From Afipia massiliensis (GTDB lineage Bacteria > Pseudomonadota > Alphaproteobacteria > Rhizobiales > Xanthobacteraceae): DNA of 64,000 nucleotides. Positions 1 through 64,000 of the stretch are shown here, in pieces. The stretch is from assembly GCF_014203115.1 (NCBI RefSeq), contig NZ_JACHIJ010000002.1, positions 744,001-808,000 on the forward strand, given 5' to 3'. Position 1 is the stretch's first letter. Each line of letters opens with the position of its first letter. Both the position numbers and the translations under genes were made by a program. The notes under the pieces are model-generated. The model was not told the origin of the DNA. It worked only from the letters and a program-made list of their open reading frames with translations, and searched no databases.

Positions 1-27
1 CGCGTACATTCAAGAAAAGCTCAACCG

Positions 28-1740
28 GTGGGGGAAACAAACGGTTTGCCGCTTCGCAATGCCATACGCCGCATGTCGCTCACCCACCGGCTGCTGGCGC
101 TTACTCTCGTTGCGTCCCTGCCCGGTCTCGCGGCGGTCAGTTACGGTGCATTTGACCTGCGAAACGCCCGGTACGCGGAAGCCCGCGCCGACGCCCTGCG
201 CAGTGCGCAGGTCGTTGCCTCCGAGGTGGGCCAGATTTTCGACGGCATCCAGGGCGCGCTTCGCACGGTGGCGGAGGCCGACGAGGTCCACCTGCTCAAC
301 AGCACGGCATGCACCGATTACATCATGCGGGTCCGGCCCCATATCGAACCGCTGACCTCCATTCTGGTCGTCGGGCTGGACGGCAACATCCGCTGTTTCA
401 GCGAGCCAAGCCTGGCAGCCCCCAATCTCGCGACCCGCGACTATTTTCGCACCGCCATAGGCCAGCAGAAATTCGCGATCGGGACGTTCATCGCCAGCCA
501 GGTGTCCGACCGCAACGTCATTCCACTGGCGACACCCATCATTCGCGGCGGAAAGGTTACAGGCGCAATTGTCGCCGGCCTCAATGTTGATTGGCTGGGA
601 AAGCAGTTGAAGCAGCGCGGAGTACAACGCGGCGGCACCATCCTGATCGCCGACCGCAACGGCATCGTGGTGTCACGCGAACCGGCCCCCGAAAAATATG
701 TCGGCAAGAAGATCGACGACAGTCTCGGCAGAATCGGTGCAGCGGCGCCTGGAACCGAGGACATCATCGGTATCGACGGTGTGCCCCGCATCATCGGCTA
801 CATCCCGGCATCGGTGACCCCGTTCGGGCTTTACGTCAGTAGCGGCATCGCGCGCAGCGAAGCATTCGAGCCGATTGACCGTGCCGTGCGCAACAGCATT
901 GCGCTGTTTGCACTGGGAAGCGCGGTAGCGTTCCTGCTGGCCTGGCTTGTCGGCGAGGGCATCATCCGCAGGCCATTGATGCGCATGGTGGCGACGGCTG
1001 AAGCCTGGCGGCGCGGTCACGATGCCGTCCGCACCGGCATTGTGGGCCGAAGTGACGAAATCGGCGTGCTCGGGCAGACCTTCGACCGGCTGATGGACGA
1101 AAACGCCATGCGGGAGGAACAGCGCGCCACCGCCGAGGAACGCCGCGAGATTCTGGTTCATGAACTCGCCCACCGGGTCAAGAACACCCTCGCCACCGTG
1201 CAATCGATCGCGTCCTTGAGCTTTCGCCACAGCCAGGGGCCGGAAGCCCTGCGCCAGTTCCACGAACGCTTGCAGGCGCTGGTGCGCGGCCACGATCTCC
1301 TGACCCGGAAGAACTGGCAGCACGCGGATCTGTCTGAAATCGCGGAAGCCGCGATTGCCCCGCTACAGGAGGAACGAGGACATCGTTTCGTGATTTCGGG
1401 ACCGCCGGTGGACCTGCCGCCAACGACGGCCGTGCCGATGGCGATGATCCTGCACGAGCTTTGCACCAACGCAATGAAGTACGGCGCGCTGGCGAACGAC
1501 AGCGGCCGCGTCACCATCGGTTGGACGGCGCAGCCCGATGATGCAGGCACCGCCGTCAGCCTGATATGGAGTGAGAGCGGCGGCCCCTCGGTCGCGCCGC
1601 CCGACGAAGAAGGTTTCGGCACGCGGCTGATTTCGAATCTCAGCCGGCAACTCGGCGGCGATTGCACCTTCCGCTACCCGCCGTCGGGGCTCGTCTTTCA
1701 CCTGAGCATGATTGCGCCGGACACAGAGCCGAGAAACTAG
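28..1740 (+). CDS. HWE-family membrane sensor histidine kinase
   Basis: Membrane sensor kinase expected to phosphorylate a response regulator not present here. Seen: a hydrophobic segment near residues 20-42, a periplasmic Cache-like sensor region to about 285, a second membrane segment near 290-312, a HAMP-like linker, then the kinase core. The H-box HELAHRVKNTLA places the phospho-acceptor at His382. The N-box is around Asn481, and WSESGGP plus GFGTRLI give the W-x-E and G-box features of the HWE family. The assigned start is GTG at 28; an internal ATG at 73 is an alternative. The frame is open to the left edge of the window, so the gene may begin further upstream. Confidence 0.85.
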   Translation: MGETNGLPLRNAIRRMSLTHRLLALTLVASLPGLAAVSYGAFDLRNARYAEARADALRSAQVVASEVGQIFDGIQGALRTVAEADEVHLLNSTACTDYIMRVRPHIEPLTSILVVGLDGNIRCFSEPSLAAPNLATRDYFRTAIGQQKFAIGTFIASQVSDRNVIPLATPIIRGGKVTGAIVAGLNVDWLGKQLKQRGVQRGGTILIADRNGIVVSREPAPEKYVGKKIDDSLGRIGAAAPGTEDIIGIDGVPRIIGYIPASVTPFGLYVSSGIARSEAFEPIDRAVRNSIALFALGSAVAFLLAWLVGEGIIRRPLMRMVATAEAWRRGHDAVRTGIVGRSDEIGVLGQTFDRLMDENAMREEQRATAEERREILVHELAHRVKNTLATVQSIASLSFRHSQGPEALRQFHERLQALVRGHDLLTRKNWQHADLSEIAEAAIAPLQEERGHRFVISGPPVDLPPTTAVPMAMILHELCTNAMKYGALANDSGRVTIGWTAQPDDAGTAVSLIWSESGGPSVAPPDEEGFGTRLISNLSRQLGGDCTFRYPPSGLVFHLSMIAPDTEPRN

Positions 1741-1909
1741 CTTTTCGAAGCATGGTTGCGCCTTCACGGAATCGCCAAGTCTGCCTGGCGAACATCGCGT
1801 GCCCGGCGAAGCCGCCCTAACGACACTCCTTAACGCGATGTTGATTCAAATTTCCTAGGTTATTGCCAACAGATTTTCTGTCATTGGCTCAGGATTGTTT
1901 GGAGACACG

Positions 1910-3871
1910 ATGCGTAAGCTTTGGTCCGTTTCTGCCCGGATAATGGTCGCAATTTCACTGGTGGCGGCGGCCTCCTGTGCCGGCCTCGCCGCCTTCGGCC
2001 TTTGGCAGCAACAGACCGCGGTCGATCTGGCGCTTCAGCGCGAACTGAAATCCGACTACGACAACATGATGAGCGCGATGGACTCGGATACGCGCACGGT
2101 TCAGGTTGTCGCGAATGCCCTCGCGACCATGCCCGAACTCAAGACGGTGGTGAAGGCGCGCGACCGGGATGCCACGCTAAAACTGCTCGCCAGCACCCTG
2201 AATTCGATCAAGCCGCTCGGCGTCGAACTCATCACGATCCAGATTCCGCCGGGTGTGACCCTTGCGAGGTTGCATAACCCGACCGCATTCGGCGACGACG
2301 TCACCGCCCGTCGCAAGATGGTCGTGCAGGCGTTCGCCACCAAGAAGCCCGTCGGCGGCGTCGAGGCCGGGCGCGACGTCCTCAATATCTTCGGCACCAC
2401 GCCGATCCTCGACGGTGACACCCTGCTGGGCACGGTCGATATGGGCGCGCCGTTCGGTGATGCTTTCGTCAAATCGATGAAGGACCGCTTTTCAGTCGAT
2501 GTCGCGATCCACCAGATCAATGACGGCAACGTCAAGACCCTCGCATCGACCATCGGAGGAGCCGCACCTTCCGGCGACATCGTCAAGCGCGCGCTTGCCG
2601 GCGAGTCCGTTATCGTGTCGGGAGAACGCAAGGGTGAGCCCGTTTCGACCACCTTCGGCCAAATCAAGAATTTCTCCGGACAGCCGGTCGCCGTCATCGA
2701 GATCGCACGCAACACGAAGGCTTACGCCGAGATCGCGAGCAACTCCGCGAAGTGGCTCGCAGTCGGCGCCATTGCCGCGGTGTTGATCGCCGGCCTGATT
2801 GCCGCCTGGGTAGGTCGCGGACTGGCACGACCGATCGTGGCACTCGAAGGCGCGATGCGCGTGATGACGTCCGGCAAGCACGACATCATCGTGCCGGGCG
2901 CAGATCGCCGCGACGAGATCGGCTCGATGTCGCGCGCTGTCGAGGTGTTCAAGGACAGCCTGATTGAAACCGGCCGGTTGCGTGCCGCGCAGGAAGAACA
3001 GCGTGTCGCCTCGGAGGCCGAACGCCGCAGCACCGTGCTGGCCCTCGCCGAGCGGTTCGAAACAGGCGTCGGCAGCGTCGTGAATGCGGTGGGCGCGGCA
3101 TCGACCGAGTTGCGCAGCACGGCCGAAAATATGGCCCGCACGGCGGAAGAAGCGACGCAGCAGACCGCGACGGTTGCCGATGCATCGGAAGAAGCATCGC
3201 AGAATGCCCAGGCTGTCGCCGCCGCGATCGAGGAACTCAACGCCTCGATCAACGAGATCGCCCAGCAGGTCAATGAATCAGCGCAGGTGGCCGGTCACGC
3301 CGCCAAGCAGGCGAACGACACCAATGCGGAAGTTCAGGGACTGGCGCTGGCCGCCCAGAAGATAGGCGACGTGGTGAAACTGATCAGCGAGATCGCCGAA
3401 CAGACCAACCTGCTCGCGCTCAACGCCACCATCGAAGCGGCGCGCGCCGGCGAAGCCGGACGGGGATTTGCCGTCGTCGCATCCGAAGTGAAGGCACTGG
3501 CAAGCCAGACGTCGAAGGCGACCGACGAAATCTCGGCGCAGGTCGGCGCCATCCAGTCCGCGACAAAGACGTCCGCCGAGGCCATCAACGGGATCACCCA
3601 CACCATCAGCAAGGTCAACGAGATCGCGAGCGCCATTGCGTCCGCGGTCGAGGAGCAAGGCGCGGCGACCCGCGAGATTGCCCATAACGTTGCCGAGGCC
3701 GCGCGCGGCACCGGCGAAGTCTCGGCGAACATCGTCGGCGTTCGTGATGCGGCCCGGGAAACCGGCGTCGCTGCCGATCAGGTCGTCGCATCGGCCGCCG
3801 AACTGTCCATGAACGGCGAAACGCTGAAGGCGCAGGTCGATGCCTTCCTGCGCGAAGTGCGGGCGGCGTAA
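1910..3871 (+). CDS. Methyl-accepting chemotaxis protein
   Basis: Transmembrane chemoreceptor feeding the CheA/CheW pathway. Seen: a membrane segment at about residues 8-30, a periplasmic Cache-type ligand-binding region, a second membrane segment near 290-310, a HAMP domain, and a cytoplasmic signalling coiled coil. The highly conserved hairpin tip [20 protein letters not shown] is present. ATG at 1910 is chosen because GGAGA lies 5-9 bases before it; a TTG at 1895 extends the frame but has no such site. About 650 residues is normal for the family. The ligand is not predictable from sequence. A hairpin terminator follows. Confidence 0.92.
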
Positions 3872-3900
3872 GTTCGCCTCTAAATGATGTGTTTCACAAT

Positions 3901-3931
3901 AAAGGCCGCTCCACTTGGTGGGGCGGCCTTT
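3901..3931. terminator. Bidirectional intrinsic terminator
   Basis: A 14-base stem with one G-T pair around a three-base loop, flanked by A on the left and T on the right. It sits between the convergent chemoreceptor and thioesterase genes, so it can serve both strands. Confidence 0.8.
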
Positions 3932-3959
3932 GTCGTTCCGGCCGCTAGCTTGTGATCGG

Positions 3960-4385
3960 TCAGCCCGCGCCCTTCATGATCTTGAACACGCCGCTTGCCA
4001 TCACGACGCAGCGGCCCTCAGCCGTCAGTTCGGTATTCAGGAAAATCAGCGTGCGCGTGCTGCGCACCACGCGCGGCGTCGAGATCAGGATTTCTCCGAT
4101 TTTGGCCGCATCGATGAAGTGCGTATCCATCTGGATCGTGACGACGGCGGAAGAGCCGCTCCCGGCTCGCGCAGCCATGCCGAGCGAACGGTCCGCCAGC
4201 GTCATCAGCAACCCGCCCTGAACGAACCCACGCCGGTTCTTGTGTTTCGCCTGCGCAACGATGGCGTATTCGCCCGTCGTGTCGTTGGCGCGGTGCCAGA
4301 GCGGCCCCACCAGATTGAGAAATCCATCGTCCTCGACGATCGTCCAGCCGTCTTCCGCCAGTTTCCTGGCACCTGCGTCCGTCAT
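3960..4385 (-). CDS. PaaI-family hotdog thioesterase
   Basis: Predicted acyl-CoA thioesterase of the hotdog fold, 141 residues, the usual length. The stretch with RGFVQGGLLMTLADRSLG matches the helix region of PaaI/YbgC-like enzymes, where a conserved HGG-type segment precedes the catalytic acidic residue (here Asp in LADRS). The substrate is unknown; the family hydrolyses aromatic or short-chain acyl-CoA. No operon partner is evident, as the upstream lipoprotein gene on the same strand is separated by 48 bases. Confidence 0.8.
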   Translation of the reverse strand: MTDAGARKLAEDGWTIVEDDGFLNLVGPLWHRANDTTGEYAIVAQAKHKNRRGFVQGGLLMTLADRSLGMAARAGSGSSAVVTIQMDTHFIDAAKIGEILISTPRVVRSTRTLIFLNTELTAEGRCVVMASGVFKIMKGAG

Positions 4386-4433
4386 TGACCCTTCACTCTA
4401 GATATTCGCGGAAGGCCAACGAAACAGTGGCCC

Positions 4434-5051
4434 TCAGGATTTTCGAAGCAGCCAATCACGATAGCTATCGCCGTAGCGGCTGGCAATTTTATCGACCGTG
4501 CTCTGCTCGGAAGCATGATCGATCGCGGCCTGAACCGCGGTTCCTAAAACCCCTTGTCCGACGACAAGAAAAACATTCATTTTCGGGTAAGCCACGATAC
4601 TGGCGCCGGTTCGTGCATCGACCAGATTTGCGTCGGCAAGCATGCCATGGCCTCCGCCGACAACAATTCGCTGGATCGCGGGTGAAATCGTGAAGCTGTG
4701 GACCACGATGTTAAGCCGTACAGGCCGCGAGCCGTTCAGATGACCGGCCATCGTCTTGTCGACTCCAGCCTTGATCCGTTGCGCCAGAAGATTCCGAACG
4801 TAGGCCTTGCCCTCAGGTGTGTTCGTCGCTGTCGCAATCTGATCGTCCGGGATCGATTTCGACGTGGCGTAGGCCCGGATGCCATCGTCCCACTGGATGG
4901 TTGCGTCAGGAGCAAAGCTGACGGAGATGTCCGTCAGTTTCATGCCCGCTATGTCGTTTTGCGATAGAGAATTCTCGATTGTCTTGCAGCCAGCGAGCGC
5001 AAGCGCTCCCGCAAGCACGGCAAGCCGTGCCAGCCCCATCATCCTCGACAT
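4434..5051 (-). CDS. Predicted lipoprotein of unknown function
   Basis: 205-residue protein with a short basic N-terminus, a hydrophobic stretch and a lipobox ending LAGC near residue 22, so it should be exported and lipidated. The rest is a mixed alpha/beta domain with no catalytic motif I recognise. Lipoproteins of this size in Rhizobiales are mostly annotated hypothetical. It shares strand with the thioesterase downstream and may be co-transcribed with it. Confidence 0.75.
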   Translation of the reverse strand: MSRMMGLARLAVLAGALALAGCKTIENSLSQNDIAGMKLTDISVSFAPDATIQWDDGIRAYATSKSIPDDQIATATNTPEGKAYVRNLLAQRIKAGVDKTMAGHLNGSRPVRLNIVVHSFTISPAIQRIVVGGGHGMLADANLVDARTGASIVAYPKMNVFLVVGQGVLGTAVQAAIDHASEQSTVDKIASRYGDSYRDWLLRKS

Positions 5052-5220
5052 ACAGCCCCCGCTGTTTTTGCTTTACTCAGCCCAGGCGAAAGTTAGGGGA
5101 GAGCAAAGCAGATTGTCTACTTATAATTGTATTGCGTTGCGATGACACTCTGTTCAAGTCAGGCGTTCTGGGCCAAGCTTCGGCTGGCATTGATTTCAGA
5201 ACAAAAAAACCGGAGGCAAC

Positions 5221-6438
5221 ATGAACGTCCACGCCACGCCAAGCGCCGCCAAGGCAACCCCAGCCCTTCCCTCCGCCAAGCCGGAGACGATTGGCCTTTC
5301 CGCACAGCGGCTACAGCGGATGCGCGACGCGTTCCAGCGCGAGATCGACAAGGGCACGACGCCGGGCGTGGTGTCGATGGTGGCGCGGCGAGGCCAGATC
5401 GGCTGGTTCGAGGCGCAGGGCAAACAGGACCCCGCTGGCAGCACGGCGATGGCGACGAACAGCATCTTCCGCATCTTCTCGATGACCAAGCCGCTGGTGT
5501 CGCTCGGCATCATGATGCTGGTCGAGGACGGCCATCTCCTGCTCAACGATCCGCTGGCCAAGTACATTCCGGAATTCGGCAGCCAGAAGGTCGGTGTCGA
5601 GCGCAACGGCGCGCTGGAATTCGCGCTGCCGGTGCATCCGATCACGATTCAGGACCTGCTGCGTCACACCTCGGGCATTTCATACGAGATCACCGGCGCC
5701 GGCATGGTGCAGCGGATGTACGCGAAGGCAAAGACCTTCCGCCGCGACATCACCAACGAGGAACACGCCAAGCTGATCGCCAGCATGCCGCTGATGTGCC
5801 AGCCGGGCACGGAGTGGAACTACAGCCGCTCCACCGACATTCTGGGCCGCGTCATCGAAGTTGTGTCCGGCAAGCCGCTGAGCGCCTTCCTGAGCGAGCG
5901 CATCCTCACCCCGCTTCAAATGAACGAGACCGGATTTCATACCGCGCAGGACAACAAGTCGCGCATCGCGCAGCCCTTCCCGGCCGATCCATGGACCGGC
6001 GACAAGGTCGCACTGTTCGATCCGTTGGAAGTCGCGAAGATGGAATCCGGTGGCGGCGGACTGGTCTCGACTGCGATGGACTATGCGCGCTTCTGCCAGA
6101 TGCTGCTGAAGGGCGGCACGCTCGACGGCAACCGCGTGATCGGGCGCACGACGCTCGCGTTCATGGCGTCCAATCATCTCGCAGCAAACGTCAAGGTTGA
6201 GTCGCACCTGCTGCCGCCAGGCCATGGCTTCGGCCTCGGCTTCGCGGTGCGCACCGATGCGGGCATGGCTCCTTATGCGGGCTCCGTCGGACAGTTTTTC
6301 TGGAGCGGTGTCGCAGGCACGTTCTTCTGGATCGACCCGCAGGAAGATCTGTTTGCGATCTTCCTGTCGCAGGGCCCCGGCCAGCGCGAATATTTCCGCA
6401 CACTGGTGCGCAGCCTCGTCTACGCGGCTGTGGAATAA
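5221..6438 (+). CDS. Serine hydrolase of the class C beta-lactamase/EstB family
   Basis: 405-residue hydrolase. The nucleophile motif S-x-x-K is S87-M-T-K90 and the second-motif tyrosine is Y201 in WNYSRS, both in the spacing of EstB-type esterases. Family knowledge: these cleave short-chain esters and seldom beta-lactams. No signal peptide is seen, so it is probably cytoplasmic. The ATG at 5221 follows a purine-rich GGAGGCAAC site. It stands alone and is closed by a strong terminator. Confidence 0.87.
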   Translation: MNVHATPSAAKATPALPSAKPETIGLSAQRLQRMRDAFQREIDKGTTPGVVSMVARRGQIGWFEAQGKQDPAGSTAMATNSIFRIFSMTKPLVSLGIMMLVEDGHLLLNDPLAKYIPEFGSQKVGVERNGALEFALPVHPITIQDLLRHTSGISYEITGAGMVQRMYAKAKTFRRDITNEEHAKLIASMPLMCQPGTEWNYSRSTDILGRVIEVVSGKPLSAFLSERILTPLQMNETGFHTAQDNKSRIAQPFPADPWTGDKVALFDPLEVAKMESGGGGLVSTAMDYARFCQMLLKGGTLDGNRVIGRTTLAFMASNHLAANVKVESHLLPPGHGFGLGFAVRTDAGMAPYAGSVGQFFWSGVAGTFFWIDPQEDLFAIFLSQGPGQREYFRTLVRSLVYAAVE

Positions 6439-6446
6439 GCGACATG

Positions 6447-6486
6447 AAAAAAGCCGGACGCGAGGCAACTCGCGTTCGGCTTTTTG
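6447..6486. terminator. Bidirectional intrinsic terminator
   Basis: A 17-base near-perfect stem (one G-T pair) with a GCAA loop, A-rich on the left and five T on the right. It separates the esterase gene from the convergent SDR operon. Confidence 0.88.
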
Positions 6487-6499
6487 ATTCTTAAGGCGA

Positions 6500-7267
6500 T
6501 CAGCTGATCGTTGCGCCGCCGTCGATGACAACCGTCTGCCCGGTCATGAAGTTACCGGCAGCCGACCCCATGAACACCGCAGCACCCGCGATTTCATCGG
6601 GAATTCCGATGCGCAGCAGCGGCGAGCGCGCGGTGGATGCCTTCAGGTTATCCGGATTGTCCCACAGCGCCTTGGCGAAATCGGTCTTGATCAGGCCGGG
6701 CGCGATGCAATTGACGCGCACGTTGTGCGGGCCGTACTCGCAGGCCAGATTGCGCGCGAGCTGCATGTCGGCCGCCTTCGAGATCGCGTAGGCGCCGAGA
6801 ATGGTCGAGCCCTTCAGGCCGCCGATCGAGGAGACGATGATGATCGAGCCGTCCTTGCGCGCGATCATCTGCGGCACCACCATGCTGATGATCCAGTTGT
6901 TGGCGACGATGTTGTTGCCGAGAATCTTGGTGAACTGATCGTCGGAAATGCCAGCGAGCGGCCCGTAATACGGATTCGAGGCCGCATTGCAGACCAGCAC
7001 GTCGATCTTGCCGAAGGCGCGCGTGCTTTCATCGACGAGGTTCTGGAGATTCTCCTTGCTCGAAATATTTGCGGCGACCGCGATCGCCTTGCCCTTGCCG
7101 AACTTGTCGTTGATTTCCTTCGCCACCTGATCGCACTGATCCTGCTTGCGCGACGAAATCACGACCTGCGCGCCATGCTCCACCATCCGCTCGGCAATGG
7201 CGCGGCCGATGCCCTTGGTGGAGCCGGTGATGACGGCCGACTTTCCGGTCATATCGAACAAAGTCAT
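6500..7267 (-). CDS. SDR-family oxidoreductase
   Basis: 255-residue classical short-chain dehydrogenase. Seen: cofactor motif TGSTKGIG at the N-terminus, the N-A-A-S segment after strand 4, catalytic Ser in IIVSSIGG and the Y-x-x-x-K pair in YAISK. The C-terminal D-G-G-A-T end is typical of the family. Start ATG at 7267 has GGGAGAG upstream. Last gene of the minus-strand operon that begins with the acyl-CoA dehydrogenase; a role in lipid or ketone metabolism is inferred from that setting. Confidence 0.9.
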   Translation of the reverse strand: MTLFDMTGKSAVITGSTKGIGRAIAERMVEHGAQVVISSRKQDQCDQVAKEINDKFGKGKAIAVAANISSKENLQNLVDESTRAFGKIDVLVCNAASNPYYGPLAGISDDQFTKILGNNIVANNWIISMVVPQMIARKDGSIIIVSSIGGLKGSTILGAYAISKAADMQLARNLACEYGPHNVRVNCIAPGLIKTDFAKALWDNPDNLKASTARSPLLRIGIPDEIAGAAVFMGSAAGNFMTGQTVVIDGGATIS

Positions 7268-7305
7268 GCGTTCTCTCCCTATACGTGCGGCACTGCCGCT
7301 TATTG

Positions 7306-8043
7306 TTATCCGAGTTTGTTGGTGACTTCCGGTCCAGCGGGCTGATGCATCGCATCATGCGCATGGCTGGCAATCCAGGGCTGTTGGTTGATCATCGGCA
7401 CCCGCCAGCCGCTGTGGCTATCGCTCGCCAGATAATCCAGCCGCGTTACCGAGCAGTTGTCGATGGTGAACGCGAATCCCGCCCCCGCCTCAAGTCCGAG
7501 CGCATGCGCGATCGCCGCCTTGATCGGACCGCCATGCGATACGCAGATGATGTCCTTGCCAGCGTGCGCGGCATTGATGCGCCGGATACCCGCCACCGTC
7601 CGATCCGACAGATCGTTGAAGCTCTCGCCTCCCGGCGCGCGCTCATGCGCGGGCGCGAACCAGTAACTGGCGATCGATGCTGGACGCGCTGCAAAGAACG
7701 CGGCGCGATTCATGCCCTGCCACTCGCCGAGATCCTGCTCCGCGAACGCCTTTTCGTGAAGCATCTGATCGGGCTTCGGCAACCCCGCCGCCCAGATCGC
7801 CGCGGCGGTCTGGTGCGTGCGTTTCAGATTGCTGGAAAACCAGACAGCATCCCTCGGCAGGAATTTCGCAACACCCGCGAACACAACGCTGTCGCTGCAA
7901 TCGCAACCGATGTCGGATTGGCCGTAGATGTTGCCGCCGTCCTCGCGCACCGGAGCATGACGCACCCACCACCAGCGCGTCGATGTCACGCCCACCGGGA
8001 CGGCATGCTGCGCAACGAACGGCTTGGCGGGAGCGCTCGACAT
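7306..8043 (-). CDS. Histidine phosphatase family protein
   Basis: 245-residue member of the phosphoglycerate-mutase-like superfamily. The phospho-accepting histidine is in VRHAP (RHA in place of the usual RHG) and the second catalytic histidine is in SHGGPIKA. The start at 8043 is preferred to a longer reading because ATG overlaps the stop of the upstream SDR gene by one base (TGATG), the usual form of translational coupling. Substrate unknown; its place in a fatty-acyl operon suggests a small phosphorylated metabolite, but this is only inference. Confidence 0.85.
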   Translation of the reverse strand: MSSAPAKPFVAQHAVPVGVTSTRWWWVRHAPVREDGGNIYGQSDIGCDCSDSVVFAGVAKFLPRDAVWFSSNLKRTHQTAAAIWAAGLPKPDQMLHEKAFAEQDLGEWQGMNRAAFFAARPASIASYWFAPAHERAPGGESFNDLSDRTVAGIRRINAAHAGKDIICVSHGGPIKAAIAHALGLEAGAGFAFTIDNCSVTRLDYLASDSHSGWRVPMINQQPWIASHAHDAMHQPAGPEVTNKLG

Positions 8044-8828
8044 CAGATCGGCTTCCCGGCGTACGGCATCGACGCGGTCAGACCGCCGTCGACCGGGAAC
8101 GCCTGACCGTTGACGTAAGAAGCTTCGTCGCTGGCGAGGAATAGACCCATCGCCGCAAGTTCGTGCGGCTGGCCCGGACGCTTCAGCGGGTTGAGTTGGC
8201 CGATCTTGCCTTCGGTGCCGCGCTCCTTCGCGCCGTCGAAAATCGGCTTGGTCATGCCGGTCTCGATCAAGCCGGGGCACACCGCGTTGATGCGAACGTT
8301 GGTGCCCGAGAGCGAATAGGCTGTGGTCTGCACGAGGCTGATCACGCCCGCCTTGCTGGCGGCATATGGATGACCGCTGGCGTTGGCCTTCAGGCCCGCA
8401 ACCGACGCGGTGCAGACGATGGCGCCATGGCCCTGCTTCACCATGTGCGGAATGGAGTGCTTCACGGCGAGGAACGGCCCGATCAGGTTGACGCGCAAAA
8501 CTTCCTGCCAGTGCTCCGGCGTCTGCTCTGCCAGCGGGATCAGACCGCCGCCGATGCCGGCGTTGGCCCAGATCGCGTCGAGCTTGCCGTAGGCCGAGAT
8601 CGCCTTGGCGATGAAAGCCTTCACATCGTTTTCGATGCCAGCGTCAGCAATCACAGCCTCGGCGGTGCCGCCGGCCTTGCGCACCTGCTCGACGGTTTCG
8701 TTGACGCCCTCGGTCTTGTCGACCGCGATCAGCTTTGCACCTTCCTTGGTGAACATCAGCGATGCCGCGCGGCCAATGCCGCTGCCCGCGCCGGTGATGA
8801 TAACGGACTTGCCCTCGAGGCGACCCAT
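8043..8828 (-). CDS. SDR-family oxidoreductase
   Basis: 261-residue classical SDR distinct from the one at 6500. Cofactor motif TGAGSGIG, Asn-Ala-Gly segment WANAGIGG, catalytic Ser in CTASVAG and Y-A-A-S-K. RBS CTGGAGAA precedes ATG at 8828. Coupled to the histidine phosphatase by a TGATG overlap. Probably NAD-dependent and acting on an acyl-chain alcohol or hydroxyacyl-CoA, judged from the neighbouring acyl-CoA dehydrogenase. Confidence 0.9.
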   Translation of the reverse strand: MGRLEGKSVIITGAGSGIGRAASLMFTKEGAKLIAVDKTEGVNETVEQVRKAGGTAEAVIADAGIENDVKAFIAKAISAYGKLDAIWANAGIGGGLIPLAEQTPEHWQEVLRVNLIGPFLAVKHSIPHMVKQGHGAIVCTASVAGLKANASGHPYAASKAGVISLVQTTAYSLSGTNVRINAVCPGLIETGMTKPIFDGAKERGTEGKIGQLNPLKRPGQPHELAAMGLFLASDEASYVNGQAFPVDGGLTASMPYAGKPI

Positions 8829-8904
8829 GACGTTCTCCAGAATTTTTGATTGAATTGAGCGGACGCGCGCTACCGCGCGTCACACCGAAGCTGTTGTTGT
8901 TACC

Positions 8905-9966
8905 TTAGCTTGCGCCGGCCTTCTGGGCATAAGCCCAGGCCGCCTGCGCCAGCGGAATGCGGCGAGAGGCGGATTCCTGCGCTTTCGCATTCGCCGCGGT
9001 GCCATCCACAATACGCTTGGCGATGCCCTGCACGATGCCGGCGAGCCGGAACAGGTTGTAAGAGAAGTACCAGTTGAGGTCCGCAATCGGAGGAACGCCC
9101 GCCGCCTTGCAATAAATGGCCTCTGCCTCGTCCATGGTCGGAATGTTGAGCGCCTTGAAATCGGCGCCATCGAGTCCAGGCATCGTCCACTGCATGAGCA
9201 GATAGGCGAAGTCGGCCATCGGATCGCCGAGCGTGGACAACTCCCAGTCCAGCACAGCCTTCACCTGCGGCTTGTCCGTGTGAAAGATCATGTTGTCGAG
9301 GCGATAGTCGCCGTGCACGACCGAAACACGCGCCTGATGCGGCACGGTTTTCGGCAGCCATTCGATCAGGCGATCCATCTCAGGGATCACATCGGTCTCG
9401 GACGCGCGATACTGCTTGGTCCAGCGATCGACCTGACGCGCGAAATAATTGCCGGGCTTGCCGAAGTCGCCCAGCCCGATCTTCTCCGGATCGTAACTGT
9501 GCAGCTTCGCCAATGTCTCGATCTTCGACGTGAAGACCGCGTGACGTTCCTTGGGCTCAAGACTCGGAAGCGTCGGATTCCAGAACACGCGCCCCTCTTC
9601 CATCGACATGACGTAGAAGGCCGTGCCGATCACCGCGTCATCCATGCAGAGCGCGTAAGCGCGCGCTACCGGAAAACCCTGCGCGTGCAGGGCCGCGATC
9701 ACCTTGAATTCGCGATCCACGGCGTGAGCCGACGGCAAAAGTTTGCCGAACGGCTTACGCCGCATCACGTAAGCGGTCTTCGGTGTGTCGAGGCGGTATG
9801 TCGGATTCGACTGACCACCCTTGAACTGCGTGACCGTTAACGGTCCCGCGTAGCCTTCGACGTGTTCGGCCATCCACTTGGCGAGATTGGCTTCGTCAAC
9901 ACGATGGCGCTCTTCGACCGGCATTGTACCGGAGAAGTCAGAGTCGTTTCTCACACCGAGACCCAT
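8905..9966 (-). CDS. APH-like phosphotransferase family protein
   Basis: 353-residue aminoglycoside-phosphotransferase-fold kinase. The catalytic loop HGDYRLDNM and the metal-binding VLDWELSTLGDPMAD match the group found next to acyl-CoA dehydrogenases (ACAD10/11-like), which in eukaryotic homologues phosphorylate 4-hydroxyacyl-CoAs. ATG at 9966 is chosen because GGAAGAC lies just before it; a TTG four codons upstream is possible. It sits 26 bases after the dehydrogenase gene. An antibiotic-resistance role is unlikely in this context. Confidence 0.87.
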   Translation of the reverse strand: MGLGVRNDSDFSGTMPVEERHRVDEANLAKWMAEHVEGYAGPLTVTQFKGGQSNPTYRLDTPKTAYVMRRKPFGKLLPSAHAVDREFKVIAALHAQGFPVARAYALCMDDAVIGTAFYVMSMEEGRVFWNPTLPSLEPKERHAVFTSKIETLAKLHSYDPEKIGLGDFGKPGNYFARQVDRWTKQYRASETDVIPEMDRLIEWLPKTVPHQARVSVVHGDYRLDNMIFHTDKPQVKAVLDWELSTLGDPMADFAYLLMQWTMPGLDGADFKALNIPTMDEAEAIYCKAAGVPPIADLNWYFSYNLFRLAGIVQGIAKRIVDGTAANAKAQESASRRIPLAQAAWAYAQKAGAS

Positions 9967-9992
9967 ACCGTCTTCCAATCTTCTTAGTTCAG

Positions 9993-11219
<1,227 letters not shown>

Positions 11220-11367
11220 AGAACGGTCCTCTCTTGTTGTTGGTTGTCGACGGTCTTGCAACACTCGCGACCGGCTGTCTACCCGACAATCAACGTCAGC
11301 AGTGTTGACGTTGTCTGATCGTCGCATGGATGTCTTGCCGCGCTGCAATCTTGCTGCTAGGTTGATT

Positions 11368-11413
11368 TCATACATTTGTTTGAATGGCAAGTGACGATCA
11401 AACAAATGTATGA
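11368..11413. promoter_or_regulatory. Perfect 16-bp inverted repeat, probable TetR operator
   Basis: The left arm TCATACATTTGTTTGA (11368-11383) and its exact complement (11398-11413) are separated by 14 bases. It lies between the divergent dehydrogenase operon and the TetR gene, where an autoregulatory operator is expected. The arms are AT-rich compared with the surroundings. Confidence 0.7.
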
Positions 11414-11476
11414 TTTTGTTTCGCAGCGCGGAACACCCTTCGCGCTTTTGCATGGCACCTCTTACCGTTGGCTTCG

Positions 11477-12151
11477 ATGTCGAGCGATCAGACGAAAAAC
11501 GCCATTCTCACCGCCGCAGAAATGCTCTGGGCCGAGCGCAGCTTCGGCGAAGTCACGATGCGTGACATTGTGGCCGCCGCCGGCGTCAATCTCGCAGCGG
11601 TGAATTATCATTTCGGCTCCAAGGATGAACTGCTGGCCGACCTGTTCGTCAGCCGCACCACCGTTCTGAACCGCGAGCGATTTGCCGAGTTGAAGGCTGC
11701 GGAGCTGGAGGGCGGCGGCCGTCCGAGCGTCGATGCGATCCTGCGCGCGCTGGTCGGTCCGCCGTTGCGATGGTGCCTCAGCCCCGATCTTCAACGCTCC
11801 GCCGCAGCCAGGTTCATGACCCGCGCCTCGGTCGAGACCGTGCCGCCGATCAAGAAGATCGTCGATCGCGAGTTCCGGCATCTGCAGCGGTTTGCGACGG
11901 CATTGCGTCTCGCCCTGCCCCATCGCGACGAAGTCGACATCTACTGGGGCCTGCATTTCGCGCTGGCGATGATCCGGCAAACCGTGACGGACAGCGAGCG
12001 GCTGAAGAAGCTGTCAGGCGGATTGTGCGATCTCAACGACACCGACGACATCATCCGGCGGATTGTGTCCACAGCGCGGGCTGCGCTCGGGGGCGGCACC
12101 GATGCCGCGACTCCGCTTGCGGTGCGTGCGTCAGGTTCTCGTAAATCCTGA
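11477..12151 (+). CDS. TetR/AcrR-family transcriptional regulator
   Basis: 224-residue regulator. The N-terminal helix-turn-helix is clear: [26 protein letters not shown] near residues 30-55, followed by a divergent ligand-binding domain with a C-terminal region like the TetR_C/DUF1956 type. ATG at 11477 is preferred over an in-frame TTG three codons earlier. Divergent position strongly suggests it controls the acyl-CoA dehydrogenase operon and itself through the inverted repeat between them, with an acyl-CoA as a plausible ligand. Confidence 0.88.
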
Positions 12152-12191
12152 CGGTGATCCGGTTCAAGATCAGAATCCAAACACGTCATAA

Positions 12192-12238
12192 AAACGAAAC
12201 GAGGTGCGACGGAGAACCGGCGCACCTCGTATTCGTTT
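12192..12238. terminator. Bidirectional intrinsic terminator
   Basis: Stem with core ACGAGGTGCG paired to CGCACCTCGT, extended by AAACGAA and TTCGTTT. It lies between the convergent TetR and RG-repeat genes. Confidence 0.75.
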
Positions 12239-12268
12239 GCAAACTCGCTTTACGCGAGCGCGTAACTC

Positions 12269-12589
12269 TTAGTACGGGCAGATCGTCCGGCCCCAGCGCG
12301 GGCTCCAGTAGCAGCCCGGAGCAATGAAGCCATAACCACGGCCACGGCCGCGATAGTAGCCACGACCGCGACCACGGCCACGAGCCCAACCGCCGCCTCG
12401 ACCACGGCCGCGACCAACGCCGCGCCCACGGCCACCACCCCGACCGCGGCCACGCGCTTCCGCGGAAGTCGAAGTCGATGTCGCGACGACAAACGATGTG
12501 CCTACGAAGCTGATCGAATAGACCAACACCAAGGCCGCAGCCGCAAGGGCACGCTTCAAGAAGTTCGAACGCGTCTTGATCTGAGTCAT
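12269..12589 (-). CDS. Small secreted Arg-Gly-repeat protein
   Basis: 106-residue protein. The first 45 residues form a basic start, a hydrophobic stretch and a cleavage region near SAEA, so export is likely. The middle is almost pure RG/GRGRG repeat and the C-terminus ends APGCYWSPRWGRTICPY with two cysteines. ATG at 12589 is chosen since GGAGGTG lies upstream; a start five codons earlier is possible. Function unknown. Similar RG-rich exported proteins occur in Bradyrhizobiaceae (family memory, not searched). Confidence 0.75.
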   Translation of the reverse strand: MTQIKTRSNFLKRALAAAALVLVYSISFVGTSFVVATSTSTSAEARGRGRGGGRGRGVGRGRGRGGGWARGRGRGRGYYRGRGRGYGFIAPGCYWSPRWGRTICPY

Positions 12590-12949
12590 AAAGGGCACCT
12601 CCAATTCCGGAAACGCAGTGGAGCACTTCCGCGTATTAAACCCGCGAGCCTGCGTCCCGTTCAGGCACGTTCGGAAAATAGATAGTCAAAAACAAGACTA
12701 CCGCACGATTCATCCGGTAACAGACTAGGGTCAACCTGCCCCATGGGTCAAGCAACCTCGGCCCGATCGCGTTGGCGTTTACTTAGAAAGCATCACAATC
12801 TGTTCATGCTAATCTCGATACTGCCATACCCATGCTGAACGGGTGTTCATCATGCTGAACGAAAATCTTCGCAAGTGCGAGACACGGTTGAACCTTCCGA
12901 ACCATTCCCACCACTAAACGTTTAAGCCCGCCGCTCCGAAAGTTGGTCC
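12590..12949. other. Intergenic region without a recognisable gene
   Basis: Divergent spacer between the RG-repeat gene and the carbamoyltransferase gene. It should hold two promoters, but I could not assign them. The only pattern noted is a direct repeat of CATGCTGAACG about 21 bases apart (near 12830 and 12851). Confidence 0.5.
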
Positions 12950-14761
12950 ATGCCCAAAAAACATACTTACGTTCTCGGCCTCAACACCTACGACCACGAC
13001 GTGAGCGCCTGTCTGCTGCGGGATGGCGAGATCGCTTATGCAATCGCGAAGGAGCGCATCACCCGCGAGAAGCACGCCACTGGCTTCTACAAGGAAGTCA
13101 TCGATTACTGCTTGGACGCCGAAGGGATCACGCTCGACGACGTCGATCTGGTGGTCCGCAATTGCTACATCCTGCCTGTGCCTGAAATGGAAGACCGGCT
13201 GCTGTACCAGGATCTGCCGGGCTTCCTGCCCGAATATGAACGGGCGGACGCCAAGAGCCATCCCCACTTCCTGTCGCGATCCGACAAGGTGGTGTCGATC
13301 TCGCATCACCTCGCGCACGCCTACAGCGCCTTCGCCGTCTCCCCTTTCGAGGAAGGCGTCGTGATGATCGTCGATGGCGTCGGCAGCTATCGCTCCGACG
13401 TCAACGAAGCGTTTCCCGAAAGCGACGCCGCCACGCCCTTGGCGCGCGAGTCGGAGAGCTACTATAAATTCTCGGGCTCGAAGCTCGAATGCCTCAAGAA
13501 GGTCTGGATGGAGCCCGATCGCGGATTTCTCAGCGACGAGTTCTACAACATGCCCGGCCTCGGCGCACTCTACAGCCGCGCCTCCACCTACATCTTCGGC
13601 GACTGGAACAAGTGCGGCGAACTGATGGGACTTGCGCCTTACGGACGTCACGGCAACGTCCCGTCGCTGATGCAGATCAAGGACAACACGCTCACCGTCC
13701 CGCGCTGGACGTCCGAACTGAACAAACCCTACATCATGGACAGCGACCAGAAGTGGGAGACCAGCCCGCTGATGAAGCACTGGGAAGATCTCGCCTGGCG
13801 CGTTCAGGACGACACCGAGAAGGTGCTTCTCGCCCGCGCGGCATGGCTGCGTGAGACCACGGACGCGAAAAATCTCTGCATCGCAGGCGGTGTCGCACTG
13901 AACTGCGTCGCCAACGGCCGCGTCGCGCGAGAATCCGGTTTCGAGAACGTCTGGATTCAGCCGGCGGCCGGTGACGACGGCATCGCGATTGGCTGCGCCT
14001 ATTACGGCTGGGTGGAAATCCTCAAGCAGCGCCGCAGTTTTGTGATGGACCATTCCTATGTCGGCAAGCGCTACTCCGATCAGGAAGTCGCCGACTCAAC
14101 CAGCAAGTTCTTGGTTCGTATCCAGACCACGCAAACCAAAAGCAACGACATCGCGAAAGATACCGCGAAACTGCTCGCCGATCAGAAGGTGATCGGCTGG
14201 TTTCAGGACCGGTCCGAGTTCGGCCCGCGTGCCTTGGGCAATCGCAGCCTGCTGGCCGATCCGCGAAAGCCCGAAATGAAGGACATCCTGAACAGCCGCG
14301 TCAAGCATCGCCAGCCGTTCCGGCCGTTCGCGCCCATCGTGCTCCATGAGCGCGCGAAGGAAATCTTTGAGGGCGAGGAAGACTCGCCCTTCATGCTGAT
14401 CGCCAAGAATGTCCGTCCCGAATGGCGCGATAAAATTCCCGCGATCGTGCATGTCGACGGCACCGCGCGGGTGCAGACGGTGCGAGAGGAAACCAATCCG
14501 ACGCTTTACCGGCTGCTGAAGGAATTCGACGCCCTCACCGGTGTGCCTGTGCTGATCAACACGTCATTCAACGTCAAGGGCGAGCCGATCATCGAGACGC
14601 CGCGCGACGCCGTGATCTGCTTTCTGACCACCGGCATCGACCATCTGGTGATGCACGACACGCTGGTGTCGAAGAACGCGATGCACAAGGTCGTCGGGCC
14701 GCTGGTGAATACCTACACTGAGGTCGCCACCATGGTGATGTCGAACATGAAGCCGGCGTGA
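12950..14761 (+). CDS. Carbamoyltransferase (NodU/CmcH/TobZ family)
   Basis: 603-residue O-carbamoyltransferase. Family knowledge: the N-terminal Kae1-like domain makes carbamoyl-AMP from carbamoyl phosphate and ATP, and the C-terminal domain transfers the carbamoyl group to a sugar or natural-product hydroxyl. Seen: metal-binding SHHLAHAYSAF, GGVALNCVANGR and PAAGDDG of the Kae1-like part, FGPRALGNRSLLADPR, and C-terminal LINTSFNVKGEPI. Full length for the family. No nod genes or sugar biosynthesis genes lie near, so the acceptor is unknown. An MFS gene follows after 124 bases and could export a product, but that is only inference. Confidence 0.9.
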   Translation: MPKKHTYVLGLNTYDHDVSACLLRDGEIAYAIAKERITREKHATGFYKEVIDYCLDAEGITLDDVDLVVRNCYILPVPEMEDRLLYQDLPGFLPEYERADAKSHPHFLSRSDKVVSISHHLAHAYSAFAVSPFEEGVVMIVDGVGSYRSDVNEAFPESDAATPLARESESYYKFSGSKLECLKKVWMEPDRGFLSDEFYNMPGLGALYSRASTYIFGDWNKCGELMGLAPYGRHGNVPSLMQIKDNTLTVPRWTSELNKPYIMDSDQKWETSPLMKHWEDLAWRVQDDTEKVLLARAAWLRETTDAKNLCIAGGVALNCVANGRVARESGFENVWIQPAAGDDGIAIGCAYYGWVEILKQRRSFVMDHSYVGKRYSDQEVADSTSKFLVRIQTTQTKSNDIAKDTAKLLADQKVIGWFQDRSEFGPRALGNRSLLADPRKPEMKDILNSRVKHRQPFRPFAPIVLHERAKEIFEGEEDSPFMLIAKNVRPEWRDKIPAIVHVDGTARVQTVREETNPTLYRLLKEFDALTGVPVLINTSFNVKGEPIIETPRDAVICFLTTGIDHLVMHDTLVSKNAMHKVVGPLVNTYTEVATMVMSNMKPA

Positions 14762-14885
14762 CCGCGAAAATCGGACGCCGGCCTCCGCGTGGGATCGCCG
14801 CAGGCTCCACCGACAAGCGGACCTTGCGCTAGCCGCCTCTTTCCCTAAAGCGTCACTTAAGTTCAGGGTTGAGGCAAGAATCACT

Positions 14886-16169
14886 ATGGCGGCGCCAACA
14901 TCCCATGCGGGATGGAAAGTTGTTATCGGATCGGGGATCGGAATTTCCTTCGGTTCACTCGTTTTCATGGGTGCGGGCTTTGCCCTCCTCGCCAGCGCTT
15001 GGGCACGCCAGTTTGGCTGGACCCAACCCGAGCTTGCCAAAGCCGCCACGATTTTCCTGCTTGTCCAGACGGCGATGTATCCGGTTTGCGGGTGGATGCT
15101 CGACCGGTGGGGGTCCCGCAAGGTTGCGACGGGCAGCATCGCGCTCTTCGCGATCTCGCTCATTCTCTTGAGCCAGATCGTAAATTCGCTGACCGAGATG
15201 TATCTCGCCTTTGCGCTGGTCAGTCTGGTCAGTGCCGGCACCAACGTGGTGTCCTATGCGAGGGCCATTGCCCTCTGGTTCGATCGCAGGCGGGGACTGG
15301 CTCTGGGGCTTGCCGCCAGCGCGCAGGCCGTCGGCTCGTTCCTCATTCCCATCCTGGCGCAGAAAATCATCGCGCAGTCCGGATGGTCGGCCGCCCTGCT
15401 CTCACTGGCTGCTGTCGAACTGCTCGTCTGCCTGCCTCTTGTCGCTCTCCTCGTGAAGGATAGTCCGGCACCCGGTGATCTGCAGCAGGACGGCACTCAA
15501 CCGACCGAAACAACACCTGGCGCGCAGCGCGAAGCCGCTGGCATGGACGTCCGCGCCATCGTCCGCACCGCGACGTTCTGGAAACTCGCTGGCTGCTTCG
15601 CGATCATGGGCCTGTCGCTTTACGCGATCGCAGCCAACATCGCCTTCATTCTGACCGAGACCGCGGGCATGCCCCTCGCCGACGTGGCGATGATACAAGC
15701 CGTGTCGGGCCTCTCCGTTCTGCTTGGGCGCATCGGGTTCGGCTATCTGCTGGACAAGCTGCAGGCCCCGGTCGTCGGCATCCTGACGGTCACGCTCGCC
15801 GCGGCCTGTTTCGGACTCTATGCAACAGCGACGGCACCGGCGCTGATCTTCGTCGCGGCCGCGATTGGCGGTATCGCGGTCGGCGGCGAAACGGACCTTA
15901 TGCCCTATCTCGCCAGCCGCTACTTCGGCACACGCGCTGTCTCGAAGACATTTGGCTGGTTTCTGTTCGCATTCTTCATCGGCGCGGCGATCGGGCCAGT
16001 TGCATTCGCGCAGCTATCAGCTGCCTACGGCGGCGCCGTGGTGCCGCTGTTCTTGCTGGCCGCGCTGCAATTGATCCCCGCAGCCTTGTTCCTGTCTCTC
16101 GGCCGCTATCCTGAAGCAGCCACAGAAGCAGACGTGACTTCCGTAGAGTCCGCACGTCCGGCAACGTAA
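14886..16169 (+). CDS. MFS transporter
   Basis: 427-residue major facilitator with about 12 hydrophobic segments in two halves, separated by a hydrophilic loop near residues 195-220. The loop after the second helix, GWMLDRWGSRKV, is the G-x-x-x-D-R-x-G-x-R motif of the superfamily. It resembles oxalate/formate- or monocarboxylate-type MFS members. The substrate is not predictable. It ends before a strong terminator. Confidence 0.87.
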   Translation: MAAPTSHAGWKVVIGSGIGISFGSLVFMGAGFALLASAWARQFGWTQPELAKAATIFLLVQTAMYPVCGWMLDRWGSRKVATGSIALFAISLILLSQIVNSLTEMYLAFALVSLVSAGTNVVSYARAIALWFDRRRGLALGLAASAQAVGSFLIPILAQKIIAQSGWSAALLSLAAVELLVCLPLVALLVKDSPAPGDLQQDGTQPTETTPGAQREAAGMDVRAIVRTATFWKLAGCFAIMGLSLYAIAANIAFILTETAGMPLADVAMIQAVSGLSVLLGRIGFGYLLDKLQAPVVGILTVTLAAACFGLYATATAPALIFVAAAIGGIAVGGETDLMPYLASRYFGTRAVSKTFGWFLFAFFIGAAIGPVAFAQLSAAYGGAVVPLFLLAALQLIPAALFLSLGRYPEAATEADVTSVESARPAT

Positions 16170-16211
16170 AACCAACGAGCGGCGCAACCAGCCTTCGCTG
16201 CAAAAAACATC

Positions 16212-16241
16212 GAAGGCGCGGATCGCTCCGCGCCTTCTTTG
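16212..16241. terminator. Intrinsic terminator
   Basis: Perfect 11-base stem GAAGGCGCGGA/TCCGCGCCTTC with a TCGC loop and a T run. It separates the MFS gene from the convergent autotransporter gene. Confidence 0.85.
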
Positions 16242-16299
16242 TTATCCACCAGAAGCAGGAAGCTGATGCGAGGCAACCTCAAGCCTTGTCGCAGATAAG

Positions 16300-17850
16300 T
16301 CAGAACGGCCAGTTGGCCCGCGCGTTCGCGGTCCACACGCCGTAGTTCGCACCGATGCCGCCGTATTCGCCGCCGAGCGCAAACGATCCGCCACCAGCCA
16401 TGGCGACATTGACGCCGCCGGTGACACGGCCGGACCAGCCGTCGCTGATGCCGATGAACGGCACACCCACCGGCAGTGCATTGTCCGTCGCGAAGCGCCA
16501 GTCACCATAGAAGCCAAGATAAGGTGACAGCGTCGTCGTGGCCGACACCTGCCACGGCGCGATGACGCGACCGCCCGCCGAGATGCGGCCGGTGGCGAAG
16601 TCGCGAGACGCCTGCGACGCCTTGAGGCTGTCGGTCCACGCGCCCTGGTGCTCCCACAACGCGTAGATTTTGGCAGACGGCTCGAAGACGAAAGCTGCGA
16701 CGCGGGTGTTGCCGGTCAGCCCGGTGGACGCGATCCATCGCGAGCCGTTGAAGCTGCCGCTCGCGGTGCCGGCCACGCCGTCGTACGAAAGGCCCGACCA
16801 GCCCGCTATGGCATCCCAGCGCAGCATCGGGGTGATCCGCCATGCAGCGTAGCCGCCAACGGTGCCGCCGCTGCCTTTGAGATTGCCCGCGAGCGAAACG
16901 AAGTCGTAACTGAAGTTCTCGAAGCCGGCGAACACGCCGACCAGAACGTCGGGGCGAAGCTTGTAACCGATACCGGCGGTGGCATTGATCTGCGTACCGC
17001 GAAGATCGCCGGCAGCATTGTTGCGATCCCAGCCGGTGCCGCGAATATCGGCCCACAAGCTCCATTGCCGCTCAAGCGTCGGCACGCGCGGCGCCTTGGT
17101 GGGACCACCGGCATAGGCCAGCGCTGCGAAAGCATCATCGGCGCGGCGTGTCACATCGGATCGCGTGCCGACACCCGCATCCGGTTCAGCCGCGAAGTTG
17201 AACGACATTCCGTTCGCTCCGAACGTGACCGGCCTGCCGCCATTGGCAAAGGCATCGCCGATCGCGCCATCAACCGCACCGGTGAGCGCCGCACCGGAGG
17301 CCTGAGCCACCATCGTCGAGCCCTGCACCTGCACCGCCCGCAGTTTCTGGCTGTTGGTAGGGCCACTGTAGATCGGCAAGCAGGCGGCCGTCACGCTGAT
17401 GGTTTGCCCGATATTCTGAACCTGAAACCGGAAGGTTTGCCTGAGTGAAGTGTCGCCGCCGTTGCCGGTCACCGTATAGGTGCGAACCACCGTACCACTG
17501 GAGTAGATGCCGTATTGATCAAGCAGCGTTCCGGGAACCGAGACCGACGTGATCCACCACTGTGCGCTTGCCGCAAGCGTCGCATTGACGCCGGTGACGG
17601 TGAACGTGATCTTGTCGCCGACCTCAAAGCCTGTGACCGTTTTCTGGGAGAATGCCGGCCCATCAGTTTGCGTGACGTTCCATGTTCCAGCATTCACGCT
17701 GTCGCAACCTGCCGAGGCCCGGGCTTCACCGCTCCCACAAAACAGGATGCCAATGCTGGCTATTCCAAAAAACGCGCGGCGCGCGAGCGAAAACGGGCGA
17801 ACACCCAGACGACAACCTGACAGCAAAGTAAGCCCCCGATTCCTGGTCAC
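16300..17850 (-). CDS. Autotransporter outer-membrane beta-barrel protein
   Basis: 516-residue predicted type Va autotransporter-like protein. The N-terminus has a long basic region and a hydrophobic stretch ending near GEARASAG (signal peptide). A short passenger of about 200 residues with Thr/Val-rich beta strands follows. The C-terminal 270 residues are alternating amphipathic strands ending in ARANWPF, with the terminal Phe typical of outer-membrane barrels. The passenger is short and shows no protease or adhesin motif. Divergent from a LysR gene that may control it. Confidence 0.82.
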   Translation of the reverse strand: MTRNRGLTLLSGCRLGVRPFSLARRAFFGIASIGILFCGSGEARASAGCDSVNAGTWNVTQTDGPAFSQKTVTGFEVGDKITFTVTGVNATLAASAQWWITSVSVPGTLLDQYGIYSSGTVVRTYTVTGNGGDTSLRQTFRFQVQNIGQTISVTAACLPIYSGPTNSQKLRAVQVQGSTMVAQASGAALTGAVDGAIGDAFANGGRPVTFGANGMSFNFAAEPDAGVGTRSDVTRRADDAFAALAYAGGPTKAPRVPTLERQWSLWADIRGTGWDRNNAAGDLRGTQINATAGIGYKLRPDVLVGVFAGFENFSYDFVSLAGNLKGSGGTVGGYAAWRITPMLRWDAIAGWSGLSYDGVAGTASGSFNGSRWIASTGLTGNTRVAAFVFEPSAKIYALWEHQGAWTDSLKASQASRDFATGRISAGGRVIAPWQVSATTTLSPYLGFYGDWRFATDNALPVGVPFIGISDGWSGRVTGGVNVAMAGGGSFALGGEYGGIGANYGVWTANARANWPF

Positions 17851-17973
17851 GCAAAAACGACCGAAGCAAATCGACGCGACGCGAATCGCGTCATCGCCCC
17901 ATCAAATGGATGGCAAAGCGTCGCTTGATGTGTCAAATTCATGGAATTCAAATATTAATGAGAAATATGCATC

Positions 17974-18891
17974 GTGATTACTCTGAGACACATCGAGATC
18001 GTCACGGAGCTTGAACGCCACCGCCATTTCGGGCGGGCAGCGGAAGCGCTGGGCATCACCCAATCCGCCCTGACGCGCGCGCTCCAGGCGCTGGAGACCG
18101 AACTGGACGTCCGGCTGTTCGACCGCGGGACGGGCGTTCCCGAGCCAACAATGTTTGGCAAGATCCTGCTGGAGTGGGGTCAGCCGGTCGCGCGCAGCAT
18201 GGACAACCTCACCCGCGAGATACGACTGGCGAAGGGGCTCGAGGTCGGTGAACTCACGGTCGTCGCAGGCACGTTTCCATCGGAGCTTTGGGTGCCTCAG
18301 GCGCTCGGACGGCTCGCCATGGAATTTCCGAATGTCCGTTGCCGCCTGCGCTCCAGCGAAAGCCGCCGCGCCGTGAAGGAAGTTCTCAACGGTACCGCGG
18401 ACATCGCGATCGGCGACCGCGTCGAAGTGCGAGGGCTCGATGACCTCGCCTTCGAAAAGCTGATCACCGTCAACGTGGCGTTGTTCTGCCGACCCGGTCA
18501 TCCGCTGCTGCAACGCGGCGTGATCGGAGAAATGGATCTCGCTGATTATCCACTGGCCGGCCCTCGGCCGTCGCACTACTCGTCTGACGTCATGGACAGC
18601 GCCGGTGACAATCGTGCGCTGACCGTCCCGAAGTCCGGCGGCTTCGTCCCCCGAATCTGGGTCGAGAGCTTTGCGGCAATGCGTGGAGCTGTGATCGCCA
18701 GCGATGCGATCAGCTGGGCGCCGATCCCGCTGCTTGAGCCCTATTGGCGCCGCGGCGAACTAGCCCACCTGGTGATGAACCCGACCCCGATCGATATCGA
18801 ATTCGGGCTCATCACCCAGCGTCACCGCACGCCCTCGCCCGCGATGACGGCCTTTTTCAAGATCGTCCGGAAGATTGCCGCAGGCGACTGA
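17974..18891 (+). CDS. LysR-family transcriptional regulator
   Basis: 305 residues with an N-terminal winged helix-turn-helix (HFGRAAEALGITQSALTRALQALE, residues about 18-40) and a periplasmic-binding-like effector domain. Assigned start GTG at 17974; the spacing and length fit the family. It is divergent from the autotransporter gene, so that gene is the first candidate target. The ligand is unknown. Confidence 0.87.
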   Translation: MITLRHIEIVTELERHRHFGRAAEALGITQSALTRALQALETELDVRLFDRGTGVPEPTMFGKILLEWGQPVARSMDNLTREIRLAKGLEVGELTVVAGTFPSELWVPQALGRLAMEFPNVRCRLRSSESRRAVKEVLNGTADIAIGDRVEVRGLDDLAFEKLITVNVALFCRPGHPLLQRGVIGEMDLADYPLAGPRPSHYSSDVMDSAGDNRALTVPKSGGFVPRIWVESFAAMRGAVIASDAISWAPIPLLEPYWRRGELAHLVMNPTPIDIEFGLITQRHRTPSPAMTAFFKIVRKIAAGD

Positions 18892-18956
18892 TTGCGTCGG
18901 CCGAATTCCAGCCTAGTATCTAGGCAGAACCGGCGGCGAGAGGCTGTGAGCGTTCC

Positions 18957-19328
18957 ATGACAATCGAAAAATGTATCAACGAGTACGATGCCTCCGAAGT
19001 CGTTTTCGAGGAGGGATCGACCGGGCGCGAGCTGTTTGTGGTGCTCGAAGGCAAGATCGACATCGTCAAGGATACGGGCGCAGGCCGAGCGGTGATCGTC
19101 AGCCTCGGCAAAGGTGAGTTCTTCGGCGAGATGGCTGTCATCGACGGCTCGTCGCGCTCGGCAACGGCGGTTGCCGCCGTGTCCGGCACGAAGGTGATGC
19201 GGATCAATCACGCCCGCTTCGTCTACCTCGTCAGCCAGCAGCCGGCCTTCGCGCTGATGATCATGGATGCCCTCAGCAAGCGATTGCGGGCCTCGAACGC
19301 GATCACCTTCAAGGCCGCAACGCCATGA
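18957..19328 (+). CDS. Cyclic-nucleotide-binding domain protein
   Basis: 123-residue protein consisting almost only of one cNMP-binding beta-roll. Seen: GSTGRELFVVLEGKIDIV, then GEFFGEMAVIDGSSRSATA, which is the phosphate-binding cassette (F-G-E-x-A then R-S-A-T-A). No DNA-binding helix-turn-helix is attached, so it is not a Crp-type regulator. Its stop overlaps the start of the MBL hydrolase (ATGA), so the two are coupled. Confidence 0.85.
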   Translation: MTIEKCINEYDASEVVFEEGSTGRELFVVLEGKIDIVKDTGAGRAVIVSLGKGEFFGEMAVIDGSSRSATAVAAVSGTKVMRINHARFVYLVSQQPAFALMIMDALSKRLRASNAITFKAATP

Positions 19329-20137
19329 GCGACCGCAAGCCCTCACCCTTTCCCATTCTTCGCAACGACGATGTCTGTTCGCTGATTCAGGCCGCCGAGG
19401 ACGTCTATCAGATCCGGTTCAAGAACCGCGCCGCCAATGCCTATCTGGTGCGCGGCAGCAAGCGGACCATCATGATCGATGTCGGCCTGTCCTCGAACTT
19501 TCCGCATCTGCTGGAATGCCTTGCGCATCTCGGCGTAAAGCCTTCCGACATCGACATGGTCATCCTCAGCCATGAGCATCTCGACCATATCGGCGCGGCC
19601 TACCACTTCACCGGGAAGACGATCATCGCCGCGCATCGCCTGGCCGCGAACAAGATCATGCTGCGCGACGACTTCTCGATGCTGCGCAAAATGTTCAATG
19701 AGCCGAATATGCCGATCGACGTCGACATCTGGCTTGAGGAAGGCAACCTGATCGATCTCGGCAACTTCAGGCTGAATGTGATGTATACGCCGGGCCATAC
19801 CTCCGCGTGCATCAGCCTGTTCGATCAGGACAAGGGGCTGCTGTTCGCCGCCGACACGTTGATGCCCGGCGGCGTGATGGGCGGCGTGTTCGGGTCGGGA
19901 AGCATCAGCGACTACATCCAGTCGCTGGAGCGCTTGAAGGGGCTGGACTCGAAAATCCTGCTGTCCGGGCACGGCCGCCTGTCGGATACGCCGCATGATG
20001 ACGTGAGGATCGCGATTCAGCGCTCCCACGCGCTATTGTCAGATACGGCCCAACTGTTCGACGCGCTGGACGCGCGATCGAATTTCGAGCCGATCATGCA
20101 GTCGGTGCGCGACCTCAACAAGCTCGACGATTCGTGA
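19325..20137 (+). CDS. MBL-fold metallo-hydrolase
   Basis: 270-residue metallo-beta-lactamase-fold enzyme. The zinc motif is H-x-H-x-D-H in SHEHLDHIG, with later ligands in YTPGHTSACI and FAADTLMPGG, and LSGHGRL near the C-terminus. It starts within the stop of the cNMP-binding gene. A cyclic-nucleotide-sensing partner for a hydrolase is an inferred functional link. The substrate is unknown (candidates are a thioester, a lactone or a phosphodiester). Confidence 0.88.
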   Translation: MSDRKPSPFPILRNDDVCSLIQAAEDVYQIRFKNRAANAYLVRGSKRTIMIDVGLSSNFPHLLECLAHLGVKPSDIDMVILSHEHLDHIGAAYHFTGKTIIAAHRLAANKIMLRDDFSMLRKMFNEPNMPIDVDIWLEEGNLIDLGNFRLNVMYTPGHTSACISLFDQDKGLLFAADTLMPGGVMGGVFGSGSISDYIQSLERLKGLDSKILLSGHGRLSDTPHDDVRIAIQRSHALLSDTAQLFDALDARSNFEPIMQSVRDLNKLDDS

Positions 20138-20312
20138 GGCGGTCTCGCGGATCGCGGCGAGTATCAATTTTCAGGGAAGTTTGGAGCGGGTGAAGCGCCT
20201 TAAACTAATTCGCATGTAATTGAAGTAACAAGCGAATTTAGATCAACCCGATCGACGTGTATCCCACTGCGTATCCCAAAATGTAGCGCAGATATTTGGA
20301 TGCGGCGATACT

Positions 20313-20927
20313 CTACACATCGGGACTCGTGTCAAGCACAGCGCCGTGGAGGCGCACAAGTTCGTCGGTACGCTTGCGATGATCTCTGAAGTGTTGACCC
20401 GCCAGTTGAATTAGGTCGGTTGGAAGAACCCGGTCGAATATTGCGTAGCAAATCTCACCGTTGTTGTGGCGGGAACGATAGGCCAACCCATCGAGTTCAG
20501 GGAAATCCTGATAGAGTTGCAGCGCCAGTGTTTGGGACGGCCCATAGTCATCATTTGCACTCACGGACGCGTCGACTCCGTGAAACAGCAAACCCTCGTC
20601 CATGATTTTAGCCAGGACGATGGGGCGATTGAGCCGTAGCGGCGACCACATGCGCTCCTCAATGAATGACCGCTTCACGATGCGGTGGGCTGGCCGCCGC
20701 AGCACCGTCTCTACAAACGCTCCTTCAAGCCGCTCCGCTGCGTACAGAACCTGGTACTCTCCGTTCGGCGCGTCAAAGCGGTTTTGCGGCGGACTACCTG
20801 CTGGTGGGCCGAAGAAGATTGGTCCCTGCTTCTCACGATGGACCCGCACGATGACTTCTCCCGCATCCAGTCGTTCAGGGAGCAGTCCGGCAGGAAAGCG
20901 GGCCGTGGGCGCGAACGGCAGCGGCAA
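20313..20927 (-). CDS. RES-domain toxin
   Basis: 204-residue RES-family protein. Family knowledge: RES toxins degrade NAD+ by phosphorolysis in RES-Xre modules. The three name-giving residues can be placed at Arg31 (VHRE), Glu73 (AFVETVLR) and Ser152 (AYRSRHN). Start is TTG at 20927, three bases after the antitoxin stop; the nearby ATG is in another frame and encodes only 18 residues before a stop in that reading. The toxin lies downstream of its antitoxin on the same strand, the usual order. Confidence 0.82.
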   Translation of the reverse strand: MPLPFAPTARFPAGLLPERLDAGEVIVRVHREKQGPIFFGPPAGSPPQNRFDAPNGEYQVLYAAERLEGAFVETVLRRPAHRIVKRSFIEERMWSPLRLNRPIVLAKIMDEGLLFHGVDASVSANDDYGPSQTLALQLYQDFPELDGLAYRSRHNNGEICYAIFDRVLPTDLIQLAGQHFRDHRKRTDELVRLHGAVLDTSPDV

Positions 20928-20930
20928 GAT

Positions 20931-22145
20931 TCATACCTCGCCTGCATCGAGGTATGCGATGGCAGCATCCAGAGCTTCGCGGGCTCTGCCATCCTGGAGC
21001 GCCTGGCTCGGCGTACTGCCCAAGTTTGGATCTCGCTCGGTCAGGAACTGCAGCGCCGACCAACGTCCGGCTTTCGCGGTGTCGAAAAGCTTGACGATCG
21101 GACCAAGTCCTTCGACAATTTTTGTCTTCTTTCCTTCGCCAACGAACTGGAATTTCGGCAAGGTCAGCTCGGAGCCCTCCATGAGCCCGAGCGCTGTCCC
21201 AAGCTTGACTCGCTTGTGAAGCGCCTGCCGGGTCACGCCAAGCAATTTTGCCGCTTCGGTGAGTGACAGACTGCCGCCAGCATGCCGCAAGACTGAGCGA
21301 CTGATCACGGAGAACCGTTCCTTGTCAGATAATTCTGGCGTTCGTGTCGCGCCCTCAACTTCCGCCAACAAATCGGCGGAAAGGCGGAACTGGTTCGTGG
21401 CCAAGTCGATATGTTTGGCGAGTTCAGAAAATGCTCGCGGCCGGTCATAACGGCAGAGACGAAGAAGCTCCGTACCTGCCGGCGTCAAATCACTAAGAAC
21501 CACGAACGCATCGATCGCCAACCGTTCGGCGCGTGGCGTTGGCGTCCAGTGGTGCATCAGGGCATTTCGTAGCTGGTTGGAGCAATCCAGGACATTGTGA
21601 ACGATGCTGCGATACCAAGTGGATTTGGCTTGGCGGCGATGGTTGAATGACGATCGCAGGCTGACAAAATCAAAGTCGTCGACAGCCGCCTCATGAAATG
21701 CCGCACTCATCAAAAGCGCGGCACTCTGAATCCGGTAGTTGAAGACGAATACAAGGTTGAGCGCCGGACTGCCGCCAATCTCCGGAAACAGCCGTGGAGC
21801 AAAGGGAGCTGGATCTCGCTCTCTGATTTCGTGCGTTACGGCCATCAATCCCCCCTCGACCGGGCCGGAAGCAAAGGGCGAGCCCCCTGCTGCCGCTGTC
21901 ACCGCCCAAGGCAGTCCGACATGCGACCGCGCAAAGCGGGAAGCAGACGGAATGAGCAACGGCACTAGAGGCCCTGTATGTCCCACAGCAGGGGCTAACA
22001 ATATCTCGGAGAGGTACTCCGATAGAGTCTTTCCGGCATCCCGAGCGCGCGCTTCCGCAATCGCTCGTACGACCGGATCGAGTTCCATCGCCTGTGGCTG
22101 GATTTCTGGTGTTTCGTGCTCGGTGTTCATCGAGCTGGCGCCCAT
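20931..22145 (-). CDS. Long antitoxin-like protein paired with the RES toxin
   Basis: 404 residues from ATG at 22145 (ATG at 22130 is an alternative). A helix-turn-helix is visible near the C-terminal third (SLTEAAKLLGVTRQALHKRVKLG), and the last 50 residues (FLTERDPNLGSTP, ALQDGRAREALDAA) resemble the toxin-binding end of Xre/MbcA-type antitoxins. The first 250 residues have no family I recognise. Normal RES antitoxins are about 120-160 residues, so this one carries a large extra domain. Three half-sites upstream suggest autoregulation. Confidence 0.7.
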   Translation of the reverse strand: MGASSMNTEHETPEIQPQAMELDPVVRAIAEARARDAGKTLSEYLSEILLAPAVGHTGPLVPLLIPSASRFARSHVGLPWAVTAAAGGSPFASGPVEGGLMAVTHEIRERDPAPFAPRLFPEIGGSPALNLVFVFNYRIQSAALLMSAAFHEAAVDDFDFVSLRSSFNHRRQAKSTWYRSIVHNVLDCSNQLRNALMHHWTPTPRAERLAIDAFVVLSDLTPAGTELLRLCRYDRPRAFSELAKHIDLATNQFRLSADLLAEVEGATRTPELSDKERFSVISRSVLRHAGGSLSLTEAAKLLGVTRQALHKRVKLGTALGLMEGSELTLPKFQFVGEGKKTKIVEGLGPIVKLFDTAKAGRWSALQFLTERDPNLGSTPSQALQDGRAREALDAAIAYLDAGEV

Positions 22146-22150
22146 TCTTA

Positions 22151-22201
22151 GGGTTGATACCGAGGTTGATATATAACCGAATGGCACCCGACTATCAACC
22201 C
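22151..22201. promoter_or_regulatory. Three GGTTGATA half-sites upstream of the antitoxin
   Basis: GGTTGATA occurs at 22152-22159 and 22164-22171, and its complement at 22193-22200; the outer pair extends to a 9-base inverted repeat (GGGTTGATA/TATCAACCC). An AT-rich TATATA lies within it. The position just before the antitoxin start fits an autoregulatory operator. Confidence 0.55.
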
Positions 22202-22238
22202 AGCCGCCAGCACCCACCTTGGAAGCCCGGGTTCCAGG

Positions 22239-22313
22239 ATGAGCTATAGGATCGGCTTGCTATAGCTCATAATTGTGCTAGATGTGAGCTATAGATGGAA
22301 TTTCTATAGCTCA
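22239..22313. promoter_or_regulatory. Double inverted repeat (TGAGCTATAG) over the fic promoter and start
   Basis: Two hairpin-like pairs: ATGAGCTATAG (22239-22249) with its complement at 22260-22270, and TGAGCTATAG (22285-22294) with its complement at 22304-22313. The last repeat runs into the ATG of the fic gene. Four copies of one box in 75 bases around a start codon are best explained as an operator. Confidence 0.75.
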
Positions 22314-23425
22314 TGACCTGGAACTGGGAAAATCCGAACTGGCCGAACTTTGTGTTCGATTCCAAGCCCCTGGAGGCTTTGGAACAACGCTTTCTGCTGC
22401 AATCCGGCCAGTTCATCGGCGCCTATAAGCATGTCAGCGCCGACGATCAGGAAAGCCTCAAGATCGAACTGATCAGTGAGGAAGCGGTCAAGACCTCGGA
22501 GATCGAGGGAGAGATCCTCAACCGGGATAGCGTGCAGTCGTCACTGCGCGCCCAGTTTGGGCTCGGTGCAGAGAAACCGGGCGTCAAACCCGCAGAACGC
22601 GGCATCTCAAAGATGATGGCAGGCTTATACCATAGCTTTGCTGTCCCTCTCACAGACCAGACCATGTTCGACTGGCATGCCTCCCTGCTCGCGGGGGATG
22701 GTGAGATCAAGGTCATCGGTGGCTATAGAACCCATCCGGAGCCGATGCAGGTGGTGTCCGGACCGATCCACAAACGAAAAGTCCATTTCGAGGCCCCTCC
22801 TTCCGCGCGTGTGCCGGAAGAGATGAAGCGCTTTGTTCAGTGGTTCAACGACACCAGCCCTGGGGGCGGAAAAGCCCTCCCCGCACTGACGCGAGCAGCA
22901 CTGACGCATCTCTATTTCGTGTGCATCCATCCATTCGAAGACGGCAACGGGCGGATTGCCCGGGCGCTCGCCGAAAAATCGCTGGCGCAGAGCCTTGGCC
23001 AGCCGAGCCTCATCGCGATCGCGTACACGATCGAACGCAAGCGCAACGACTACTATCAAGCATTGGAGGAAAATAACAAAGAGCTGACGATTGATGGCTG
23101 GATGAGTTATTTCGCCAATATGATCCTTGAGGCGCAGGACAACACGCTCAAGCGCGTGGAATTTTATGTCGCCAAGGCGAAATTCTACGAAAAATTCCGC
23201 GACCGGTTCAACGGACGCCAATCGAAGGTCATCGTGCGCATATTCCGGGAAGGCATCGACGGATTTAAGGGTGGCCTTAGCGCCGAAAATTACATCAATA
23301 TCAGCAAGACTTCGCGGGCAACCGCGACGCGCGATTTGCAGGATCTGGTCGAGAGCGGCGCGCTGACCAGAACAGGCGAATTGCGGCATACCCGATATTT
23401 CTTGAATCTTTCAGGTCATGGATGA
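22313..23425 (+). CDS. fic: Fic-family protein AMP-transferase with own inhibitory helix
   Basis: 370-residue Fic protein of the DUF4172 N-terminal type. The catalytic motif HPFEDGNGRIAR is complete with His206. Family knowledge: it transfers AMP from ATP to target hydroxyls. An N-terminal inhibitory motif T61-S-E-I-E65-G fits class II self-inhibition, and the flap VSGPIHKRKVHFEAPPS precedes the active site. The C-terminal 90 residues look like a winged helix, which could bind the repeats around its own start. It stands alone, with no separate antitoxin seen. Confidence 0.88.
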   Translation: MTWNWENPNWPNFVFDSKPLEALEQRFLLQSGQFIGAYKHVSADDQESLKIELISEEAVKTSEIEGEILNRDSVQSSLRAQFGLGAEKPGVKPAERGISKMMAGLYHSFAVPLTDQTMFDWHASLLAGDGEIKVIGGYRTHPEPMQVVSGPIHKRKVHFEAPPSARVPEEMKRFVQWFNDTSPGGGKALPALTRAALTHLYFVCIHPFEDGNGRIARALAEKSLAQSLGQPSLIAIAYTIERKRNDYYQALEENNKELTIDGWMSYFANMILEAQDNTLKRVEFYVAKAKFYEKFRDRFNGRQSKVIVRIFREGIDGFKGGLSAENYINISKTSRATATRDLQDLVESGALTRTGELRHTRYFLNLSGHG

Positions 23426-23532
23426 CGCAAGATGATTTTATGGATCGCGATTGCTGGCGAAAAGTCTGCCTGCTCTGATGCTCCACCCTCTCCGCGATTG
23501 ACTTCGCAGTCGCTGCGATAGGGAGTGGATCA

Positions 23533-24828
23533 GTGCTTCTGCTTCACCTGTCGGATATTCACTTTCGCAAGGGCGAAGTTGGCACCGCCATGGACCCGAA
23601 CGCGCATTTGCGCAACGAGCTCTTGCTGGACGCGGTGGCGCAATGTCAAAAAATCGGAGCGACGCCGGAGGCGGTTCTGGTGTCCGGCGATATCGCCTTT
23701 GGCGGCGACGTCGACGAGTACGCCTATGCGTTGGATTGGCTCGACAAACTCTGCACACAGTGTGGAACAACGCTGTCTGCGGTGTTCACGATCCCCGGCA
23801 ATCATGACGTTGTTCGGAACATCGCAGGACGACGCCTGATCCAAGCACTACACCACGACATCAAGAGCGCGAGTGTGGCGGCGTTGGATGGAGTGCTTCG
23901 CGGCCTCCTCAGCGACCCGGAAACATTACGATTGTTATACGAGTCAATCGGACCGTATAACACCTTTGCAGGCCAATTCTTTTGCGACCTGTTACCACCC
24001 GAACGCACCATCGCGCATCGCGATCTTGTGTTAAACGATGGCTCTATTCTGCGCGTGTCAGGCTTTAATTCGGCATTCGTGTCAAGTGCCGCCGACAAGG
24101 CCGGGGATCTCTTCGTGGACCCTGCTTGCACACAATTGATCCGTGAGCGCGGCGTCGAGCACCTTGTCATGTGCCACCATCCTTATAACTGGTTGCGACA
24201 GGGAGACGTGTTGCGCGACTTTTTGAACGACGTCGCCAGGATCCACTTGTTCGGACATGAGCACACCAATCGCATCGAGATGGGACAAGACTGGGTCCGT
24301 ATCGCAGCCAGCGCGGCCCATCCCGACCGGACCGAACCAGGTTGGGAGCCGGGATATAATCTGATCGAGCTCAGCGTGGATGGTCAGGACGGTGAGCGCA
24401 AGCTGAACATTCGCTCGCACGTCAGGGTCTGGCAGCAAAGGCCTGGCGAATTTCGTGCGAAGACTCATCGCGGCTCTGACTTTTTTGGCCAGAGCATTCG
24501 GCTGGACGCCTGGACGTCGCCTCAACCGAGCCAAGCGCCCGCCGCGCCAACTGCGCCATCTGTCGCTGTCGCGGCAGATGAGCCGATCAAACCCGAAGCC
24601 GCAAGGAGCGATCCGATGGACACGTTGCGGGATATCAGCGTTCGATTTTTCAAACTCACGCTGAGTCAGAAATCGGCAATCGCCGGCAAGCTCAATCTTC
24701 TTGAAGAGGAAGATGCTAACCAGCCGGACTTTGAGCGGTTCAGGCGCGTGTTCGTGCGCGCGCGTGATCGCGGGCTTGTCGGCGACCTGGACCGTGAAAT
24801 CAAAGAGGTGGCCGCGAAGGGTCGCTGA
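23533..24828 (+). CDS. Calcineurin-like metallophosphoesterase with C-terminal helical adaptor
   Basis: 431 residues. All metallophosphoesterase blocks are present: D8-I-H10, GDIAFGGD, PGNHD, CHHP and GHEHTN, so a two-metal phosphodiesterase or nuclease is expected. After a Pro/Ala linker (about 335-350) comes an acidic and helical module of about 75 residues (FFKLTLSQKSAIAGKLNLL then FRRVFVRARDRGLVGDL), which looks like a small death-like or effector-associated adaptor. Start is GTG at 23533. First gene of a five-gene plus-strand cluster and its likely effector. Confidence 0.8.
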   Translation: MLLLHLSDIHFRKGEVGTAMDPNAHLRNELLLDAVAQCQKIGATPEAVLVSGDIAFGGDVDEYAYALDWLDKLCTQCGTTLSAVFTIPGNHDVVRNIAGRRLIQALHHDIKSASVAALDGVLRGLLSDPETLRLLYESIGPYNTFAGQFFCDLLPPERTIAHRDLVLNDGSILRVSGFNSAFVSSAADKAGDLFVDPACTQLIRERGVEHLVMCHHPYNWLRQGDVLRDFLNDVARIHLFGHEHTNRIEMGQDWVRIAASAAHPDRTEPGWEPGYNLIELSVDGQDGERKLNIRSHVRVWQQRPGEFRAKTHRGSDFFGQSIRLDAWTSPQPSQAPAAPTAPSVAVAADEPIKPEAARSDPMDTLRDISVRFFKLTLSQKSAIAGKLNLLEEEDANQPDFERFRRVFVRARDRGLVGDLDREIKEVAAKGR

Positions 24829-24855
24829 CATCGCTGGGAAAATGGGGGGAGCAAC

Positions 24856-25938
24856 GTGACTGAATTCAATTTTGCGGACAATTATCGGGCGGCAGGCCTG
24901 TCGGTCGGTCCTGAAATCCTCAAGACGCGGCAGGAGCCATTCGACAAACTGCGCAAGGCTATTGATCCGGCCACCGCGATCAACCTTGTGCGTCTGTATT
25001 TCGGCCTCCCCGTCCCCGGCGGCACGGATTGGTTTCGTGACGCCTTCGGCGAGACCGATACGTCCTTTTCCTTGATCGATAACGCGAGGGAGGCCGCTGT
25101 TCTGGCGGCCGGCTTGCTGGAGTCAGCAGCCAGCGACGGCAAGGTCTTTGCGGCGTTGGCCATACTGACGACCGCCGCGGGCGGCCTGCGCGAGCCAAAG
25201 GTTCGGCAGGACCTGATCGACGCGATGAAGTTCGTGCTTCGGGATAAGGCGGTTGCGGCCAGCAACCAGGCGCCAACAGACCCAAAAAAGATCAAGCTCC
25301 CTGCAGCGAGCAAGCTGCCGGCTGAGATTGACGCTCTTCTCCAGGCGCCCGAAATCGGGAAGGCCTCGAATCTCCTGAAGCAGGTGAGTGACGAGGCGAC
25401 GGCGAATACCAAGTCCCTCACCAATCAGGTGTTCGGGGTCACGGTTTCTCTCTCCGCGGAAGTGCAGAGGCTCCGCGAAGAGGTGGAGATGCTGTGGTGG
25501 CATGTTGGTGGATGGAGCCGATTGCTCGATAAGCCGTTCTCTGAGTTCACCCCCGGCGTCGCCGCCGTGCTCGCCGGCATCGACATGGCGGACATGAGCC
25601 GTTCGGCGACCGGTCCGGCAGCAACGGCCGCGATCTTGCAAAGAACGCTTGCCGCGACGAACAAAGACATGGCGTCGAAGATCGCCATTCGCGACGTCGT
25701 CGACGCCTTTCCTCAGGATCAACTCGATCTTTTGGATCTTGGGGAAGAACTCGGCAACGTCTCCGAAATATGCCCTGTTTTGAGCGCGTTCCCGAAGGCC
25801 AAAGAAATTGGCGCCGGTCAGGCCTGGCATGCGGCCTACGCCCGGGCAACCGGACTTGCGGCGGGATCTCAGTTTTCGCCGTTAGATATTGCCGTTCAAG
25901 TGTACCGTGAGCGGTTGCTCCTGCGCGATTTGGCATGA
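24856..25938 (+). CDS. GASH-like all-helical protein of the GTPase system
   Basis: 360-residue, predicted almost fully helical and without catalytic motifs. GTG at 24856 follows a GGGGGGAGC site. The position between an effector gene and paired GTPase genes matches the GTPase-associated helical (GASH) component described in predicted NTP-dependent conflict systems. The family assignment rests on context and general composition, not on a search. It may be a scaffold linking the phosphoesterase to the GTPases. Confidence 0.6.
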   Translation: MTEFNFADNYRAAGLSVGPEILKTRQEPFDKLRKAIDPATAINLVRLYFGLPVPGGTDWFRDAFGETDTSFSLIDNAREAAVLAAGLLESAASDGKVFAALAILTTAAGGLREPKVRQDLIDAMKFVLRDKAVAASNQAPTDPKKIKLPAASKLPAEIDALLQAPEIGKASNLLKQVSDEATANTKSLTNQVFGVTVSLSAEVQRLREEVEMLWWHVGGWSRLLDKPFSEFTPGVAAVLAGIDMADMSRSATGPAATAAILQRTLAATNKDMASKIAIRDVVDAFPQDQLDLLDLGEELGNVSEICPVLSAFPKAKEIGAGQAWHAAYARATGLAAGSQFSPLDIAVQVYRERLLLRDLA

Positions 25939-25947
25939 GTCACGACC

Positions 25948-27000
25948 ATGGCGGACAGCGTACAGCAAACAGCGTGTCGAAAAACCGACTGTCAGGTCGC
26001 AGCGACCGGAAAATGCGCCGACGGGCACGACCCGCTTGCGTCTTGCCCCAACTACGGCACTCACGCCGTTGAATCGAGCGAAGACTATGACGGCGAGCTC
26101 GATTCCACGGAGAGCGCCGCCATTACCGCCGAGCGCATCCAGCTTCCCGCGGGCGATGCCTTGACGCCCGATGACGTCGATCAATTTCTGCGTTGGCGGG
26201 ATGGCACCTTTGTTTGCATCATCGGCGACAGCCACAGCGGCAAGACCACACTCATCTCCGCTCTCTACGACAGGTTTCTGAGAGGCGATTTCGCAGGATC
26301 GGGCTTTGCGGGAAGTCGCAGCCTCGTGGCGCTGGAGCGCCGTTCGCACCATGCCCGCGTGGATTCCGGGCGGCTGAGCCCGGAGACCGCGCATACCTCG
26401 CTCCAGGATGGGCTGCGGTATTTCCACTTCGCCGTGGTCGCAAGCGGCGATCCCGGCAAACGCACAGACCTTCTGCTGTCGGATCGATCCGGGGAGACAT
26501 ACCGCAAGGCCCGAGACAATGCGGCCGAGGTCAAGAACCTGCCGGAAATCGCCCAGGCTAACAGGGTTGTCTTGTTGCTTGACGGAGGCCGTGTCGCAGA
26601 TCCGGTTGAACGTCACGGCGCTTTGCACTCCGTTCGTCAAACCTTGCGCGTTCTTCTCGATAACGGAGCCATCGATGACACCTCCATCGTGCAGATCGTC
26701 ACGACCAAGGTCGATCTGATATCGGCGAGTGGCGAGGCACAAACCTGCCGGGACAGCATTTCCGCATTTTGTCAGAGATTGACGGCAGACTTTGGCACCA
26801 GGCTACATTCCCTGTCCTTTCACGACATTGCCGCGCGTGATCCAACCGGTGGACTTGCGCCCGCTCACGGCCTCGAAGCCCTCCTCCAGGACTGGACGAC
26901 GCCGCAGTCCCGCAGCGCGCGGTACGTTCCGCGTCCGATCGTCTTGCAGAGCGAGTTCGATCGGCTGCTGGATCGGACACCGATGGAACTTCTGCCATGA
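25948..27000 (+). CDS. Double-GTPase 2-like protein with N-terminal Cys cluster
   Basis: 350 residues. The N-terminus has C10, C15, C23, H27 and C33, which may bind zinc. The GTPase core shows the P-loop G93-D-S-H-S-G-K99-T, a G3 motif D179-R-S-G182, and a G4-like T-T-K254-V-D256. Family knowledge: these are TRAFAC-type GTPases that occur in pairs in conflict systems. The next gene starts inside its stop (ATGA), so both GTPases are made together. Which GTPase corresponds to which named family is from memory. Confidence 0.72.
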   Translation: MADSVQQTACRKTDCQVAATGKCADGHDPLASCPNYGTHAVESSEDYDGELDSTESAAITAERIQLPAGDALTPDDVDQFLRWRDGTFVCIIGDSHSGKTTLISALYDRFLRGDFAGSGFAGSRSLVALERRSHHARVDSGRLSPETAHTSLQDGLRYFHFAVVASGDPGKRTDLLLSDRSGETYRKARDNAAEVKNLPEIAQANRVVLLLDGGRVADPVERHGALHSVRQTLRVLLDNGAIDDTSIVQIVTTKVDLISASGEAQTCRDSISAFCQRLTADFGTRLHSLSFHDIAARDPTGGLAPAHGLEALLQDWTTPQSRSARYVPRPIVLQSEFDRLLDRTPMELLP

Positions 27001-27851
27001 ATGACCAGTATCATTCGATTTTGGGCCTTCCAGGGTCGGGTAAGACCACTTATCTCGCAGCGCTGTGGCATGTGCTTGACGCCGGTGAGGTCCAGACCAA
27101 GCTCGTTCTCGACAAACTTGTTGGCGACAACGAGTACCTGAACAGAATCGTGGAGGCATGGCGCCGCTGCGAGGAAGTGCCACGGACCTCGATGCAGGAC
27201 GAAAAGCAAATCGTCATTCACAGCCATGTCCCCGCGAACGGGACAAAGGTCATCTTGCGGTTTCCAGATCTGTCAGGGGAGTCGTTCAAGCAGCAGTTCG
27301 CGACGCGAACCTGCACGCCGGACTATGTCCAGGGATTTTCCGACGCTGGCGGGATCCTCCTGTTTGTCAACGCAAACCGTCCAAACGACGGCCTGACTCT
27401 CGCGGACATACAGCCCGCCCTTGCGGATTCCGGCGAGCAAGGTGAGACGCCGATCGAGAAGGATTGGACTGCCGACGTCGTACCAGAGCAGGTGCGGTTG
27501 GTTGATTTGCTACAGTTCCTGCTCCGGCCACCTTTTGCGCGACGTCAGCGTCGTTTGGTAGTGGTCGTATCGGCCTGGGATGTCGTCATGGAGCCAAAGC
27601 CATCGCCGGAACAATGGCTGAAGCGCGAGCTTCCGTTGCTGCATCAGTTTCTTCTCAACAATCCCGAGAGCTTCGATGTGCGGGTCTACGGCGTTTCCGC
27701 CCAGGGCGGCGATGTGACGGGCGCACAACGCACCACGCTGTTACAGCAGACTCCAAGCCACCGAATCGAGTGCGTCGGTCCGGAAGCTGATGCCCACGAT
27801 ATTACGGCGCCACTGTTGTGGCTGACAGGAGATCAAGAAGTTGGCGGTTGA
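26997..27851 (+). CDS. Double-GTPase 1-like protein
   Basis: 284-residue GTPase, unlike its partner in sequence. P-loop G10-L-P-G-S-G-K16-T starts almost at the N-terminus, with G3 D91-L-S-G94-E and a degenerate G4 S192-A-W-D195 where N/TKxD is expected. It overlaps the upstream GTPase gene by four bases and the downstream GAP1-like gene by eleven. Loss of the canonical G4 Lys may relax guanine specificity. Probably forms a heterodimer with its partner; this is inferred. Confidence 0.72.
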   Translation: MNDQYHSILGLPGSGKTTYLAALWHVLDAGEVQTKLVLDKLVGDNEYLNRIVEAWRRCEEVPRTSMQDEKQIVIHSHVPANGTKVILRFPDLSGESFKQQFATRTCTPDYVQGFSDAGGILLFVNANRPNDGLTLADIQPALADSGEQGETPIEKDWTADVVPEQVRLVDLLQFLLRPPFARRQRRLVVVVSAWDVVMEPKPSPEQWLKRELPLLHQFLLNNPESFDVRVYGVSAQGGDVTGAQRTTLLQQTPSHRIECVGPEADAHDITAPLLWLTGDQEVGG

Positions 27852-29853
27852 GCCCCATACGTCGGTGAGGCTTCACCAATGCTTGTTCGGGTACGACAAC
27901 GGGCATCGTCTTCTGTCGACTTCGCATAAGTTACCGGATGATGCTGCAGCACTGTTGTTGCAGCATAGCGACCTGGTCCCCGGGCTGAGTGGAAGCCAGT
28001 TCGACAGCTATTGGACCGGGCTGCCGCTATCAGCCGCCAAGGTCTATGCGCTGATGCGGACCTGGCCGGCACCGGAAATGCCGCGCCCTGGATGCGTCTG
28101 GACCCATGTGATCTTGATAGCTCTTGCGGACATGGCCCGGTTTCCCGATCTGGGCGTTCTCAATTCTGTTTTGACTCGCCCCAGCGTCTCGCCGAACTAC
28201 TCATCCTATGCGGGGCCTCTCGCCATTGATCCAACAGAACCATCGGTCAGGACGCCTTTCTCAATCCAAAATGGCCTGAGCGTGGTCCGGGCGCTCTACG
28301 CGCCGGGCGCAAGTGGCGTGGTTATGGATCAGGGTGAACCGCTGGACGCGGCTGTTTTTGCCGCGTGGTCCCAGCAATGGCCGCGGCTGAGGCGAGCTTT
28401 TTCATTCCGAACCGCCGGACCTGCCAATGAACCATCGGCTGCGCGTTTTGATCTGCGGATCACGCGTGACGCCTTGGCTTCATCACCTCCCGCGCGGACC
28501 AGCAGCGCTGACGCGCGCGCGGACTGGGAAGACGCGGCTGTCGACGATCTGACCGCACTCGAGGTCACACCATATCGGCGGTTCTTGTGGCGCTACGGCT
28601 CGGACATGCGGCGTGGCCGCGAGAAGTATCGGTTTCTTGCCCAACTCTTCTTGACGACCCGGGTGCCGGCATTTGACGCAAGAACATTTGACCGAACACT
28701 TGGCCTCGTCGCCGAGGTGCTGCCGGAGCCTGACGACGGCAAGCTGCTCAAGGATGATTTTCTTTCCTGCGGCCGGAGCCCCTATTCTCTTCTCCCGCCA
28801 GCCAGCGCCGTCGACGCCCTTCGCTACGTCGTCGAGCATCCGGATTTGAAGGCGCTTCCTGCAGTGCCTGAGGCGACCTTTGCTGCGCTTGTGGATTCGT
28901 GGCCAGCCCGCGCCGCGGACGTGCTGGGTTTGGCCGAAAGCGCCGCCAACAGCGACGAAGCAACTTTTGAGAAGATACTCAAACCACTCGCAGCGACCGC
29001 GGAGCCGGCAAGCTTCATCGGCTTGTCTCGCGATCATTCCGTCGTTCGCAAGCGCGTGGTTATGGAGAATCCGGCCTTGCTCGATAGCGCGGATCTCGGG
29101 ACTCTTCCTGCAGACGAACTCCTCGACCTATTGACCGTGTTACCGGACAGCGAAGATTTGGCCAGCAAAGTCCTCGGTCGTCTTCTGTGTGTTGACAATG
29201 CCGATGTGGCCGCGACTTTTACCGATCGGTTTCTCTCAGTGACGGAGAACCAGGTTTTCGGGGCGTTGGTTGCCGAGCAGGCTCACTCGAAACCACTGCT
29301 GCCGCACGTTTGGCCGGACGCTGTACGGCAGCGCAGCCCGGACCTGGCGGCCCACATCCTGAATCGGGTTGCAACGACGACTGAGCTTGGCGTCCTCGTC
29401 GGATGGCTTGGATCGAACGTGACGTCGGGTTTGCGGGCCTCACCTGCCGTCTGGGCTGAAACACTGCGTCGGGCCCAAGACGACGTTCGTGGCCCGGCAC
29501 GGCAGCGACTACTGAGTTATCTCCTCGCATTGGCCTTGGCCCGACCGAGTCCAGGCTGCGAGCCTTTGTTCGAGGTGGCGTTCGAGAGCGTCCATGCCGA
29601 TATCTGGTCGTCCCGGCTACCTTATGATGCGTTCGATGCCCTGTCCCGCTTCCTGCCGAATCTATATTGGTGGGACCAATGGGACACGTGTCGCAGGCTT
29701 CGCCTCGCCGTGGCGCGAGCCTATGTGAGCGCCGACCTCGATCCGCGAAGTTTTCGACGCTTAACCAGCGACGCCGGTTTGTTTGACCGTCTGGTCGACG
29801 CTGTCCCGGACACAGGAGCTGGGCGCCGATATCTCAAACGCGTGTCTGGCTAA
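27841..29853 (+). CDS. GAP1-like GTPase-associated protein
   Basis: 670-residue soluble protein. The N-terminus (RLHQCLFGYDNGHRLLSTSHKL) has the Y-G-Y/D-x-G-H-R-L-L signature I associate with GTPase-associated protein 1 (GAP1) N-terminal domains. The middle and C-terminal parts are helical repeats with no catalytic motif. Start is TTG at 27841, overlapping the GTPase gene. In the predicted conflict systems it is the constant partner of the two GTPases, perhaps as a sensor or regulator. It is the last plus-strand gene of the cluster. Confidence 0.7.
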   Translation: MAVEPHTSVRLHQCLFGYDNGHRLLSTSHKLPDDAAALLLQHSDLVPGLSGSQFDSYWTGLPLSAAKVYALMRTWPAPEMPRPGCVWTHVILIALADMARFPDLGVLNSVLTRPSVSPNYSSYAGPLAIDPTEPSVRTPFSIQNGLSVVRALYAPGASGVVMDQGEPLDAAVFAAWSQQWPRLRRAFSFRTAGPANEPSAARFDLRITRDALASSPPARTSSADARADWEDAAVDDLTALEVTPYRRFLWRYGSDMRRGREKYRFLAQLFLTTRVPAFDARTFDRTLGLVAEVLPEPDDGKLLKDDFLSCGRSPYSLLPPASAVDALRYVVEHPDLKALPAVPEATFAALVDSWPARAADVLGLAESAANSDEATFEKILKPLAATAEPASFIGLSRDHSVVRKRVVMENPALLDSADLGTLPADELLDLLTVLPDSEDLASKVLGRLLCVDNADVAATFTDRFLSVTENQVFGALVAEQAHSKPLLPHVWPDAVRQRSPDLAAHILNRVATTTELGVLVGWLGSNVTSGLRASPAVWAETLRRAQDDVRGPARQRLLSYLLALALARPSPGCEPLFEVAFESVHADIWSSRLPYDAFDALSRFLPNLYWWDQWDTCRRLRLAVARAYVSADLDPRSFRRLTSDAGLFDRLVDAVPDTGAGRRYLKRVSG

Positions 29854-29962
29854 CCATCCACCTTGTTAAAATAGATATTTGTTCGATGTGGTGGTTATGT
29901 TCACACCTCGAGCGACGACCCTGCATGCGTCTTGCAGCCAAAAGCCGAACGTCCCAGCGCGC

Positions 29963-30745
29963 TTATTCCACCTCCGGCCTGGAAAGATCAGCGCTCGCCA
30001 GCATCTGATCGTAGAACCGGCGCCTCATACGTAACTCTCGGAGGTCCTTTGCCACAACCTCGCCGAATTTATTGATAGCTACGGACGTTTCATCAATCCT
30101 AATCGGCAGATCCTTCTGCGCCGCGTCCTCGGCTGCGTCGATCTTCGCCCGGTCGTCGTCGGAGAGATCGTACTCCGGGTCGTCCGCATAGACTGACCCA
30201 TTGTAGTCCGACATGCACTTGCTGAGCCGCCCGAGGATGTCGATGAGGTTTTGACGGGCGCCTGTTATCTCGGCAGGCCCGAAGTTTCTGTCCTGCCGTC
30301 GAATTAAACGATCGCGGGTGCTGTCGACCGTTTGGTTCATATCCCATACCCAGTGAGGAAGCACCCCATGGTCATCCTCACGTTCATAATAGCCACGCGC
30401 CAGGTCTTCGGACAGTTTTTCGAGCGCGGCCAATTCTGGCTTGAGCCAATTCTCCAGCCGTTTTTCACGGTCTGCGTGAACCTGCTGCAAGGCGACGGCG
30501 GTCTGCACCGAGGACAGCTTGAGCTGCTTCAGAACAGGCTGAACGCTAAGCCAAGCAACGAAAATCGCGCCAAACATCGCCAACAGTGTCTGATATCGGG
30601 AAAACCACCATTCGATGCAGCCGAACGGAGCGTCCTTGATTTGCTCGCACCCGCCATTGAAGGTTGCGCCATAAGAAAACCCCAAGACAAGCGCCAGCAC
30701 CGCCGCAGCTGCGATAAGGGCAAGCGTATTTCGATTGTCATTCAT
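29963..30745 (-). CDS. Two-helix membrane protein of unknown function
   Basis: 260 residues: a membrane helix at about 7-27, a short extracellular loop with two Cys (C33, C43), a second helix at about 52-70, then a cytosolic coiled-coil and charged tail. Not recognised. It lies 37 bases after the TcmP gene on the same strand, so it is probably the third gene of that operon. Small two-helix proteins with a cytosolic coiled coil are common membrane effectors in defence loci, which is only an analogy here. Confidence 0.65.
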   Translation of the reverse strand: MNDNRNTLALIAAAAVLALVLGFSYGATFNGGCEQIKDAPFGCIEWWFSRYQTLLAMFGAIFVAWLSVQPVLKQLKLSSVQTAVALQQVHADREKRLENWLKPELAALEKLSEDLARGYYEREDDHGVLPHWVWDMNQTVDSTRDRLIRRQDRNFGPAEITGARQNLIDILGRLSKCMSDYNGSVYADDPEYDLSDDDRAKIDAAEDAAQKDLPIRIDETSVAINKFGEVVAKDLRELRMRRRFYDQMLASADLSRPEVE

Positions 30746-30782
30746 TCAGGTACCAATCGTCATGCGATCGCGATGGCACGGG

Positions 30783-32048
30783 TCACTTCTTCCCTTTCTT
30801 GCTTTGATCATCAAAGAAGATGGGAAAGAAGCTGCGCTGCTGTTTCAAGCGCAGGATGTCGCTGGTCCTGATCGTGTTGGCCTTGCGCCGCTCCCCGCCA
30901 CCTTGTTCGGTGATAACCTCCAGATCCGGGTTCTCGATGATCGCTGAATTGATATCGAGCATGTGAGCCGGGGTCGCGTTGTAGATGCTGGCGTAAAAGT
31001 CGCCAACCAGAAGCGCATCGCCGTAATTTGTGATAAGCCGCGGAATATCATCGTGAAGCTGCTTTTTCGCTTCCGCCCGTCCCGCTTCATCGAACACATA
31101 AAGCATGCTGTCGGCTTCACTTGGGTCGTAGGACAGCATGTGCAAACCGGATCGGCCGAAATGGGCCTGGGCGCTGCTGTTTTGATGCAGGATATTGTTG
31201 TATTCCTGACGCGCGCGAACTGAATTTGCGAAGTGGATGAGCCAATAGCGCCATCCGTCAGGATTGTGGATGGAAAACGGACTGACATAGTTCGCGCAAC
31301 GCCGAAACGACTCGAACACGAGGCGTTCCGCTGCGCCAAGCCAGGCGTCCTTGGTCATCAGACCATCGAGCTGCGACAGATCATCCGGACTGACGCCAAA
31401 CGGTGCGAGTTGCCTGGCCAGTGCGGCCCGATCCGTCTGATGCAAAAACGTCAGCAGCGTCTGAATGCCGAACGTGTAGAAGATTTCAACCGATGTGAAC
31501 GACGCGACGATGTCGCTGATTGTGTTGATTTCAACACTGCCTGTTCCGCACTGGTCCAGGTTGAAGAGGACGTTGTGATAGCCACCGCGTTCCAGCAACT
31601 GCTTCACCTCGGGATAGAGTTCGTCGAACTTCTGATTTCGGTACTCGATGCGAAGATGGAGCTTTGGCACGCTCTCCTTGATTCCGGCAATCAGCGGAGC
31701 AGCATTCGTTCTCAGCAACTCGACAGTCTCTTTGTCGAAGTCGTTCAGGATGAGCAGGCATTCGATGTCGAGCGGCGACATCCCCTCTGCCTGGCGCTTG
31801 ATGTTGAATTGCTCCGTCGCGACACGAAGCTCGTTGATGAAGATCAGCGGCGACCCAGGGCTGCCGCACTTGTATCGGCCGCCGCCCGCAAAACCATCGA
31901 CAATGGCAAGACGAAACCGGGACTGCTGGGGAAGCTGGCAGCGCACAGCCAGATAGCGCGCGACGTATTCGGCGATGACCTTATGCTTGCGTCTTGAGTG
32001 CTCCTCAAGAACCGCGCCCGTAACCCATAAATACGGCTTTTTCGACAT
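30783..32048 (-). CDS. tcmP: Three-Cys-motif partner protein TcmP
   Basis: 421-residue protein with the N-terminal VDGFAGGGRY motif (Asp51 onward), typical of TcmP and similar to the SAM-binding loop of Rossmann methyltransferases. TcmP was named for its recurrent pairing with a three-Cys-motif DUF5131 protein, and exactly such a gene lies 39 bases upstream. It probably acts with it on an RNA or nucleotide substrate; function is not established to my knowledge. Its setting in this island suggests a phage-related role. Confidence 0.82.
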   Translation of the reverse strand: MSKKPYLWVTGAVLEEHSRRKHKVIAEYVARYLAVRCQLPQQSRFRLAIVDGFAGGGRYKCGSPGSPLIFINELRVATEQFNIKRQAEGMSPLDIECLLILNDFDKETVELLRTNAAPLIAGIKESVPKLHLRIEYRNQKFDELYPEVKQLLERGGYHNVLFNLDQCGTGSVEINTISDIVASFTSVEIFYTFGIQTLLTFLHQTDRAALARQLAPFGVSPDDLSQLDGLMTKDAWLGAAERLVFESFRRCANYVSPFSIHNPDGWRYWLIHFANSVRARQEYNNILHQNSSAQAHFGRSGLHMLSYDPSEADSMLYVFDEAGRAEAKKQLHDDIPRLITNYGDALLVGDFYASIYNATPAHMLDINSAIIENPDLEVITEQGGGERRKANTIRTSDILRLKQQRSFFPIFFDDQSKKGKK

Positions 32049-32087
32049 TCGCCCCCGAATGAATCCTGCTATCCAGAGGCGTCATTC

Positions 32088-32867
32088 TCAGAGCGCGAGC
32101 GAAGCCTTCGGCATTTCGTCCCAGACCTGATCGCGATATACGCGCCCATTGGCCTTTTTGGAACGGCGCTTGTTGTCTTTCCCCCATGTCCCCCACTGCT
32201 TGAAGAAGAACGCGGTGTTGTGCATCGCACACCGGTCGAAGATTTCATCGATCCATTCCTCGCGGATCGGGCGGGCCGATCTTCCGCTCTCTCCGCCGAC
32301 GATGGCCCAATGGATCTCGCGGAGATCGACCGCCCCCACCGGGCCGATCAGCGGCTCAAATGAGATAAAACGGATCGCCGCCGGGACAGTACGCAAATGA
32401 TCGATACGGCCAGTGACGGCGGCATTCTCGACGCTGGTACCGAGCCACACGTTGGGCAGGACTTCGCCGATCTTGGAGCGGACCAGCGCTCCCATCCGCT
32501 CCGGACGCTTGGTCAGGATCTGATAATGATGATGGGGTGTGGCACGCATGACGGCCCACACTTTCAGGATGAAGGCGTCGGTCACCCGGTCGTGAAACAG
32601 GTCAGACATCGAGTTGACAAAGATTTTCCGCGGCTTCTTCCAGCGCAGCGGAATGTCCAGGGCCGCCTTGTCTTCGCGGACCACGCCGTTCCAGACGGTT
32701 CGTTTTCCACTACGGCGCGTCAGTCTCTTATATTTCGGGACATTCATTGCCTGAAGGCGCCGCGCCATTTCCATGGCGTAGCAGTTGGTGCAGCCGGCGC
32801 TGACAATGGAGCAGCCAGCAACCGGATTCCAGGTGGCGTCGGTCCATTCGATTTGCGTCTCGGCCAT
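32088..32867 (-). CDS. DUF5131 (phage Gp37/Gp68) three-Cys radical-SAM-like protein
   Basis: 259 residues from ATG at 32867. The N-terminal C19-x6-C26-x2-C29 motif (NPVAGCSIVSAGCTNCYA) suggests a 4Fe-4S cluster like that of radical SAM enzymes. Domains of this type occur in mycobacteriophage Gp37/Gp68 and in bacteria beside TcmP. The longer open frame to 33101 has a low-complexity Arg-rich lead and is rejected. First gene of the operon DUF5131-TcmP-membrane protein; a palindrome lies 58 bases before its start. Confidence 0.82.
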   Translation of the reverse strand: MAETQIEWTDATWNPVAGCSIVSAGCTNCYAMEMARRLQAMNVPKYKRLTRRSGKRTVWNGVVREDKAALDIPLRWKKPRKIFVNSMSDLFHDRVTDAFILKVWAVMRATPHHHYQILTKRPERMGALVRSKIGEVLPNVWLGTSVENAAVTGRIDHLRTVPAAIRFISFEPLIGPVGAVDLREIHWAIVGGESGRSARPIREEWIDEIFDRCAMHNTAFFFKQWGTWGKDNKRRSKKANGRVYRDQVWDEMPKASLAL

Positions 32868-32924
32868 GACCGTTCCCACATCGCGCTGTCGATGACGTCG
32901 TTTGTCGATCACAATCAATACCCG

Positions 32925-32937
32925 CTTAACCGTTAAG
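32925..32937. promoter_or_regulatory. Short palindrome upstream of DUF5131
   Basis: CTTAAC-C-GTTAAG, a perfect 6-base inverted repeat with a one-base centre, 58-70 bases before the DUF5131 start. A possible operator for the TcmP operon; a 13-base palindrome can occur by chance. Confidence 0.35.
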
Positions 32938-32967
32938 ATCGGGTTGGAAGGTGCCGGGCGCGAGTAC

Positions 32968-33171
32968 CTAGCCGTTGTAACAATGAAAGCGGCCGTATCG
33001 GACGCCCCTGATGAAGCCTTGCGAGACCTTCGCCTCCAGCTGCCACTGCACCAGAAGCAGGCTCCGGACCGTGCGTCGCGGATCGCCATCATGCGCCGCA
33101 ATTGCCTGATCCACGGCCAGGTCGAGCCGTTCCGATTCCGACATGGAATCGGCTTCCGCCACCTCTGACAT
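32968..33171 (-). CDS. Small conserved-type protein of unknown function
   Basis: 67 residues, acidic N-terminus, with the segment LDLAVDQAIAAHDGDPRRTVRSLL that recalls small Rhizobiales proteins annotated hypothetical. AGGAACTCGA precedes its ATG at 33171. It is divergent from the gene at 33221, with a LexA-type box between, so it may share SOS control. Confidence 0.55.
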   Translation of the reverse strand: MSEVAEADSMSESERLDLAVDQAIAAHDGDPRRTVRSLLLVQWQLEAKVSQGFIRGVRYGRFHCYNG

Positions 33172-33184
33172 TTCGAGTTCCTGA

Positions 33185-33218
33185 TTGACTTTGCTTGGCC
33201 TATGTTCTTATTTTGTTC
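33185..33218 (+). promoter_or_regulatory. LexA box (GTTC-N7-GTTC) over a sigma-70-like promoter
   Basis: GTTC at 33204-33207 and 33215-33218 are separated by exactly 7 bases, the alphaproteobacterial LexA operator. TTGACT (33185-33190), 17 bases, and TTATTT (33208-33213) read as a promoter whose -10 lies in the box. The predicted start of transcription falls at or next to the ATG at 33221. Confidence 0.72.
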
Positions 33219-33220
33219 TC

Positions 33221-33484
33221 ATGGAGTCAAGCAACGAAAAACGCCGGTTTACGCCGCCCTGGCGGGTTGAAGAGGAAAACGCCGAGACATTCGTGGTCAC
33301 CGACGCCAACGGAACGAAGGTCGCATGGATCCATCATCGCGAGGCTTCGTCGTGTTACCATCTGGGCGCACTTGGACTGAGCTTTGACGAGGCGCGGCGG
33401 ATTGCGAATGCGATCGCGCGCCTGCCCGAATTCCTGAAGCAGCGTCGCGGATTCTTTCAGCGCGGCGGCGGCGGATACCGGTAG
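33221..33484 (+). CDS. Small LexA-box-associated protein of unknown function
   Basis: 87 residues: FTPPWRVEEENAETFVVTDANGTKVAWIHHRE followed by FDEARRIANAIARLPEFLKQRRG. The layout (short beta-rich sensor-like part, then a helix) is familiar from small Bradyrhizobiaceae proteins without known function. ATG at 33221 lies two bases after a LexA box, and no ribosome-binding site fits between, so the message may be leaderless. The same reading frame continues as coding-like sequence after its TAG stop. Confidence 0.65.
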   Translation: MESSNEKRRFTPPWRVEEENAETFVVTDANGTKVAWIHHREASSCYHLGALGLSFDEARRIANAIARLPEFLKQRRGFFQRGGGGYR

Positions 33485-33790
33485 AAGCCGAGCCGCCCCT
33501 ATCATGTCGCGCTGGAGGACGCTTATCTTCGCACCCACTGGGGCGAGATCGACGCACTCTGCCGTCTCAACAGTCTGCCATTCAATCCGACCGGCGAGAT
33601 CATTCACAATGGCGGAGCCTGGCGCGTCCATGAATTCGCACAACAGATGGATGCCATCCTGTTCTGGGACAGGTTCGAAGGTCGCTGGCTCGTGGGCGAG
33701 GAGTTTCACTATCCCGAACGCCCGGCGAACCTGCCGGAACTGAAGCCGCTGAAGAACTGGCGCAAGCCCAACCCGAGAGACTTCCGCTGA
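33485..33790 (+). pseudogene. Coding-like frame without a start codon
   Basis: Directly after the TAG of the preceding gene, in the same frame, about 101 codons read like a real soluble protein (segments RPYHVALEDAYLRTHWGEID, NGGAWRVHEFAQQMDAI and RFEGRWLVGEEFHYPERP) and end at TGA 33788-33790. There is no ATG, GTG or TTG near the expected beginning; CCG stands before SRPYHV where an ATG could have been. Either the start was lost, an unusual start is used, or it is reached by readthrough of the TAG. Confidence 0.5.
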
Positions 33791-33882
33791 CGCGCAATCT
33801 CTCCGCCCGAGTGCTGTCCGAATTCTGCATCATTCTTGGAATAGAGTTTGCGTCTCGCACCCAACATGGAAGAGGCAGGACG

Positions 33883-34830
33883 ATGCGTTGGCTTATTCGG
33901 ATCGTCATTGTTTCCGTCTGCGTAGCCGTGGCCTCGTCTCCCGCTGCCGCCTGGTGGGACGCCGGCCACATGCAGATCGCCTACCTCGCCTACAAAAAAC
34001 TGGATGACACCGTGAAGGACAAGGCGGACGCGCTGCTGAAGCTCAACACGGATTATCCAAAGTGGACTGCCGGTGCGCCTGACGAGAAGACGGCGAAACT
34101 CTACGCCTTCATTCATGCGGCGACCTGGGCCGACGACATCAAGACCAAACCTTACGGATACGCCCGCGACGCCGTCACGAGTCCGACCGCCGGACAGAAC
34201 ATCGGCTATTCCGACCACTATCAGCATGCCTATTGGCACTACAAGGACGTCAACTTCTCACCCGACGGAACGTCGTGGCCAGCGTCCGATCCCGTCGATC
34301 TCGTCACCCAGCTCAAGCTGATGATTGCCGCCTTGCCAGCATCGTCCAACGCCTCCGACGATGTGCGCTCGTATGACCTTGCCTGGATTCTGCATCTTGT
34401 CGGCGACGCCCATCAGCCGCTTCATGCCGTCTCGCGGTTTACCCAATCCATCCCGAAGGGAGATTCAGGCGGCAACGCGGAGTCCGTGATCCCCGCGACG
34501 GGCGAAACCGTCATTCTTCATGCCTATTGGGACCGCATGTTCGGCGGCTATACATCTTCCTTCGGTGCTGTGTTCGACGCGGACAACAAGGACGGGCTTG
34601 GGAGCGTCGCCGTGAACGAGACGTCGGCGCAGATCTCCGATCCGGATGCCTGGATTCAAGAGAGCGCGGAGATTGCGAAGCAATTCGTGTATGCGCCGCC
34701 GATCGGGCTCGACAAAACGTCCGTTCTGCTCACGCGCGACTATGAGACGAATGCGCGCGCGGTTGCGCGCAAGCAAGCCGCTCTCGCGGCCGTGCGGCTC
34801 GCCAATCTTCTGAATGCCGCGCTGAAGTAG
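33883..34830 (+). CDS. S1/P1-family secreted nuclease
   Basis: 315 residues. A signal peptide ends at about Ala23, so the mature enzyme begins WWDAGH, placing Trp24 and His29 at the positions of the first zinc ligands of S1/P1 nuclease. Further ligand segments are ATWADDI, YSDHYQHAYWHYKD, LHLVGDAHQPLHA and LHAYWD. Family knowledge: a three-zinc endonuclease or 3'-nucleotidase acting on single-stranded nucleic acid outside the cytoplasm. ATG at 33883 follows AGAGGCAGGA. Not part of the trb operon, whose first gene begins 240 bases further on. Confidence 0.9.
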   Translation: MRWLIRIVIVSVCVAVASSPAAAWWDAGHMQIAYLAYKKLDDTVKDKADALLKLNTDYPKWTAGAPDEKTAKLYAFIHAATWADDIKTKPYGYARDAVTSPTAGQNIGYSDHYQHAYWHYKDVNFSPDGTSWPASDPVDLVTQLKLMIAALPASSNASDDVRSYDLAWILHLVGDAHQPLHAVSRFTQSIPKGDSGGNAESVIPATGETVILHAYWDRMFGGYTSSFGAVFDADNKDGLGSVAVNETSAQISDPDAWIQESAEIAKQFVYAPPIGLDKTSVLLTRDYETNARAVARKQAALAAVRLANLLNAALK

Positions 34831-35070
34831 TTCTCCTCAAACTTCGCCGTGTCTTCCACGCATCACGCATCCCGTCATCGTATGCCGTTGCGCGTTGTCC
34901 CCTCAATCCACTGCGCACGCACGCAGCGATTTCAGCCATTTCGCCGTTGCTAGGTCATTCTACGCCAGACTACGACGGCCACGACTGGCTTGTTGCTCCG
35001 CTCCCGATGATGCCTTTTGTATTCATCCCCGGCGCTCGGCGAATTCTCGCCGCGCCTCTTGGGGGACGCG

Positions 35071-36060
35071 ATGGCTGGGACCGGACACAACAATGACTCC
35101 GCCTCGCGCGGGGCGCGGATGCTGCGCACCGCGCTTGGCCCAGCCATCGCGACTTATCTGCAGGACGCCTCCGTCGTCGAGGTGATGCTCAATCCCGACG
35201 GCCGGCTCTGGATCGATCGCCTGAAGGGCGGCCTCGAGGACACGGGTGAGCGGCTTTCCCCTGCGGATGGCGAACGCATCGTGCGCCTTGTCGCGCACCA
35301 TGTCGGCGTCGAAGTCCATCCCGCCTCCCCGCGCGTGTCCGCTGAACTGCCGGAGACCGGTGAGCGTTTCGAGGGATTGATCCCGCCGGTCGTCGCCGCA
35401 CCGACCTTCGCCATTCGCAAGCCGGCGGTCGCGGTGTTCACCCTCGACGATTATGTCGCGGCCGGCATCATGCGGCCGAAGCAGGCTGAGCTGCTGCGGC
35501 TCGCGGTCGAGAAGCGAAAGAACGTCCTGGTCGCCGGCGGCACCTCGACGGGCAAGACCACGTTGGTCAATGCGCTGCTCGCTGAAGTCGCCAAGACGTC
35601 CGATCGCGTGGTGCTGATCGAGGACACCCGCGAGCTGCAATGCGCCGCGCCCAATCTTGTCGCGCTGCGCACCAAGGACGGCGTCGCCACGCTCTCCGAT
35701 CTGGTGCGTTCGTCATTGCGCCTCCGGCCGGATCGCATCCCCGTCGGCGAGGTGCGCGGCGCTGAGGCGCTTGAACTTCTGAAAGCCTGGGGAACGGGAC
35801 ACCCCGGGGGCATCGGCACGATTCACGCAGGAAGCGCGATCGGCGCGCTGCGCCGGCTCGAACAACTGATCCAGGAAGCGGTGATCACCGTGCCTCGCGC
35901 GCTGATCGCCGAGACCATCAATCTCATCGTCGTGCTCGCCGGCCGCGGCTCCAAACGCCGCGTTGCTGAACTGGCGGCCGTGCGCGAACTCGCGCCGAAC
36001 GGCGACTACGTCCTCCTCTCCAGCACCCACGAAGCCAATCCCGAAAGTGACCGCACATGA
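35071..36060 (+). CDS. trbB: Conjugal transfer ATPase TrbB
   Basis: 329-residue VirB11-type secretion ATPase that powers assembly of the mating channel. Walker A is in [14 protein letters not shown], followed by the Asp box ([12 protein letters not shown]) and the His box region [15 protein letters not shown] at 35071 is chosen since GGGGGAC lies just before it; an upstream TTG at 35017 is possible. First gene of a tightly packed trbBCDEJKLFGI operon; its stop overlaps trbC (ATGA). Confidence 0.92.
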
Positions 36061-36386
36061 TGTCCATTCGCCCCAAGTCTCGTCATTTGCTCGCGCTCCT
36101 CCCGGCGATCCTTGTGTTCGCGGCGACCACGCTGCCTGCGCACGCCGCCGGCTCCAACATGCCGTGGGAGCAGCCGCTCAACCAGATCCTGCAATCGGTC
36201 GAAGGCCCGGTCGCGAAGATCATCGCGGTGATCATCATCGTCACCACGGGTCTCACACTGGCGTTTGGCGACACCTCGGGCGGCTTCCGGCGGCTGATCC
36301 AAATCGTGTTCGGGCTCTCGATCGCCTTCGCGGCCTCAAGCTTCTTCTTGTCGTTTTTCTCGTTCGGCGGCGGGGCGGTGATCTGA
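36057..36386 (+). CDS. trbC: TrbC pilin subunit
   Basis: 109-residue VirB2-like pilin precursor. A long signal sequence ends near PAHAAGSNMPWEQP, followed by two hydrophobic helices (IIAVIIIVTTGLTLAFG and IVFGLSIAFAASSFF). Family knowledge: such pilins are processed and assembled into the conjugative pilus. It overlaps trbB by four bases and trbD by one. Confidence 0.9.
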   Translation: MMSIRPKSRHLLALLPAILVFAATTLPAHAAGSNMPWEQPLNQILQSVEGPVAKIIAVIIIVTTGLTLAFGDTSGGFRRLIQIVFGLSIAFAASSFFLSFFSFGGGAVI

Positions 36387-36658
36387 TGGCCGAGCCCAAT
36401 GAACCCATCGCCGGTTTCACCGCGCCCGTGCGTCGCTCCCTCAGCGATCCGATCCTGCTCGGCGGCGCGCCCCGCACGGTAGCGATCGCCAACGGCACGC
36501 TGGCCGCCGCGCTCGGTCTCGGCCTGCGCTTATGGATTCCGGGGCTGCTGCTCTGGGCGATCGGTCACGCGGCCGCGGTCTGGGCCGCCAAGCGCGACGC
36601 GCAATTCGTCGACGTGGTGCGCCGTCACCTGCGCTACCCCGCGCATTTTGGCTCGTGA
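36386..36658 (+). CDS. trbD: TrbD (VirB3-like)
   Basis: 90-residue inner-membrane protein with a hydrophobic pair near residues 30-65, the VirB3-type component of the channel. ATG at 36386 overlaps the trbC stop (TGATG). It is followed at once by trbE, with which VirB3-type proteins are functionally linked or sometimes fused. Confidence 0.88.
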   Translation: MAEPNEPIAGFTAPVRRSLSDPILLGGAPRTVAIANGTLAAALGLGLRLWIPGLLLWAIGHAAAVWAAKRDAQFVDVVRRHLRYPAHFGS

Positions 36659-36667
36659 GGTGCTGTG

Positions 36668-39103
36668 ATGATGAACCTCGCTGAATATCGCAAACGCCCT
36701 GCTCTCCTCGCGGACTTCCTGCCCTGGGCTGCATTGATTGCGCCCGGCGTCGTCCTCAACAAGGACGGCAGCTTCCAGCGCACCGCGCGGTTTCGCGGGC
36801 CGGATCTGGACAGCGCAACACCCGCCGAACTCGTCGGCACCACGGCGCGGCTGAACAACGCACTTCGTCGGCTCGGCTCCGGCTGGGCGATCTTCGTCGA
36901 GGCGCAGCGCAATCCCGCCAACCGCTATCCCGACAGCCGCTTTCCCGATGCGGTTTCGGCGCTTGTCGATATGGAACGCCGTGCGCAATTCGAGGAACAG
37001 GGATCGCATTTCGAGAGCGCGTATTTCCTGACGCTGTGCTGGCTGCCGCCGGCGGAGGACGCCGCCCGCGCCGAGGCCTGGCTCTACGAGGGCCGTGCCC
37101 GCACCGGCGTCGACGGCCATGAAGTGCTGCGCGGCTTCGTCGATCGCACCTCTCGCGTGTTGCAACTGATCGAAGGCTTCGTGCCCGACGCGGCGTGGCT
37201 CGATGACGCGGAAACGCTGACCTATCTGCACGCCTGCATCTCGACCAAACGTCATCGCGTCCGTGTCCCCGAGATCCCGATGCAGATCGATGCGCTGCTG
37301 GTGGATGAACCCATGACCGGCGGACTTGAGCCGAGATTGGGGGCGCAGCATCTGCGCACGCTCAGTGTGATCGGGTTTCCGACCGCGACCTATCCGGGCG
37401 TGCTCGATGAACTCAATCAGTTGGCCTTTCCGTATCGCTGGTCGACGCGCGCCATCATGCTCGACAAGACGGATGCCACCAGGCTGCTCACCAAGATCCG
37501 CCGGCAATGGTTCGCCAAACGAAAGAGCGTCGCGGCGATCCTGAAGGAGGTGATGACCAACGAGGCCTCGACGCTGCTGGATACGGACGCCGCCAACAAG
37601 GCCGCCGATGCCGATGCTGCCTTGCAGGAACTCGGCAGCGACATGATCGGCCAGGCCTATGTCACCGCCACCATCACGGTGTCGGACACCGACCCCGCCA
37701 CAGCCGATGAGAAACTCCGTCTTGTCGAGAAGGTGATCCAGGGCCGCGACTTCACCTGCATGGTCGAGACGGTGAATGCGATCGAGGCCTGGCTTGGCTC
37801 CCTGCCCGGCCATGTCTACGCCAACGTCCGGCAGCCGCCGGTCTCCACCCTCAATCTCGCCCACATGATTCCGCTGTCCGCGGTGTGGGCGGGGCCGGAA
37901 CGGGACGAGCATCTCGGTTCACCCCCGCTGTTCTTCGCCAAGACCGAAGGCGCGACCCCGTTCCGGTTCTCTCTCCATGTCGGCGATGTCGGCCACACCC
38001 TGATCGTCGGACCGACCGGCGCCGGCAAGTCGGTACTGCTGGCGCTGATGGCGCTGCAGTTCCGCCGTTACGAACGCAACCAGATCTTCGCGTTCGATTT
38101 CGGCGGCTCGATCCGCGCCGCAGCGATCGGGATGGGCGGCGACTGGCACGATCTCGGCGGCGCGCTGTCGGACGACAGCGCCGCCTCCGTCACCCTGCAG
38201 CCGCTGGCGGCCATCGATGATGCGGCCGAACGTGGCTGGGCGGCGGAATGGATCGCGGCGATCCTCGCGCGGGAGGGCATCACCGTCACGCCTGAAGCCA
38301 AGGAACATCTGTGGACGGCGCTGACCTCGCTGGCCTCCGCACCGCCAAGCGAGCGGACCCTCACGGGTCTGTCGGTGCTGCTGCAATCCAGTGCGCTGAA
38401 GCAGGCGCTGCGTCCCTATTGTCTCGGCGGTCCGTTCGGGCGGCTGCTCGATGCCGAAGCCGAGCATCTCGGCGATGCTCCGGTGCAGGCCTTCGAGACC
38501 GAAGGGCTGATCGGCAGCGCGGCTGCATCGGCCACGCTCTCCTATCTGTTCCACCGCATTGAAGGCCGGCTCGACGGCTCGCCGACGCTTCTGATTATCG
38601 ACGAAGGCTGGCTAGCGCTCGACGACATCCGCTTCGCCCAGCAATTGCGTGAATGGCTGAAGACCCTGCGCAAGAAAAATGCCTCGGTGGTGTTCGCTAC
38701 CCAGTCGCTCGCCGACATCGAGGATAGCGCGATTGCCGCCGCCATCATCGAGAGCTGCCCGACCCGGCTGTTCCTGCCGAACGAGCGCGCAATCGAGCCA
38801 CAGATCACGGCGGTCTATCGCCGCTTCGGGCTCAACGACCGCCAGATCGAGATCGTCAGCCGGGCCACGCCGAAACGCGACTACTACTGCCAATCCCGCC
38901 GCGGCAACCGGCTGTTTGAATTGGGCCTCGGCGACGCCGCGCTCGCCTTCGTCGCGGCCTCCTCCAAGACCGACCAGGTCACCATTGCCGAACTTGTCGC
39001 CGAACACGGACGCGACGGCTTCGCCGCGGCCTGGCTGCGGCGCAAGGGCAACGCCTGGGCGGCCGATCTCCTTCCCACCTTCACCCCGGAGCCATCCCCA
39101 TGA
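36668..39103 (+). CDS. trbE: Conjugal transfer ATPase TrbE
   Basis: 811-residue VirB4-type ATPase, the largest component of the trb channel. Walker A is GPTGAGKS near residue 450 and Walker B is in TLLIIDEGWLALDD, followed by the VVFATQSLADIE segment. Two ATGs (36668, 36671) and a GTG (36665) are possible starts; GAGGTG upstream serves the first ATG. The stop overlaps trbJ (ATGA). Confidence 0.92.
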   Translation: MMNLAEYRKRPALLADFLPWAALIAPGVVLNKDGSFQRTARFRGPDLDSATPAELVGTTARLNNALRRLGSGWAIFVEAQRNPANRYPDSRFPDAVSALVDMERRAQFEEQGSHFESAYFLTLCWLPPAEDAARAEAWLYEGRARTGVDGHEVLRGFVDRTSRVLQLIEGFVPDAAWLDDAETLTYLHACISTKRHRVRVPEIPMQIDALLVDEPMTGGLEPRLGAQHLRTLSVIGFPTATYPGVLDELNQLAFPYRWSTRAIMLDKTDATRLLTKIRRQWFAKRKSVAAILKEVMTNEASTLLDTDAANKAADADAALQELGSDMIGQAYVTATITVSDTDPATADEKLRLVEKVIQGRDFTCMVETVNAIEAWLGSLPGHVYANVRQPPVSTLNLAHMIPLSAVWAGPERDEHLGSPPLFFAKTEGATPFRFSLHVGDVGHTLIVGPTGAGKSVLLALMALQFRRYERNQIFAFDFGGSIRAAAIGMGGDWHDLGGALSDDSAASVTLQPLAAIDDAAERGWAAEWIAAILAREGITVTPEAKEHLWTALTSLASAPPSERTLTGLSVLLQSSALKQALRPYCLGGPFGRLLDAEAEHLGDAPVQAFETEGLIGSAAASATLSYLFHRIEGRLDGSPTLLIIDEGWLALDDIRFAQQLREWLKTLRKKNASVVFATQSLADIEDSAIAAAIIESCPTRLFLPNERAIEPQITAVYRRFGLNDRQIEIVSRATPKRDYYCQSRRGNRLFELGLGDAALAFVAASSKTDQVTIAELVAEHGRDGFAAAWLRRKGNAWAADLLPTFTPEPSP

Positions 39104-39828
39104 CCCGCATCCGTTCGCTTGCCGCAATCGCCGCTCTCGCCGCCTCCCTCTTCGCGGCCACGCCATCGTCAGCCCAGATCGCGGTGTTCGATCCGTCGAA
39201 CTACAGCCAGAACCTGATGACCGCGGCGAATACGCTCAGGCAGATCGACAATCAGCTCACGGCGATCCAGAACCAGACCCAGATGCTGCTCAACCAGGCG
39301 CGGCATCTGACCAGCTTGCCGACGTCGCTGCTCAACGACATCGATCGCACCTTCACCCAGACCCAGAACCTGCTCCGGCAGGTCGACAAGATCGCCTATG
39401 ACGTGCAGGCGATCGAGCAGACGTTTCAGAAGTATCAGGGCTTTGGCGCATCGCAGAGCGATCAGCAGTTGATCAACGGCGCGCGTGACCGCTGGCAGAC
39501 ATCGGTGTCGGCGTTTCAGCATTCGATGAGCATCGGCGCCGCCACGGTGAATAACCTTCCCGCGACGCAAGCCCACACCGACACCTTGGTCGGTGCCAGC
39601 CAGTCGGCGGTCGGCGTGCTGCAGGTCAGCCAGGCCGGCAATCAACTGCTCGCGGTGCAGGCGCGGCAGCTCGCCGATCTCACCGCGCTGATGGCGGCGC
39701 AAGGCCGGGCGCAGTCGGTCGAACAAGCCCGGCAAGCAGCAGGCGAGGACCAGGCGCGCGAACAGGTCCGCCGCTTCCTGACTGGCGGCCGGGGCTATCA
39801 GCCGCAATCCGTCCAGATGTTTCATTGA
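39100..39828 (+). CDS. trbJ: TrbJ (VirB5-like)
   Basis: 242-residue periplasmic protein with a signal peptide ending at SSAQIAVFD and a long Gln-rich helical region (NQLTAIQNQTQMLLNQARHL). Family knowledge: a minor pilus or assembly factor exposed at the pilus tip. Starts in the trbE stop. Confidence 0.88.
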   Translation: MTRIRSLAAIAALAASLFAATPSSAQIAVFDPSNYSQNLMTAANTLRQIDNQLTAIQNQTQMLLNQARHLTSLPTSLLNDIDRTFTQTQNLLRQVDKIAYDVQAIEQTFQKYQGFGASQSDQQLINGARDRWQTSVSAFQHSMSIGAATVNNLPATQAHTDTLVGASQSAVGVLQVSQAGNQLLAVQARQLADLTALMAAQGRAQSVEQARQAAGEDQAREQVRRFLTGGRGYQPQSVQMFH

Positions 39829-39840
39829 AGGGTAACGCCA

Positions 39841-40077
39841 ATGCGCACCCGCGTGGCCATTACGATCCTTCTCGCTGCCTGTGTTGCGGGCTGCAGCGTG
39901 CCGCTGCGCTGCGGGCCGGAGGCCGCGATTGGCCATGCCACCGAGCCTAGCGCACTCGATGGCCGGCTCGTGCGTTGCAGCGCGCTCGACCCGAAGGTCG
40001 CCGCCGACGACGCCGACTGCAAAAGCGCCTGGGCGGAAGCCCGCAAGCGCATCCTGCCAACACCATCGGGGAAATAA
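39841..40077 (+). CDS. trbK: TrbK-like entry-exclusion lipoprotein
   Basis: 78-residue lipoprotein with a lipobox VAGC near residue 18 and further Cys pairs. Position between trbJ and trbL and the size match TrbK or TrbK-alt, which prevents redundant DNA entry into cells already carrying the element. Sequence conservation of this family is weak, so the name rests mainly on position. Confidence 0.75.
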   Translation: MRTRVAITILLAACVAGCSVPLRCGPEAAIGHATEPSALDGRLVRCSALDPKVAADDADCKSAWAEARKRILPTPSGK

Positions 40078-40079
40078 CC

Positions 40080-41198
40080 ATGAACAACACCGGCGTGATC
40101 GATCATTTCCTCGACGTCTTCACCCGCTACATCGATTCCGGCTTCGGCCTGCTCGGCAGCGATGTCCAGTATCTCAGCGCCACCCTGATTGCGATCGACA
40201 TCACGCTGGCCGGCCTGTTCTGGGCGATGGCCGCGGACGAAGACGTCATCGCACGGCTGATCAAGAAGACGCTCTATATCGGCTTCTTCGCCTTCATCAT
40301 CGGCAACTTCAATTCGCTGTGCCGCGTGGTGTTCGAGAGCTTCTCCCAATTGGGGCTCAAGGCGTCGGGCTCGGCGCTGTCGTCGGCGGATTTTCTGCGG
40401 CCGGGGAAACTGGCGCAAGTCGGCGTCGACGCCGGCAAGCCGCTGCTCGACGCCGCCTCCGGCCTGATGGGCTACGTCTCCTTCTTCACCAACTTCGTCC
40501 AGATCTTCGTGCTGCTGGTGGCGTTTCTGGTCGTGGTCATCGCCTTCTTCATCCTGGCGGTGCAGCTCTTTATGACGCTGATCGAATTCAAACTGACGAC
40601 GCTTGCGGGCTTCGTGCTGATCCCGTTCGCCCTGTTCAACAAGACCTCGTTCCTCGCCGAAAAAGTGCTCGGCAATGTCGTCGCCTCCGGCGTCAAGGTC
40701 CTGGTGCTCGCCGTTATCGTCGGTATCGGCACGTCTCTGTTCAGCGAATTCACTCAAGGATTCGGCGGCAACCAGCCGACCATCGAGGACGCGCTCGCGA
40801 TCATGCTGGCGGCGCTGGCGCTGTTCGGGCTCGGCATCTTCGCGCCCTCGATCGCCGCGGGGCTTGTGTCGGGCGCGCCGCAGCTCGGCGCGGGCGCCGC
40901 GGTCGGGACTGCTGTGGCCGCAGGCGGACTTGGCGTCGCCGGCGCAATGGCGGCAAGCGGCGCCGTGGGCGTTGCCGGCGGTGCAATCGGTGCCAGCACA
41001 CGCGGCGTGGCATCAGCCGCAGGACTATCGCCGGCCTCAACCGCGTCGACTTCAAGCGGCCCACCTGCCTGGGCGCAGCGCCAGGCCGGCAGCCAGACCA
41101 TTAAGCATGGCGCCTCCGCCGCCATTCATGCCGTGCGCTCCGGCGACCACGGCGGCGGCTCGAATTCCGTTCCTCTCAATCAGGATGACCGCGCATGA
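40080..41198 (+). CDS. trbL: TrbL (VirB6-like) channel protein
   Basis: 372-residue inner-membrane protein: five or six hydrophobic helices in the first 270 residues, then an Ala/Gly/Ser-rich tail. VirB6-type proteins form the inner-membrane part of the channel. ATG at 40080 lies two bases after the trbK stop; the longer open frame upstream is a shadow of trbK. Overlaps trbF by four bases. Confidence 0.9.
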   Translation: MNNTGVIDHFLDVFTRYIDSGFGLLGSDVQYLSATLIAIDITLAGLFWAMAADEDVIARLIKKTLYIGFFAFIIGNFNSLCRVVFESFSQLGLKASGSALSSADFLRPGKLAQVGVDAGKPLLDAASGLMGYVSFFTNFVQIFVLLVAFLVVVIAFFILAVQLFMTLIEFKLTTLAGFVLIPFALFNKTSFLAEKVLGNVVASGVKVLVLAVIVGIGTSLFSEFTQGFGGNQPTIEDALAIMLAALALFGLGIFAPSIAAGLVSGAPQLGAGAAVGTAVAAGGLGVAGAMAASGAVGVAGGAIGASTRGVASAAGLSPASTASTSSGPPAWAQRQAGSQTIKHGASAAIHAVRSGDHGGGSNSVPLNQDDRA

Positions 41199-41881
41199 CT
41201 CTGTTCCGCCGACCGAGTGTCCGTTACGGCAAGACGCCCGCGCCCGAGACGCCGTATCAGAAGGCAGCCCAGGTCTGGGACGAGCGCATCGGCTCGGCGC
41301 GAGTCCAGGCCCGCAACTGGCGGCTGATCGCCTTCGGCAATCTCGCGCTCGCGGCCGGTCTCGCGGGTGGTCTGGTCTGGCATGCGACACGCGGCACCGT
41401 CGTGCCCTGGGTGGTGCAGGTCGATCAGTTCGGCCAGGCGCAGGCGGTGGCACCAGCGGTCGCCGACTACAAGCCGACCGATGCACAGATCGCCTGGCAC
41501 CTGGCGCGTTTCATCGAGCAGGTGCGCGCGATCCCGGTCGATCCCGTCATCGTGCGGCAGAACTGGCTGTCGGCCTACGACTTCGTCACCGATCGCGGCG
41601 CGCTGGCGCTCAACGACTATGCGCGCACCAACGATCCCTTCGCCAAGGTCGGCAAGAGCCAGGTCGCGGTCGATGTCTCCAGCGTGATCCGGGCTTCATC
41701 GGACTCGTTCCGGATCGCCTGGACTGAGCGCCGCTACGAGAACGGCTCTCTCGCCGCGACCGAACGCTGGACCGCCATTCTCACCATCGTCATCGAGACC
41801 CCGCGCGACACGGAAAAGCTGCGCCGCAACCCGCTCGGGGTCTTCATTCACGCCCTCAACTGGTCAAAGGAGCTTGGCTGA
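41195..41881 (+). CDS. trbF: TrbF (VirB8-like)
   Basis: 228-residue bitopic inner-membrane protein: a cytosolic N-terminus, one membrane helix at about residues 48-70, and a periplasmic NTF2-like domain. It nucleates the channel in related systems. Overlaps trbL and trbG by a few bases. Confidence 0.9.
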   Translation: MTLFRRPSVRYGKTPAPETPYQKAAQVWDERIGSARVQARNWRLIAFGNLALAAGLAGGLVWHATRGTVVPWVVQVDQFGQAQAVAPAVADYKPTDAQIAWHLARFIEQVRAIPVDPVIVRQNWLSAYDFVTDRGALALNDYARTNDPFAKVGKSQVAVDVSSVIRASSDSFRIAWTERRYENGSLAATERWTAILTIVIETPRDTEKLRRNPLGVFIHALNWSKELG

Positions 41882-42867
41882 TGCGACCCCGCACCCTTCT
41901 TCACATTATTATATGCACGTTGCCGGCCGCGGGTTGCGCCAACACCTGGAAGCCGCCGCAGATCGGCTATGACGATCTCGAGCCGGCGGTGCTGCAGGCC
42001 GACCCGCCGAAGCCTGTCCAGGTGGTCGAACTACCGAAACCCCTGCCCCTTCCCGGCCAGCTCAAGCCGTTGCCGGGAAAGACCACGGCGAAACCCGAGC
42101 CGAAGGATCCGAAGGAGCGGGTCGCCAAGGCCAATGACGCCGCGCGGGTGCAGCCGACACGTCACGGCTATCTCAACGCCGTGCAGGTCTATCCCTTTGT
42201 CGAGGGCGCGCTCTATCAGGTCTATACCGCGCCGGGACAAGTCACCGACATCGCGTTGCAGGATGGCGAGCAACTGGTGGGATCGGGTCCGGTCGCCGCG
42301 GGCGACACGGTGCGCTGGGTGATCGGCGACACTGAAAGCGGGACAGGTGCGACCAAACGGATTCACATCCTGGCAAAGCCGACGCGGCCGGATCTCACCA
42401 CCAATCTCGTCATCAACACCGACCGGCGAACCTATCTGATGGAGTTGCGCTCCACGGAGAAAACCTACATGGCCTCGGTGTCGTGGCAATATCCACAAGA
42501 CCAGTTGATCGCGCTGCGCCGGCAGAACGAACAGGCGGATGCTGCGGCGCCGATCGACAGCGGCATTGACTTGGGCAAGCTGCGCTTCCGCTACGCGATC
42601 GAGGGCGACGCGCCGCCGTGGCGGCCGACGCAGGTGTTCGATGACGGCGCCAAAGTCTATATCGAATTCGCTCGGGGCATCAGCCAGGGCGAGATGCCGC
42701 CGCTGTTCGTGATCGGCAGCGATGGCGCGACCGAACTCGTCAACTACCGCACGCGGCAGAACTACTACATCGTCGACCGGCTGTTCGCGGCGGCCGAACT
42801 TCGCCTCGGCGGCGACAACCAGCAGAAAGTCCGCATCATTCGCACCGACGGATGGAGGTTGTGGTGA
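41881..42867 (+). CDS. trbG: TrbG (VirB9-like) lipoprotein
   Basis: 328-residue outer-membrane-complex protein. The N-terminus ends in a lipobox AAGC, so it may be lipidated, which is found in some TrbG proteins. The C-terminal beta domain (FRYAIEGDAPPWRPTQVFDDG) is the conserved CagX/VirB9 segment. The trbI start overlaps its stop (GTGA). Confidence 0.9.
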   Translation: MRPRTLLHIIICTLPAAGCANTWKPPQIGYDDLEPAVLQADPPKPVQVVELPKPLPLPGQLKPLPGKTTAKPEPKDPKERVAKANDAARVQPTRHGYLNAVQVYPFVEGALYQVYTAPGQVTDIALQDGEQLVGSGPVAAGDTVRWVIGDTESGTGATKRIHILAKPTRPDLTTNLVINTDRRTYLMELRSTEKTYMASVSWQYPQDQLIALRRQNEQADAAAPIDSGIDLGKLRFRYAIEGDAPPWRPTQVFDDGAKVYIEFARGISQGEMPPLFVIGSDGATELVNYRTRQNYYIVDRLFAAAELRLGGDNQQKVRIIRTDGWRLW

Positions 42868-44048
42868 GCGATCAGCACTCCCATCCCGACGATGCGCTGG
42901 CCGCGCAGTTGCGGCTGCATCCGGAGCCGCCTCGCGTGACGCGACTTTCCAGAAAAGTACTGGCCGCTCTCGGGAGCGTGGTCGGCATCGCCGTGCTGGG
43001 CGCGATGATCTACGCGCTGCAATCGCGCGGTATGCGAACCGGCAACGGCACTGAGCTCTACTCAACCGACCACAAGACCACCGCGGACGAACTTGCGAGG
43101 CTGCCGAAAGACTACACCGGCCTGCCGCAGGAAGCGCCGCCGCCGCGGACAGTCCCGCAACTCGGACCTCCCCTTCCCGGCGATCTTGGCCGGCCCATTC
43201 TGGGCGCCCAGGGCGGTGCGACCGGGCTCGATCCAGGTGAACAGCGGATCGTGCAGGAGAATGAGGCGGCCCGCGTCAGCCGCGTGTTCGCCTCGACCAA
43301 CGTGCGCCAGGCCATCGCGTCCGCCGCCACGACGCCCGCGGCATCGCCGGCGAACGCGCTTCCGCCTGACACCAAACCGCCGCTCGATCCGGATTCGTTG
43401 CAGAACATGCAGGACCGCAAGCTCGCCTTCGCCAATGCCGTGCCCGACAAGCGCACGGTGAGCCCAGACCGGCTTGAGCGTCCCGCATCGCGCTACATCG
43501 TCCAGGCCGGTGTGGTGATCCCGGCGGCGCTCATCACTGGCATCCGCTCGGATCTGCCGGGCGAGATCACCGCGCAGGTCACGGAGAACGTCTATGACAG
43601 TCCGTCCGGCAAATATCTCCTGGTGCCGCAGGGTGCGCGGCTGATCGGGCAATACGACAGCCAGATCTCCTTCGGGCAGTCGCGTGTGCTCCTGGTGTGG
43701 AATCGCATTATCATGCCGAATGGCCGATCGATCGTGCTGGAGCGGCAATCGGTCGCGGACCGCGCGGGTTATGCGGGTCTCGAAGATGGCGTCGATTACC
43801 ATTGGGGCAACCTGCTCGGGGCGGCTGCGATCTCCACGCTTCTTGGCATCGGCAGCGAACTGGTTCTCAGCGGCGACAACTCGCTGGTGCGAGCGCTCAG
43901 AACCGGCAGCCAGGACACCATCAACCAGAGCGGCCAGACCCTGGTGCGGCGGCAACTCAACGTGCAGCCGACGCTGACCATCCGGCCGGGATTTCCGGTG
44001 CGCGTCATCGTCAACCGCGACCTGGTCCTTGCGCCTTATAAAGTCTGA
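42864..44048 (+). CDS. trbI: TrbI (VirB10-like)
   Basis: 394-residue energy-coupling protein bridging both membranes: one helix at about residues 35-55, a Pro-rich linker, and the conserved C-terminal barrel domain (GVVIPAALITGIRSDLPGEI). GTG at 42864 is preferred to ATG at 42852 because GGAGG lies six bases before it and GTGA overlaps the trbG stop. Confidence 0.9.
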   Translation: MSDQHSHPDDALAAQLRLHPEPPRVTRLSRKVLAALGSVVGIAVLGAMIYALQSRGMRTGNGTELYSTDHKTTADELARLPKDYTGLPQEAPPPRTVPQLGPPLPGDLGRPILGAQGGATGLDPGEQRIVQENEAARVSRVFASTNVRQAIASAATTPAASPANALPPDTKPPLDPDSLQNMQDRKLAFANAVPDKRTVSPDRLERPASRYIVQAGVVIPAALITGIRSDLPGEITAQVTENVYDSPSGKYLLVPQGARLIGQYDSQISFGQSRVLLVWNRIIMPNGRSIVLERQSVADRAGYAGLEDGVDYHWGNLLGAAAISTLLGIGSELVLSGDNSLVRALRTGSQDTINQSGQTLVRRQLNVQPTLTIRPGFPVRVIVNRDLVLAPYKV

Positions 44049-44059
44049 TGAGGATGACA

Positions 44060-44305
44060 ATGAGCAAGCTCAAGCTCGGAGCGCTACCGGACGACAAGCC
44101 GATCAAGCTCACCATCGAATTGCCCGCTTCCGTGCATCGCGATCTTCTTGCCTATGCCGAGGTGCTGACGCGTGACACAGGGCAGTCGGCCGATCCGATC
44201 AAACTGATCGCGCCGATGCTGGCCCGCTTCATGGCGACGGATCGCGCGTTCCGAAAGGTGCGGAAGACCGTCCCGTTCGCAGCTGATCAATCGCCCCGAT
44301 CGTGA
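44060..44305 (+). CDS. DUF2274 protein linked to trb modules
   Basis: 81-residue small protein (KLKLGALPDDKPIKLTIELP, then HRDLLAYAEVL) of a family that almost always follows trbI in proteobacterial integrative elements. Three in-frame ATGs exist; 44060 is chosen for GAGGATGAC just upstream. It may be a ribbon-helix-helix-like regulator by its short beta strand and two helices. Its last 77 bases overlap the convergent LysR gene. Confidence 0.82.
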   Translation: MSKLKLGALPDDKPIKLTIELPASVHRDLLAYAEVLTRDTGQSADPIKLIAPMLARFMATDRAFRKVRKTVPFAADQSPRS

Positions 44306-45215
44306 CGGGATCGGAGCGGTCTGTCATCGGCTCGCGCAGCGTGTCGAGGAAGGTCCGAAGCGCCGGATTGTCGTTGTGGGGCATCCAGCAGGCAAAAAAC
44401 GGCACGAGGCTTGGCGTGTGTCCGTCGGTGAGCAGACGGTAGACGATACTGGAATGCTCCGTGCTGGCGTCGGATTCATAAACCAGTGTCACGTCATGTC
44501 CGAGCCCGATGAGACTGAGCGAGAAGTCATGCCCGATGTTGTGATGATGGATCGTCGGCATCGGGCCCGTGCGGTTGAGCTTGTGCAGCAGGAGTTCGCC
44601 GAGATCGGGACCCGGATCGCGGCCGAGGATGACGTGCTCCTTGCGCAGATCGTCCCACGCCAGCGGCCGCTTGCCGGCAAGCGGATGCGATCTTGGCATG
44701 GCCACGAGGATATTCTCGCGCCACAACGCCATGACTTCGTGAGAGCCGTGGCGGGTGTGATCGGCAACGATCGCGATGTCGATCGCGCCGGCATCGAGGC
44801 GTTTCATCAGATCCTTGCGCTCGCCGTCGGTGTATTGGATCTGCACTGCGGGAAACCTGTCCCGATAGGCCGCGAGCGCCGCGCGCAACCGGCCGCGCCA
44901 CGGCGACACAGAAAGTCCGATCCGGAGCGAGCCGCTGTGTCCGCGCCTGGAGGCGGAGGTGTTGACCAGCACTAGATTGAGGTCATTGAGCACGCGGCGG
45001 ATTTCCGCGATGAATCCCTCGCCGGCGACGGTGCGCCGTAGCCCGTGCCGGTGACGGGTGAAGAGCTTGACGCCGATCTGGGTCTCGAGCGCGCGGACGC
45101 GCCGGCTGATGGTTGATGCGGGAACGCTGCATTGCTGTCCAGCCTTTGAAAAGCTGCCCTGCTCAGCGGCGGCGAGCGTTTGGATCAAGGTCACAAGCTC
45201 GGTGCTCCTGATCAT
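44229..45215 (-). CDS. LysR-family regulator of the conjugative element
   Basis: 328 residues from ATG at 45215. Winged helix at residues about 18-45 (FSKAGQQCSVPASTISRRVRALE) and a complete substrate-binding-like domain. Its position after DUF2274, pointing against the trb operon, is common in this ICE family; a role in regulating transfer is inferred. The 3' end overlaps DUF2274 by 77 bases. A decayed relative lies at 47641-47903. Confidence 0.87.
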   Translation of the reverse strand: MIRSTELVTLIQTLAAAEQGSFSKAGQQCSVPASTISRRVRALETQIGVKLFTRHRHGLRRTVAGEGFIAEIRRVLNDLNLVLVNTSASRRGHSGSLRIGLSVSPWRGRLRAALAAYRDRFPAVQIQYTDGERKDLMKRLDAGAIDIAIVADHTRHGSHEVMALWRENILVAMPRSHPLAGKRPLAWDDLRKEHVILGRDPGPDLGELLLHKLNRTGPMPTIHHHNIGHDFSLSLIGLGHDVTLVYESDASTEHSSIVYRLLTDGHTPSLVPFFACWMPHNDNPALRTFLDTLREPMTDRSDPVTIGAIDQLRTGRSSAPFGTRDPSP

Positions 45216-45404
45216 CGCGGCACACGCCCCCGACAGGATTGCCGCGGCCTCGGATTGCGGTTGGAAGGCCGCTTCGATGCCTTGGGATTTTCTATTCGCC
45301 CAATACAATGGGCCGGTTTTTCCGCTGGTCACTCACCTGCGACCGACAGCCATCATTTCTTTGCCGACCGAGTGAACAACATCCCGGAACACGACAATCT
45401 TATT

Positions 45405-45435
45405 AAAGACAACTGAGCGGCTTCCAACCTGCAAA
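45405..45435. repeat. Bipartite motif copy A
   Basis: AAGACAACTG-N10-AACCTGCAAA, 190 bases upstream of the minus-strand LysR gene. Identical 10-base blocks and spacing occur at 50492 and 57241. The surrounding 45216-45546 has no gene I can support. Confidence 0.7.
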
Positions 45436-45546
45436 GTCTCGGGATGGACAGGCATGCACAAAGACGTGACTGGAGATTTCATCTCAACAAGATCAAGCCA
45501 CGGGGAAAGTTCGCATCTCGTTTAATTCGGCCCAAATATAGACGAC

Positions 45547-45687
45547 CTCGACTTCGCCGCGGTCACGATCGCCACGCCGGTGGGCCAATCGGTGACGAGC
45601 AGATACATCCATACCCTCGACATGACGCTCATCATGGCGACGGACACGATCTCCGGCTACATCCAAGGGCCTCTTCGACAGAGAGTC
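45547..45687 (+). pseudogene. Tyrosine integrase C-terminal remnant
   Basis: An uninterrupted reading frame of about 45 codons carries QSVTSRYIHTLDMTLIMAT followed by DTISGYIQG. This is the end of Rhizobiales tyrosine integrases, where the Tyr in SRYIH is the catalytic nucleophile. Nothing upstream resembles the rest of the enzyme, so only the end survives. Probably left by decay of an integrated element. Confidence 0.65.
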
Positions 45688-45835
45688 GTGAAATTTCCGG
45701 CGAGGGCTATCGCGGATCGACTGGATATCAGGCCTTGTCAGCCCGTCAGATTACCGGCAGCAAATCCTACGCGAGAAGCATGTGAAGCCAAGCGCCATGA
45801 CCCGACCCGATATTGCTGCGTCCGTGCGGGGTTGC

Positions 45836-47455
45836 CCTTTAACCCGCCGAGCCCCTGCTTGAGGCCTTCCAGCAGCAGGAGGATGGCGACCCCGCAGCCG
45901 CGCGCGACTGCGATGTCGTCAGGGTGCAGTGGCCCGAAATGAAACAATTCGCGGGCCGATGGAGCGGCAACTGCCAGGGTAAGCATCGCGACCGTCGACG
46001 CCGTTGCCGACCACAAAGCCGGATTGCGCCGACGGAACACCGCCCACAGCGAGGCGCCCTTTGAACGGTTGACGAGGACGAAGCCGAGATTGGCCGCAAC
46101 GAGCGTGGTGAATGTCAACGCGCGCGCGTCAGCCTCTTGCAAACCCTGGCGCAGCGCAAGCGCGAACAAACTGGCGACCAAAGCAGCATCAGTGCACCCT
46201 GTACTAGCTCCCAAGCGATATGCCGAGACCCAAAGAGCGTTTGCCCGGGCGCGCGTGGCTGGCGGTTCATCTGCCTCCTCTGCCTCCGTATCGAATACGA
46301 TAGAACACATCGGATCGATGACGAGTTCGAGAAAGGCGATGTGCAGCGGCCAGAAAACAAGCGGCAACCCAAAGAGAAGCGGGATCAAGGCAGGCCGGCG
46401 ATCAGAACGTGGATCGCAAAGATTTAGGCCGTCGCCTTGCGAAGATTGTCGTAGATGCGGCGGCCAAGGCGGACGGCAGCAACGATTGCGGCAAATCGTC
46501 GTCAAGCAGAACGAACGCTGCCGCCTCCTTGGCTACGTCGGTTCCGCGGCCTCCCATCGCGAGCCGATATGCGCCGCCTTGAGCGAGGGCGCGTCGTTGC
46601 CCCCGTCTCCCGTCATCGCGACAATTTCGCCGTTGGCTTTGAGCGCTTGGACTATGCGCAACTTTTGTTCCGGTATCGTGCGTGCGAACACCGTCGCACT
46701 GCGGGCTCATACAGCCAGTTCGGCGTCGTTCATGCGGTCAAGATCGGCGCTGGACACGACGTCGCTCGCGTTCAGTCCAGCTTGTTCCGCGATCGCCCAC
46801 GCCGTGTCTCCATGTAGTCGCCGGTAATCATCACGACCCGCATGCTGGCTGAGCGGCATTCGCGGACAGCAGCCGGCACGGTCGGACGCAGCGGATCGGC
46901 CAGCCCAACGAGGCCGATAAAGCAGAAAGATAGATCGCGCGGCGTTTCCGGCATCGCCATATCGCGCGGCAGTTCGGCAATCGCAACACCGAACACCCGC
47001 ATCCCCTGCCGCGCCATCTCGTTGACCTTATCGGCGAGCCGGGCGTGATCATCGGGCGAGAGCCCGGACAGACCGGCAATGGCCTCAGGCGCGCCCTTCG
47101 TCGCGGCAACCTGGCTGCCGTCGTCCTCCCATTCCCAAAGATTAGTCACGGCGAGTAGACCAGGACGCAGACCGTACTCCCGTTTAAGTGATAGCCCACG
47201 ATACGGTGTGTTCGCCGCGAACGTGTCACTGCCATGCACGCGAAATGCCTTCTCGGTCGGGTCGAATGGATCGCGCGCGTTCGCAAGGATGCCGTATCGG
47301 ATGAATTCAGCCGTAGCGCCGGCTGGCTCGCCGTCTCCCGTCCACCATCCCTCGCCCGCAGCGCCAAGGGCGACGATCGTCATGCGGTTTTCCGTCAAGG
47401 TGCCAGTCTTGCCGGTGCATACTCCGCCGCCCGCCACCGTTTGCAGCGCTGTCTA
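45836..47455 (-). pseudogene. Decayed cation-transporting P-type ATPase
   Basis: Pieces of a PMA1/Ca2+-type P-ATPase in correct order but different frames. From 47437: VCTGKTGTLTENRM, the nucleotide domain to MRVVMITGDYMET. Then, after a frameshift, [28 protein letters not shown] and [21 protein letters not shown]. Finally the membrane region with FLELVIDPMCSIVFDTEAEE. Stops and shifts separate them and the N-terminal third is missing. The phosphorylated Asp of DKTGT is Gly here, and GDGVND has become GDGGND. Non-functional. Confidence 0.85.
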
Positions 47456-47640
47456 AGCGCGGGCCGGAAAGGCAAGACCATGAATAGGGCCGGTAGACCA
47501 GGATAGGAGCAGAAACCGAATATATGCTTCCGCAGTGCGGCAATGCGCACCAATGAGACAAGCGCTGTCACCTCAGCGATTGGCAGAATCTCAAACTGCT
47601 ACAGTTGCTCGCGCTCATGACTGTTTGTCGCCTGCTGAAG

Positions 47641-47903
47641 TGTCGTTTGCTCATCCATTGACACCGAGTGATGTTCGATATTGTGATAATGGATCGTTGG
47701 CAGTGGCCCCCGCACGGTTGGGCTTGTGCGGCAGGAGCGCGCCGAGATCGGGGCCGAGGATGACGTGTTCGTTGCGCAAATCGTCACAAGTTAGCGGCTG
47801 CTTGCTGGCGAGCTGGTGCGCCTCGGAATTGCAACGAAAATTCTCCCTCGCCACAGCGTGATCGCCTCATGGAAGTCATGCCGGATGTGATCGGCGACGT
47901 CTC
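47641..47903 (-). pseudogene. Decayed LysR regulator fragment
   Basis: Broken frames match the effector domain of the LysR protein at 44229: VADHIRHDFHEAITLWRG, then after a shift LASKQPLTCDDLRNEHVILG, then PTIHYHNIEHH after another. The helix-turn-helix part is absent. It marks the end of a second, older copy of the same kind of element. Confidence 0.78.
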
Positions 47904-48136
47904 ATAAAAAAGCTCAGCGACAATTTGAGGCACTCTTTATTCTCAAGCCGTTTTGGCAATGAAATTGACCGCCCCGGCAGCAGATTCCCGCAGCAAGCGT
48001 CCGCGTAGTTATGGGCTGCCCCAACTTGTATTGGTTCGCACGGATCGCGCGGCGATCAGATCTGAGCAGATCGCTAAGGAAACTCGCTCGGGCGCAGCTA
48101 CAAATTGACTCGGACAACGACCGCGCGGTTTCTGTC

Positions 48137-48418
48137 TCAGCGACCTGGCGGAGGCGGAATTCTGCGTGAGGTTGCCGGCTGACTCGGCATCGGCAACAGA
48201 AGGGGGGTGCTCGGCGTCCGGGGAGCAGCGACTGGGTCTGTTTGCGCCCCCTGATACGCCTCGATGCAGCGTCGCGTTTGATCCGGATCATTGAGCTGGG
48301 TGCATTCGTTAACGTTTTGGGTGTTTGGCCAGCGCGACTGAGCTTGTGCTGTTCCCGGTTCGAGAAACAGGAGGGCACCAATCGCGACAAATACACAAAA
48401 ACGAGCTTTGGAACTCAT
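48137..48418 (-). CDS. Small exported protein with Pro-rich tail
   Basis: 93 residues from ATG at 48418 (GAGGGA upstream). A signal peptide ends near TAQAQS, the mature part has two Cys (NECTQLNDPDQTRRCIEAY) and a Pro-rich end. Not recognised. It lies before the curli locus on the same strand but is well separated from csgG. The flanking stretches 47904-48136 and 48419-48698 contain no gene I can support. Confidence 0.6.
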   Translation of the reverse strand: MSSKARFCVFVAIGALLFLEPGTAQAQSRWPNTQNVNECTQLNDPDQTRRCIEAYQGAQTDPVAAPRTPSTPLLLPMPSQPATSRRIPPPPGR

Positions 48419-48698
48419 GATCTTATCCCTCGATTGGATTGCAGGAAGAGACATCCTGGCGATGCCGAATTCATGTCCTTGCAGCCACACATCATAGCGA
48501 TATGACATATTTCTTAGTAAACCTATCCCAACCACGTACCGAGCAAACTTCTTGTTGAGGCCAGCAACGTCCTCAGCAACAGCAGGTCAATTAAGAAACC
48601 TACGGGACCACTCGTTGGCCTCCGCTTCGCCGCCGATCGAAAGAACCGCAAACGGCTGCAGCTATATCCGGCACAACCGTTTGGAAAACCAGAAGGCG

Positions 48699-49748
48699 TC
48701 AGCCACCTGTTCCGATGATCCCTGGCGCTGATGCGCTATCCGCTGCCTGTCTTCTGACTGGCGCTGCGGAGGTCAAGCCGCCTTGGGGCTGAAGATTTGC
48801 CGGGTCAGGCTTATCGGCATTCCCGTGGACCCGAAGCACAGGACCTTGCGAAACGGCAGCAACAGGAGACGCCGGAATGGCTTGCTGGTGTTCCGGCGCC
48901 CATGGTTCGTATTTTTCTTGTGCCAGATATTTCTGAACAATGGATCGTTCGGCAACGGGATCAGCAAATCGCCAGATCTTTCGGCGTGCCCCCTCCACAA
49001 CAGTGGCATAAACTGCCAGATCAATCGCCTGACGGACCGCGAGTTGCGTGGGTTCGGTACGCGTGATGCCTGCTTCCGCCTGAAGTAGCTTGTTTACGGC
49101 GACGTATTTAAACGCACTGCCCTGAACCGACACGGAATAGACTGTTTTTGTGGTTGTGACGCTGGTCAGCACCTGTCCAGACTGAACCGACACCACGCGC
49201 ATGGCGACAGTCACGGTATCCTTGCGGTACTTTGCATCGCCACCAATTCCGAGATAATTGGCACCCAGCCCCCCGGTCACCACGTTGCCATCGAAGGCGA
49301 TGATACCGCCCTCAATGATCAACCCCGCAAAGTGAAGCGGCGGCAGCGGCCGTGCGTTGTCTCCATCGATTTCCTTGCGGGTTGCGGTGACGAGCTGACG
49401 CTCCTGGAGAAGACTTGCGAGGCCGGTTCGTTCGACCACGGTGAACCAGCTTCCGTTGCCGGCGCGACGCAGTGCATCGACGGCGAAAGCTGTTCCGCCC
49501 TGCGTCACCGCACGTGAAAAAACAGCTAGGTTATCGTTAGGTTCATTTTTGCCGGTCAGGTCGGCAAACTGATAGACAGCGATATCGACCTTGCGCTTCG
49601 CCCGCGGCAATGTCTCAAGCTCCGCCGCCGTCACGGAAGGCAGCGTTACGGTTGGCGCTTCCTCGAGAAACTCGCGCGCGGGTGGAGGAGCACATCCGGC
49701 CAGGCCCAGCAAGCCCACGACGACAATTAAGAACCAACCCAAGCGCAC
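48699..49748 (-). CDS. csgG: Curli secretion channel CsgG
   Basis: 349-residue lipoprotein forming the nonameric outer-membrane pore for curlin export. The lipobox is LAGC with Cys19, counted from GTG at 49748; TTG at 49781 would give a longer signal region. Family segments seen: VDIAVYQFADLTGKN, WFTVVERTGLASLLQER and ADYMILE-type beta strands in IIEGGIIAFDGN. A C-terminal tail of about 70 residues beyond the CsgG core is Pro/Ala-rich. It is last in the curli cluster, after csgF. Confidence 0.9.
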   Translation of the reverse strand: MRLGWFLIVVVGLLGLAGCAPPPAREFLEEAPTVTLPSVTAAELETLPRAKRKVDIAVYQFADLTGKNEPNDNLAVFSRAVTQGGTAFAVDALRRAGNGSWFTVVERTGLASLLQERQLVTATRKEIDGDNARPLPPLHFAGLIIEGGIIAFDGNVVTGGLGANYLGIGGDAKYRKDTVTVAMRVVSVQSGQVLTSVTTTKTVYSVSVQGSAFKYVAVNKLLQAEAGITRTEPTQLAVRQAIDLAVYATVVEGARRKIWRFADPVAERSIVQKYLAQEKYEPWAPEHQQAIPASPVAAVSQGPVLRVHGNADKPDPANLQPQGGLTSAAPVRRQAADSASAPGIIGTGG

Positions 49749-49828
49749 CTTACGCAACCCCCCAGAGCCCAAGAAGTCCAAGCCACGGCAAACAACTCGT
49801 CACGGAATTAAACCGGCGCGCTCATCAA

Positions 49829-50287
49829 CTAAGGCCCCGCCGGCACCACGATATTCGTAATCGAGGTGCCGTCATTGATCGCGATGTTGATCTGGTTGCC
49901 GACTTTTGCGAACGTAATCGACGTACTTCCAAAGCTGAAATTGCCGGATGTCTGGGCGTTGGCGCCGAAAATCGCCTGGGTGATCTGGTTCGCGAATGAG
50001 CTGAGCAACTGGCTCTGCAACTGCGCCGCAAAGATCTGCCCTGGCGTCAGGGCCGAGCTTCCACTGCTGCTGCCGCGCGCGGCCGCAGCTGCGGCTTGTG
50101 CTGCGGTCTGATTGGCGAGCGGAATGTTTTGTGCGTTAGCCAGGCCCAGCAGATTAGGACCATTGTTCGGATTGCCGCCGAATGAGGGATTGACCGGCTG
50201 ATAGACCAACGTTCCTGCGCCCGCCCGCCCGCATGCCGCAACAACCAGCATCGCGGCAACGACCAGCATCGCGGCGGCAACCAGCAT
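49829..50287 (-). CDS. csgF: Curli assembly factor CsgF
   Basis: 152 residues. The mature N-terminus TLVYQPVNPSFGGNPNNGP is the segment of CsgF that inserts into the CsgG pore. A poly-Ala/Ser region and a beta domain (SITFAKVGNQINIAINDGT) follow. ATG at 50287 gives a short signal peptide made of repeated MLV-AAA units; a GTG at 50407 with GGGGAC upstream gives a longer lead. The signal ends VAAC, which could be read as a lipobox, unusual for CsgF. Gap to csgG is 80 bases. Confidence 0.87.
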   Translation of the reverse strand: MLVAAAMLVVAAMLVVAACGRAGAGTLVYQPVNPSFGGNPNNGPNLLGLANAQNIPLANQTAAQAAAAAARGSSSGSSALTPGQIFAAQLQSQLLSSFANQITQAIFGANAQTSGNFSFGSTSITFAKVGNQINIAINDGTSITNIVVPAGP

Positions 50288-50491
50288 TCCAGGCCGCAGT
50301 CCAAGCGGGAAAACCGGCCATGGACAAAATCCATAGGTCGTTATCGCAGCCGCCTGAATGATAGGCCCATCGCATTTGCGTGCGATGTCAGCACGACGAT
50401 CTGGCACGGACGTCCCCTATCCCAAAAACGCACATGTCAGCGCAGCGCGATCCGCACTTCCCGGCAACCCGCGCCCACCAACGACTAGATA

Positions 50492-50530
50492 GAAGACAAC
50501 TGACGGCAGCCTAACCTGCAAAAAAATAGC
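50492..50530. repeat. Bipartite motif copy B
   Basis: AAGACAACTG-N10-AACCTGCAAA about 85-205 bases before the possible csgF starts. It shares an extra AT-rich tail with copy C. It lies in the 50288-50713 spacer, which otherwise contains no recognisable gene. Confidence 0.7.
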
Positions 50531-50713
50531 GAAAAATTTACGATTCGCCCGGCCGGCTTCAGCCATCCCGCCAAGGCAGCGACTATCCGCCTGCCTGCGG
50601 TCCATTCCGCTCAAGCTCGCGGAAATCGGCGGAGAGTCCTAACGCTGAATTTAGGAAGCCAGCGCTCGGCTAAACGACCTCAAGCCCGGTTGAGCCTCGT
50701 CGGGGAAGCCGCA

Positions 50714-51340
50714 TCATTTCCGTCCGATCCCGGTCTGGGTGACCGAGACCGACTGATTGCTGGCCGTTTGCGTGATGCTGTAGGACAAGTTCTGGCCAGT
50801 CTGATTGGAGCTGTAGCTGTTGTTGCTGGTCCCGTTCGGAGTCGTGATCGTATAGGTATTCCCGTTTCCGGACTGGATGCCGCTATAGGTATTGCCGTTG
50901 CCGTTGACCGTGACATTGAAGGTGTTGTTATCGCCCAACTGGTTGGTCAGGAGCGCGTTGGAACTGCCGTTTGCTGTCACCGTCGAGGTATTGCCGTTGC
51001 CGTTCTGACTGGTCACCAGCGTGTTGGAATTGCCGTTCGCCGTCACAGTCGAGATGTTGGCAGTGCCGGCCTGCGCCTGCGACGTGACATTGCCGCTCCG
51101 GAACGCGCCGAGCGTCACATCGCTCGAGGCCACGTTGCTGTTACCGCTCTGATTGATCGTCGCGTTGTTGCCGCCGAGGCCAGGCGCGGCCGCGTTCACG
51201 ATATAGGCGCCGGTGTCCGTATAGCGGGAAATGTCCGTATAGGGCGACGTCGCCAAGAGTGTCTGGGCGCTTGCGGATGAGGCGGCGAGCGACGTCGCCA
51301 AAGCCATCGCTGTGAGCGAGGCAGATGCTTTGAAATTCAT
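50714..51340 (-). CDS. Curlin-repeat protein (CsgA/CsgB-like)
   Basis: 208 residues from ATG at 51340. A signal peptide ends at SASAQT, then come repeats of the curlin form with N-G-N-x-N and Q-x-G-x-x-N (TANGNSNTLVTSQNGNGN). Such repeats stack as beta-solenoid amyloid. The start overlaps the csgH-like stop (ATGA). Which of the five curlins is major subunit and which is nucleator cannot be told. Confidence 0.87.
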   Translation of the reverse strand: MNFKASASLTAMALATSLAASSASAQTLLATSPYTDISRYTDTGAYIVNAAAPGLGGNNATINQSGNSNVASSDVTLGAFRSGNVTSQAQAGTANISTVTANGNSNTLVTSQNGNGNTSTVTANGSSNALLTNQLGDNNTFNVTVNGNGNTYSGIQSGNGNTYTITTPNGTSNNSYSSNQTGQNLSYSITQTASNQSVSVTQTGIGRK

Positions 51341-51657
51341 TTCGACTCTCCGTTTGGCAACGAGCAATTGTAGGTCCGATAATTCACCGTAACCGAGAAT
51401 TCGGTCTTGTAGTCGGCGTTCGGATCCACATTGAAATTGGCGAGACCGACATAAGTCTCCGTATTCGCGTCGAAGGTGACCGGGCCGCCCATCTTGATGT
51501 TGGATGATCCGGCCGGACCCGACCTCACGACATGCAGGGAGTAGATGCCCTGGCCGGCCTCGGGGCTCACCACGCGCCCGCGCACCTGCACTTTGTCGCC
51601 AACATTTTCGCGCACGACGACGCACACAATTTGGGGCGATTGATCCAAGGCGGCCAT
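51337..51657 (-). CDS. csgH: CsgH-like curli assembly protein
   Basis: 106 residues: DKVQVRGRVVSPEAGQGIYS, SGPAGSSNIKMGG and a final VNYRTYNCSLPNG fit the CsgH family, a periplasmic chaperone-like inhibitor of curlin assembly known from Alphaproteobacteria. Two Cys (12 and 99) could pair. No signal peptide precedes it and an in-frame TAA closes the frame upstream, so export is unexplained. Coupled to the curlin gene that follows. Confidence 0.78.
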   Translation of the reverse strand: MAALDQSPQIVCVVVRENVGDKVQVRGRVVSPEAGQGIYSLHVVRSGPAGSSNIKMGGPVTFDANTETYVGLANFNVDPNADYKTEFSVTVNYRTYNCSLPNGESK

Positions 51658-51773
51658 TGCTCCACTCCCGCAATGGCAAAACTTTTACCCCGGCCAAGGC
51701 GGTCGGGGCAAGCAGACTGCAACGATTTATTAAGCAAATATCCGGTTTGGCTAATGAAGAAAGGCGCGCTGAA

Positions 51774-52430
51774 CTACTGGCGGATGTGAGCCACGTTGCC
51801 GCGGCCGTTTTGTGAAACAAATGCGACGTTGTTGTTCGATACCTGGTTTACCGAGAGCTGATTGGTGCTACCGACCTGGCTGGCGATGATCAGATTGTTG
51901 CTGCTGGACTGCGCCAGCCACGCAGACTGGTTGTTGCCGTTCTGCGAGGCGTTGATCTGGTTGGAGTTGCCACTCTGGTTGACCAATAGGGTATTGCCGA
52001 GACCCGTCTGGCTCGCGATCAGGAGTTGGTTGAAGCCGCTTTGATCGGCGCGCAGGCTGTTGCCGCCGCCATCCTGCATGACAGTCGCCGACAAGGCGGT
52101 GCCATTCTGACCGAGCCTGGCACCGTTGCCATTCCCAGCCTGCTTCATGCCGCTGGCGTTCTGCATGCCCGCCTGGATCACCTGAAAGGTGTTGCCGCTG
52201 CCGTTCTGCACGATCGTGATCGCGCTGCTGTCGGCGTTCTGGGTGACCGTGGCCTGATTACGGGTGTCGCTCTGGGTGATGACGATGACATCGCCGCTAG
52301 CGGGTGCCTGATAGACGACAAAACTCGCTGCGGTGGTGCCGGTACTGATAACCGACGCCAGCGTCGTGGTGGAGGCCAGCACCGCTGTAAGTCCGGCCAT
52401 CAGACCCATGCTGAAAATGTTGACCTTCAT
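51774..52430 (-). CDS. Curlin-repeat protein
   Basis: 218 residues from ATG at 52430 (GGGGAGCGGG upstream; an earlier start at 52511 is rejected). A hydrophobic signal is followed by curlin repeats such as QSGNSNQINASQNGNNQ and a final AHIRQ. The repeats keep the Gln and Asn ladder positions. Probably a minor subunit or nucleator. Confidence 0.87.
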   Translation of the reverse strand: MKVNIFSMGLMAGLTAVLASTTTLASVISTGTTAASFVVYQAPASGDVIVITQSDTRNQATVTQNADSSAITIVQNGSGNTFQVIQAGMQNASGMKQAGNGNGARLGQNGTALSATVMQDGGGNSLRADQSGFNQLLIASQTGLGNTLLVNQSGNSNQINASQNGNNQSAWLAQSSSNNLIIASQVGSTNQLSVNQVSNNNVAFVSQNGRGNVAHIRQ

Positions 52431-52558
52431 AACCCGCTCCCCCTGCCGCATTTTTGCAATGCGCGAAGCATCGCAGAGGGGTGGAAAGCCGCCTTTAAAC
52501 TGGCCATTCAAATTGTAGCAAATCGAACCTCAGCGCCCCGAAGGGCACTGAAGCCGGG

Positions 52559-52585
52559 GATATTAGCTAACGGCGCGCTAATATC
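52559..52585 (-). terminator. Hairpin downstream of a curlin gene
   Basis: GATATTAGC paired with GCTAATATC around nine bases, 14 bases past the curlin stop on the minus strand. Lacks a clear T run, so the terminator role is uncertain. Confidence 0.45.
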
Positions 52586-52598
52586 ACGGGCTCGCGGA

Positions 52599-53786
52599 TT
52601 ATTGCCTGATGGTCAGCGAGTGTCCGGCACCACTCTGGCTGTAGGTGGCGGCATTGCCATTGCTCCGCGCGGCCTCCGCTCCCTGGGTCACGATCGCCGA
52701 ATTACCCAGCGCCGGACTGTTACCGCCGCCGGCCTGCGTACCGACGATGGTGTTGTTGCTGCCGTATTGCGACAGCGTTGCCAGTTGGTAACCGCCCGAC
52801 TGACTCGAACTGGCGTTGTTGATGTTGCCATTCTGGTACAGCACTACGATGTTGCGGGTATCCGACTGGATCAGGAGCGCGATATTTCCGTTGCCGATCT
52901 GATCGCTCAGCGTCACCTCGTTGTCGCGGCCGGTCTGGTTCACCCTCAAGCGGCCAGAGCTGCCGGACTGGGTGTTGTGCGCTTGGTTGCCCGAGCCGTC
53001 CTGCACGAAGGTCGCCGCATTGCCGAGCACACCGGTGCCACCGACTGACTGGGTGCTGAACACCTGCTGGCTCGCCCCGTGCTGGATGACCGTCGTAGAA
53101 TTACCGATGCCGTTCTGGTCGCTGTTCGCCGCGTGACCGCCGCCGCCGTCCTGCGTAACAGCGAGGCTGTGCTGGCTACCGAGCTGGTTGGACAGAACGC
53201 TATTGAGATTGCTCGGCCCGCTTTGAACCACGGACAACACGAGATTGGCCCCGTTCTGGGTGGTGCTCACCGTGTTCGAACTGCCAATCTGGCTGATCGC
53301 GGCAGTGTTGCCGACGCCACCTTCCTGCAGGACGCTGAAATCATTGTCGTTGCCGGTGGTCGACAGCTCCACCGAATTGTGATCTGCGCTTTCTTTCTGC
53401 TCGATGGTATGGGTGAAGGCGATCCAGTTGCCGTTGTTGTCACCGATCTGATTGATGATCACTCTGCCGGTGTTGCCATACTGATAGATGCTGGCAAGGT
53501 TCGTCGAGCCGGACTGCACGCCATTTACCGTATTATTGGCACTCTGATGGGGCGCGCCGGTATTGGCCTGAATGATGTGGATGATGTTTTTGCCGGTACC
53601 TCCGGTGTTGTTCTGGGTGAACGCCGTGAGGGCGGTGCCGACTTGACCGAAATTGGCCTTGGTTTGATCAATGTTGGCCGTCTGGACGCCGACCTGCACG
53701 AGGAAGGTGGTCGAGCCAACAGCGAGCGCGGATGGTGCCGGCGCAAGAACAAACACGCATGCGGAGACCAGCAACAGCGTTCTCAT
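52599..53786 (-). CDS. Large curlin-repeat protein
   Basis: 395 residues, more than twice CsgA of enteric bacteria. A signal peptide ends at APSALAV, then repeats with QNGxxN or QSGxxN cover nearly the whole length and the protein ends SLTIRQ. The repeats are less regular than in its neighbours. Likely an amyloid subunit of the same fibre or a parallel one. Confidence 0.87.
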   Translation of the reverse strand: MRTLLLVSACVFVLAPAPSALAVGSTTFLVQVGVQTANIDQTKANFGQVGTALTAFTQNNTGGTGKNIIHIIQANTGAPHQSANNTVNGVQSGSTNLASIYQYGNTGRVIINQIGDNNGNWIAFTHTIEQKESADHNSVELSTTGNDNDFSVLQEGGVGNTAAISQIGSSNTVSTTQNGANLVLSVVQSGPSNLNSVLSNQLGSQHSLAVTQDGGGGHAANSDQNGIGNSTTVIQHGASQQVFSTQSVGGTGVLGNAATFVQDGSGNQAHNTQSGSSGRLRVNQTGRDNEVTLSDQIGNGNIALLIQSDTRNIVVLYQNGNINNASSSQSGGYQLATLSQYGSNNTIVGTQAGGGNSPALGNSAIVTQGAEAARSNGNAATYSQSGAGHSLTIRQ

Positions 53787-53844
53787 GGCGCAGTCTCCTT
53801 AATCGAAGTCGCTGTCATGTTAAATGACGTACAGCTCATGACAA

Positions 53845-53872
53845 TGTCAGGCGGGCGTGAGCCCGCCTGACA
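53845..53872 (-). terminator. Strong hairpin after a curlin gene
   Basis: Perfect 12-base stem TGTCAGGCGGGC with a GTGA loop, 26 bases beyond the stop at 53898. No U tract; it may be a terminator or an mRNA 3' stabiliser. A similar stem follows the paralogue at 55527. Confidence 0.7.
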
Positions 53873-53897
53873 TACTTCGCGAGACAAGCCTTGCGGC

Positions 53898-55433
53898 TTA
53901 CTGCCTGACGACCGCGCGATTGCCGGTGCCGTTCTGCACCGTTGTCGCGGTGTTGTTGCTGCCGACCTGGCTGACGGCGGCGTAGTTGGCGCCACCACCG
54001 AATTGATTGACGTTGATCGTGTTGTTGCTGCCGAGAGCGCCGGCCGTGTAGGCGATCGTTGTTGCACCCACGTCCGGCGCATGGCTCGTGAAAGACGCCC
54101 CCTGGAGCAGATAGGCGTTGTTGCCGCTGCCGCCCGACTGAGTGACCGTGATCTTGTTCGGAGCCGCCGCGGTCGCCGCGCTGTTCTGGTAGGCGACGAC
54201 AATGCTGTTGAGCGAGGACGTATCCTGGGTCACGCTCAACCGGCCGTACGTGCCATTCTGCTCCATCAAGGTCACCTGGTTACCCGAACCTCTCTGGGTG
54301 TACTCGGCGTTGCCGTTGGAGCCCGACTGAGTATTGCTGATCGTGTTGTTGGTGCCGGTTTGTACCAAGTCGGCTTGGTTCGAGTTGCCTAACTGACTGT
54401 TGGTGATCGTGTTGCGGGTGCCGGACTGCACCACATCAGCAATATTCGAGGTGTCATACTGGTAGTTGACGATGTGGTTGCTGTCGCCGGTCTGCGATTG
54501 CACAGTCAGCCTGGCGTTGTTGGCGGACTGATAGCTGACGATCACGTTGCCTTCGCCATCCTGCGTGGTAACCGTCAACGTATTGCCGCTGCCAAATTGG
54601 CGCGCACTGACTCCGTTGTTATAGCCAAGCTGATTGTTCACGGTGACGTGGCCGAACGAGCCGTACTGCTCGTTACCAATAGAGTTCTCGATGCCGCCCT
54701 GATTGCTCACAAGCAGATGATTATTGGTGCCAGTGTCCTGGATGTTCATCACGAAGCCGTATTCGCCGGTCTGCGCGATGCCGGCGGTCTGGTACGTGCT
54801 GCTCTGCGAGTTCTCGATCGCTCCGCCCGTCCCCGCCTGCGTCGTAGTAAGACTGTTGTTGCTTCCCTGTTGATAGTTGTAGACGTTCAGGTTAGCGCCC
54901 GACGCACTTACGGTCCCCTGCTGGATGGTGGCGGAGAGAGAACTGCCTGTCTGGAACGACCTGGCCGAAGACCCGGAACCATACTGCCATAGATTTAATG
55001 AGTTCCGCGTCGCCGCGGTGTTCGACGCGGCACTCGTCTGAATGAGGTCGCCCGCGTAATTGTAGCTGCCGCTCTGGGTCACGGCGATGCTCTGGTTAGC
55101 GCCGACCTGCCCGAGCCGAGCAATGTTGGAGCCGCCATTCTGAGATACCGTCGCTGTGTTGACAGTGCCAGACTGCCCGCCGCCGAGGTTGTTCGCTGAC
55201 ACCAGTCCATGGACTTGGTTCGAGCTGCCACTTTGGATGATGGTGATCACGTTGTTGCCGGTGCCGGCCCCGTCGCTCTGCGAGAAAACGACCGTGCCAA
55301 CAATGCCGCCGGACTGGTCGATGTCAGCACTCTGAGCCGTGCCGCTCTGGGTGAGATTTGTGGACGAGCCGCCGGCGAAGGCGGATGCCGCGAACGCCAC
55401 GATGGCAGTGGTCGTGAGAAGAAGCTTCTTCAT
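53898..55433 (-). CDS. Very large curlin-repeat protein
   Basis: 511 residues from ATG at 55433 (GGAGATTA upstream). The signal peptide KKLLLTTTAIVAFAASAFA is followed by GGSSTNLTQSGT and then some 20 curlin-type repeats, ending GNRAVVRQ. Sister of the gene at 55527, which shares its signal, beginning and end. The length suggests a duplicated and expanded solenoid. Confidence 0.88.
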   Translation of the reverse strand: MKKLLLTTTAIVAFAASAFAGGSSTNLTQSGTAQSADIDQSGGIVGTVVFSQSDGAGTGNNVITIIQSGSSNQVHGLVSANNLGGGQSGTVNTATVSQNGGSNIARLGQVGANQSIAVTQSGSYNYAGDLIQTSAASNTAATRNSLNLWQYGSGSSARSFQTGSSLSATIQQGTVSASGANLNVYNYQQGSNNSLTTTQAGTGGAIENSQSSTYQTAGIAQTGEYGFVMNIQDTGTNNHLLVSNQGGIENSIGNEQYGSFGHVTVNNQLGYNNGVSARQFGSGNTLTVTTQDGEGNVIVSYQSANNARLTVQSQTGDSNHIVNYQYDTSNIADVVQSGTRNTITNSQLGNSNQADLVQTGTNNTISNTQSGSNGNAEYTQRGSGNQVTLMEQNGTYGRLSVTQDTSSLNSIVVAYQNSAATAAAPNKITVTQSGGSGNNAYLLQGASFTSHAPDVGATTIAYTAGALGSNNTINVNQFGGGANYAAVSQVGSNNTATTVQNGTGNRAVVRQ

Positions 55434-55475
55434 GATGATAATCTCCAAAAGATACTAGCTAAAACGCTATCGCAC

Positions 55476-55501
55476 GTCAGGTGGGCACCTACCCACCTGA
55501 C
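55476..55501 (-). terminator. Hairpin after a curlin gene
   Basis: Ten-base perfect stem GTCAGGTGGG/CCCACCTGAC with a six-base loop, 26 bases beyond the stop at 55527. It differs by one stem pair from the one at 53845, in line with duplication of gene plus hairpin. Confidence 0.68.
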
Positions 55502-55526
55502 AGATTCCTCGCCGCATGCCTGAGGC

Positions 55527-56858
55527 CTACTGCCTGACGACCGCGCTGTTGCTGGTGCCGTTCTGCACTGTTGTCGCCGTGTTGTTGCTGCCGACCTGGC
55601 TGACAGCGGCGTAATTGGCGCCGCCGGTTTGGCTGACAGTGATCGTGTTGCCGCTGCCGGCCACACCGGACGTGAGGCCGATCGACGCGTCGCCCGCCAC
55701 AGGCAGCGTCGACCCGAACGCCGCACCCTGGAGCACATAGGCATTGTTGTCGCTGCCGCCCGACTGCGTGACCTTGATCTTGTTCGGAACAGAAGCAGTC
55801 GCCGCGCTGTTCTGGTAGGCGACGACGACGCTGTTGAGCGAGGTCGCATCCTGGGTCACGGTCAACTGCCCGTAGGCGCCAACCTGGTTTTGCAGAATCG
55901 CCCGGTTAACCGAACCGGTCTGGCTATACTCGGCGTTGCCGTTGGAGCCGGACTGAGTATTGGAGATGAAGTTACCGCTTCCGGACTGCATCGCCACACG
56001 TGCGGTATTGGAGGTGCCAGACTGGACGCTCGCGATCGTGTTGCCGCTGCCGTTTTGCAAATCAACCGTAAGACGATTGAAGGTGCCCGGCTGAACGTTG
56101 CCGATCGTATTCCCGTTGCCGCCCTGATTGATCACAAGCAGATCGTTTTTGTCGCCACTCTGGAAGTTACGCACCACATCCGAACCGGAGCTGTTCTGCG
56201 TGACGGCGACGGTGTGGTTTGTACCGGCCTGCTGGTTCTGGATATATCCACCTGTGCCCGCCTGCATCGCAGTAAAGCTGTTGTTGCTTCCCTGTTGCTC
56301 ATTGTAAATCTCCAGCAGACTGCCCGAGGCGCTTGCGCTCCCCTGCTGGATGGCGGCGGAGAGAGAACTGCCTGTCTGGAACGACCTAGCCAAAGAACTA
56401 CCAAACTGCGACAGAGAGAGTGTATTCGGCGTCGTCGATGGATTTGCCGGGGCGGTAGTCTGCAAGAGATATGCTGCGTCATTGTTGTTGCCGCTTTGGG
56501 TCACAGCAATGCTCTGGTTGGCACCTGCCTGGCGCACCCCAACAAGATTGGCGTTGCCGCTCTGATTCACCGTGGTGCTGTTCGCGGTACCGGACTGTCC
56601 GCCGCGCGGATCGTAGTTGATGTTCAATCCGTAGACCTTGTTGGCGCTGCCTCCCTGAGTGATCGTGAGAACGTTGGCGCCGGAACTGCTGCCCCCGTTG
56701 TCCTGCTGGAAAACCACGGAGCCTGTGGTGCCGCCCGATTGGTCGATGTCAGCGCGGTGACCCGCGCCGATCTGGGTGAGCGTGGTGGACGAGCCGCCGG
56801 CGAAGGCGGATGTCGCAAACGCCACGATGGCAGTGGTGGTGAGAAGAAGCTTTTTCAC
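55527..56858 (-). CDS. Large curlin-repeat protein, paralogue
   Basis: 443 residues from GTG at 56858 (AAGGGAG upstream). The signal differs from its sister by one residue (VAFATSAFA), and the ends GGANYAAVSQVGSNN and AVVRQ are shared. The middle repeats have diverged and several units are missing relative to the sister. First gene of the minus-strand curli series, so its promoter region at 56859-57283 may serve the locus. Confidence 0.88.
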   Translation of the reverse strand: MKKLLLTTTAIVAFATSAFAGGSSTTLTQIGAGHRADIDQSGGTTGSVVFQQDNGGSSSGANVLTITQGGSANKVYGLNINYDPRGGQSGTANSTTVNQSGNANLVGVRQAGANQSIAVTQSGNNNDAAYLLQTTAPANPSTTPNTLSLSQFGSSLARSFQTGSSLSAAIQQGSASASGSLLEIYNEQQGSNNSFTAMQAGTGGYIQNQQAGTNHTVAVTQNSSGSDVVRNFQSGDKNDLLVINQGGNGNTIGNVQPGTFNRLTVDLQNGSGNTIASVQSGTSNTARVAMQSGSGNFISNTQSGSNGNAEYSQTGSVNRAILQNQVGAYGQLTVTQDATSLNSVVVAYQNSAATASVPNKIKVTQSGGSDNNAYVLQGAAFGSTLPVAGDASIGLTSGVAGSGNTITVSQTGGANYAAVSQVGSNNTATTVQNGTSNSAVVRQ

Positions 56859-57574
56859 GGTGACAACTCCCTTAAAAGTCATGATTCAGACATTGAACGA
56901 TGATCGTGATGGCGGAATTCCGCCGCCCCTCGCCAAGGCTAGTCGCTCCGAGGAGCGGGGGGCTGCGCCGCGGCCAAATTCGCCATTGCTGCTTGATGAT
57001 AGGGGCGCTGCCGTTCTGGTTGGCGACTCTTCGCACCGCGAAGTGCTCGACGCCGAAGCGTTACGCGAGCGCCGGCAAAAGGAAGCAGACGCGTCAGTCC
57101 AAACAGCTTCAGACCCGAGAACCATCCCTCGCGCGTGACATCGCAATGCCGACCCAACGATTTGTGACAAATACCCCACTCGCCCTCAAACAGTTCAAGA
57201 GTCAGTGCCGCGGAACTCCGCAATCACTAACGAACAGTTAAAAGACAACTGGCCGGGGCCCAACCTGCAAAAATTATCGAAAATTGTTGAGAAGCGCTTG
57301 GCTGAAGCGCTCCCCTCGGCCAGCCAAGGCACCTGCGATCCACACCACCGAATCTTTGCCTGCGGCAATGCGGCATAGTGAACTTGCCTGCTCTGATATC
57401 GGCATCGCCCTCAACGGATTGACAAAACTGAAAATCAGCCAGAGAAGTGACGCGCCAGCAGTATGTTATTCATACGTTAGTGACGCTGCGTTCTTTCCGC
57501 GAGGTTATGCACCCGTAAAGAACTACCGGTCCGAGACAGGTTAACGCCGCACAGGCTGGGGATAAATTAGTCTG
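56859..57574. other. Long leader/intergenic region with bipartite motif copy C
   Basis: About 700 bases without a gene I can support on either strand. It contains motif copy C at 57241-57283 (AAGACAACTG-N10-AACCTGCAAA plus an AT-rich tail like that of copy B), 380 bases before the first curlin gene. Presumably the curli promoter and regulatory sites, plus the end of a broken gene's upstream region. Confidence 0.55.
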
Positions 57575-58095
57575 ATGCTGTCTCTTGATGATCCGCGTTG
57601 GGGAGACGTTCAGCACGCCTACGGCGGTGCCGCCGATGTGCCGGACTTATTGCGGGTGCTAGCCTCATCAGCGGGACCAAAGGCCGGGGCCGCTATCGCA
57701 ATGAGATATGGTTCAGTCTCTAGTCGAGCCTGTGTCATCAGGACGACGTTTATACGGCTTCCTATGCGGCCGCTCACTATATCGTGCAGATTGCGAACGA
57801 TGCGAAAGACCCGATTGACTTCGGATTTTTCCAGCTACCGACCGCCATTGAAATCGCTCGTCGGACTGGGCGCGGGGCTGATATCCCCGAGGCCCTTGCC
57901 GATGAGTACCACCGCGCAACTGCGCAAATGGTCGAGAATGTAAGCCTTCATCGGCACGCGGCCTGGGACCAATCCATGCTGTTGTCCGCAGCGGCGGCGC
58001 TAGCCGTTGCGAAAAGACATATCGATGTCGCCGAAGCGTTCCTGAACCTGGACGCCGACTGGATCACGAAGATGAACAACTGCGAGTTCGATTAA
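57575..58095 (+). pseudogene. Broken gene of unknown function
   Basis: Begins MLSLDDPRWGDVQHAYGGAADVP and DLLRVLASSAGPKAG in one frame. Near 57680 it must shift frame to read RYRNEIWFSL, then meets a TAG, and continues SSLCHQDDVYTASYAAAHY and AIEIARRTGRGADIPEALAD to a normal stop. Together they read as one soluble helical protein of about 170 residues. Two lesions make loss of function likely. Confidence 0.72.
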
Positions 58096-58195
58096 GCTTT
58101 CGTGACGGCAGAGGGTATGATTTCGACCCGCGTTGATTACGCTGCAAATGATGTTAGAATTGAATTGATAGAAATATTGTTTTGCCGAGTTGAAA

Positions 58196-58972
58196 ATGAA
58201 CATGCGCAATCTGAGTGAACCTGATCGCGAATTTCGCTGGGTGCCTTGCCGCAGCCGGTGCTCCCGAACTTTCGTTAGTGCTCTTTTCGGATCGGCGATC
58301 TCGCTCATGGGAGTTACTGTTGCCACCGGACAGCAAGCTGACAAGCCTGTCCGCACGGTTCAGGCTCCACAATCCTCGCCCAGCCTGCCCCCGACCCTGG
58401 CGGAGCCGCCGGCCGCCCCCTCCGCGGCGGCATGCGATGCCAGCTGTGTCCACCGAAGCGCCGATGCTGCAGCGCAGGCTTGTGTGCCGCTGATCGAGGC
58501 TAAGGCGCCGCTTGATTACGACTGGCTGTCGCGGCCGTTCGGAGGAATGTTCACCCAGGCCGAGCAGCCGGGTGCCGACGGCATCGTCCGCTATCGCGGC
58601 GACGCCATCCGCGTGCTCACGATGCAAAATCAATGGATCCGCCACGCCTATGAGTGTGCCTACGATCCGGTCGCGCGCAGAATCGTGGATGTCGAGATCC
58701 GGCCAGGCCGACTGGTGCCGCCAGCGGATGTCGCGAACTTCATCGCCGATATTCTGAAAAAGCGGCCGGGTGCTCAGGTCACGACCACGCCGATCGCCAA
58801 GGAACCCGGTTCCCAGGTGGGACTTCCCCCAGCCCAAGCGAAGTCGCCCGCCGCGCCGCGCCGGGCCTACGGGGAGCGCGACGCCATCACCATAACCCAG
58901 TCAAAGCTGCACGGCTTGCAGGTCGATTCGGAGACCCGAATCGCGCAGTCGAAACGCAAACTAGAAAACTAA
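58196..58972 (+). CDS. Exported protein of unknown function
   Basis: 258 residues. A long basic N-terminal region, a hydrophobic stretch (SALFGSAISLMGVTVATG), a Pro-rich linker, then a domain with C-D-A-S-C and a conserved-looking core (DYDWLSRPFGGMFTQAEQP and YRGDAIRVLTMQNQWIRHAYECAYDP). Not recognised. ATG at 58196 or 58202 could be the start; a TTG at 58190 is less likely. It stands alone. Confidence 0.6.
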   Translation: MNMRNLSEPDREFRWVPCRSRCSRTFVSALFGSAISLMGVTVATGQQADKPVRTVQAPQSSPSLPPTLAEPPAAPSAAACDASCVHRSADAAAQACVPLIEAKAPLDYDWLSRPFGGMFTQAEQPGADGIVRYRGDAIRVLTMQNQWIRHAYECAYDPVARRIVDVEIRPGRLVPPADVANFIADILKKRPGAQVTTTPIAKEPGSQVGLPPAQAKSPAAPRRAYGERDAITITQSKLHGLQVDSETRIAQSKRKLEN

Positions 58973-59162
58973 GTCACCATTTCGCCGAGATAGAAGAGGC
59001 GTGCGGGAGTAGCTTGATCGCTCGACCATCATCGCTCTTGGCAACTCGGTCAGACAACTGCCGCCCACCGTCATGCTTCAGCCTGTGAGCCTGCGCTTGG
59101 CTTTCCGCCGCAACGGCTGAGGAAAAGACCATCTGCGCAATCGATCGGATTGGGAGATACCC

Positions 59163-59771
59163 GTGTTCTTTGGTTTTCGGAAACGACGATCCCTGCAGCA
59201 GATGCTGGATACAGTTGCCGCTTGCGGCCTCTCGCTTCGCGAAGGCGTCTCCGCGGAGGCGCTCTATCAACCGAGGACTCAATGGGAGCCCGAACGATCG
59301 GTTGCTACCATCGAGAAGGGTGGATTTGAATCGCTGCTGATCGCGATGGGCGATGAGGGTTACGATCCGGCAACCCATGTCTCGCTCGATCCGCCCAGCG
59401 ATGACGTCTGGTATTTCGACGTCGAGTTCATCGAGGGCCACGGCGCCTATAAGACCATCGTCAAGAGGCTTTGCCGCATGACCAGGGGCGGTCTCTCCTT
59501 CAATGAGATTGAGGACTACGTCGATGTGGAGGAAGGCGTCGCCTGGGTCGAGCTGAAAAGCGCCGGCAGGACCGAGCGGATCGAGCTCACGGTCAACAAT
59601 GATTGGACCGACCCAAAAATCTTCCTAGAGATGCAGGAGCGTCTGAAAGCAACGGGCTCTTCGCTCCGCTTTGCCATGCAAAGCCTTGGCCAAGATTGCC
59701 TTATCGTTTGCCAGACGCCGGAGAACCTGAAGGCGCTCCATCGCGCCACCGGCCTTCGCTTCATGTTATAA
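59163..59771 (+). CDS. Protein of unknown function
   Basis: 202 residues from GTG at 59163. Soluble alpha/beta composition (VWYFDVEFIEGHGAYKTIV, AWVELKSAGRTERIELTVNND), ending HRATGLRFML. No domain recognised; the pattern recalls immunity-like or housekeeping proteins of unknown role. Flanked by broken genes. Confidence 0.6.
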   Translation: MFFGFRKRRSLQQMLDTVAACGLSLREGVSAEALYQPRTQWEPERSVATIEKGGFESLLIAMGDEGYDPATHVSLDPPSDDVWYFDVEFIEGHGAYKTIVKRLCRMTRGGLSFNEIEDYVDVEEGVAWVELKSAGRTERIELTVNNDWTDPKIFLEMQERLKATGSSLRFAMQSLGQDCLIVCQTPENLKALHRATGLRFML

Positions 59772-59877
59772 CGAGTCGGCTCGATCTCTGAGCCAAGGCG
59801 TTCCGTCCATTGGCCATCTCGTCTGTACCCGGAGAGATGATGTGTGGTCCGCGCCTCAGCGCACCTTGGGCACTCTA

Positions 59878-60261
59878 ACCATAACCAATCTCGCTGAGCG
59901 CATCGCAAATCACTCTGATCTGCAAAAATATCGGAGCGTTCTTTGGAATCTCTTTTAAATACTTTGCATTCTTTCTGATCATCTCCTCGGACGCTTCTTA
60001 GCCTCCTCAAGATATAACTTGGCCTTACCTCGGTTTCCGAGGTGCTTGTGGAAGAAAGCCAACAACTCGAACCTTCGCGGCGATCCATAATTTCCCGCCC
60101 CAAAATTCCTATCTGCGTTTGACTTCATCAGATCGACGCACCGTGTCGTTCAGCTCATCGAGGTCAGGAATGATATCCCTTGATACGCGGTCGCAAATAT
60201 CATTCACAACGATATTTAGGGCGCCGCCCTCGTCCGCTAAGTGCCATGCAGAGATATCCAT
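59878..60261 (-). pseudogene. Broken gene of unknown function
   Basis: Coding-like pieces on the minus strand: from 60261 MDISAWHLADEGGALNIVV and NDICDRVSRDIIPDLDELND to a TAG. A shifted frame follows with RRFELLAFFHKHLGNRGKAK, then after another shift EEMIRKNAKYLKEIPKNAP and RVICDALSEIGYG to a stop. The pieces read as one protein of about 125 residues, now split in three frames. Confidence 0.6.
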
Positions 60262-60299
60262 TGTCGGTGGCGACTGTAGAACAGTTCATTGTGCCCGGA

Positions 60300-60829
60300 A
60301 TCTGGATCAGCGGGCAATAGCCACGGTCGGCGAGGCGCTACGCGGCGACGTCCGCGTAGGCCTGATCGAGCTCGATGCCGAGGCCTTCGACGAGCCGGTT
60401 CATATAGTTGAAGAGCGCCACCGTCGCGACGAGGTGGTAGTACGCTTGGCCGTCCCATCCACAGCAAAGACCGCATTAACGTCGGACTTCGTCACGCTGT
60501 CAGACCGCTCGGTGAGCTTAACCGCGACCGCCAGCACGAGCCGCATCTTCGCCGGAATGTCCGTCTGCGCATCGTCGGCCAGCAGTGCTGCGACCGCCCC
60601 TTGCGGAACACCGAGACGTTCGGCTGTCGCCGTGCGCACGCCGTGGCAGTATCGGCAACTGTTCAGACCCGATACGTAGGCCGCGATCATCTCGCATTCG
60701 GCCTCAGTGAATGGCGATGCCCGTGCAGTAGCGCATCGTGAATTCGAGCGGCGAACGGTTCGTCTCCGGAAACGTCTTGAAGACGTCGAGCAGCGTGGCC
60801 TTGGCGGGCAACGACGGGAGATGAGCCAT
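60300..60829 (-). pseudogene. Broken AhpD/carboxymuconolactone-decarboxylase-like gene
   Basis: Starts MAHLPSLPAKATLLDVFKTF at 60829, 15 bases after the nrsF stop. After a one-base shift it continues EAECEMIAAYVSGLNSCRYCHG, with the redox pair C-x-x-C and following His of AhpD-like peroxidases. A second shift near 60450 leads to LFNYMNRLVEGLGIELDQAY, then a TAG. Family role: peroxide or thiol defence. It would be the last gene of the metal-stress operon. Confidence 0.75.
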
Positions 60830-60844
60830 GGAGATCCTTTCCGG

Positions 60845-61513
60845 CTAGTCGCGGATCGAAAGGCGCGGTGCGATCCATTGCATCATGCGGCGTCCAAACA
60901 GCCCCCCGAGACTGACGAACATCACTGCCGTCCCGATGTTGAACATGATGATCATGAGTGTCGCGTCTCCCGAATGGAAGAGCGACAGGGCCGTCGCGGT
61001 GATCGCCGCCACCGACAGGCTGCCCATGCAGGTCACCGCGGTCGGACGTAGCGGTGCCGCGTAGCGCAGCATGACGAGCATCGCGAGCGACAGCGGCAGG
61101 CTGGTGAGCACCAGGGTGGCGAGGCAACGCGTCGCCTCTCCGATCGAGACGCCGTCGGGGCCGAACGAGACCCAATCGCCGAGGCACTGGTAGCCGATGT
61201 TCGCCAGCCAAAGGACGACTGCCGGCGCTGGCAGAAAGAGCCACAGGCGCGACCGGTCCGGCAGGCTCACCAGGAAGGCGGCGACTGCGGCGAGCATGCC
61301 CGTCAGGATCGCTCCGGTCATGCCGGCGGCGAACGATGGATCATGAATCCGCGTCGCGAGATCCGGACGGATCCCCTGACTGACCGCCAGGAGACCCACG
61401 ACGACCGCCGCGAGCAGAAGCCAGCAGGCAGCGCGCATCACCGGAGAACGCAGCCGGCGTACCGGCTTCAAGTTCTTCGAGAGAGATTCGATGAGATCAG
61501 GTGTCGCAATCAT
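60845..61513 (-). CDS. nrsF: NrsF-type anti-sigma factor (DUF1109)
   Basis: 222-residue membrane protein with six hydrophobic helices and a short cytosolic N-terminus (TPDLIESLSKNLKPV) expected to bind the sigma factor. Cys110 and Cys130 lie in or near outer loops, as redox or metal-sensing cysteines do in Caulobacter NrsF. ATGA overlap with the sigma gene couples both, giving balanced amounts. Confidence 0.88.
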   Translation of the reverse strand: MIATPDLIESLSKNLKPVRRLRSPVMRAACWLLLAAVVVGLLAVSQGIRPDLATRIHDPSFAAGMTGAILTGMLAAVAAFLVSLPDRSRLWLFLPAPAVVLWLANIGYQCLGDWVSFGPDGVSIGEATRCLATLVLTSLPLSLAMLVMLRYAAPLRPTAVTCMGSLSVAAITATALSLFHSGDATLMIIMFNIGTAVMFVSLGGLFGRRMMQWIAPRLSIRD

Positions 61514-62142
61514 GGCTCGCTCCGATCGCCGAGAATCTTCCGCAGGCTCTTCACCGCCCGGTGCACGTTCACCTTCAGCGCCGCGATCGACATGCCGCTC
61601 TCCGTCGAGGCCTCCTTCAGGGACATCTCCTTGAGCTTGAGTAGCTGTACCGCCTTGCGCTGCATTGGGGGAAGCTCGTCGATCGCCTTTTCGAGTTCGT
61701 GTCTGTCGGATCTCTCTTCAAGGTTCGCCTGAGGCTCGGCGAAGGTTTCATGTTCGGGCATCAGCGGCGTTTCCCGATCGCGCTTGCGTCCCTGCCGCCG
61801 GAGCCGGTCGATGAACCGCCGGTTCGCGATCGTCACCAGCCACGGACCGAACGGCCTTGTCGGATCGAACGTATGCCGGATCGCGTGAACGGTCAGCAGG
61901 ATGTCCTGCACCGCGTCCTCGACGTCGCTCGGGTCGCGATGGCGGCGCGCCGCCAGCGAACGCAGGTACGGAGCGATTTCCCGAAGCAGGCGCTGATAAG
62001 CCGACCTGTCGCCGTCCTGGGCATGAGCCATCAGGATCGCCCAGTCGGAGTCGCGGGCGGCGGGCTCGCGGGCGGCCGGCGCAGCGTCGCCTTCGCTTCC
62101 GACGAGCCTGAGCCGCGGAGGACGACCGTTTCGCTCGGTCAT
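61510..62142 (-). CDS. ECF sigma factor (SigF-like)
   Basis: 210 residues with sigma2 (YQRLLREIAPYLRSLAARR, DVEDAVQDILLTVH) and sigma4 (LPPMQRKAVQLLKLKEMSLKEA). Lacks a sigma-1 or sigma-3 region, so it is an ECF sigma. Paired with NrsF and lying in the bufferin-type operon, it most likely drives that operon under copper or oxidative stress, as SigF does in Caulobacter. The start overlaps the DoxX stop. Confidence 0.9.
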   Translation of the reverse strand: MTERNGRPPRLRLVGSEGDAAPAAREPAARDSDWAILMAHAQDGDRSAYQRLLREIAPYLRSLAARRHRDPSDVEDAVQDILLTVHAIRHTFDPTRPFGPWLVTIANRRFIDRLRRQGRKRDRETPLMPEHETFAEPQANLEERSDRHELEKAIDELPPMQRKAVQLLKLKEMSLKEASTESGMSIAALKVNVHRAVKSLRKILGDRSEP

Positions 62143-62648
62143 GGACGGCCTCCGTCAGGGACCCTGCGCCGCCAAAGCGATGCGGCGAGATGATCGAGCG
62201 AAAGCTTGCCGGGACCGAGCGCCATGAGGGCGACGGCGAGCGCCGCCCACGGCAAATGGAAATTCGCCCAACCCTCCGGCACGACGAGTTGGATCACCCC
62301 CGTCATGACCAGGAGCGCAAGCGCGCTGAAGCGCGTCGCGCCCCCCAGGATCAGCAAGACCGGCAATACGATCTCCGCGATGCCGTCGAAGTACGCGAAC
62401 GCGGCGGGAAAAGGAAAATCGTACGCGTGTCCGAAGATGTGCAGCTTGAACTCGTCTTCGAAAAGGAACGACGCCGCCGGCGACAGGGACAGGAAGCCGT
62501 CCCACTTCGTCAATCCGGATTTGAAAAACGGCAGTGCCAAAGCGACGCGCAGCAACGGCGGCGCCACGACGAGGGCGACCTGCGCGAGGCGTTCCGTCGC
62601 CCCACGCACGACGTCCTCGACGGTAGAGATTGTCGCGAGCGAACTCAT
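62139..62648 (-). CDS. DoxX-family membrane protein
   Basis: 169 residues with four hydrophobic helices, typical DoxX opening (RVALALPFFKSGLTKWDGF) and GGATRFSALALLVMTGV. In gig/bufferin operons a DoxX protein is the usual fourth gene. Overlaps its neighbours by ATGA on both sides. Confidence 0.88.
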   Translation of the reverse strand: MSSLATISTVEDVVRGATERLAQVALVVAPPLLRVALALPFFKSGLTKWDGFLSLSPAASFLFEDEFKLHIFGHAYDFPFPAAFAYFDGIAEIVLPVLLILGGATRFSALALLVMTGVIQLVVPEGWANFHLPWAALAVALMALGPGKLSLDHLAASLWRRRVPDGGRP

Positions 62649-63433
62649 GGCTTCAGCGGCTCCCGTGCGGTCTCGAAGCCGATCACCGCGCCGACCTGGA
62701 TGATATCCGTCAAGTTCGCCGCCAGGTCGAAGCCCGGGTCGGCGACGAGCGCTTGTTCGAACGCGGCCAGCACCGACCTTCCGGATGCGAGCGCGTGGAT
62801 GAACTCCGGACTACCGTCCGGAATCGATCGGACCTCCACGTCGGCGTCAGGCCGGACAACGAGCGCGTTTTCGCCGCCGGCCGCCAAATCGACCGGACCG
62901 GGAACGCCGCCCTCGACGTTCATCTGCCAGATCGTCAGTGCCGGAAAGCGCGAGCGGACGACCCGGACGGACGGATGCAGCACAAGACTCATGGCGGGAA
63001 GCCGGTCCGGATCGATCTCGGCAAACGCCGAAGGACCGACCGGCGTGGACTCGGCCGAATGGTAAGCCTCGATCCAGGCCCTCTCGATACGCGCCACGTC
63101 GGCCAGATAAGGCAACACGGAGGCGGGTTCGACCTGGTCGATGAAATCGGGTAGGCCCGCGCCATAGTCGAAGAGCATCGGCGACCGGGGCAAATCGCCG
63201 ACGACGAAGGCGCGGGCCAAGGCGAGGAAGAATTCCGATCCGACGATGCAATGCACGGCGGGGTAAGCATCCCGCAGTGTCTGCGTCAGGCCGACTATCA
63301 CGTTGTTGCGGTAGACGGCGAAACGCCTCGAGCTCGGTTTGCCGTCCGGCCCGACCACGCCTGCCGGCGCCGGAAGCGCGGGATCGATCAACGCGGCCGC
63401 GAAGCCGCGCTGCAGTTCAGCAAGCGACGGCAT
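62645..63433 (-). CDS. DUF2063 partner protein of the MNIO enzyme (BufC-like)
   Basis: 262 residues from ATG at 63433. The N-terminal DUF2063 domain is clear (LAELQRGFAAALIDP, FAVYRNNVIVGLTQTLRDAY) and the C-terminal half is a beta-rich recognition region. Family knowledge: it binds the precursor peptide leader for the MNIO enzyme. Start overlaps the MNIO gene by 17 bases. Confidence 0.87.
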   Translation of the reverse strand: MPSLAELQRGFAAALIDPALPAPAGVVGPDGKPSSRRFAVYRNNVIVGLTQTLRDAYPAVHCIVGSEFFLALARAFVVGDLPRSPMLFDYGAGLPDFIDQVEPASVLPYLADVARIERAWIEAYHSAESTPVGPSAFAEIDPDRLPAMSLVLHPSVRVVRSRFPALTIWQMNVEGGVPGPVDLAAGGENALVVRPDADVEVRSIPDGSPEFIHALASGRSVLAAFEQALVADPGFDLAANLTDIIQVGAVIGFETAREPLKP

Positions 63434-64000
63434 GGCGTGGCCTCTCCGGCCGGTTTGCGAACATGATCGCCTCGGCCCGCTTCGCTTCCGCGGCGAGCGT
63501 CGACCAGGCGGGCACTTGTGCATCCCACTCGATCAGCGTGGGCACCGGACCAACGAGCCGCACCGCGAGTTCGTAGAGATACCAGACGGCATCCTCGACC
63601 GGGCGATCGTGAGTATCGATGAGAAGCGGCCTGCCGGTCTCGTCGGCCTGTCGGTCGTTTCCGGCGAGGTGGATCTCCTTCACACTGGCGAGCGGATAGC
63701 CTTCGATGTAGGCAACTGGATCCCATTGCTGATTGGTCGATGTGACAAAGACGTTGTTAACGTCGAGCAGCAAGCCGCAGCCGCTGCGCTTAGCCACTTC
63801 GGCGATGAAATCGGTCTCCGCGTAGGTGCTCTCGGCGAACGCGACGTAGGTCGACGGATTCTCCAGAAGCATCTGACAGCCGAGGGCCGTCTGGACCTGG
63901 TCGATATGCTCGACGACACGCTGGAGCGTCTCGGACGTGTACGGCACAGGAAGCAGGTCGTTCAGGAAACCGGCGTCGTGCGTCGACCACGCCAGATGTT
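63417..64000 (-). CDS. MNIO (DUF692) enzyme, partial, BufB-like
   Basis: C-terminal 194 codons of a multinuclear iron-dependent oxidase; the gene continues beyond the right edge. Visible metal-binding segments: LLENPSTY, LLLDVNNVFVTSTNQ, EIHLAGND and LLIDTHDRPVED. Family knowledge: MNIOs modify Cys residues of precursor peptides (MbnB, TglH, ChrH, BufB). With DUF2063, DoxX and sigma/anti-sigma genes it forms a bufferin-type operon. Confidence 0.88.
   Translation of the reverse strand, partial: HLAWSTHDAGFLNDLLPVPYTSETLQRVVEHIDQVQTALGCQMLLENPSTYVAFAESTYAETDFIAEVAKRSGCGLLLDVNNVFVTSTNQQWDPVAYIEGYPLASVKEIHLAGNDRQADETGRPLLIDTHDRPVEDAVWYLYELAVRLVGPVPTLIEWDAQVPAWSTLAAEAKRAEAIMFANRPERPRHAVAC

Follow-up and report, generated by a model that had tools for sequence, protein, structure and literature searches.

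The question raised by this locus is what a packed set of five genes, two of which encode different GTPases, does for Afipia massiliensis, and by what mechanism its products might act together. The set lies on the plus strand at positions 23533-29853 of the window, i.e., the whole stretch of 64,000 nucleotides that was analyzed. The reading favored here, to which we assign a probability of roughly 0.6, is that of an ICE-borne GAP1-N1-type double-GTPase conflict system, probably directed against phages or mobile elements, in which a GTPase-based switch would govern a phosphoesterase effector.

Double-GTPase systems were predicted computationally by Kaur, Burroughs, Iyer and Aravind (2020, eLife, PMC7159879). 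According to their account, GAP1-N1 systems contain GASH and a pair of DO-GTPases, one carrying a zinc ribbon; the effector is most often a phosphoesterase of the calcineurin superfamily, and GAAD serves as the adaptor linked to the effector. Profile searches matched all five genes of the window to the corresponding Pfam families above the curated cut-offs (Table 1). The locus thus matches each of these components, and its classification as a member of this already-known type is secure. In gene content it shows no essential difference from the published system: both feature GAP1-N1, GASH, two DO-GTPases of which one bears a zinc ribbon, a calcineurin-type phosphoesterase with GAAD inside the effector polypeptide, and a GAP1 gene downstream of the GTPase genes. 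The preliminary description of this DNA had placed five genes on one strand at these coordinates and had named DO-GTPase1, DO-GTPase2, GASH and GAP1, and on both counts the searches agree with it. Its claim of overlaps at the last three junctions is to be corrected to the last two: DO-GTPase2 and DO-GTPase1 overlap by 4 bp (26997-27000) and DO-GTPase1 and GAP1 by 11 bp (27841-27851), with gaps of 27 bp between the phosphoesterase and GASH and of 9 bp between GASH and DO-GTPase2. A literature search of open-licence papers found no experimental study of any DO-GTPase or double-GTPase system.

Table 1. Features of the operon, its surroundings and the second locus of the same genome (window positions unless stated otherwise)
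Feature	Position	Strand	Evidence or remarks
attL of putative ICE	20182-20195	none	last bases of tRNA-Gly(UCC); empty site in G013
Fic protein, SoFic type, upstream neighbor	22313-23425	+	PF02661 3.2e-18; PADLOC SoFic 1.2e-44
Metallophosphoesterase-GAAD gene	23533-24828	+	Pfam Metallophos PF00149 3.1e-11; C-terminal GAAD PF19976 7.1e-17
Calcineurin-like metallophosphoesterase domain	about residues 1-245 of 23533-24828 product	+	Pfam PF00149
GAAD adaptor	residues 365-425, nt 24625-24807	+	Pfam PF19976
GASH gene	24856-25938	+	Pfam PF19994 7.6e-41
DO-GTPase2 gene	25948-27000	+	Pfam PF19993 7.6e-46
DO-GTPase2 four-Cys motif	nt 25975-26046	+	C10, C15, C23, C33, N-terminal
DO-GTPase1 gene	26997-27851	+	Pfam PF19975 1.8e-76
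GAP1 gene	27841-29853	+	Pfam GAP1-N1 PF20012 2.3e-30
Predicted longin-like domain of GAP1	residues 9-132, 27865-28236	+	AlphaFold2 model
GAP1 R82	28084-28086	+	invariant, β4-β5 loop
TcmP, downstream neighbor	30783-32048	-	TIGR04474 1e-61
DUF5131, downstream neighbor	32088-33101	-	PF07505 5.5e-101
trb-type conjugation genes of putative ICE	35017-44048	+	T2SSE, CagE_TrbE_VirB/TraG, VirB8, CagX, TrbI domains
L004 EAD1-type locus	6672-13349, contig C3 of own genome		GASH, DO-GTPase2, DO-GTPase1, GAP1-EAD1, caspase-EAD1

Besides the window, 25 loci were examined, and in 21 of them all five components stand on one strand in the order seen here; given this recurrence, the arrangement is not due to chance. 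The neighborhood comparison that the preliminary description had proposed as a check thus comes out in its favor; because every family it named was matched and the five genes co-occur elsewhere, neither of the outcomes that it had given as refuting its assignment came about. The loci were drawn from plasmids with a GAP1 match (19 of 27 such records), whole-genome matches, one DO-GTPase1-matching phage record and a second copy in the same genome; as they were selected by a GAP1 or DO-GTPase match, it is the recurrence of the other genes that is informative. They include near-duplicates, the GAP1 proteins of the 25 loci and the window collapsing to 23 sequences at 90% identity. Counted among the 21 are an Acetobacter locus (L021), whose effector is an α/β-hydrolase that retains GAAD, a locus with GASH interrupted by an IS30 element (L025), and L008, with a frameshifted phosphoesterase gene; since the L008 copy comes from the MAG of a genus-mate (G019), the frameshift is either an error or a mark of a broken effector. 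The remaining four are EAD1-type variants with caspase or PNP effectors. One of them, L004, shares the core of GASH, DO-GTPase2, DO-GTPase1 and GAP1-N1 with the window but differs in its caspase effector, which is encoded downstream and joined through EAD1 domains; no GAAD gene was found among its ten scanned ORFs. L034 has a PNP-EAD1 effector, L016, from a Leptospira phage, combines GAP1-EAD1 with a PNP gene lacking an EAD1 match, and the assignment of L023 to this type rests on the record annotation and two phmmer matches. A plasmid search with the EAD1-type GAP1 gave 9 records, 5 of which were examined. The variable element across these systems is the effector, joined via GAP1 fusion, EAD1 or GAAD: the window has the phosphoesterase-GAAD version, with the alternatives seen in L021, L004, L016, L023 and L034.

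Both GTPases of the window carry the catalytic motifs GKT and DxxGE; DO-GTPase2 also has TKxD, and in DO-GTPase1 G4 is occupied by SAWD, which is not canonical. Across the DO-GTPase2 rows, GK[ST] is present in 26/26, GE likewise in 26/26 (with the usual aspartate ahead of it in 21) and [ST]KxD in 21/26, while the DO-GTPase1 rows display GK[ST] in 24/25, DxxGE in 25/25 and, instead of the canonical NKxD, WD at G4 in 25/25. The glutamate after DxxG, a criterion for these systems, was found in all 25 DO-GTPase1 and all 26 DO-GTPase2 rows. Additionally, a zinc-ribbon-like four-Cys motif was recognized by eye in 21 of the 26 DO-GTPase2 rows, that of the window included; no zinc-ribbon profile match was reported for DO-GTPase2. 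This motif and the GAAD domain are features absent from the preliminary description. The AlphaFold2 model of GASH (pLDDT 89.6) is all-helical, with no PDB match at E ≤ 0.001 and no convincing structural relative.

The metal-site motifs of the phosphoesterase (DxH, GD, GNHD, HH and GHxH) are intact in the window. Of 22 effector rows, 21 show the full set and only L021, where the effector has been swapped, does not; all 10 effectors scanned from these 22 contain GAAD. DxH...GD...GNHD...H...GHxH is the metal-site signature of class III cyclic-nucleotide phosphodiesterase-like enzymes, and motif inspection finds it in the window protein; the calcineurin-like signature is also common to Mre11/SbcD-type nucleases. 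The signature fits both cyclic-nucleotide phosphodiesterases and nucleases. A sequence search for relatives of solved structure returned only two 274-aa sequences labeled 'phosphohydrolase', which we take to be GpdQ, a class III phosphodiesterase. PADLOC matched the protein to 'Effector, Endonuclease' (4.2e-08) and PDC-S60 (6.2e-15). The NCBIfam models of two antiphage proteins also match it, DS8_antiphage (NF053861) over residues 5-283 at 98 bits (3.2e-28) and DS9_1_antiphage at 60 bits, each below its whole-protein cut-off (790 and 420, respectively). Identity with DS-8 was rejected on the basis of this score and of the C-terminus, which is GAAD without NACHT.

The metallophosphatase domains are nonetheless homologous, and DS-8 and DS-9 are the closest relatives with validated antiphage activity. 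As described in the DefensePredictor study (PMC13092281), DS-8 joins a metallophosphatase to NACHT in one protein and DS-9 consists of two genes; in both, mutation of the metallophosphatase catalytic residues abolished defense or led to its loss, and the authors interpreted both as presumably degrading a nucleotide. The word 'GTPase' is absent from the main text of that paper. In DS-8 the metallophosphatase is coupled to an NTPase switch, the NACHT domain of the same chain, and in DS-9 a HAD phosphatase gene stands alongside it, whereas in the window the switch would be a GTPase pair acting in trans, probably coupled through GAAD. On this evidence a nucleotide is the favored substrate of the phosphoesterase.

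The GAP1 protein gave an AlphaFold2 model of pLDDT 90.4, with an N-terminal GAP1-N1 domain followed by a helical repeat region at about residues 228-669; GAP1-M and GAP1-C domains also belong to the description of these systems; in the window protein, hmmscan reported GAP1-N1 alone at E ≤ 0.1, and the rest is predicted to be helical. The elements predicted in the N-terminal domain (E9-18, E22-27, H33-43, E57-63, E68-76, E86-94, H95-100, H104-110) follow the order β-β-α-β-β-β-α-α, exactly that by which the longin fold is defined (PMC3570213). R82 is invariant in 31/31 and 50/50 GAP1 sequences, and its position, the β4-β5 loop, is that of the predicted arginine finger of Avl9-type DENN GAPs (PMC12803157). 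D44 is also invariant and might pair structurally with R82. In a VIA-align comparison, 3 of 50 rows matched the N-terminal domain, each of them TagF or a longin/DENN GTPase regulator; the longin match has Z < 8, a range in which, according to the tool, a match may reflect no more than a common arrangement. Foldseek alone yielded no match at E ≤ 0.001, and comparing the profiles of GAP1-N1 and TagF gave a negative result (probability 0.1-0.2).

Among longin/DENN-domain GAPs, FLCN-FNIP acts on Rag, and C9orf72-SMCR8 and Avl9 on ARF-type GTPases (ARF and Arf GAPs, respectively; PMC8213707, PMC12803157). GAP1 has in common with these the predicted β-β-α-β-β-β-α-α domain and an association with GTPases, and with the Avl9 type the invariant arginine of the β4-β5 loop; it is unlike them in being bacterial, in having an α-solenoid in place of the DENN domain, in its moderate structural score, in lacking demonstrated sequence-profile similarity, and in that its GAP role is a prediction. 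A bacterial GTPase regulated by a fold class described as longin-related is found in MglA-MglB, where the GAP of a small GTPase is a roadblock-domain protein (PMC8336837); MglB, unlike GAP1, is a small roadblock protein of cell polarity, and the likeness is one of described fold class. Kaur et al. proposed GAP1 as a sensor-adaptor that passes the GTPase state to the effector; a longin or arginine-finger reading of GAP1-N1 is absent from their paper, in which the terms 'longin' and 'roadblock' occur 0 times (PMC7159879). Among open-licence papers, none combining 'longin', 'bacterial', 'phage defense' and 'GTPase' was found. Going by the structural model, we tentatively propose, at somewhat less than even odds, that GAP1-N1 works in bacteria as a GTPase-activating module of the longin type, in which R82 is the arginine finger, and that it acts on the GTPase pair of an immune switch; the same joint reading, equally tentative, would have as the output of the switch the DS-8-like phosphoesterase, or the caspase or PNP of the sister systems.

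The operon appears to be cargo of an element best called a putative ICE, inserted in tRNA-Gly(UCC), with the operon 3.3 kb from the element end. In the genus-mate G013, whose sequence follows the window as far as 20195, an intact tRNA-Gly(UCC) then takes the place of the element. In the genome under study an intact tRNA-Gly lies at the right end, outside the window (G000:C2:871208-871281), adjoined by a phage-type integrase (L081 3722-5107) and followed by tRNA-Tyr as in G013; from the positions of attL and of this tRNA-Gly the element would measure about 107 kb. The MAG contig JANQAK010000004.1 (Afipia sp., the source of L008) matches the window at 99.98% from 20182 to where the compared sequence ends. 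The putative ICE also contains an ArdC gene, and the operon lies between attL and the trb genes, among RES, Fic, TcmP and DUF5131 genes. The Fic/RES/TcmP surroundings, in which the preliminary description saw support for a defense role, do resemble defense or toxin-antitoxin genes, and the operon is, further, mobile-element cargo. The Fic gene is treated as a neighbor only, membership in the system not being claimed, and TcmP and DUF5131, a pair on the opposite strand with a PADLOC PDC-M30/M41 match (30783-33101), are outside the conflict system. Elsewhere GAP1-N1 is sporadic (2/61 relatives, 2/289 genomes of the class and 4/398 of the phylum, each count including this genome), the 27 GAP1 plasmid records were typed as conjugative (21), mobilizable (5) or non-mobilizable (1), and one relative locus adjoins RADAR antiviral genes.

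Several alternatives bear on these parts. It is possible, if somewhat doubtful, that the conflict system is as described but GAP1 is not a GAP, its longin resemblance being convergent and its role that of a sensor-adaptor to the effector, with R82, D44 and G84 as structural residues in a hairpin held by a salt bridge; a D44-R82 pairing, if real, would explain the conservation of R82 without catalysis. Against it stand the exactly longin-like order of the predicted elements, the nature of all three VIA-align matches, and the placement of the invariant arginine in the loop that holds the predicted finger of the Avl9 type. As regards the effector, the preliminary description took it for a nuclease, which would degrade invader or host DNA or RNA. 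We consider this rather unlikely: the PADLOC endonuclease match and the signature shared with Mre11/SbcD speak for it, but the only relatives of solved structure that the sequence search found are the two phosphohydrolase sequences, the authors of the DS-8 work liken that protein to SMPDL3A, a cGAMP-degrading enzyme (PMC13092281), and the activity predicted by Kaur et al. is that of a nucleotidyl phosphodiesterase (PMC7159879).

A phosphodiesterase-compatible signature would also suit a negative regulator that removes the cyclic-nucleotide signal of another system, such that the operon tunes immunity rather than executing it. Nucleotide-related effectors are sometimes accompanied by SLATT pores in such systems (PMC7159879), but neither a nucleotide cyclase nor a SLATT protein was found among the window proteins scanned, a part of the ORFs, and this role is improbable. 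The operon might instead serve the mobile element, by excluding rival plasmids or ICEs or by stabilizing the element, with phages being irrelevant. Its location in the putative ICE, the mostly conjugative plasmids bearing its relatives and its sporadic occurrence are in line with this; however, defense systems too commonly travel as ICE or plasmid cargo, one relative adjoins RADAR, and the phosphoesterase domain has been validated against phage in another architecture (PMC13092281), which leaves this explanation an unlikely one.

Returning to the GTPase-switched conflict system, what the sequences show are the families themselves, the intact catalytic motifs, the conservation of the operon, an effector exchanged while its adaptor stayed, and the mobile context; a defense role is plausible. 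Their constant co-occurrence suggests that DO-GTPase1 and DO-GTPase2 might operate as a paired switch. The longin-like N-terminal domain of GAP1 would dock on this pair and R82 would stimulate GTP hydrolysis, as the predicted fold, the loop position and the invariance suggest. The preliminary description had the GTPases sense an invader, as they conceivably might, but the task of sensing the trigger or scaffolding the complex would better suit GASH and the α-solenoid of GAP1. A trigger would then alter the state of the GTPases, such that the phosphoesterase held by GAAD is released or activated and hydrolyzes a nucleotide or nucleotide signal, whereby growth or phage replication might cease.

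With its complete set of genes, intact motifs, mobile element and a second system in the same genome that uses another effector and adaptor, the locus makes a good test bed. The points of specialist interest are the predicted GAP function of GAP1-N1 and the link of the effector to DS-8/DS-9. By prediction, the N-terminal domain of GAP1 looks like one that turns GTPases off in animals and fungi; if GAP1 is indeed a longin-type GAP, GAP1-N1 would be a bacterial counterpart of the eukaryotic longin GAPs for the paired Rag GTPases and for ARF, and bacterial immunity would share a kind of regulator with nutrient sensing and membrane traffic in eukaryotes.

The five-gene operon lies within a putative ICE inserted in tRNA-Gly(UCC), whose left end (attL) is formed by the last bases of that tRNA gene, and which carries ArdC and trb-type conjugation genes along with an integrase adjoining the intact tRNA. 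Among the 29 genus genomes searched, the S1/P1-type nuclease gene of this element is full-length only in the genome studied here and in a genus-mate, G019, with a partial, weak match in a further one, G018. Curli-type genes, coding for CsgG, CsgF and curlin-repeat proteins, are also found in the element.

Features of the putative ICE and of the other GAP1-N1 system of this genome (G000)
Feature	Location	Remarks
Putative ICE in tRNA-Gly(UCC)	window 20182 to beyond 64000 (G000:C2 764182-871222)	~107 kb
RES-domain gene	window 20313-20927	between attL and operon
Fic gene, SoFic type	window 22313-23425	between attL and operon
TcmP + DUF5131 pair	window 30783-33101	- strand; PADLOC candidates PDC-M30/M41
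S1/P1-type nuclease gene	window 33811-34830	
Curli-type genes (CsgG, CsgF, curlin-repeat proteins)	window 48699-56882	- strand
EAD1/caspase-type GAP1-N1 system	L004 6672-13349 (contig C3, about 838671-845348)	

The copy of the operon in an Afipia MAG (L008) retains four intact genes, while a frameshift splits its phosphoesterase gene into two ORFs (L008 6536-7832), reflecting either an assembly error or a broken effector.

The genome studied here additionally contains a GAP1-N1 system of the EAD1/caspase type, near which lies a gene for a LuxI-type autoinducer synthase. Related systems are found on phage and plasmid records. That of Leptospira phage KF114878.1 (L016 6775-13357) comprises GASH and a pair of DO-GTPase genes together with GAP1-EAD1 and a gene of the PNP family, and in that of the Aliivibrio salmonicida plasmid pVSAL840 (L025 3575-16062) GASH is interrupted by IS30. 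The RADAR genes rdrA/rdrB adjoin the latter system. On an Enterobacter kobei plasmid (L088 6001-9550), GAP1 and its EAD1 part are split into two genes by the annotation, and these are followed by a caspase gene.
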